DNA from: a virus
DNA: 20,718 bases
IMG/VR virus record: IMGVR_UViG_3300046009_006648
Coordinates: 1 to 20,718 of that record
Strand: one strand, 5' to 3'
The position numbers and the translations under genes are program-made. The notes under the pieces were generated by a model. That model worked only from the letters and a program-made list of their open reading frames with translations, had not been told where the DNA came from and searched no databases. Below, piece after piece: positions 1 through 20,718 of the stretch. Positions within the stretch are counted from its first letter, which is position 1, and every line of letters starts with the position of its first letter.

Positions 1-2
1 AG

Positions 3-92
3 ATTGCTGCCCGATCTGCCCTCGAGCACGTGCCTGCTCATGCACTACGCAATGGAAAGGCTCCACCCTTTTACCCAATCCGGCCCCTATAG
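3..92 (+). CDS. Possible C-terminal fragment of a rightward gene cut by the window edge
   Basis: One forward frame is open from the first bases and ends at a TAG at 90-92. It would give the last 29 residues of a protein, ending in a proline-rich FYPIRPL-type tail. The stretch is more GC-rich than the AT-rich DNA that follows, which fits the end of a gene next to a leader. The other two forward frames are also open to about 99-110, so the frame choice is weak. I recognise no motif and assign no function. Confidence 0.25.
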   Translation: MAARSALEHVPAHALRNGKAPPFYPIRPL

Positions 93-304
93 TATTTAAC
101 TATTAATAGGACAGATATAAGAGCCTATATCTATCTTTCCCCAACGCAATCTTAAGACCCCTATATGTATTTACAGAACTACACACAATAGGCTTTATAT
201 ATTTATATATATGTAAAGGCTTTACCAAAGACTGTAACTAGTCATTTAGCATACTAAAGTCTAATAGCATCACTACATTTATATAGGATGATTCTCGTTG
301 TAGT
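93..304 (+). promoter_or_regulatory. AT-rich leader upstream of the early small-gene block
   Basis: No gene is seen here. The stretch is strongly AT-rich and probably carries the promoter for the first rightward block. Visible elements are a 7-bp inverted repeat (AGATATA at 113-119 with TATATCT at 126-132), a -35-like TTTACA at 170-175 followed by TATATA at 196-201 with a long 20-nt spacer, a near-perfect palindrome at 193-218 (CTTTATATAT / ATATGTAAAG, one G-T pair), and TAGCAT repeated at 247 and 264. No single promoter meets consensus spacing, so the exact start site cannot be named. Confidence 0.35.
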
Positions 305-330
305 ACATCACTAACCAAAGGAGAAACATC
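305..330 (+). promoter_or_regulatory. Translational leader copy A with strong ribosome binding site
   Basis: The sequence contains CATCACTAACC, then AAAGGAG at 317-323, then AAACATC directly before ATG 331. Nearly the same leader recurs at 654-682 before another small gene. The shared part extends well beyond a Shine-Dalgarno core, so it may be a duplicated translation module rather than chance. Confidence 0.6.
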
Positions 331-606
331 ATGTCACTAGCAATCCATACAAAATATATTGGCCCAACCAACACTCGTGGCGCACGTATCAAGGCAACTT
401 GCATTCGGGATAAAGATAGCAAGTGGACAGCTATTGTTAGCTTTGAATACGCCGCAGATAGTGAGACAAGGCACTCATTAGCAGCTAAGGCATTGCTAGC
501 CAAATTCGCTCCAGGCCTGCAAGAGGAAACGCTCTGGTGCTGCGGTAACACGCTTGATAACCTTGGTTACGTGTTCGCGATCTATCCAGAAGCTGTAAAG
601 GCCTGA
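331..606 (+). CDS. Small early phage protein, unknown function (91 aa)
   Basis: This is a 91-residue protein with no signal peptide or membrane segment. ATG 331 is set by an excellent ribosome binding site (AAAGGAG at 317-323). The N-terminal half has a beta-strand pattern (residues 4-40, with TNTRGARIKAT and KWTAIVSFEY) that looks like a small beta-sheet fold. The C-terminal half (about 43-90) is helical and contains LAAKALLAKF and two adjacent cysteines (WCCGN). I associate short proteins opening with a PTNTRGARIKA-type segment with aquatic phages, but no function is known to me. It is the first gene of the early block, immediately after the AT-rich leader, so early host-directed expression is an inference from position only. 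Confidence 0.8.
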   Translation: MSLAIHTKYIGPTNTRGARIKATCIRDKDSKWTAIVSFEYAADSETRHSLAAKALLAKFAPGLQEETLWCCGNTLDNLGYVFAIYPEAVKA

Positions 607-616
607 TTTCAGCTTA

Positions 617-640
617 TAGCCCATTGCAACCAGTGGGCTA
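617..640 (+). terminator. Intergenic hairpin, possible weak terminator or processing site
   Basis: TAGCCCATTG at 617-626 pairs with CAGTGGGCTA at 631-640 around a CAAC tetraloop, giving 10 pairs with one G-T wobble. It starts 11 bases after the stop of the first small gene. Only two T residues follow, so it is not a textbook intrinsic terminator. It could reduce read-through, protect a 3' end or separate the two messages. Confidence 0.4.
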
Positions 641-653
641 TTGGATGCAATCA

Positions 654-682
654 GCATCACTTAACCAATGGAGATAAACATC
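654..682 (+). promoter_or_regulatory. Translational leader copy B
   Basis: GCATCACTTAACCAATGGAG and then ATAAACATC precede ATG 683. It matches copy A (305-330) except for a few substitutions and small indels. The GGAG core at 670-673 lies nine bases from ATG 683 and overlaps an upstream in-frame ATG at 668. This is why 683 is preferred as the start. Confidence 0.6.
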
Positions 683-937
683 ATGGACGACAAAACCATT
701 GAAATGCACAAAACCATTCTCATGGCCTACATATCACGCCTTACTTTGGCAGATTTTCAAGATATGCACCATAGGGCTAAAGACTGTACTTATGCGGGTA
801 TGAACCTAGGCAATCAAGCACAAATTAATGCTCACGCATCACTTTACGCTTCAGTGTGCAGGGCAATCGGGAACATGACCAGGCACGACCAAGAATTAAT
901 CACTCAAATTATCGAGCGTGAAACATGCAGCCAGTAA
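683..937 (+). CDS. Small early phage protein, unknown function (84 aa)
   Basis: The predicted protein is helical and soluble, with methionine- and histidine-rich helices (MDDKTIEMHK, then residues about 14-45 and 50-80). An in-frame ATG at 668 would add five residues. However, the Shine-Dalgarno GGAG (670-673) overlaps that codon and is correctly spaced for 683, and the leader matches the one at 331, so I take 683. The last 13 bases overlap the next gene, which starts at 925 in another frame. I recognise no domain. It sits in a run of tiny early genes of the kind that often encode host-takeover factors, but that role is inference from context. Confidence 0.7.
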   Translation: MDDKTIEMHKTILMAYISRLTLADFQDMHHRAKDCTYAGMNLGNQAQINAHASLYASVCRAIGNMTRHDQELITQIIERETCSQ

Positions 938-1098
938 CCGATAGCCAATTGCTAGCAATAGCCCCCGATGGCTCGCCTTTACGCTCATGGACTGAAGGCG
1001 ATAAAACCTTTCGGGAGATATATACCTACATCAAAGCACAGTCAGGCATTGTTTACGGTGTCATTAACGTCATCGAGGTAACACCATGCAAAGCCTAA
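925..1098 (+). CDS. Hypothetical 57-aa early phage protein
   Basis: ATG 925 opens a 57-codon frame to TAA 1096-1098, reading MQPVTDSQLLAIAPDGSPLR and onward and ending in EVTPCKA. It overlaps the end of the previous gene by 13 bases and the start of the next microprotein by 13 bases, both in different frames. Such packing is typical of this block. Its Shine-Dalgarno is weak (GAGCGTGAA before the ATG), so coupling to the upstream gene is likely. The N-terminal half looks extended and polar, while residues 28-52 alternate hydrophobic positions like a short beta-alpha unit. I recognise no family. It lacks an independent functional signal, so confidence is moderate. Confidence 0.55.
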   Translation: MQPVTDSQLLAIAPDGSPLRSWTEGDKTFREIYTYIKAQSGIVYGVINVIEVTPCKA

Positions 1099-1163
1099 TC
1101 GACTGGCTTATCGCCGTTCTATTTGGCATTGCCCTTGCCTGCGCGATCTTCTTTAACCTATAG
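1086..1163 (+). CDS. Putative 25-aa single-pass membrane microprotein
   Basis: ATG 1086 to TAG 1161-1163 encodes 25 residues, opening MQSLIDWLIAVLFGIALACA and ending in IFFNL. Nearly the whole chain is one hydrophobic helix of about 20 residues with a single Asp at position 6. A GAGG at 1075-1078 is placed seven bases before the ATG, which supports real translation. The first 13 bases overlap the previous gene in another frame, and the next gene follows after 9 bases. Microproteins of this form can act as membrane-embedded regulators, small holins or antiholins, or modifiers of host membrane proteins. None of these can be chosen from sequence. It is short enough that a chance hydrophobic frame remains possible. 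Confidence 0.5.
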   Translation: MQSLIDWLIAVLFGIALACAIFFNL

Positions 1164-1172
1164 GAAAACATC

Positions 1173-1442
1173 ATGAGCACTACATACCGACTTTGCATGA
1201 AATTAGCTAATGTTCATCAACCTTGGTTCACCAATCCAAACGAACAAAAGCAAATGCAACCATGGCGAGTCAAACAACGCGAAAGGCTTGCTGATTCATT
1301 GTTCCAAGCCACCTGGCGAGCCGACAAAGGCGCTAACTGGCAAGCGCATCAAGCCGACATTATGCTTACTGCCAACCTGGCATCACTCATTCGCCAAGAC
1401 ATGACACCAGCAGCAGCCCTTGAATACTTAGGCTTGGTCTAA
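1173..1442 (+). CDS. Small early phage protein, unknown function (89 aa)
   Basis: ATG 1173 is preceded by AGGAAAACATC, a weaker version of the leader seen at 305 and 654 (same AACATCATG end). The protein is polar and rich in Trp, Gln and Lys in its first half (HQPWF, KQMQPWRVKQRER). It continues with helices rich in Ala and Asp (about 40-70) and ends in LEYLGLV. The tail segment LIRQDMTPAAALEYLGL reads like a short helical motif seen in many small phage proteins. No catalytic motif or membrane helix is visible. An intrinsic terminator lies 18 bases after the stop, so this gene closes the first early sub-operon. Function unknown. Confidence 0.75.
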   Translation: MSTTYRLCMKLANVHQPWFTNPNEQKQMQPWRVKQRERLADSLFQATWRADKGANWQAHQADIMLTANLASLIRQDMTPAAALEYLGLV

Positions 1443-1460
1443 TCTCACAATGCCCCTAGA

Positions 1461-1480
1461 AGCCCTTTAGAGGGCTTTTA
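1461..1480 (+). terminator. Intrinsic terminator after the first early sub-operon
   Basis: AGCCCT at 1461-1466 pairs with AGGGCT at 1471-1476 around TTAG, and TTTTA follows directly. A second CGGGCTTTTC at 1481-1490 offers an alternative 3' arm and a further T-run. It lies 18 bases downstream of the stop at 1442, facing rightward transcription. Since more rightward genes begin at 1530 without an obvious promoter, some read-through or antitermination is probable. Confidence 0.75.
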
Positions 1481-1529
1481 CGGGCTTTTCTTACCTTTAC
1501 TTGAGTCAACCTACATGGAAGAACGTCAA

Positions 1530-1712
1530 ATGCCCTCATGGATCGATTTAATCGATCATCAAATCCAACCTGATAAATGGTTTCGACCGGTCGATCAAGT
1601 CTGGCGCGAGTACGGTTGGAAGCCGCCTTCGACCGAGTGCATCGAGACCATGCGAAAGCACAAAGCCTTCCGCACCTGGTCGCATTACACACCCTCGCGG
1701 GAGTCCCAATGA
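1530..1712 (+). CDS. Small early phage protein, unknown function (60 aa)
   Basis: The 60-residue chain starts MPSWIDLIDHQIQPDKWFRP and ends in HYTPSRESQ. It is rich in Trp and in Ile-Asp pairs. An in-frame ATG at 1515 would add five residues, but GGAAGAA (1517-1523) is then the Shine-Dalgarno placed for 1530, so 1530 is chosen. The start region contains a 17-bp palindrome (1541-1557). Residues 14-28 (PDKWFRPVDQVWREYGW) look like a compact helix with exposed aromatic residues, of the sort found in small protein-interaction modules. The stop overlaps the next start as ATGA. No known family is recognised. Confidence 0.65.
   Translation: MPSWIDLIDHQIQPDKWFRPVDQVWREYGWKPPSTECIETMRKHKAFRTWSHYTPSRESQ
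1541..1557. repeat. 17-bp perfect palindrome rich in GATC
   Basis: GATCGATT and AATCGATC flank a single T. It lies four codons inside the gene at 1530 and encodes Ile-Asp-Leu-Ile-Asp. Its symmetry is that of a dimeric repressor site or a pair of overlapping Dam/ClaI sites. Several more GATC sites follow within 430 bp (1593, 1714, 1718, 1771, 1792 and near 1966). Coding of two Ile-Asp pairs could also produce it by chance. Confidence 0.5.
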
Positions 1713-1924
1713 AGATCGATCAAAACAACCCAGAGAACTTGCAGGTGGGCTTACTGGTTGCAGCACATACGATCAAAGCACAGAAAGCATTGATCGATGA
1801 ACTGGTCGAGGCCTTATGGGGCATGGTTACCAGTTATCACGCTGTTGAATACATGGAAGAACATATGCAGCAATCATCAGCAAGAGCTAGAGCTGCCATT
1901 GAGAAAGTAAGAGGTAAACCATGA
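1709..1924 (+). CDS. Small early phage protein, unknown function (71 aa)
   Basis: The frame is open from 1577, but the 5' part lies wholly inside the previous gene. GGGAG at 1699-1703 is spaced five bases from ATG 1709, which overlaps the upstream stop as ATGA, so 1709 is the likely start. The product opens MKIDQNNPENLQVGLLVAAH and is almost entirely helical: helix 1 about 10-28, helix 2 about 29-44 (LIDELVEALWGMV), helix 3 about 50-68 with several Ala and Arg. It ends in VRGKP. There is no membrane segment of adequate length. I do not recognise a family. A short helical bundle or dimer is plausible. Confidence 0.7.
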   Translation: MKIDQNNPENLQVGLLVAAHTIKAQKALIDELVEALWGMVTSYHAVEYMEEHMQQSSARARAAIEKVRGKP

Positions 1925-2109
1925 GTAAGAAGCAATTAAAAGACCTGGAAACTCAGGCAAGCCTGGATCGATGGCAGGAAGAACTAGCAAGGCATGTCGC
2001 CTACCTGCCAGTGCTATGTGAGCTAGCTAATGTTGATGAACATGAACTGCACCGTGCTATTGAGATTCACTTTTATGTTCGCAGTATGAGCAAGGGGGCT
2101 ATGCAATGA
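1921..2109 (+). CDS. Small early phage protein, unknown function (62 aa)
   Basis: ATG 1921 overlaps the previous stop as ATGA, and GAGG about seven bases upstream supplies the ribosome binding site. The protein begins MSKKQLKDLETQASLDRWQE and is predicted to be two or three amphipathic helices with acidic and His-rich surfaces (ANVDEHELHRAIEIHFYV). No cysteine pairs, signal peptide or nucleotide-binding motif is visible. It is the second of four ATGA-linked genes (1709-2524), which implies coordinated translation of the group. Function unknown. Confidence 0.7.
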   Translation: MSKKQLKDLETQASLDRWQEELARHVAYLPVLCELANVDEHELHRAIEIHFYVRSMSKGAMQ

Positions 2110-2333
2110 GTGGAAACAAATCAGCAAAGACACCATCCGATGGTTCTATGGCGTGGCAGTGCCAATGCGGTAAAGCGTATACGGTTACTTGTATTTCAAG
2201 CAAGCCATCAAAACAATGGGTTAGCTTGACGGATCAGGAAGTGTGGGAAGCGATTGATGATGTGCTTGAAGGCGGTGGTTGGCTTGATGTAGCGAGAGTA
2301 CTTGAGCAAGCTTTTAAGGAGAAGAACACATGA
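2106..2333 (+). CDS. Small early phage protein with CxC segment and helical C-terminus (75 aa)
   Basis: ATG 2106 overlaps the upstream stop as ATGA, with AAGGGGG just upstream. Residues 17-30 contain WQCQCGKAYTVTC, a cluster of three cysteines that could be half of a metal site or a dimeric one, though a full four-cysteine zinc ribbon is not present. The C-terminal part (VSLTDQEVWEAIDDVLEG at 40-57, then DVARVLEQAFKEKN) looks like two helices after a SLTDQE turn, a layout I have seen in many short phage proteins of unknown role. The first 12 bases are identical to those of the next gene (2330). Function unknown. Confidence 0.7.
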   Translation: MSGNKSAKTPSDGSMAWQCQCGKAYTVTCISSKPSKQWVSLTDQEVWEAIDDVLEGGGWLDVARVLEQAFKEKNT

Positions 2334-2524
2334 GTGGAAACCACAACATGAAACTGATTGCTAGCCTGGCACAAGTCAATGATTTTGTAATGGTGCATGG
2401 CAATGAACTGCAAGCAATCCTTGATTACGTTGAAGACATGGAACAGAGGATCAGTATCGTGCGAGAACAATTGCAGTATCTGGTTGCAGAATCTGTAGAA
2501 CCTGATGAGGAATACAGGGCTTAA
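2330..2524 (+). CDS. Small early phage protein, coiled-coil (64 aa)
   Basis: ATG 2330 overlaps the previous stop as ATGA, and AAGGAG about eight bases upstream is a good ribosome binding site. After MSGNHNMK the chain is one long acidic amphipathic helix (about 10-55: heptad-like ELQAILDYVEDMEQRISIVREQ in two parts), ending in an acidic tail PDEEYRA. A coiled-coil dimer is likely. It is the last gene before the 500-bp structured gap, and its stop lies within the foot of a short CAGGG/CCCTG inverted repeat (2516-2531). Function unknown. Confidence 0.7.
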   Translation: MSGNHNMKLIASLAQVNDFVMVHGNELQAILDYVEDMEQRISIVREQLQYLVAESVEPDEEYRA

Positions 2525-2532
2525 CCCCCTGG

Positions 2533-2591
2533 CTCCTCCCAAAGACCCCCCTACCCCAGACAAAAACGGGGTAGAGAGGGGAGGCTCCTCC
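2533..2591. other. GC-rich two-part hairpin after the first early block
   Basis: CTACCCC (2551-2557) pairs with GGGGTAG (2568-2574) around a loop containing CAAAAAC. An outer stem is formed by CCTCCC (2535-2540) with GGGAGG (2579-2584). The 9-mer GGCTCCTCC flanks it as a direct repeat at 2531-2539 and 2583-2591. No T-run follows on either strand, so an ordinary intrinsic terminator is unlikely. A structured 3' end or an RNA-binding target is possible. Confidence 0.5.
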
Positions 2592-2603
2592 GCTGTAAGC
2601 AGC

Positions 2604-2759
2604 ATCTCGATGTCAGTCTCCTGACCCCTCGGCTTCGAGATAAGACCAGCCGCGCCGGTTATTCGGGAACTGCCCCCTAGTCCTAAGACATACGGCGTAC
2701 CACCTCAACTCCGAGCCACCATGGTAAGTGCCTACTATCGTGCGGAGTACGGTCTGGTC
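2604..2759. other. Series of inverted repeats in a gene-free stretch
   Basis: ATCTCGA (2604-2610) pairs with TCGAGAT (2635-2641), and inside it GTCAG (2612-2616) pairs with CTGAC (2621-2625) around TCTC. Further on, GACCAG (2644-2649) can pair with CTGGTC (2754-2759), enclosing ACTCCG (2708-2713) / CGGAGT (2743-2748) and the palindrome ACCATGGT (2718-2725). The stretch is more GC-rich than its neighbours. No forward frame here looks coding. A leftward frame (2613-2831) exists but shares its whole length with these repeats. A structured RNA on either strand is possible. Confidence 0.4.
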
Positions 2760-2765
2760 AGAAAC

Positions 2766-2842
2766 AAAAAAAGCTGTTTGGTCTGCACCCTGGTGAGAGT
2801 CCCTTGGGGGTAAGTCAAGGGCAGGGCACATACCAAACAGCT
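2766..2842 (-). ncRNA. Candidate structured RNA or large terminator on the leftward strand
   Basis: AGCTGTTTGGT at 2772-2782 is the exact reverse complement of ACCAAACAGCT at 2832-2842. Inside, TG (2784-2785) pairs with CA (2829-2830), CCCTG (2788-2792) with CAGGG (2822-2826), and CCCTTG (2801-2806) with CAAGGG (2816-2821). This gives one long hairpin with a 9-nt apical loop and an 8-nt bulge on one side only. Read leftward, the stem is followed by a run of seven T (2766-2772 complement), as at an intrinsic terminator. No leftward gene lies just upstream, so a small antisense-oriented RNA or a barrier to leftward transcription is likely. Confidence 0.5.
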
Positions 2843-2879
2843 CTATCCGCTCTCACACAGACAAGCACATTGTAGTCAA

Positions 2880-2914
2880 GCTCGCTAAGGCGCGGTAAGG
2901 CTCGCTAAGGCGCG
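2880..2914. repeat. Two 15-bp direct repeats with 20-bp period, possible operator or iterons
   Basis: GCTCGCTAAGGCGCG occurs at 2880-2894 and again, identical, at 2900-2914. The 20-bp centre-to-centre distance is about two helical turns, so bound proteins would lie on the same face of the DNA. The pair sits about 110 bp upstream of the recombination operon, in a gene-free stretch. A regulator operator or replication iterons are plausible. No origin features such as an adjacent AT-rich melting block are clear. Confidence 0.55.
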
Positions 2915-3017
2915 TGAACCATATATCAGACAAACGGTTGATTTACTATGACATGCGTATGTTCCTAGTGTTCGCTTTGATGTATTATCCCTACTGTTGT
3001 ACCTAACCAAGGAGAGG
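2915..3017 (+). promoter_or_regulatory. Upstream region of the recombination operon
   Basis: No gene is seen. This stretch probably contains the promoter of the operon starting at 3021. A -10-like TATTAT lies at 2983-2988, but its -35 (TGTTCC around 2960) is poor, and a TTGATT at 2937-2942 has no matching -10. AAGGAGAGG (3009-3017) is the ribosome binding site for ATG 3021 and is preceded by CTAACCAA, the same word seen in the leaders at 305 and 654. Confidence 0.35.
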
Positions 3018-3020
3018 CAA

Positions 3021-3269
3021 ATGAAGGTTTTGAAACTAATTGACTCAGATTTATATGACTTCAGACTGAAAGTAGTTCACATCATTGAAGCCTGCGCCAA
3101 CGTCCAGCGGGTGCTTGCAGGCGAATGGGGCGGTTTGTCACCCTATCAAGTCCAGCGTCTTGAAGTGGTGTTTGAGAAAGCAGAAGAACTTAATCAAATG
3201 CTTAATTACGTCAAGAACCGTGACGCTCGCAAAGACATTAGCACTTGCTTTGATGAGGAGGCAGCATGA
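3021..3269 (+). CDS. Small phage protein opening the recombination operon (82 aa)
   Basis: A TTG at 2997 is in frame, but AAGGAGAGG (3009-3017) is spaced for ATG 3021, so the shorter form is chosen. The protein begins MKVLKLIDSDLYDFRLKVVH and is mainly helical: about 12-40 amphipathic, then a conserved-looking segment GLSPYQVQRLEVVFEKAEEL (about 43-62), and an acidic tail CFDEEAA. No membrane segment, metal site or enzyme motif is visible. Its stop overlaps the next start as ATGA, and it is the promoter-proximal gene of a ten-gene operon for recombination. A regulatory or accessory role is possible but unproven. Confidence 0.75.
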   Translation: MKVLKLIDSDLYDFRLKVVHIIEACANVQRVLAGEWGGLSPYQVQRLEVVFEKAEELNQMLNYVKNRDARKDISTCFDEEAA

Positions 3270-3472
3270 GAAATACAGGTGGGCCTGCGTTTCCGCTGTT
3301 TGCAGCAACAGGCCACAGCGGCATGACCTTGCGTGACTACTTTGCAGTAAAGGCCATGCAGGGATTTATTGATTCAGCCGCCGCCCAAGGCCATTTTGTG
3401 CCGCAGGACGATCAGTTGTCCAAGTGTGCATATGATTTAGCAGACGCTATGTTGAAAGCGAGGGAGCTATGA
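3266..3472 (+). CDS. GGPAFP/GMTLRDYFA-type small phage protein (68 aa)
   Basis: ATG 3266 overlaps the upstream stop and is preceded by GAGGAGG. The protein shows the pattern NTGGPAFP (about 3-10), then GMTLRDYFAVKAMQG (about 19-33) and a C-terminal AYDLADAMLKARE helix. I know this combination from many tailed phages and prophages, where it marks a short conserved protein of unknown function, commonly located among early or replication genes. The length (68 aa) is usual for that family. No catalytic residues are evident. The next gene, the exonuclease, overlaps its stop as ATGA, so it may be made in step with the recombination proteins. Confidence 0.8.
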   Translation: MRNTGGPAFPLFAATGHSGMTLRDYFAVKAMQGFIDSAAAQGHFVPQDDQLSKCAYDLADAMLKAREL

Positions 3473-4359
3473 CTAGCTTTGACACTGAGTCACGCAGGAA
3501 AGCTATCTGGGCCACAGATGCTAGAAAGATAGCCGATGGTCGTGCTGCCGATGTTTACTTAGAAAAGATCGGACAGGCAGAGCGTGAGGACATTTCCCAC
3601 ATTGAAGCAGTGCAGTGGGGTCTGAAACTGCAAGATGTGATTGGCAGAGAAGCCGGTGCTCGCTTAAAGATGGAACTCAAAGAAGCAGACTATGAGTTAT
3701 TTCATCCTGAGCACAAATGGATGGCTAGCCACTTTGACTTTATCAGTGCTGATGGCAAGACACTGGTTGAGGTGAAGAACTACAACCAAAGCAAACGGAA
3801 CCAATACGATGCAGAGACTTCACTTATGCCTGCTGCCGACGCAGCGCAATGTGTCCACGAGGCTACGGTACATCGGGTACAGCGTGTCGTACTTGCGGTG
3901 CTCTTTGGGGGGCAAGAACTGGTGCTTATTGACAAAGAAGTATCAGACGATGAGAAAGACGCGCTCATACGCATGGAAGCTGAGCTATGGGCCTCAGTAC
4001 AGACCAAACAGCCTCCAAACGCGACTACGGTGGATGCGGCAAGAAAACTCTTCCCAGTATCTACGTCGGCTGGGGTTCTAGCCAATGCTCAACTAGAGCA
4101 AGCCTGCCAGCAATTAAAGGCTATTAAAAACCAGATCAAGCAGTTCGAGGAGGCTGAAGAGAAGCTACAGGCTTTGATTCAAGGGCAGATGAAAGAAGCA
4201 GGCTCACTCATTACGTTTGATGGGAAGGTGCTTGCAACATGGAACTCTGCCAAACCTTCCAAACGCTTTGACCCAAAGTTACTGCAAGCAGAGATGCCTG
4301 AAGTCTATGAGCGTTACATCGTTGAACAACCTGGCTCACGGAGGTTTCTAATCAAATGA
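3469..4359 (+). CDS. YqaJ-type phage recombination exonuclease
   Basis: This is a 296-residue protein of the YqaJ/lambda-exonuclease (PDDEXK) fold, which digests one strand of duplex DNA 5'-3' to give single strands for annealing. Visible motifs are WGLKLQDVIG near residues 50-59, the metal-binding Asp of HFDFISADGK (D90), the EVK catalytic pair at 101-103 (TLVEVKNYN), and AAQCVHEATVHRV near 125-137 as the usual Gln/His segment. Residues about 205-245 form a coiled coil, and the C-terminus (ATWNSAKPSKRFD, then PGSRRFLIK) matches the C-terminal extension I know in phage YqaJ proteins. The start ATGA overlaps the previous stop with GGGAG upstream. It directly precedes the annealing protein, as expected for a two-component phage recombinase. 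Confidence 0.93.
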   Translation: MTSFDTESRRKAIWATDARKIADGRAADVYLEKIGQAEREDISHIEAVQWGLKLQDVIGREAGARLKMELKEADYELFHPEHKWMASHFDFISADGKTLVEVKNYNQSKRNQYDAETSLMPAADAAQCVHEATVHRVQRVVLAVLFGGQELVLIDKEVSDDEKDALIRMEAELWASVQTKQPPNATTVDAARKLFPVSTSAGVLANAQLEQACQQLKAIKNQIKQFEEAEEKLQALIQGQMKEAGSLITFDGKVLATWNSAKPSKRFDPKLLQAEMPEVYERYIVEQPGSRRFLIK

Positions 4360-5210
4360 GTAATTTAGTCGATCCAAACAAACTCGATGTCAAAGTCATT
4401 GAATCAATCGTTACCAAGGGAGACTTAAGTGCTCTTGATCAAAACCAACTCGTTAGCTACTACAACTATCGTTGTTCAACAGTCGGTCTTGACCCAAGTG
4501 CAAAACCTTTTGATGTGCTCTTGCTTAACGGAAAGAAAGTCCTGTACGCAAACGCTAGTGCCACGCAACAGCTTTCTAGTGTGCACGGACTGTCCGTTAC
4601 GCTCACTAACCGAGAGCGAGTTGAAACAATCTATATCGTTTCTGCAAGAGTCACTGGAAAGGATGGAAGAGTTACAGAGAATCAAGGCGCTGTGGACATC
4701 GGTGGACTCTCAGGAGAAAAGCTCGCCAACGCTTTGATGAAAGCTACAACCAAGGCGATTAGACGCACGGTGCTTGCTCACTGTGGATTGGGGATGCTTG
4801 ATGAAACGGAGGTGGAGACGATTCCTGGGGCTGTCGCTGCGCCAATCCATATGCCGGTTGATATACCAGTGCCACAGGTTGCTGAGGTCATTGAAGGCAA
4901 ATTCAAACTGATGGTTCCTGAAGGCGATAGAGCCAAGGTTTACAGCTCTCATCAAGACGAAATGCAGTGGCAGGACAACTTCTTTGGTTTGATTGGCAAG
5001 ATCGCTGATAGCAAGAAGATGAGCAATGAGGAGAAGAACGCTAAGTTAGCGTCTCTCTTTCGGGTCAACCACGAAACCATCGATAACTTTAGCGGGGTTG
5101 CAGCCATTGCATTCAAGAAGCGCTGTCACGATCATGAGGTCGAGGGTTTTATCGCAAAAAAGGTAGTGACTCTGGATGCGATGGAGGACGATCTGGAAGT
5201 TCTAAATTGA
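4356..5210 (+). CDS. Single-strand annealing recombination protein (RecT/Erf/Rad52-like)
   Basis: This 284-residue protein would bind and anneal the single strands produced by the exonuclease encoded just upstream (4-base ATGA overlap). Residues 30-70 contain QLVSYYNYRCSTVGLDPSA, PFDVLLLNGKKVLY and ASATQQL. Residues 100-150 contain DGRVTENQGAVDIGGLSGEK, then ANALMKATTKAIRRTVL and GLGMLDETEV. The TKAxRR...GLGMLDE block is the hallmark I know from phage single-strand annealing proteins. The exact superfamily (RecT versus Sak/Erf/Rad52-like) cannot be settled by eye. The region from about 165 to 284 is more variable and helical, perhaps for partner binding. GGAGG precedes the start by about ten bases. 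Family function is confident, subfamily is not. Confidence 0.88.
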   Translation: MSNLVDPNKLDVKVIESIVTKGDLSALDQNQLVSYYNYRCSTVGLDPSAKPFDVLLLNGKKVLYANASATQQLSSVHGLSVTLTNRERVETIYIVSARVTGKDGRVTENQGAVDIGGLSGEKLANALMKATTKAIRRTVLAHCGLGMLDETEVETIPGAVAAPIHMPVDIPVPQVAEVIEGKFKLMVPEGDRAKVYSSHQDEMQWQDNFFGLIGKIADSKKMSNEEKNAKLASLFRVNHETIDNFSGVAAIAFKKRCHDHEVEGFIAKKVVTLDAMEDDLEVLN

Positions 5211-5401
5211 CGCAGACACAGGCAGTGCTTGAGCGTTTGAAACAAGGAACGCTCACGCAACTGCAAGCGTACGCAGAGATTGGTTCAACAAGACTTGCAG
5301 CCAGAGTCGAAGAACTAAGAAAGCAGGGTCACACGATTGTGACTCACACCATCAATCGAAATGGCAAATCATTTGCCGAGTATCAATTAGTGAGGAAATA
5401 A
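5207..5401 (+). CDS. Helix-turn-helix DNA-binding protein (64 aa)
   Basis: The start is a TTG at 5207 overlapping the previous stop (TTGA), with GGAAG at 5195-5199 correctly spaced. The protein follows the small phage helix-turn-helix pattern I know as HTH_39-type: TQAVLERLKQGTLTQLQAYA at 3-22, IGSTRLAARVEELRKQGHTI at 25-44, and a wing-like end with FAEYQLV. The recognition helix would be RLAARVEELR (about 29-38). Length is normal for the family. It probably binds DNA or controls transcription, but the target is unknown. Its place between annealing and SSB-like genes suggests a role inside the recombination or replication module. Confidence 0.8.
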   Translation: MTQTQAVLERLKQGTLTQLQAYAEIGSTRLAARVEELRKQGHTIVTHTINRNGKSFAEYQLVRK

Positions 5402-5402
5402 C

Positions 5403-5669
5403 ATGAGTTCAAGTAATTACAAGAATGGGCCTGGTCAGGGTAGCTTCTTTCCAGTCAAGAACAAGAAGCATGAGAAAGCACCTGACTGGGATGGATACAT
5501 CATTTGCGATCAGGACTACAAAGCAGGTGAGCAGATCAAGATTGCAGGCTGGGTCAAGCGTGGTACTTGGGGTGAACTATTTAGCCTCAAGATCAACAAT
5601 TGGAAGCCTGGTGATATGCCAGCACCGGCAAGAGAAGTGATGCGTTCAGACGAAGATGTGCCGTTCTGA
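5403..5669 (+). CDS. SSB-like phage protein with acidic DVPF tail (88 aa)
   Basis: The N-terminus is disordered and basic (NYKNGPGQGSFFPVKNKKHE). It is followed by PDWDGYIICDQDYKAGEQIK and a beta-strand-rich core IAGWVKRGTWGELFSLKINN (residues about 46-65), and it ends MRSDEDVPF. An acidic tail ending in Pro-Phe is the diagnostic feature of bacterial and phage single-stranded DNA-binding proteins, used to recruit partner enzymes. The core is much shorter than a standard OB-fold SSB (about 110 residues), so this is a minimal or divergent form. GAGGAAATAAC precedes the ATG. The gene lies one base after the HTH gene and within the recombination operon, which agrees with a ssDNA-related role. Confidence 0.72.
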   Translation: MSSSNYKNGPGQGSFFPVKNKKHEKAPDWDGYIICDQDYKAGEQIKIAGWVKRGTWGELFSLKINNWKPGDMPAPAREVMRSDEDVPF

Positions 5670-5671
5670 TC

Positions 5672-5893
5672 ATGATCTGCCCTAAGTGCGCTGAGCAAGG
5701 GCAGTTGAACGATAGCGTTGTGCTTGACTCACGACGCTATTACAACCGCAACACCTTGCAAGATACCTGGGTGACTCGCAGGAGAAGATGCGTTTCCTGC
5801 GGTTACAAGTTCACAACCTATGAAACTTTGAAGGGAGTCGATGAGCGTAAGTACATTGCTTACGATGAAGCAGTAAGGGAGGATATGGCGTGA
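5672..5893 (+). CDS. NrdR-like zinc-ribbon protein without ATP-cone (73 aa)
   Basis: Cysteines C3, C6, C40 and C43 form a zinc ribbon in the pattern ICPKC ... VVLDSRR ... TRRRRCVSCGYKFTTYE. This is the sequence signature of the N-terminal domain of NrdR, the bacterial repressor of ribonucleotide reductase genes. Full-length NrdR is about 150 residues and has an ATP-cone after the ribbon; here the chain stops 23 residues after FTTYE. It could bind DNA at NrdR-type boxes, or interfere with host NrdR and so release nucleotide synthesis, or use the ribbon for another contact. These roles are inferences. The start lies two bases after the upstream stop with little Shine-Dalgarno, so coupling is probable. 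Confidence 0.82.
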   Translation: MICPKCAEQGQLNDSVVLDSRRYYNRNTLQDTWVTRRRRCVSCGYKFTTYETLKGVDERKYIAYDEAVREDMA

Positions 5894-6210
5894 CAAAACT
5901 GACAGAATCTCACTTGAAAGTGCTTAAGTATCTTTCCAAGCGTAAGACTGAAGCTACATTCAAAGACATTCAACTACAAACCAGGCTTGGCAGTCCAACC
6001 GTTAAGTACATCATTCGTGCACTGCTCTACAAAGGTCACATCAAGAAGCGAACACAAAAGATCGATTGCGTAACAGAACGCTTCTACACTTTTGCTAGTT
6101 GGGAACCTGTAGAGAAAGAACCTGTTAAGAGCCCTATCAAGTTCACGAAGACCCGTATTACGATAGAAAACAGGTTCTTCAATAATCCGTTTAACGTTGG
6201 TGCGCCATGA
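5890..6210 (+). CDS. Winged-helix-like DNA-binding protein (106 aa)
   Basis: The start is GTG 5890, overlapping the previous stop (GTGA), with a strong GGGAGG at 5877-5882. Residues 3-50 read as a helix-turn-helix or winged helix: SHLKVLKYLSKRKTEATFKD, then RLGSPTVKYIIRALLYKGHI, then a basic wing KKRTQK. The C-terminus (RITIENRFFNNPFNVGAP) is a short conserved-looking tail. It likely binds DNA as a regulator or replication accessory. The target is unknown, though it sits downstream of the zinc-ribbon gene and upstream of a nuclease in the same operon. I do not recognise an exact family. Confidence 0.72.
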   Translation: MTKLTESHLKVLKYLSKRKTEATFKDIQLQTRLGSPTVKYIIRALLYKGHIKKRTQKIDCVTERFYTFASWEPVEKEPVKSPIKFTKTRITIENRFFNNPFNVGAP

Positions 6211-6422
6211 ATGAGATCAGTCGTGAAGAGTTGCTAGCCAAACTGGATACGCTCTATGAACTTACCAAAGAGTTACGAGCGATGCTGGCAAGAACTGATC
6301 ACAAACTCAAGACAAGAGAAATGTTCATTAAAGCCTTGCTCGACCCTGATGCTTTTGGCTACAGCGTAGAGAATGTCGTCAGGGAAGAAGCCTGGAAAAT
6401 CTTGCAAGGAGAACGTGATTGA
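6207..6422 (+). CDS. Small helical phage protein, unknown function (71 aa)
   Basis: ATG 6207 overlaps the upstream stop as ATGA; the Shine-Dalgarno is weak, so translational coupling is likely. The chain is almost wholly helical and charged (EELLAKLDTLYELTKELRAM, then KLKTREMFIKALLDPDAFGY), with a coiled-coil look in residues 5-35 and an Ala/Glu helix near the end. No enzyme motif is present. It immediately precedes the resolvase-like nuclease and overlaps it as TTGA, so it could be a partner of that enzyme. Function unknown. Confidence 0.7.
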   Translation: MNEISREELLAKLDTLYELTKELRAMLARTDHKLKTREMFIKALLDPDAFGYSVENVVREEAWKILQGERD

Positions 6423-6733
6423 GCAAGCTAGGCAAGACCAGAGGTGCAAGTTATGAGCGAGAGGTCTGCAATGCACTCTCAGATCGATTAGGAACGAAAG
6501 TAAGCCGTGTACTAGGGCAAGCCAGAGATGGTGGCTCAGACATCGATTTAGGCCCGTTTATGATCGAATGCAAGCGTCGCAGGAAGATTGCACTTTACGA
6601 ATGGATGGAACAAGCCAAGGTGTCAGCCAAAGGCGAGAAGATGCCAGTCGTGATTTGCAGGGCAGATGGCAAAGAGAGTCTGGTGATATTCACGCTTGAC
6701 GATGCCATCACGCTCATGCAGAATGAACTCTAA
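6419..6733 (+). CDS. PDDEXK nuclease, putative phage Holliday-junction resolvase
   Basis: This is a 104-residue protein of the small PDDEXK fold found in phage Holliday-junction resolvase-like proteins, which cut branched DNA. Conserved residues are visible in order: GASYEREV with E14, DGGSDIDLG (D41, D43), IECKRR with E50 and K52, and WMEQAK with Q65, followed by the MPVVICRADG strand. The start is TTG 6419 overlapping the previous stop (TTGA), with AGGAGAA at 6407-6413. Length is normal for the family. It is the last gene of the rightward operon and is followed by a strong terminator. Other PDDEXK roles (for example DNA-end processing) cannot be excluded. Confidence 0.82.
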   Translation: MSKLGKTRGASYEREVCNALSDRLGTKVSRVLGQARDGGSDIDLGPFMIECKRRRKIALYEWMEQAKVSAKGEKMPVVICRADGKESLVIFTLDDAITLMQNEL

Positions 6734-6823
6734 TGTCTCCGGTGAATCTGCCACTAGGTTAGCGCTAGGAGCAAGCGCCAGCAGATAGCTCCTCCCCTCA
6801 AGTTGGCTCACGACGAGCCTTTG

Positions 6824-6851
6824 CCCCGTCCTAGCGACGGGGTTTTCTTTT
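6824..6851 (+). terminator. Strong intrinsic terminator ending the rightward operon
   Basis: CCCCGTC (6824-6830) pairs with GACGGGG (6836-6842) around CTAGC, followed by TTTTCTTTT (6843-6851). A smaller hairpin GGCTC/GAGCC lies just upstream (6805-6819). It faces rightward transcription 90 bases after the nuclease gene. The loop contains the stop codon of the leftward gene at 6831-6986, so the two convergent operons meet in this element. No T-run follows on the leftward strand. Confidence 0.85.
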
Positions 6852-6986
6852 GGCCGTCTTTGCCGCTTCTCGAAAATTCTTGGCGGTGGGGGCACCTGGA
6901 GCACCAGGCTTGCGCATACGCTCACCCGACCCTGCTTTGATGCGCTCTCTCTTGGCTGCAATGTTTGCGTATAGACCTGGTTTCAT
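6831..6986 (-). CDS. MKPGLYANI-type small basic phage protein (51 aa)
   Basis: ATG at 6984-6986 to TAG at 6831-6833 encodes 51 residues: MKPGLYANIAAKRERIKAGS, then GERMRKPGAPGAPTAKNF and a basic tail ending KRKPRR. I know this KPGLYANI..RI.AGSGE.MRKPG pattern from many aquatic phages, where it is a very short conserved basic protein of unknown function. GGAGG (complement of 6993-6997) is six bases upstream. The start directly follows the previous stop (TAAATG). It is the last gene of the leftward late cluster, and its stop lies in the loop of the rightward terminator. A nucleic-acid-binding or packaging-related role is possible from its charge, but unproven. Confidence 0.85.
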   Translation of the reverse strand: MKPGLYANIAAKRERIKAGSGERMRKPGAPGAPTAKNFREAAKTAKRKPRR

Positions 6987-7232
6987 TTAACACCTCCAAC
7001 GTCGTCTAGCGGCCTTGCCTCTTGGCCCAGACCATGATCTTGATCTCGCACAAAAACTCTTCTTCCTGGCGCGTTCTTTAGGCGTTCGAGGGTTAGGTGC
7101 AGGCGCTTGCAGATTGGAGCCTGTAGCCCTGTTATAAGCTTTCCTACCGGCCTCTGTCATGCCACCACCCTCAGAGACAGACTGGAAGTGCCTGCCTTTG
7201 CCTCTAGTGGTCTTTGCTATTGGGTTTGCCAT
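6987..7232 (-). CDS. Small basic phage protein with GGGMTEAGRKAYN motif (81 aa)
   Basis: ATG at 7230-7232 (MANPIAKTTRGKGRHF) is preceded by GAGGTGATC, so it is preferred over a GTG two codons earlier. The chain carries GGGMTEAGRKAYNRATGSNL (about 23-42), APAPNPRTP, RKKSFCARSRSW and a basic end AARRRWRC. This order matches a widespread phage family I think is DUF6321 or close to it, with a characteristic KSFCAR segment and a terminal W-x-C. Function is not known. It lies two bases after the lysozyme stop and directly before the 51-aa gene, a neighbourhood shared by these two small proteins in other phages as I recall. Confidence 0.85.
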   Translation of the reverse strand: MANPIAKTTRGKGRHFQSVSEGGGMTEAGRKAYNRATGSNLQAPAPNPRTPKERARKKSFCARSRSWSGPRGKAARRRWRC

Positions 7233-7234
7233 GA

Positions 7235-7702
7235 TCACCTCATCATCAGTGCTTCAGCTTCTCTGCGCCTTGTTAGCCCTGGCAGTACGCGACCGGCTGC
7301 TTTATTCCACTTCCTACATTCTATGGCTGCATCTTCCCAATTACCAGCGTCTATACGCTTCTTGAAGGTGCTTATGCGGTAATTGCCTAGTCCAAGGTTA
7401 TACGCCCAACTGATGACTGCTGCAAAGCGTCTAGGTGTAGCTAGCAGTAATCTGGGTGATAGTTTTACCAGCCCTGATGTGAAGTACCTGACATGCTTCT
7501 GAAGGGCATCTTCAGCTTGTTCTTTTGTCCAGACAGTGTATTGCCTAATATCACGACCAGTAGAACCATAACCAATAGTCCAAGGGTCACCGCCAGTAGC
7601 GGGGTCAGGATAAGCGCAACAATCACCATTAGGAAGACGTTTAGCGTAGCCTTCAAAGGGCTTAATGAGCACGTTTGTGGCAAGCTCAATCGCTTCATTC
7701 AC
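7235..7702 (-). CDS. Endolysin, GH24 phage lysozyme
   Basis: This is a 155-residue T4-type lysozyme (glycoside hydrolase 24), which cleaves the MurNAc-GlcNAc bond of peptidoglycan to release progeny. The catalytic Glu is E17 in KPFEGYAKRL, with D33 in YPDPATGG and T42 in WTIGYGST completing the E-D-T triad. The helical C-terminal part has FAAVISWAYNLGLGNY and AIECRKWNKAAGRVLPGLTR, the usual RKW..AG..L.GL.RRR.AE pattern. The start is GTG 7702, overlapping the holin-like stop (GTGA), with GAGAAG upstream. There is no signal peptide or signal-anchor, so export through the holin is implied. The holin-like gene lies directly upstream in the transcript, forming a classic lysis pair. Confidence 0.93.
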   Translation of the reverse strand: MNEAIELATNVLIKPFEGYAKRLPNGDCCAYPDPATGGDPWTIGYGSTGRDIRQYTVWTKEQAEDALQKHVRYFTSGLVKLSPRLLLATPRRFAAVISWAYNLGLGNYRISTFKKRIDAGNWEDAAIECRKWNKAAGRVLPGLTRRREAEALMMR

Positions 7703-8178
7703 TTGTACTTCTCTATGCTGCGACCAACAAACCAGAAGGTAAGCACCATCGTGAACAAACCAAAGTCGTCTTCATCCCAAGTCTTAACTAAGACTTCTGC
7801 CCAAGGCGCACCCGTTTGAAATGCAAGAACAAGCGAAGCCGTCTTGACTGCTGCGTACATAGCAAATAATGCCCAGGTGATTCCTGGACGTACCAGTGCT
7901 GAGATTCCAGCCACAAACTTACCTGCTGCCTTAGCCGTTTCAGCCTGTTCTTCAAAGGCCGATTTGATCGTATCGAGTTGCTGAACACTGTAGTCAACAT
8001 ACTTTTCCTCCATACGATACTGACCTTTGAGTTTCTCAAGATCAGTCTGCAATTGGAACATGTTGAGTTCATGCTGACGTTCGTTCTTTTTATCGAGAAA
8101 CTTCAGCACTTCTGGTGCTAGCCGAAACAGGCCACCAAAGATAGAGCCTAGTAAGCCACCTGATAGCAATTCAAACAT
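7699..8178 (-). CDS. Holin-like 3-TM protein
   Basis: The 159-residue protein has a hydrophobic N-terminus (about 4-20, GGLLGSIFGGLF), a charged helical region (30-90, coiled-coil-like) and two strong membrane segments (about 88-120 with ALVRPGITWALFAMY, and 139-155 with FTMVLTFWFVGRS). The LVRP segment followed by Tyr-containing helices is the pattern I know from 3-TM holins of the gene-transfer-agent type (PF11351-like). It would open the inner membrane to let the GH24 lysozyme reach the wall. Its stop overlaps the lysozyme GTG by four bases, and its start overlaps the previous stop as TAATG. Identification as a holin is good by motif and context but not proven. Confidence 0.8.
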   Translation of the reverse strand: MFELLSGGLLGSIFGGLFRLAPEVLKFLDKKNERQHELNMFQLQTDLEKLKGQYRMEEKYVDYSVQQLDTIKSAFEEQAETAKAAGKFVAGISALVRPGITWALFAMYAAVKTASLVLAFQTGAPWAEVLVKTWDEDDFGLFTMVLTFWFVGRSIEKYK

Positions 8179-8447
8179 TACTTTCTAGCCATCTTTTCAC
8201 GCTCTTCAAGCAGTCTAACTTTGACTTGAAGTTCGTTGATATGCTGCATGAGTTGCTCTTTCTGTATAGCTCTTTTTTCAGCACTGATCGGGCTATCAGT
8301 CGGAACACCTTCCTTGGTAATCAAGGCAGGCATAGAACCTTCGATCTTAGTGAGTCTTGTCGAGAAGTCAGCGACCTGTCCTAGTAGCCATGCAAGCGAA
8401 GCCACAATGACGGGTATGACAGCCTTAAGGACATCACTCCAATTCAT
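8178..8447 (-). CDS. Single-TM coiled-coil protein in the lysis cassette (89 aa)
   Basis: The first 27 residues are a membrane anchor (VLKAVIPVIVASLAWLLGQV). They are followed by a short linker with SMPALITKEGVPTDSP and a charged helix (about 54-89) typical of a periplasmic or cytoplasmic coiled coil. The form resembles the inner-membrane spanin Rz or a small holin regulator, but there is no paired outer-membrane lipoprotein visible in an overlapping frame. The start overlaps the previous stop (ATGA), and its stop overlaps the holin-like start (TAATG). There is no good Shine-Dalgarno, so it depends on coupling. A lysis role is inferred from location. Confidence 0.65.
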   Translation of the reverse strand: MNWSDVLKAVIPVIVASLAWLLGQVADFSTRLTKIEGSMPALITKEGVPTDSPISAEKRAIQKEQLMQHINELQVKVRLLEEREKMARK

Positions 8448-8617
8448 TTGTTCAGGATTTGATCAATGCGGGTATGAGCCTTATCTGCCGTTAGATGGAG
8501 ATGCTCAACCTTTGCTTTAAGTTCTGCCAAGTCTGATCGGATCGCCACATAAGCACCAAAAGCTCCAGCGGCAGCACCAATCAATGCTTGCAAAACCACT
8601 GACATCGAGATTTCCAT
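8444..8617 (-). CDS. Single-TM 57-aa protein in the lysis cassette
   Basis: ATG at 8615-8617 to TGA at 8444-8446 encodes 57 residues. Residues 6-26 are a hydrophobic alanine/glycine-rich membrane helix (VVLQALIGAAAGAFGAYVAI), followed by a charged helix ending AHTRIDQILNK. A short TM helix plus an H.RID-type helix is a common design of small phage proteins next to holins that I have seen in other tailed phages. It overlaps the next gene by four bases and starts right after the previous stop (TAAATG). It may be an accessory holin, antiholin or spanin-like protein; which one cannot be decided. Confidence 0.7.
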   Translation of the reverse strand: MEISMSVVLQALIGAAAGAFGAYVAIRSDLAELKAKVEHLHLTADKAHTRIDQILNK

Positions 8618-8959
8618 TTATGCCAATCCCTCTCCTGGGCAGATGTAACACACGCATGTGCCACTAGCAGCAATGCCAGCAACATAAACGGTATTGCTTG
8701 TAGAGGCTTGAATACCTGTAATAACAACTCTTGAACCTGCTGGTATTACATGCACATCTTGCGCGTTACCTGATGTAGGGAATGCAGCCGTGACTGCATT
8801 GGTTCGTCCAAACGCTATAGCTACTACCGAAAGGCCAGAATTGACAATAGCAAATTGTTGGGCAGGTGTATCGACAGTGACTTCAACGTTACTGGTTGTC
8901 GCACCTGCCGATAAAACAACCGACGGGCCGGTTGCTTGAAAGGCGATATTACTTGCCAC
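8618..8959 (-). CDS. Beta-rich phage protein, unknown function (113 aa)
   Basis: The start is GTG 8959 with GGGGG (complement of 8967-8971) seven bases upstream, inside the previous gene. The product is rich in Ala, Val, Thr and Ser with short alternating strands: IAFQATGPSVVLSAGATTSN, VEVTVDTPAQQFAIVNSG, VVAIAFGRTNAV, VHVIPAGSRVVITG, NTVYVAGIAAS, then CVCYICPGEG. This looks like a beta-sandwich of the kind found in head-decoration or tail accessory proteins. I have seen similar short proteins ending in a Gly-Glu-Gly tail near lysis genes of aquatic phages. Virion location is an inference. Confidence 0.75.
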   Translation of the reverse strand: MASNIAFQATGPSVVLSAGATTSNVEVTVDTPAQQFAIVNSGLSVVAIAFGRTNAVTAAFPTSGNAQDVHVIPAGSRVVITGIQASTSNTVYVAGIAASGTCVCYICPGEGLA

Positions 8960-9113
8960 GTTTATTCCCCCACTGCTCAGCAGCCGTCATCGTGCCATAG
9001 CAGGGAGCGCCATTGGTGAACTTGGGCTGGAAGTTAGGGGTGACTTGCTTAGGTGTAGCAGCAACAGGCTTAACTATCACTTGCTTGCTTACTATTTTCA
9101 TCGTCGTCATCAT
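8949..9113 (-). CDS. Hypothetical 54-aa phage protein
   Basis: ATG at 9111-9113 with AAGGAAAC upstream opens a 54-codon frame (MMTTMKIVSKQVIVKPVAAT, ending AAEQWGNKRGK) to TAA at 8949-8951. Its 5' 44 bases overlap the end of the upstream 80-aa gene in another frame, and its last 11 bases overlap the next gene's GTG start. The C-terminal half (PNFQPKFTNGAPCYGTMTAA) has a regular Pro/Gly pattern that looks like a real short motif. It fills the only otherwise empty stretch between 8960 and 9069. No function can be assigned. Confidence 0.6.
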   Translation of the reverse strand: MMTTMKIVSKQVIVKPVAATPKQVTPNFQPKFTNGAPCYGTMTAAEQWGNKRGK

Positions 9114-9312
9114 GCTTTGTTTCCTTTATCAAGGAGGGTAAAAACACCGTGATGGCAAAGATCAACAACGCAGCGAGTCGTTCATAAGTCGGCCCCCACA
9201 TTGTCCAGCAAGCCAGCGCAAAAGTCATCGACAATGCCAAGATTGTCAATACCCTAGCCACCACCAATTTCAAAGAAACACGTACTACTTTCAACAGAAG
9301 ATTCGAATCCAT
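9070..9312 (-). CDS. Two-TM membrane protein with acidic tail (80 aa)
   Basis: An in-frame ATG lies at 9324, but GAGG in the complement sits about six bases before ATG 9310-9312, which I take as the start (MDSNLLLKVVRVSL). Two hydrophobic helices are clear: VARVLTILALSMTFALACW (about 18-36) and LAALLIFAITVFLPSLI (about 45-62), with a short WGPTYER linker. The protein ends in an acidic KHDDDDENSKQ tail. The layout fits a small class II holin or another membrane effector. It lies outside the tight lysis cassette (7235-8617) but in the same transcript. The acidic tail coding region overlaps the next gene's start. Confidence 0.7.
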   Translation of the reverse strand: MDSNLLLKVVRVSLKLVVARVLTILALSMTFALACWTMWGPTYERLAALLIFAITVFLPSLIKETKHDDDDENSKQASDS

Positions 9313-9353
9313 GCTCAGCCTCATGGTTTAGTTTAAGGTTCACGGATGTTACC

Positions 9354-9563
9354 TTAATTCGCATCTTCTTCGTCATCATTCATAAAACCACTTCCCCACG
9401 CTGCATCGTCTGCTTTCAAGCGTATGGCTTCCAGTTTCAAAGCACGGTCTATTACCCGTGTCTTATCAACCATTGAAGCCGTTGGGTCAGCCATGACCTC
9501 GGCTAACAACTTGCTGATTGCTTCTTCGAGCGCAGGGTTAATACCTGCCTGCTTTTTCCTCAT
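9354..9563 (-). CDS. Small helical phage protein, possibly DNA-packaging related (69 aa)
   Basis: ATG 9561-9563 overlaps the previous stop (ATGA). The protein reads as one or two helices (NPALEEAISKLLAEVMADPT, then SMVDKTRVIDRALKLEAIRL) followed by an acidic tail GSGFMNDDEEDA. I recall similar proteins, with a DK.RVIDRALKLE helix and a GSGF-acidic end, in aquatic phages, sometimes placed by others near packaging genes. I cannot confirm a terminase-small-subunit identity from this sequence, and the chain is short for that. The function is left open. Its neighbours are small proteins between the large virion genes and the lysis cassette. Confidence 0.7.
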   Translation of the reverse strand: MRKKQAGINPALEEAISKLLAEVMADPTASMVDKTRVIDRALKLEAIRLKADDAAWGSGFMNDDEEDAN

Positions 9564-9736
9564 CGGGTCATGCGGCGTTTAGGTTGACGGTCAGGCATTT
9601 TCGCAGGCATACGTCCTAGTGCTCGCTGTGCTGCCAGCGAACCTGCTACTTCGTTACGACCTGCTTCAGCAGCCTGTGCTTCTTGGCGCTTCATCTCTTT
9701 GTTGCCTTCTGCTTTCATCATGACATCGTAGTTCAT
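9560..9736 (-). CDS. Hypothetical 58-aa basic helical phage protein
   Basis: ATG at 9734-9736 to TGA at 9560-9562 encodes 58 residues: MNYDVMMKAEGNKEMKRQEA, an Ala/Glu/Gln-rich helix (QAAEAGRNEVAGSLAAQRAL) and a basic Pro/Arg/Met tail (RQPKRRMTR). Its start overlaps the previous stop as ATGA, and its own stop overlaps the next start (ATGA), so both junctions support translation. AGAGG lies a few bases upstream. No known domain is recognised. It may be a small virion or scaffolding-like protein, but only context supports that. Confidence 0.65.
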   Translation of the reverse strand: MNYDVMMKAEGNKEMKRQEAQAAEAGRNEVAGSLAAQRALGRMPAKMPDRQPKRRMTR

Positions 9737-9915
9737 CGCATACCTCTCTTCGTTTTGCGAGCCTTGGAATAGGCAATAGCCGCAGCTTGTTTGACTGCTG
9801 CACGTTTGCTAGCAGGACGGCTGGTACCAATCTTGCCACTTTCTTTGTAACCACGCACCATCTCACCAATGTTGGTAGAGATTGTCTTTTGACTGCTACC
9901 ACGTTTAAGGGGCAT
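9733..9915 (-). CDS. DUF6496-type small basic phage protein (60 aa)
   Basis: ATG 9913-9915 is preceded by GGAGG (complement of 9921-9925) five bases upstream. The sequence MPLKRGSSQKTISTNIGEMV, then GYKESGKIGTSRPASKRAAV and KQAAAIAYSKARKTKRG matches the widespread phage family I know as DUF6496 (M-P-L-K-x-G-x-S-Q-K-T-I, later QA.AIA.SKA). Function is not established; the strongly basic, alanine-rich helices suggest nucleic-acid contact. The first 11 bases overlap the end of the 688-aa gene, and its stop overlaps the next start by four bases. Confidence 0.88.
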   Translation of the reverse strand: MPLKRGSSQKTISTNIGEMVRGYKESGKIGTSRPASKRAAVKQAAAIAYSKARKTKRGMR

Positions 9916-11971
9916 TGGAACCTCCTAGCAATTGTTGCTGAGCAACATAACCTAATCCGCCAGCTCCTACAACATAAGTTGTGAGCCTTCCGATTGTTCT
10001 TAAAGCATTTCTTTGTGCTTCAATATCTTTCTTCAAACCTTGAGCCTGTCGCATCAACAAGTCTCGCCCTTCTTCATTGATAAGACCTTTTGATTTAAGT
10101 TTTGTTGCCAAACGCTCTACTTCATTAGCAACTTCTTTAGGAGATGCTGCTCTTGAAAGATTTGATTCAGTTTCTCTGAGTGACTCAATAACGCCACGAC
10201 GGTTTTCTGCTGCCTTCAACTGATCGCCTAATGTCTTTTGAAATGCCGCTTCAGGTGCTGCACTTACACGTTTTGCAAGATCACCAGGTTTTTCAACTGT
10301 TTTGAGTACATCAGCAAGTCTTGTTTGCGCACGTTGAAACATTGAACCAGAGGCTTCTCTTGCCGCTTTAGCTTCTGAGGCCACAGCTTTTGCAGACTCA
10401 ACCTGACCTTTTGCATCATTTACTGCACGCTGGGCGGCTTCTTTGGCGAGCCTCATATCACGAAATTCATCGTACAAGCCAAGCTGACGCAATGGCCTTT
10501 CATTTGCTACAAGCCATGTTCTAAGCGCCGCTTCTGTTGGCACCGCTTCTCTGCCAAACAAACTCTGCGTAAAGTAAAGACGACCTGACTCTTTAAGGCT
10601 TGGTGAGACTTCAAGCAATCGAGAAAACACAGGATTACCTTGCTGTGCTTTACGAATAATCTCTCCAGTTACTTGCGCCTCTGTTAACTTTTCAGCAGTA
10701 GATAAAGGGTCGACATCAATCACGCGAGCTAAAGCGCCATTACGCTCAACAATGTCTAATGGCCTAGACAGCGTACGAAACGTTCCAAGCGCTTGCCTAT
10801 AGTCCTCTGGCGTTTGTTTTATAAGGTCTCCTCGCAAGACCTTAAGAACATTTAGAACCTCTTTATTTGCTGCAAGCAAACGACCTTCTTCTGTTTGAAA
10901 GATGTCCTTGCTTAGATACTTCCTAAGCGAATCAGCGTTTCTTAAAGTTAACTGATTAACTACTTTTCCATCTTCGCCAACAGTTCCAGCAAGGTATTTA
11001 ACTTGATCGAGCAACCTAATGACGTTTGGATTTCTGGTTTGCTCTTGCAAATTCTCAACAGTAGAAACTAGCCGGTTCGTATTAACGACGGGCTTATCGC
11101 CATATTTATCTAGCACTTGTGCGAATCCAGAGCCTTGCGCTCTTGCCGCACTCAAATCTCTTTCTAGCTTTTGCGTAGTTGCTCTAAGCTCTGCGCCAAA
11201 TCGCTCTGCATTGATCGTTGGTTGCGCAAGTAACCGCTGCTCAAGTTGATCAACTGCTTGCTTAGCTGCACCTAATTCTTGTTCTGCTCCGCCAACCCTA
11301 GCTTCTGCTTGCGCCAACCTTTGTTGCTGGGCTACGTTTTGCGCTGCAACACGTTCTGCTATTGGCCTTCTTAATTCCGCCGCTTGTGTTGCTGCAAGTT
11401 GCTGCGCAGTCAAAGGTTGCTGTCCTTCTCGTTGCGCACGAATAGCACCTTGCCTTTGCATTTGCTCTATTGTCTGCTGCGTTCTACCGGCTTGACGTTC
11501 TATACCTGCAAGTTCTTGTTCGGTTCTTGCAATGCCTGGTTGCAGTTCTGCAAAGCCAGCCTGCCTAACTCTTTCTGCTTCGGCGGCGGCAGGCTTACCT
11601 CTTGCCGTACTAATCAATTCGCCAACTTTGCCTGCACCATATCGAGCAGCACCAACACCGCCAGTTATTAACGATGGAGCAAGCCCAGTCAAAAGCTCGG
11701 CAACGGGTCTGCGAGTAGGCGAAACAATGCCAGCCTCTTGCATCTTTTGCCCGATGTATTCAGAACCCATAAATGGCTTTTCTTCTTTGTAGCCAAATGG
11801 ACGCATCAACATGGCCGCAATATCAACAGGAGCGCCTAGCGTTCCGGCGACCAGTGCTCTATTGGCAACATCAGTAACAGGTCTGCTTCTATCTACAGGT
11901 GCTTTTTTAGGAACTAAATCACCATAAGCATCAGTTTCTTTGGCCGGAACTAGGTCTTCATAACCATCCAT
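9905..11971 (-). CDS. Large coiled-coil virion protein, likely internal/ejection protein (688 aa)
   Basis: The N-terminus repeats the motif YEDLVP / YGDLVP (residues about 4-21), which I know from internal virion proteins of podo-like phages. A glycine-rich hydrophobic stretch follows (about 92-115, ELLTGLAPSLITGGVGAARY), then long Gln/Ala/Glu coiled coils (about 130-270 and 500-600), and a hydrophobic C-terminus (TTYVVGAGGLGYVAQQQLLG). No lysozyme or transglycosylase motif is seen. The gene follows the 520-aa gene directly (TAAATG) with AGGAG upstream, and overlaps the DUF6496 gene. With the 355-, 520- and 1466-aa proteins it forms a block like the T7 gp14-gp15-gp16 ejection cassette. That parallel is inferred from size, order and composition, not sequence identity. 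Confidence 0.72.
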   Translation of the reverse strand: MDGYEDLVPAKETDAYGDLVPKKAPVDRSRPVTDVANRALVAGTLGAPVDIAAMLMRPFGYKEEKPFMGSEYIGQKMQEAGIVSPTRRPVAELLTGLAPSLITGGVGAARYGAGKVGELISTARGKPAAAEAERVRQAGFAELQPGIARTEQELAGIERQAGRTQQTIEQMQRQGAIRAQREGQQPLTAQQLAATQAAELRRPIAERVAAQNVAQQQRLAQAEARVGGAEQELGAAKQAVDQLEQRLLAQPTINAERFGAELRATTQKLERDLSAARAQGSGFAQVLDKYGDKPVVNTNRLVSTVENLQEQTRNPNVIRLLDQVKYLAGTVGEDGKVVNQLTLRNADSLRKYLSKDIFQTEEGRLLAANKEVLNVLKVLRGDLIKQTPEDYRQALGTFRTLSRPLDIVERNGALARVIDVDPLSTAEKLTEAQVTGEIIRKAQQGNPVFSRLLEVSPSLKESGRLYFTQSLFGREAVPTEAALRTWLVANERPLRQLGLYDEFRDMRLAKEAAQRAVNDAKGQVESAKAVASEAKAAREASGSMFQRAQTRLADVLKTVEKPGDLAKRVSAAPEAAFQKTLGDQLKAAENRRGVIESLRETESNLSRAASPKEVANEVERLATKLKSKGLINEEGRDLLMRQAQGLKKDIEAQRNALRTIGRLTTYVVGAGGLGYVAQQQLLGGSNAP

Positions 11972-13534
11972 TTATAGCTCCTGTCCTGTGCGCTCTTTGA
12001 ACCTTTTGGCTACCGCTTCACGATTCGCGCCATTTGCTATCGCTTGATTGGCTCTTGTTCGCTCAGCGTCTACTTCACCACCTTGAGGAGCTGCTTGCGG
12101 CGTAGCAGGTTTTGCCCCTGCTGTACCAGGCATTCCTTGAACACGAGCAATAGCAGATAACTCTTTTTCATCAAAGCCGTAATCCCTGCCTCGGCCATAC
12201 AGTTCTTTCTGACGAGTTTCAAGCAACTTGTCATAAGTTTCTGGCGAATAAGCGCGTGGATCAAGAATAGGGCCAACAGTGCGCTGCGTAAAGACAGGAA
12301 CTCTAGTACCTGTTAAACCTTGTTCTATCTTGAATGCAGCAAGAATTGCATCTTTAATGAATAGCGTTGTCTTGTCAGAACCTGCAAGCTCAGGACTATT
12401 GATGACAGACATGATGTCGCCTTCAGTAGTCTCTCTGCCAATCAAACTTCGTAACTTTGTAATTGTTGGCGCTGGTATTGCACGAAGACCTGTTTGCACT
12501 TCTGGGTCTCTTAAGCGGTCTCGCAACTTAGATACTTCTAACAAACCCTGGCCTGTATTGATGACATCAAGCGCTAACTTGTCAGTAGGCAATTTTTTAC
12601 CAGTAGCCTCTAAGATTTGAAATCTAGGGCCAGCAGTGCCCATACGTTGTTCAGCCGTAATATCTCTTAACTCAACTCTATTTCTCTGCCTAGCCTCTTC
12701 TAACAACAACTGATTTGTAATGCTTTGTTGTCTTGCTTGCTCTTGCGCAGCTATCCTTGCTTTTGTTTGCTCTTCACGAGAGCGAATCTGTTCTTGCAGT
12801 GCACTAGCCTTGTCTTTTGCAGAGATTGCATAGTTCAACGTATCAATAACACGTTTTGTATCGCCACGTACAAGATCGATATTGGCCGTACCGTTCTGTG
12901 TTAAAGCATTAAGCTCTGCATTTAACGCATTAGCTTCTGCCGTATTGCCAGCAGTCCTTGCTCTGAGTTGCGATTCGTACAAGTCTTTAATGCGTGTGAT
13001 CTCATTGCGCTGAGTATCAAGCGCTTTCTCATAGATCAACTTCTCACGGTCAAAGATGTCCTTGCGACCTTGCTTGTAGCCATCCAACATACCTTTGATA
13101 GCTTTCAGGCCTGCAATGCCAGAGCGCTTGCTAGAGCCACCAATCAAACCACCTATCAACACCATCTGCGCCATGATGCTTTGCAAGTCACCAATGTTTT
13201 CTTGCGATGGTGCAAACTCAATAGGTGCTGGTCGCATGGCTTGAAACTGTTCTTCAAACGTTGCCGCCTCTTTAGCTTGCCTCCTACCTAGTTCACCAAC
13301 ACGCTGCGCACCTTCTGTACGCTGACGCATCAAACCTTCAACCGCTGCGCGTTCTTGTTCCGCACCTGTACTTAAAACTTCAGGCAATGCCTGTTCAGCA
13401 CGAGTGCCACGCGCTATAGACTCAGTTAGACTTTGTTGCCCCGTTACCTTTTGCGTATCCGCAGAAGGCGTAAACACCTGAGACAAACGCTCATCGAGTG
13501 GATTGCGGAGGTTTGTAATTCCGTTAGCCATCAT
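11972..13534 (-). CDS. Coiled-coil virion protein, likely internal/ejection protein (520 aa)
   Basis: ATG 13532-13534 overlaps the previous stop (TAATG). A second ATG at 13529-13531 has better spacing (six bases) from AAAGG, so translation may begin there. The chain is dominated by charged coiled coils (about 60-300, rich in Arg, Gln and Glu). A glycine-rich hydrophobic hinge interrupts them around residues 120-142 (SIMAQMVLIGGLIGGSSKRS), and residues 300-470 are more globular, with IPAPTITKLRSLIGRETTEG and VFTQRTVGPILDPRAYSPET. The end is QAIANGANREAVAKRFKERT, a short helical motif that looks like a peptide-binding or docking tail. No enzyme motif is visible. Its place inside the virion block suggests an internal or tail-tube-associated protein. 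Confidence 0.7.
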   Translation of the reverse strand: MMANGITNLRNPLDERLSQVFTPSADTQKVTGQQSLTESIARGTRAEQALPEVLSTGAEQERAAVEGLMRQRTEGAQRVGELGRRQAKEAATFEEQFQAMRPAPIEFAPSQENIGDLQSIMAQMVLIGGLIGGSSKRSGIAGLKAIKGMLDGYKQGRKDIFDREKLIYEKALDTQRNEITRIKDLYESQLRARTAGNTAEANALNAELNALTQNGTANIDLVRGDTKRVIDTLNYAISAKDKASALQEQIRSREEQTKARIAAQEQARQQSITNQLLLEEARQRNRVELRDITAEQRMGTAGPRFQILEATGKKLPTDKLALDVINTGQGLLEVSKLRDRLRDPEVQTGLRAIPAPTITKLRSLIGRETTEGDIMSVINSPELAGSDKTTLFIKDAILAAFKIEQGLTGTRVPVFTQRTVGPILDPRAYSPETYDKLLETRQKELYGRGRDYGFDEKELSAIARVQGMPGTAGAKPATPQAAPQGGEVDAERTRANQAIANGANREAVAKRFKERTGQEL

Positions 13535-14601
13535 TAACCTTTGCCTGGTGTTGGGTTAGCAGGAGGGATTGTGGTGGTTTGACGATAAGGTGTTTGCGAA
13601 GGTTGGCCCATAGACAACTGAGCAGAAGCCATCAGCGCCTGCATGAGCGCATCAGAGGTAGCCGCATCCGCTTGATAACCGGCAATAATTGCCTGTCTAG
13701 TTGCCGCATCTGCTACACCTAAGTTAGCAAGTCCTTGTTGCAACAAATCATTAGCCATACGCTGCTGCAACTCTACCTGCCTTGCCTGCGATTGTTGCGC
13801 TGCAGTACCAGACGTTAACCCACGCTGAGCAAGCTGTTGACGTTGCTGTGCAGCAAGCGCCTCTAATTGCTGACGCTGTGCTGGCGTTACTTGTCCTGCC
13901 TGGCCGAGCGCTACTTGCTCCTGGCCTACTGCACGTTGAGCCTGACCAAGTTGACCTAACTCTTGGCGTACACGTTGAGCCTGCTGAAACCCTCTTCTAG
14001 CCTGCAAACCTGCTAACGCTGCCGTTGTTAAGCCAAGACCTTCTCTGGTTGTTAACAACTGCTTAGCACCTTCTTTTGCCATCTGACCATAGTCACGTTG
14101 AGCTGGTATTTGCTCTTGTGCTATTTGAGCTGCTAAGTCTTGAGCAGTTTGCCCAGTAGGTATGTTTGTCATACCTGTTGGCATTTCTGGCCCTTGATAC
14201 ATTTGCGGAAATCTACTACCGCCAAGCTCAGCAAATTGCCCATAATCAAAAGGCTGTTGACCCATTGACGCTCTTGTTTCTGCTGCTACATCTGAAAACG
14301 TTTCTGGTGTACCGGCGTAAGAAAATCCTAACGGTGAATAAGTAGTGAACGTACTTGGCATTTCAGCCGCCATTTCTGGCGTAGCCGTTTCTCCATACGC
14401 ATAGTCAAACTCACTTTGAAACTCAGGCAATCCTGTCATAGGATTGATGGTTCCAGAGCCACCATTAGCCTTGAGCATCTCTGCTTCACGAGGTGTAATG
14501 TGAGCAAGAACAGTGTCTTTGCCACGACCATGCTGGCGCACTAACTCAGCTAATCGCTGAATATCGACACCACCGAGTAAGGCTGCAAGTTGCTTTGCCA
14601 T
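13534..14601 (-). CDS. Virion protein with HITPREAEMLKANGGSGTINP motif (355 aa)
   Basis: The N-terminal region has GRGKDTVLAHITPREAEM (about 26-42) and LKANGGSGTINPMTGLPEF (43-61), a motif I have met in phage virion proteins where a GSGTINP.TGLPEF run marks the N-terminal domain. Residues 60-175 are rich in Met, Pro, Tyr and Gly and probably extended. Residues about 175-330 form an Ala/Gln-rich coiled coil. The C-terminus is Pro/Thr-rich (TTTIPPANPTPGKG). No catalytic or membrane signature is seen. The start lies two bases after the stop of the 1466-aa gene. An internal virion (ejection) component is my inference; the order resembles gp14-like first, then larger partners. Confidence 0.7.
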   Translation of the reverse strand: MAKQLAALLGGVDIQRLAELVRQHGRGKDTVLAHITPREAEMLKANGGSGTINPMTGLPEFQSEFDYAYGETATPEMAAEMPSTFTTYSPLGFSYAGTPETFSDVAAETRASMGQQPFDYGQFAELGGSRFPQMYQGPEMPTGMTNIPTGQTAQDLAAQIAQEQIPAQRDYGQMAKEGAKQLLTTREGLGLTTAALAGLQARRGFQQAQRVRQELGQLGQAQRAVGQEQVALGQAGQVTPAQRQQLEALAAQQRQQLAQRGLTSGTAAQQSQARQVELQQRMANDLLQQGLANLGVADAATRQAIIAGYQADAATSDALMQALMASAQLSMGQPSQTPYRQTTTIPPANPTPGKG

Positions 14602-14603
14602 GA

Positions 14604-17600
14604 TCAGATTCCTAATGCTCGACGTAGTTTCAAAGACCTAACATTCCATACTGGTTGCTGCTCTTCCTCACCAGTACCTTCAACATCATCACCCATACCT
14701 TCAGACAGTTGCACACGGGTAGGCAAGATGCCGGTACTTGTACCTGTATCTACAACCCTAGTCCCTGGCCTTGGCGTATACACGGCTTTAGGTGCTACTG
14801 CAAGTCGTTCTTCTGGAATGATGTTTGTTGTACCCGTGCCACCACCTATCGTGTCTTCTGCTGGCGGAGCCTCTGGTTCTGTAGGCGTTGGCTGTTGATC
14901 CAAGCCTAAGAACTTAATAATGTCTTCATCCTCGCCATAGGTAGGAACCGTGTCTTGCGGCAAGGTGTCTACAACCGTGTCAAACGTTGGCGTGGTATCA
15001 ATAACAGGCGTGGTATCGACAGCGGGCGTTGTATCTACAAAGCTAAATGTATCTTGCGCTTGTACGGTATCTTCTGGTGTATCGATATTGACTCGACCAG
15101 GATCAAACGTAAGGTCAATTGATTCTGTTACTGACGGTATTACCTTAGTTCCTGTATCAACCTTAACTTCAGGTGTAACAGTCGGCGCTACATAAGGCTT
15201 AATTCCTTGCGCCGTGTCGTTAACAAGCGTCGCCCATCTCTGATACGCAGGAGTCGTTCCAAAATTATCGGATGTGAAATCAATGCCTGCTTGTTGAGCC
15301 GCCGCTTTCAAACTTGCAATGTCTTGTTCCGTTGCAACCTTGCCATTTTCTTGAAAGCGAGTTTGTATTAACGATGCAGCAGGATCAAACGTAAAGGTTT
15401 GAGCCGTTTCTGTAACAACAGGAACCGTAATAACTTGATCTTCTACAAGCGTTTGACCTGTCTTCGTATCTACCGCTTCAATAGTTTGCGTATTGCCTTT
15501 TGTGTCAATCACTAAGGCTGTGTTGTTAGTTGGATTAACGGCAACAACAATAGCGGTATCAGTCTGACCAAACCTTTGCTGTCGAATTAGTGCTTGTACA
15601 GCAGGATCAGCTTGCAATCGCTGTAAGACTTGCGCGTTGGTAGCGTTATCTCTAGTAAGTTCTGCAACAAATGCAGCGCTTGTTGGCAAACCCATTCGAC
15701 CAAGCAGCGCAACAACATCTTGCTGTAATGCTGGCTGGTTAGCGACATCAATTTCGGCTGGCTTTTGTTCTTGAACGATCTCGCCGCCAGTAACAAGGTC
15801 GCCACCTACTTTTACATCACCGCCGGTAACGACTTGACCACCAGGCCCAACTTTTGTACCTGTATCTTGCGTTTGACCTCTAGCAGCAACTGCCGCAAGA
15901 ATCTCTGGGTTTGAACGTATGCGGGTTAATACTTCTGCGTTAGTAGGATTACCTGCCATTAACGCATCCATCATGGACTGCGTTGGAGTGATGCCCATCT
16001 GACCAAGAAAGTTGACAACTGATGCTAGATTTGCAGCACCAGGAGGGTTTTCCGTTACGTCTGAAGCAACTCTTTCAGTAGGCGTGATGCCAGCAAAGGA
16101 AGCAAAGTCAGCAGCAGCTTGGTTCCTTGCTTCAACTGTTGGGTAAACAGTACCGTTAAAGGTACGAGTTTGTTCTTCTGCTCTTGCTGTATTAGCAGCA
16201 GCCCTGGCCTTTGCATCTTCTATACGAGCCTTAGCCTCTGCAAGCGCTGGGTCTGTTTGCACATTTGTATCAGGTGCAGCCCTTCGTTCAACTTGCTGCG
16301 TTGCAACAAGCATGACTTCTGGCCTTCCATTTTTCATGGTTATGCCTGACGCAAGACCAAGCGCACCTAGCTGGCCGTTGAGGAAAGATGTCACCTCTTC
16401 GAAAGACTTACCTTGGCCTATCAAATCATTGCCAACACGAATTAAATCGTCTTTGAGCTTGGCATTAGCAGCTTCTTGCGCTGTTGCATAAAACCTATTG
16501 TTATAGGTTTGTGCGTCAATGCGTTGATTGACCTCAGCCTTCGTTGGATTGCCAGCCATAAGTTGACTGACAACTTCATTAGTTGGAGTAAACCCAAGAC
16601 TTCCTAATTTTGAAATGACATCAGCAAGATTGGCATCGTCACGAACTACAGGTTTAGAGACTGTAAACGTGTCGGTAGGTGCAGTAGTTTCTGGCTCTGT
16701 GCGTATACCAAGGCTCGCGTAATAGTCTTGCATAGCCTTATTACGGGCTTCTACCGTTGGATAGAGAGTGCCTTGAAAGGTACGCTGAAACTCATCTAAT
16801 CTAGCAGCACCCGTACCTCTTTGGCCTTGCAGATCACCTGTGTATGTTGTCGGCTCCCTTCTTACGCCTTCTGAAATTTTTATCGTCGAATCTGGCGTTA
16901 CTGCTTTTGTGTCAGTTACTGTAGGTGCCGTTTCTTTTGTGTCAATTGTCTTTGTCGTTACAGTTGGCGTAACCTTGCTAGCGTCTGATGTAAGTTTGTT
17001 ATCAGTCGTGATAGTAAACGTTTGCCCTTCAGTTACTTTTGTCCCAGTAGCAACATCCGTTGCGCCAACAATCTTGGTTTGACCAGAACTGTCGATAACT
17101 AACGCAGTGTCTTTTGTAGGATCGGTGCTAATGACAACGGCTGTAGGAAGTTGAGGTGCAGGAACATTGTCAGTCGCGCCTTGCTTTGTAACCACACTAG
17201 GCGTGATAGCTAATGGCTCACCAGGCGTGACAAAAGGTTGATCTAGCGGCAAACGTGTCGATGACACAGTAATAGAACCAAGCGAAGGAACTTCTGCAAA
17301 AGTACGCTGCGCAGCTTCTGCAACCTGATCACCTGTTTGCAATGCGCCAGTAGTCTTGCCGCCAATAACGCCACCAAGAATAGCGCTACCTGTTGCTGCG
17401 TTGCGATCACCAGTAAGAATGTATTGAGTGATTCCCTCTTCTAAAGACTCTTTCAAGCCTTCAACAATAGGCTGTAACGCTTTGGTATTAGCTCCAGGCA
17501 AAAGGCTAGCGACAGCAGTAACTAATCCTGAAATACCAGCGTCGGCCCTAGCAGCTTCAATCAATTGCTGGTTAGTCATGTTTGGATTAGCACGACGTAA

Positions 17601-19004
17601 CTCATCAATCTTTTCTAAGGCTTGACCACCAGCAGACTCAGCAATGTTCAAAGCAAAACTAGCCAACTTGCCTATAGCGCCCCCAGGCAACAATAACGTT
17701 GGAAGCTCTTGCATTATTTCTGAGCCAACAAGCGTTAAAGAACCTAAAGGATTCTCAATGGTTGCTTCAACAACAGCCCTGCCAATATCTGTAGCGCTTG
17801 AATTAGGGTTTGATGCAACCCCATAAATCTTGCTAATAAACGCTTGTTGCTGCGCTTTAATATCTTCTGGTATTAGCGCTTGCCCACCTTGCTCGATAAC
17901 GCTTAGGTAATCAATAGCGCGTTGCAGTGTTTGTGGCGCTATGCCAACTTGCTGTCCTGCTGCAAGCCAGCTTTTCCCAAGCTCTGCAAGACTTGATTGC
18001 AAAAGACCGCGAGCCGAGTCAAAGAACCCTGCTTGCACTAATGCAGGGTCACGCTCACCCATTACATAGTCTGCTGGGCCTGCACCTGATAGGTCTTCAT
18101 AACCACCAAGGAATCCAGCACCTGATGCAGCACGTTGCGCACGGGCTTCGTCTTGGTTTATGGCAGTGCTAGAACCGCGCACATAACCTTGAATGAACGA
18201 TTGGCCTATATCGCCACCAGTCACAGCGGCCTGCAACGAACTTGTTGCGCCTGATACAAGTCCGCTATCAACAGTACGGTCGCCAGTAATACTTACATCG
18301 CTTGCAGCAGATTGAACGCCAGAAGCAATCAATGAGTTAGTAACCGCTTTTTCAACATCGCCACCCATCAACCGTGCACTTGCAGCAGCTCTAATGGCAT
18401 TATCAATAATCGGATTGCCAACAGCATTAGGAATTACAGACGCAACAATGTTTTGCTTTAATGCGTCAGCAATTGGTACGCCTTGCGCAACCTGAACACT
18501 CGTATTGATGATGCCTTGACCAACCGCTTGTGCAATTGCAGCATTTGTAATGCCAAGTGCATTGCCAATAGCAGAGGCATAAGGCCCAAGGACAGGCGCA
18601 GCAATTAATCCTGCTGCAACACCTAAAAAGTCTTTGAACGCTTGGTCTGGGTGCTCGCCTTTATAGAACTGACCTTCGCCTACAGGGATAAGTTGATCGC
18701 CCTGTACGGCATACATCTGAGCATAACGCTCACGATTAGGCCCACCAGTCTTGCCTGCTATATGGTAGAACTGATTACCATTAACATCGGTATATGGCGT
18801 GATTGATGTACTTGAATGGCCGATTAAAGCCTGGTACAGCGGATGCGCTGGGTCTACGTTGCGAGCAATGTACTCAAGCGCAGTGGCTGGCCTTACAGTT
18901 TCAGTCGTTTCATTCTCGCCGCTGAACACATCGGTGACAGTGCCAAAGTCCGTTACACCAGCAAACGGATTGTTCAGTACGATGTTAGGGCCGAGATTAG
19001 CCAT
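14604..19004 (-). CDS. Giant virion protein with duplicated internal modules (1466 aa)
   Basis: The N-terminal domain (about 35-115) has YQALIGHSSTSITPYTD, NQFYHIAG and RERYAQMYAVQGDQLIPVG, then FYKGEHPDQAFKDFLGVAAG, leading into hydrophobic helices (about 125-200). A second hydrophobic block (about 430-560, with SLTLVGSEIMQELPTLLLPG and ESLEEGITQYILTGDRNAAT) could enter membranes. From about 620 the chain is Thr/Asp/Val-rich and repetitive: a 36-residue TALVID unit at 628-663 and 1157-1192, and a YPTVEARN/LMAGNPT module at 741-829 and 947-1029 with a partial third copy at 1098-1130. The C-terminus has VDTTP repeats and ends basic (NVRSLKLRRALGI). No transglycosylase motif is visible. Size and place suggest a podovirus ejection or injected virion protein. 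Its start follows the previous stop directly (TAAATG). Confidence 0.75.
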   Translation of the reverse strand: MANLGPNIVLNNPFAGVTDFGTVTDVFSGENETTETVRPATALEYIARNVDPAHPLYQALIGHSSTSITPYTDVNGNQFYHIAGKTGGPNRERYAQMYAVQGDQLIPVGEGQFYKGEHPDQAFKDFLGVAAGLIAAPVLGPYASAIGNALGITNAAIAQAVGQGIINTSVQVAQGVPIADALKQNIVASVIPNAVGNPIIDNAIRAAASARLMGGDVEKAVTNSLIASGVQSAASDVSITGDRTVDSGLVSGATSSLQAAVTGGDIGQSFIQGYVRGSSTAINQDEARAQRAASGAGFLGGYEDLSGAGPADYVMGERDPALVQAGFFDSARGLLQSSLAELGKSWLAAGQQVGIAPQTLQRAIDYLSVIEQGGQALIPEDIKAQQQAFISKIYGVASNPNSSATDIGRAVVEATIENPLGSLTLVGSEIMQELPTLLLPGGAIGKLASFALNIAESAGGQALEKIDELRRANPNMTNQQLIEAARADAGISGLVTAVASLLPGANTKALQPIVEGLKESLEEGITQYILTGDRNAATGSAILGGVIGGKTTGALQTGDQVAEAAQRTFAEVPSLGSITVSSTRLPLDQPFVTPGEPLAITPSVVTKQGATDNVPAPQLPTAVVISTDPTKDTALVIDSSGQTKIVGATDVATGTKVTEGQTFTITTDNKLTSDASKVTPTVTTKTIDTKETAPTVTDTKAVTPDSTIKISEGVRREPTTYTGDLQGQRGTGAARLDEFQRTFQGTLYPTVEARNKAMQDYYASLGIRTEPETTAPTDTFTVSKPVVRDDANLADVISKLGSLGFTPTNEVVSQLMAGNPTKAEVNQRIDAQTYNNRFYATAQEAANAKLKDDLIRVGNDLIGQGKSFEEVTSFLNGQLGALGLASGITMKNGRPEVMLVATQQVERRAAPDTNVQTDPALAEAKARIEDAKARAAANTARAEEQTRTFNGTVYPTVEARNQAAADFASFAGITPTERVASDVTENPPGAANLASVVNFLGQMGITPTQSMMDALMAGNPTNAEVLTRIRSNPEILAAVAARGQTQDTGTKVGPGGQVVTGGDVKVGGDLVTGGEIVQEQKPAEIDVANQPALQQDVVALLGRMGLPTSAAFVAELTRDNATNAQVLQRLQADPAVQALIRQQRFGQTDTAIVVAVNPTNNTALVIDTKGNTQTIEAVDTKTGQTLVEDQVITVPVVTETAQTFTFDPAASLIQTRFQENGKVATEQDIASLKAAAQQAGIDFTSDNFGTTPAYQRWATLVNDTAQGIKPYVAPTVTPEVKVDTGTKVIPSVTESIDLTFDPGRVNIDTPEDTVQAQDTFSFVDTTPAVDTTPVIDTTPTFDTVVDTLPQDTVPTYGEDEDIIKFLGLDQQPTPTEPEAPPAEDTIGGGTGTTNIIPEERLAVAPKAVYTPRPGTRVVDTGTSTGILPTRVQLSEGMGDDVEGTGEEEQQPVWNVRSLKLRRALGI
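15429..15536 (-). repeat. TALVID unit copy 2 (residues 1157-1192)
   Basis: NPTNNTALVIDTKGNTQTIE, then AVDTKTGQTLVEDQVI. It has the same length as copy 1 with about half the residues identical. It looks like a small beta-hairpin domain (strand, turn, strand), suited to a structural or binding role. Confidence 0.8.
15615..15713 (-). repeat. Partial third module copy (residues 1098-1130)
   Basis: VALLGRMGLPTSAAFVAEL, then DNATNAQVLQRL, matches the second half of copies 1 and 2 (LG..G.PT ... NPTNAEVLTRI). The YPTVEARN half is absent, so it is a partial or decayed copy. Confidence 0.7.
15918..16166 (-). repeat. Module copy 2 inside the 1466-aa protein (residues 947-1029)
   Basis: It begins RTFNGTVYPTVEARNQA and ends with ANLASVVNFLGQMGITPT and ALMAGNPTNAEVLTRI. 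It is the second full copy of the module at 16518-16784. The shared words TF.GT.YPTVEARN.A, ANLA.V, LG..G.TPT and LMAGNPT.AEV..RI leave no doubt about homology. Confidence 0.85.
16518..16784 (-). repeat. Module copy 1 inside the 1466-aa protein (residues 741-829)
   Basis: It begins RTFQGTLYPTVEARNKA and ends with ANLADVISKLGSLGFTPT and QLMAGNPTKAEVNQRI. It matches the segment at 15918-16166 in order and spacing (89 against 83 residues). The nucleotide sequences differ much more than the protein pattern, so the duplication is old and kept by selection. Confidence 0.85.
17016..17123 (-). repeat. TALVID unit copy 1 (residues 628-663)
   Basis: DPTKDTALVIDSSGQTKIVG, then ATDVATGTKVTEGQTF. It pairs with a matching 36-residue segment at 15429-15536, in the consensus NPT..TALVID..G.T..I.A.D..TG....E.Q. 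The two copies bracket the YPTVEARN modules, giving a nested A-B-B-b-A order along the chain. Confidence 0.8.
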
Positions 19005-19343
19005 TTACAGTCCTAGTGCATTGATGATCTGTTGATGAATCAATAAGTGGCCTTGCAGCCATTCATAAAAATCATCTTCCTGGTTCCAGTCTGTATCAAA
19101 GAGATCAAACGGGTTTTCCAATCCAAGTTGCTCTGCCAGTGCATTATGCTCAACAGAATGCGCCCACAGCCAGTCGTCCAAGTCCTCAATGTCAGCATCG
19201 GCAATCGGGAATCGAGGGATAAGTATTCCCGTATCAGCAAGCTGATTCGCAAACGTTTGGTGCTGGACGGCGTTTTCAAAGAGCATCTCGCGCAAACCAT
19301 CGCTGTCACCAAAAACAACGTTAGATAGAGTCTCCAGATTCAC
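19005..19343 (-). CDS. Helical phage protein with three His-containing repeats (112 aa)
   Basis: The start is GTG 19341-19343 with AGGAGC upstream; it overlaps the end of the previous gene by 23 bases. Three similar helices are visible: LREMLFENAVQHQTFANQLA (about 17-36), LDDWLWAHSVEHNALAEQLG (55-74) and FYEWLQGHLLIHQQIINALG (92-111). They share a W/L-x-x-H-x-x-x-H spacing and an LGL-type end, separated by acidic linkers (ADADIEDLD; DTDWNQEDD). I have met the last repeat type in small proteins near virion genes of aquatic phages. The His pairs could bind metal or form a polar stripe; neither is established. It directly precedes the 1466-aa virion gene, so a structural or chaperone role is a fair guess. 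Confidence 0.78.
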   Translation of the reverse strand: MNLETLSNVVFGDSDGLREMLFENAVQHQTFANQLADTGILIPRFPIADADIEDLDDWLWAHSVEHNALAEQLGLENPFDLFDTDWNQEDDFYEWLQGHLLIHQQIINALGL

Positions 19344-19659
19344 TGGAGTTCGCTCCTAAGCTAAGTTCTATTGCAGGCACAATCCACTGGCAGGTCGCTT
19401 CATCAAGCGTTGCATCATCACTTGGCTTGGGCGGGATGAAGGCATCACGCGCTGCATCGTAGGTGTAACCCAGGCCAGCGTAATTCTTGCGGAAGTTGCC
19501 GTTGTACGAAGTCTGCTTCCAGGTTCCGCCAAGCAGTCGTTCGCAGAAGGCTGCGCCGATGTATTCCTTCTCAACACCGTTAGCGTCTGCTGTGTCTTTG
19601 TTATCAACAACGATGACTTGCACAACAACGTCGTTTTCAATCTTTGCGAAATGGGCCAT
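19321..19659 (-). CDS. MAHFAKIE-type phage protein (112 aa)
   Basis: The start ATG 19657-19659 lies directly after the previous stop with GGAGG five bases upstream. The sequence MAHFAKIENDVVVQVIVVDN, then EYIGAAFCERLLGGTWKQTS and YNGNFRKNYAGLGYTYDAAR with an FIPPKPSDDATLDEATCQW tail, matches a family I know well from aquatic phages, though its function is unknown. The WKQTSYNGNFRKNYAGLGYTYD core is its most conserved part. It usually occurs near tail or fibre genes, as here, next to a dioxygenase. No catalytic motif is evident. A virion or accessory role is possible. Confidence 0.85.
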   Translation of the reverse strand: MAHFAKIENDVVVQVIVVDNKDTADANGVEKEYIGAAFCERLLGGTWKQTSYNGNFRKNYAGLGYTYDAARDAFIPPKPSDDATLDEATCQWIVPAIELSLGANSSESGDSI

Positions 19660-20262
19660 CTATGCCTCCAACTTAAGACCAGTTAAATCCATCTCTTCCC
19701 CGACTGTACCCACAGGGAAGGTATTAAAACTCAATGAAATGCGTGTCTGCTCACCCTGAATGGTAGGCACCATGTGCGTTAAGGATGAGGGGAAAAGAAT
19801 CAACCGGCCAGTAAATGCCTCAAACCACCATGACTCTGAGTTGTACGCATTCCAGTTGTCGGTGGGAAACTTGATCTGCTGCCAGCCGTCTTTGTAAAAG
19901 TAAATCCTGTCATCAGGATTGGTCTGCAAGTAAAACACGCCTGAGATGTAGCTATTCGGGTGGGCATGTTTGTGGTGATACTGACCCTGCTCACTGTAAT
20001 TGCACCAGCTTTGTGTGATGCGTAGGGATACGTTGTGCTTGGGATTGACCGTGGCTTTGAAGTATTCAGCCACGCTGTCCTCAATGAATGATCGCAGGCT
20101 TGTCATGGCCGGATTGCGAAGCACGAAGTTATCCGTGGAGGTCGTATTGCCCGTGTTAGGCCGAGTCTCAAGCTCACGCACAAAGAACATCTCCTCGTCC
20201 GTGAGTTCACGGCCAAGGTCAGCAAAACCTACTGGCGTTGGAAATAAGTTATGCAGGTTCAC
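19660..20262 (-). CDS. 2-oxoglutarate/Fe(II)-dependent dioxygenase
   Basis: This is a protein of about 200 residues of the 2OG-Fe(II) oxygenase superfamily (PF13759-like), which uses iron and 2-oxoglutarate to hydroxylate a substrate. Motifs visible are YHHKHAHPNSYISGVFYL (metal-binding His near residues 99-101), the distal His in PSSLTHMVP (H163), and the 2-oxoglutarate-binding Arg in TRISLSFNTFP (R174). A TTG at 20277 would add five residues, but GAGG in the complement is spaced for GTG 20260-20262, which I prefer. It sits between a fibre-like gene and virion genes. The substrate is unknown: tail or capsid protein, DNA, or a host molecule are all possible. Phage enzymes of this type are frequent in aquatic viruses. 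Confidence 0.9.
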   Translation of the reverse strand: MNLHNLFPTPVGFADLGRELTDEEMFFVRELETRPNTGNTTSTDNFVLRNPAMTSLRSFIEDSVAEYFKATVNPKHNVSLRITQSWCNYSEQGQYHHKHAHPNSYISGVFYLQTNPDDRIYFYKDGWQQIKFPTDNWNAYNSESWWFEAFTGRLILFPSSLTHMVPTIQGEQTRISLSFNTFPVGTVGEEMDLTGLKLEA

Positions 20263-20509
20263 CGATAGCCTCTTCAATCATCCTTCTTTCGCCAGTGATC
20301 TTCTCCCAATCCTCATCAAGCCAGATCGTGGGGATTGACTCTTCAAACTCTTTGATCTTTTCCATCACCCAGTAAATCTCTTCCATGCTGGGCTTAGGCC
20401 GTGGATCATCCCAACGTGTAATGACGTTATTGGTTATCTCCCACTTGGCATTTGGACGAAGCATGTGCATCGCTGTATCAATGCCGTAAAACCTCATGAT
20501 CTTCTTCAT
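20249..20509 (-). CDS. Small phage protein next to the tail fibre gene (86 aa)
   Basis: ATG 20507-20509 has AGAGG about four bases upstream. The chain begins MKKIMRFYGIDTAMHMLRPN, then WEITNNVITRWDDPRPKPSM and a helical EEIYWVMEKIKEFEESIPTI part. The RPNA.W.I....I..W....P.PS.EEI pattern looks like short phage proteins found after tail-fibre genes, sometimes called tail-fibre assembly chaperones, but the match is only by overall form. The end overlaps the dioxygenase by 14 bases in another frame. Role open. Confidence 0.7.
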   Translation of the reverse strand: MKKIMRFYGIDTAMHMLRPNAKWEITNNVITRWDDPRPKPSMEEIYWVMEKIKEFEESIPTIWLDEDWEKITGERRMIEEAIGEPA

Positions 20510-20517
20510 GTGACCTC

Positions 20518-20718
20518 TTATTGATTGATCTTGATGATTACGATGCCGGAGCCGCCTGCCGCTCGTTCCCCACCGCCACCACCTCCAGTATTTACGGTGC
20601 CTGCTGTACCAGTCCCCGCCGCTCCTGGGCCGCCGCCACCCGACCCGCCTGTTGTTGTTCCAGCACCACCACCCCCGCCAGCATAAGTCCCTCCGCCAAG
20701 AGCAGCGCTGACTGTCAT
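20518..20718 (-). CDS. Glycine-rich C-terminus of a tail/fibre protein (partial)
   Basis: The reverse frame is open to the right edge and ends at TAA 20518-20520. The visible 66 residues are mostly Gly with Ala and Thr (GGGTYAGGGGGAGTTTGGSG and similar), ending in GGSGIVIIKINQ. A glycine-rich block followed by GGSGIVII..  is the typical C-terminal end of phage tail-fibre or tail-tip proteins with a glycine-rich domain. The window edge coincides with an ATG codon, but nothing suggests a true start there, so I treat it as a fragment of a much larger protein. It is the first late gene seen, upstream of the 86-aa gene by eight bases. Confidence 0.8.
   Translation of the reverse strand: MTVSAALGGGTYAGGGGGAGTTTGGSGGGGPGAAGTGTAGTVNTGGGGGGERAAGGSGIVIIKINQ

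Follow-up and report, generated by a model that had tools for sequence, protein, structure and literature searches.

A candidate phage noncoding RNA gene that joins a kissing helix to a terminator hairpin

This work describes a structured RNA locus on the minus strand of an environmental viral sequence (IMG/VR record IMGVR_UViG_3300046009_006648; its 20,718-nt stretch analyzed here is referred to as the window). The hairpin at 2766 to 2842 appears to be the 3' end of an RNA of ~100 letters that many environmental phages are predicted to make from a dedicated promoter. The layout consists of a 5' hairpin followed by a long hairpin and a U-run, and the loop of the 5' hairpin is complementary to a bulge in the long hairpin (Table 1). 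The locus is very probably a minus-strand structured RNA gene with a promoter and a terminator, and its predicted features are those of a phage small RNA gene: its own promoter, a terminator, a noncoding transcript, and a conserved structure. In the model that we favor, a sigma-70-like promoter would direct a leftward RNA starting at ~2863, the 5' hairpin loop would pair with the bulge of the long 3' hairpin to form a compact kissing fold, and the intrinsic terminator at 2766 would stop the RNA, yielding mostly ~98-nt transcripts. Read-through of the terminator would append a second structured RNA (2765 to 2525), and the RNA itself would act in trans: as a structured molecule, it would bind, or serve as a decoy for, a protein or complex of the host or the phage. 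We regard this model, taken as a whole, as having about an even chance of being correct.

Table 1. Minus-strand features of the RNA locus in the window
Feature	Position	Strand	Details and basis
-35-like hexamer TTACCG, weak	2893-2898	-	18 nt from the -10; sequence
-10 hexamer TACAAT	2869-2874	-	sigma-70-like; fixed spacing in homologues
Kissing-terminator RNA, ~98 nt	2766-2863	-	covariance model match 2865-2767; 5' end estimated
5' hairpin	2846-2861	-	stem 2858-2861/2846-2849, loop 2850-2857
Kissing helix, 5' strand GUGAGAG	2850-2856	-	7 pairs, 98.4% kept
Kissing helix, 3' strand CUCUCAC	2793-2799	-	inside 8-nt bulge; covariation and variant count
Terminator hairpin	2772-2842	-	P1 2772-2782/2832-2842; P2 2784-2792/2822-2830; P3 2801-2806/2816-2821
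U-tract, predicted intrinsic terminator	2766-2771	-	sequence; every aligned homologue has a T-run 3' of the hairpin
Second structured RNA, type I, putative read-through part (3' end provisional)	2525-2765	-	32 tested pairs, 25 sequences

Fold and comparative evidence

The hairpin architecture set out in the initial annotation was recovered in full, at the coordinates given there. Its 11-bp perfect inverted repeat forms the outer stem P1, and the inner stems (CCCTG at 2788 to 2792 with CAGGG at 2822 to 2826, and CCCTTG at 2801 to 2806 with CAAGGG at 2816 to 2821) and the 9-nt loop (2807 to 2815) are present as described. The 8-nt one-sided bulge (2793 to 2800) also exists, but it is not a mere bulge, as it pairs with 2850 to 2856 in a helix that had been overlooked. 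The run of seven U reported for the leftward strand corresponds to seven A on the plus strand (2766 to 2772), the last of which is paired in the stem. Folding of the minus strand from 2760 to 2850 gave -44.8 kcal/mol (z = -7.8), a value equaled by none of 200 shuffles, versus z = -3.2 for the plus strand of the hairpin region. The transcribed strand carries a stable hairpin with a U-run immediately 3' of it, so the element has the features of an intrinsic terminator, and termination is predicted at this site.

Homologues were gathered from metagenomic collections, which include many fragments. Using the neighboring RecE-like exonuclease as a query in viral contigs, we retrieved 54 loci, at least 36 of which carry a hairpin at the matching position with stem sequences that differ greatly yet stay complementary. 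Adding patterns based on two 5' hairpin types and the downstream element brought the total to 193 loci, with some contigs represented more than once and a few false matches. The RNA gene is conserved in >100 phage contigs. A covariance model was built from 36 seed sequences, including the window; by its E-values, which are rough, the window matches at 6.7e-14 (as a seed member), and loci outside the seed match as well, among them the annotated phage record MW202484.1 at 1.2e-13. Each of the 26 phage records with a match (the window and sets of 8 and 17) contains one copy of the RNA; in one record, an extra match on the opposite strand overlaps the same site. Three further records, chosen for their second RNA, gave no kissing-RNA match with the covariance model. 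The first 23-base hairpin pattern had zero matches in viral_contigs, a blastn search with the window region gave no matches among phage records, and none of 56 prokaryotic matches to the 5' hairpin pattern was a true copy. Rfam searches returned zero matches for the whole window (E up to 1) and, for 2480 to 2930 (E up to 10), merely chance matches far below the gathering thresholds; neither RNA of the window matched an Rfam family.

In the 36-sequence alignment, the 5' stem, kissing helix, and P1 core were paired in 99.3% of cells, versus 82.3% in shuffles and 26 to 60% when stems and kissing helix were given slid partners as a control. All three modeled pairs of the 5' hairpin were kept in 100% of these sequences (two with both sides changed), and the P1 core was kept in 99.7% (both-side changes in 5 of 9 pairs). 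Two kissing pairs (columns 15-86 and 17-84) each occur in all four Watson-Crick types. Double-change cells numbered 127 versus 37.8 in shuffles, and the covariation score was 0.519 versus 0.20 in shuffles and at most 0.12 with slid partners, all computed with relatedness ignored. Lack of covariation among homologues, along with lack of a leftward transcript ending at ~2766, had been named as what would reduce the element to a chance inverted repeat; covariation is present and, together with the folding comparison against shuffles, it excludes that explanation.

The kissing helix varies in sequence yet stays complementary: 29 distinct kissing sequences were counted among 81 RNAs, and 79 of the 81 (relatedness ignored) form 6 to 9 perfect kissing pairs, while non-cognate combinations of loop and bulge reach at least 6 pairs in only ~10%. 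Divergent RNAs of unrelated sequence that precede the same second RNA appear to share the fold plan. Among these, compensating differences in the kissing segments can be seen by eye between loci L183 and L184 (CATCGA/TCGATG and CACTGA/TCAGTG) and between L185 and L198 (CAGTAC/GTACTG and CTGTAT/ATACAG). In general, the stem, kissing, and apical-loop sequences vary and the shape is conserved. An SD-targeting seed in the apical loop was considered and rejected, as the loop sequence is unconserved beyond the exonuclease clade.

Strand, promoter, and the RNA downstream

Stem cells contained 58 G-U pairs when read on the minus strand, versus 4 C-A or A-C cells (those that read as G-U on the opposite, plus strand), and the covariance model scored 72 bits on the minus strand of the window and 19.8 on the plus. 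The RNA was assigned to the minus strand because of the G-U pairs, and the U-run points the same way; the G-U asymmetry and the model score rule out a plus-strand RNA. A leader peptide starting at an invariant AUG was likewise discarded, since the reading frame is not maintained: among 71 RNAs, the spacing between the AUG and the U-run is spread over the three frames (37, 18, and 16).

Upstream of the RNA, 33 of 37 clustered regions contain a sigma-70-like -35/-10 pair with the -10 ending 5 to 7 nt before the RNA start, and the mean best promoter score was 8.0, compared to 3.2 for mononucleotide shuffles. The -35 hexamers of homologues are mostly TTGACA- or TTGCAA-like and lie 16 to 18 nt upstream; the -35 of the window is weak, which counts against the model. 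The promoter-like -10 of the window had been overlooked in the initial annotation. Comparative sequence evidence establishes the strand, the kissing helix, both folds (the second is described below), and the promoter position; transcription, termination, and read-through are inferred. In the window, a direct repeat, GCTCGCTAAGGCGCG, occurs in two copies (2880 to 2894 and 2900 to 2914) that cover the -35 region and are possibly an activator site; relatives have different repeats (TTTGCCA) over their -35 region. Conserved blocks ACAAACGGTTGATT and ATGTTCCTAGTG, which recur with variation in relatives from the exonuclease context, lie at 2925 to 2990 between the leftward RNA and a rightward gene at ~2997, in what is probably a divergent regulatory region.

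Directly 3' of the U-run, nearly all loci have another RNA, or a segment resembling one, that is structured; the sole segment clearly without one (L170) has an HNH gene instead. The second RNA occurs in several types of unrelated sequence, and the formal structure test covers type I, the type present in the window. Its 32 tested pairs were 95.0% kept, with 97 double-change cells versus 27.8 in shuffles (25 sequences; relatedness ignored). A preliminary set of pairs, in which one helix was misplaced, contained 60 G-U cells and 2 C-A cells. On the minus strand, type I contains GNRA-like loops, and GGGGTAGGGGGGTCTT (2540 to 2580), which is G-rich and quadruplex-capable, is invariant in the 25 type I RNAs. 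Read-through, if it takes place, would join this RNA to the first.

Other types were also compared with known families. The second RNAs of L004/L163 (one contig) and L141 belong to Betaproteobacteria-1 (RF02932), at 80 to 92 bits against a gathering threshold of 49.4, a score that nothing in the window reaches. Six bacterial-genome matches to this family (four of the six above the family cutoff) have no kissing-RNA match around them, and the kissing RNA and the second RNA therefore seem separable. The Rfam family name is the only hint of a betaproteobacterial host. In MW202484.1, the second RNA extends to its own T-run near 4293, and a deposited hypothetical protein (4024 to 4383) spans the noncoding RNA locus. 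In L190, the second RNA is followed by a tRNA-Asp gene and then by a sub-threshold int-alpA RNA match (2645 to 2728 and 2554 to 2627). A tRNA within the L183 second RNA was unconfirmed by ARAGORN or Rfam, and weak matches to RF02278 and RF02837 in L128 and L014 fell below gathering, the one in L128 resembling an ordinary terminator. A link to homing endonucleases or omega-RNA was dropped, as HNH genes lie 3' of only some types and the other following genes are diverse.

Gene neighborhoods and competing explanations

The RNA occurs in three contexts. In the first, that of the window, it lies between early genes beside the RecE-like exonuclease and on the strand opposite to them; in the second, it precedes a replication-initiation gene and is divergent from a Sak-like annealing protein; in the third, it lies co-directionally, with the terminase large subunit on one side and a giant protein and portal gene on the other. 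The presence of one copy per phage at such different sites suggests a function independent of position. The trans-acting role as a partner or decoy, a proposal drawn from context, is suggested by this single copy being kept across different neighborhoods and by the conservation of shape while the stem, kissing, and apical-loop sequences change; because conservation lies in the structure and not in the sequence, a regulator that base pairs through a fixed seed is unlikely. Elsewhere in the window are a weak, sub-threshold Rad52-like match adjoining the exonuclease (4356 to 5210), a RusA-like resolvase (6419 to 6733), a 2OG-Fe(II) oxygenase (19660 to 20277), and, at 9905 to 19004, four large minus-strand proteins (688, 520, 355, and 1,466 amino acids) with no PHROG match at E 0.001.

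The main rival to the trans model is a cis-acting leader, in which the kissing fold would gate the stop at the U-tract for the second RNA and any genes behind it. The close linkage with a second RNA fits such a leader at least equally well: that RNA comes straight after the kissing RNA in nearly all loci and in most cases is not itself ended by a U-run terminator, same-strand replication-initiation or structural genes lie downstream in two contexts, and the kissing helix links the 5' sequence to the terminator hairpin. HK022 putRNA, which acts in cis on RNA polymerase according to PMC9378689, offers a precedent. We nevertheless consider a leader rather unlikely. The window has no leftward gene downstream before the opposing early genes, and Betaproteobacteria-1 RNA is found at bacterial loci that lack the kissing RNA. 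In addition, the kissing helix can form alongside the terminator stem and does not compete with it; an antiterminator fold is therefore not evident. A bolder proposal, which we hold to be improbable, is a modular phage RNA machine in two parts. A kissing-terminator RNA, whose kissing sequence is private and changes fast, would be set free by itself or, through read-through, be linked to one of several interchangeable structured RNAs, and would form an undescribed class of ribonucleoprotein or RNA-only particle.

Two further explanations are each very improbable in our estimation. A cis-antisense regulator of the rightward early transcript, similar to lambda OOP RNA, would account for the RNA opposing the flanking early genes in the window and its exonuclease-linked relatives, but in the other two contexts (replication initiation and terminase) the RNA and the genes behind it share one direction, and what is conserved is structure rather than sequence. 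An oligomeric RNA scaffold would have loop and bulge pair between molecules, as in the quaternary kissing loops of ROOL and GOLLD; the two segments are mutually complementary and hypervariable, the RNA comes from phages, and ornate phage RNAs have subunits joined by kissing loops (PMC12286853). However, intramolecular pairing is the simpler reading, and the RNA is much smaller and has no GOLLD or ROOL match.

An ordinary terminator, a roadblock, or an insulator separating transcription units, which the strong hairpin and U-tract favor, is extremely unlikely given the predicted promoter ~100 nt upstream, the 5' hairpin and kissing helix that are both conserved, and the retention of the RNA in neighborhoods with no opposing block. 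The initial annotation had weighed a roadblock insulating the early blocks against a small leftward phage RNA, and only the latter is supported, by conservation, covariation, strand-specific G-U pairs, and the predicted fixed-distance promoter. As that annotation noted, the interval from 2766 to 6831 has no apparent leftward gene; its minus-strand open reading frames are small and unsupported. The U-run works for leftward transcription only, and elsewhere the same RNA is co-directional, either ahead of replication genes or with terminase and portal genes on its two sides. Insulation is also unsupported because the convergent early and late blocks of the window meet at a separate terminator-like hairpin, GCCCCGTCCTAGCGACGGGGT (6823 to 6843).

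Comparison with known phage RNAs

Lambda OOP RNA, a short phage RNA read leftward beside early genes, has a promoter and a terminator of its own and is antisense to cII. The RNA of the window is predicted to have the same promoter and terminator layout, but two of its three contexts are not antisense. ToxI, the RNA of type III toxin-antitoxin systems, is pseudoknotted and terminator associated and occurs as tandem repeats upstream of toxN. The RNA described here is also pseudoknotted and linked to a terminator; it is a single unit, and the diverse following genes that were scanned include no ToxN-like toxin.

GOLLD and ROOL are noncoding phage RNAs that are likewise structured, contain kissing loops, and have no assigned function (PMC12286853). 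Their covariance models gave zero matches in the window, where the RNAs are ~100 and 240 nt and the kiss joins a loop to a bulge inside one short RNA; in contrast to GOLLD and ROOL, only three tRNAs were found in the searched loci. HK022 putRNA is a short, structure-dependent phage RNA (PMC9378689). It suppresses downstream terminators, whereas the fold in the window itself contains the terminator and the kissing helix.

Betaproteobacteria-1, shared by the second RNAs of L004/L163 and L141 and unlike both the type I and the kissing RNA of the window, gains a new context from these loci, in a modular two-RNA arrangement whose two parts in the window have no match in Rfam. Phage noncoding RNAs are sparsely catalogued, and at least one deposited genome (MW202484.1) labels the locus as a hypothetical protein. 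The 29 kissing variants provide unusually clear comparative evidence, which makes the fold directly testable.
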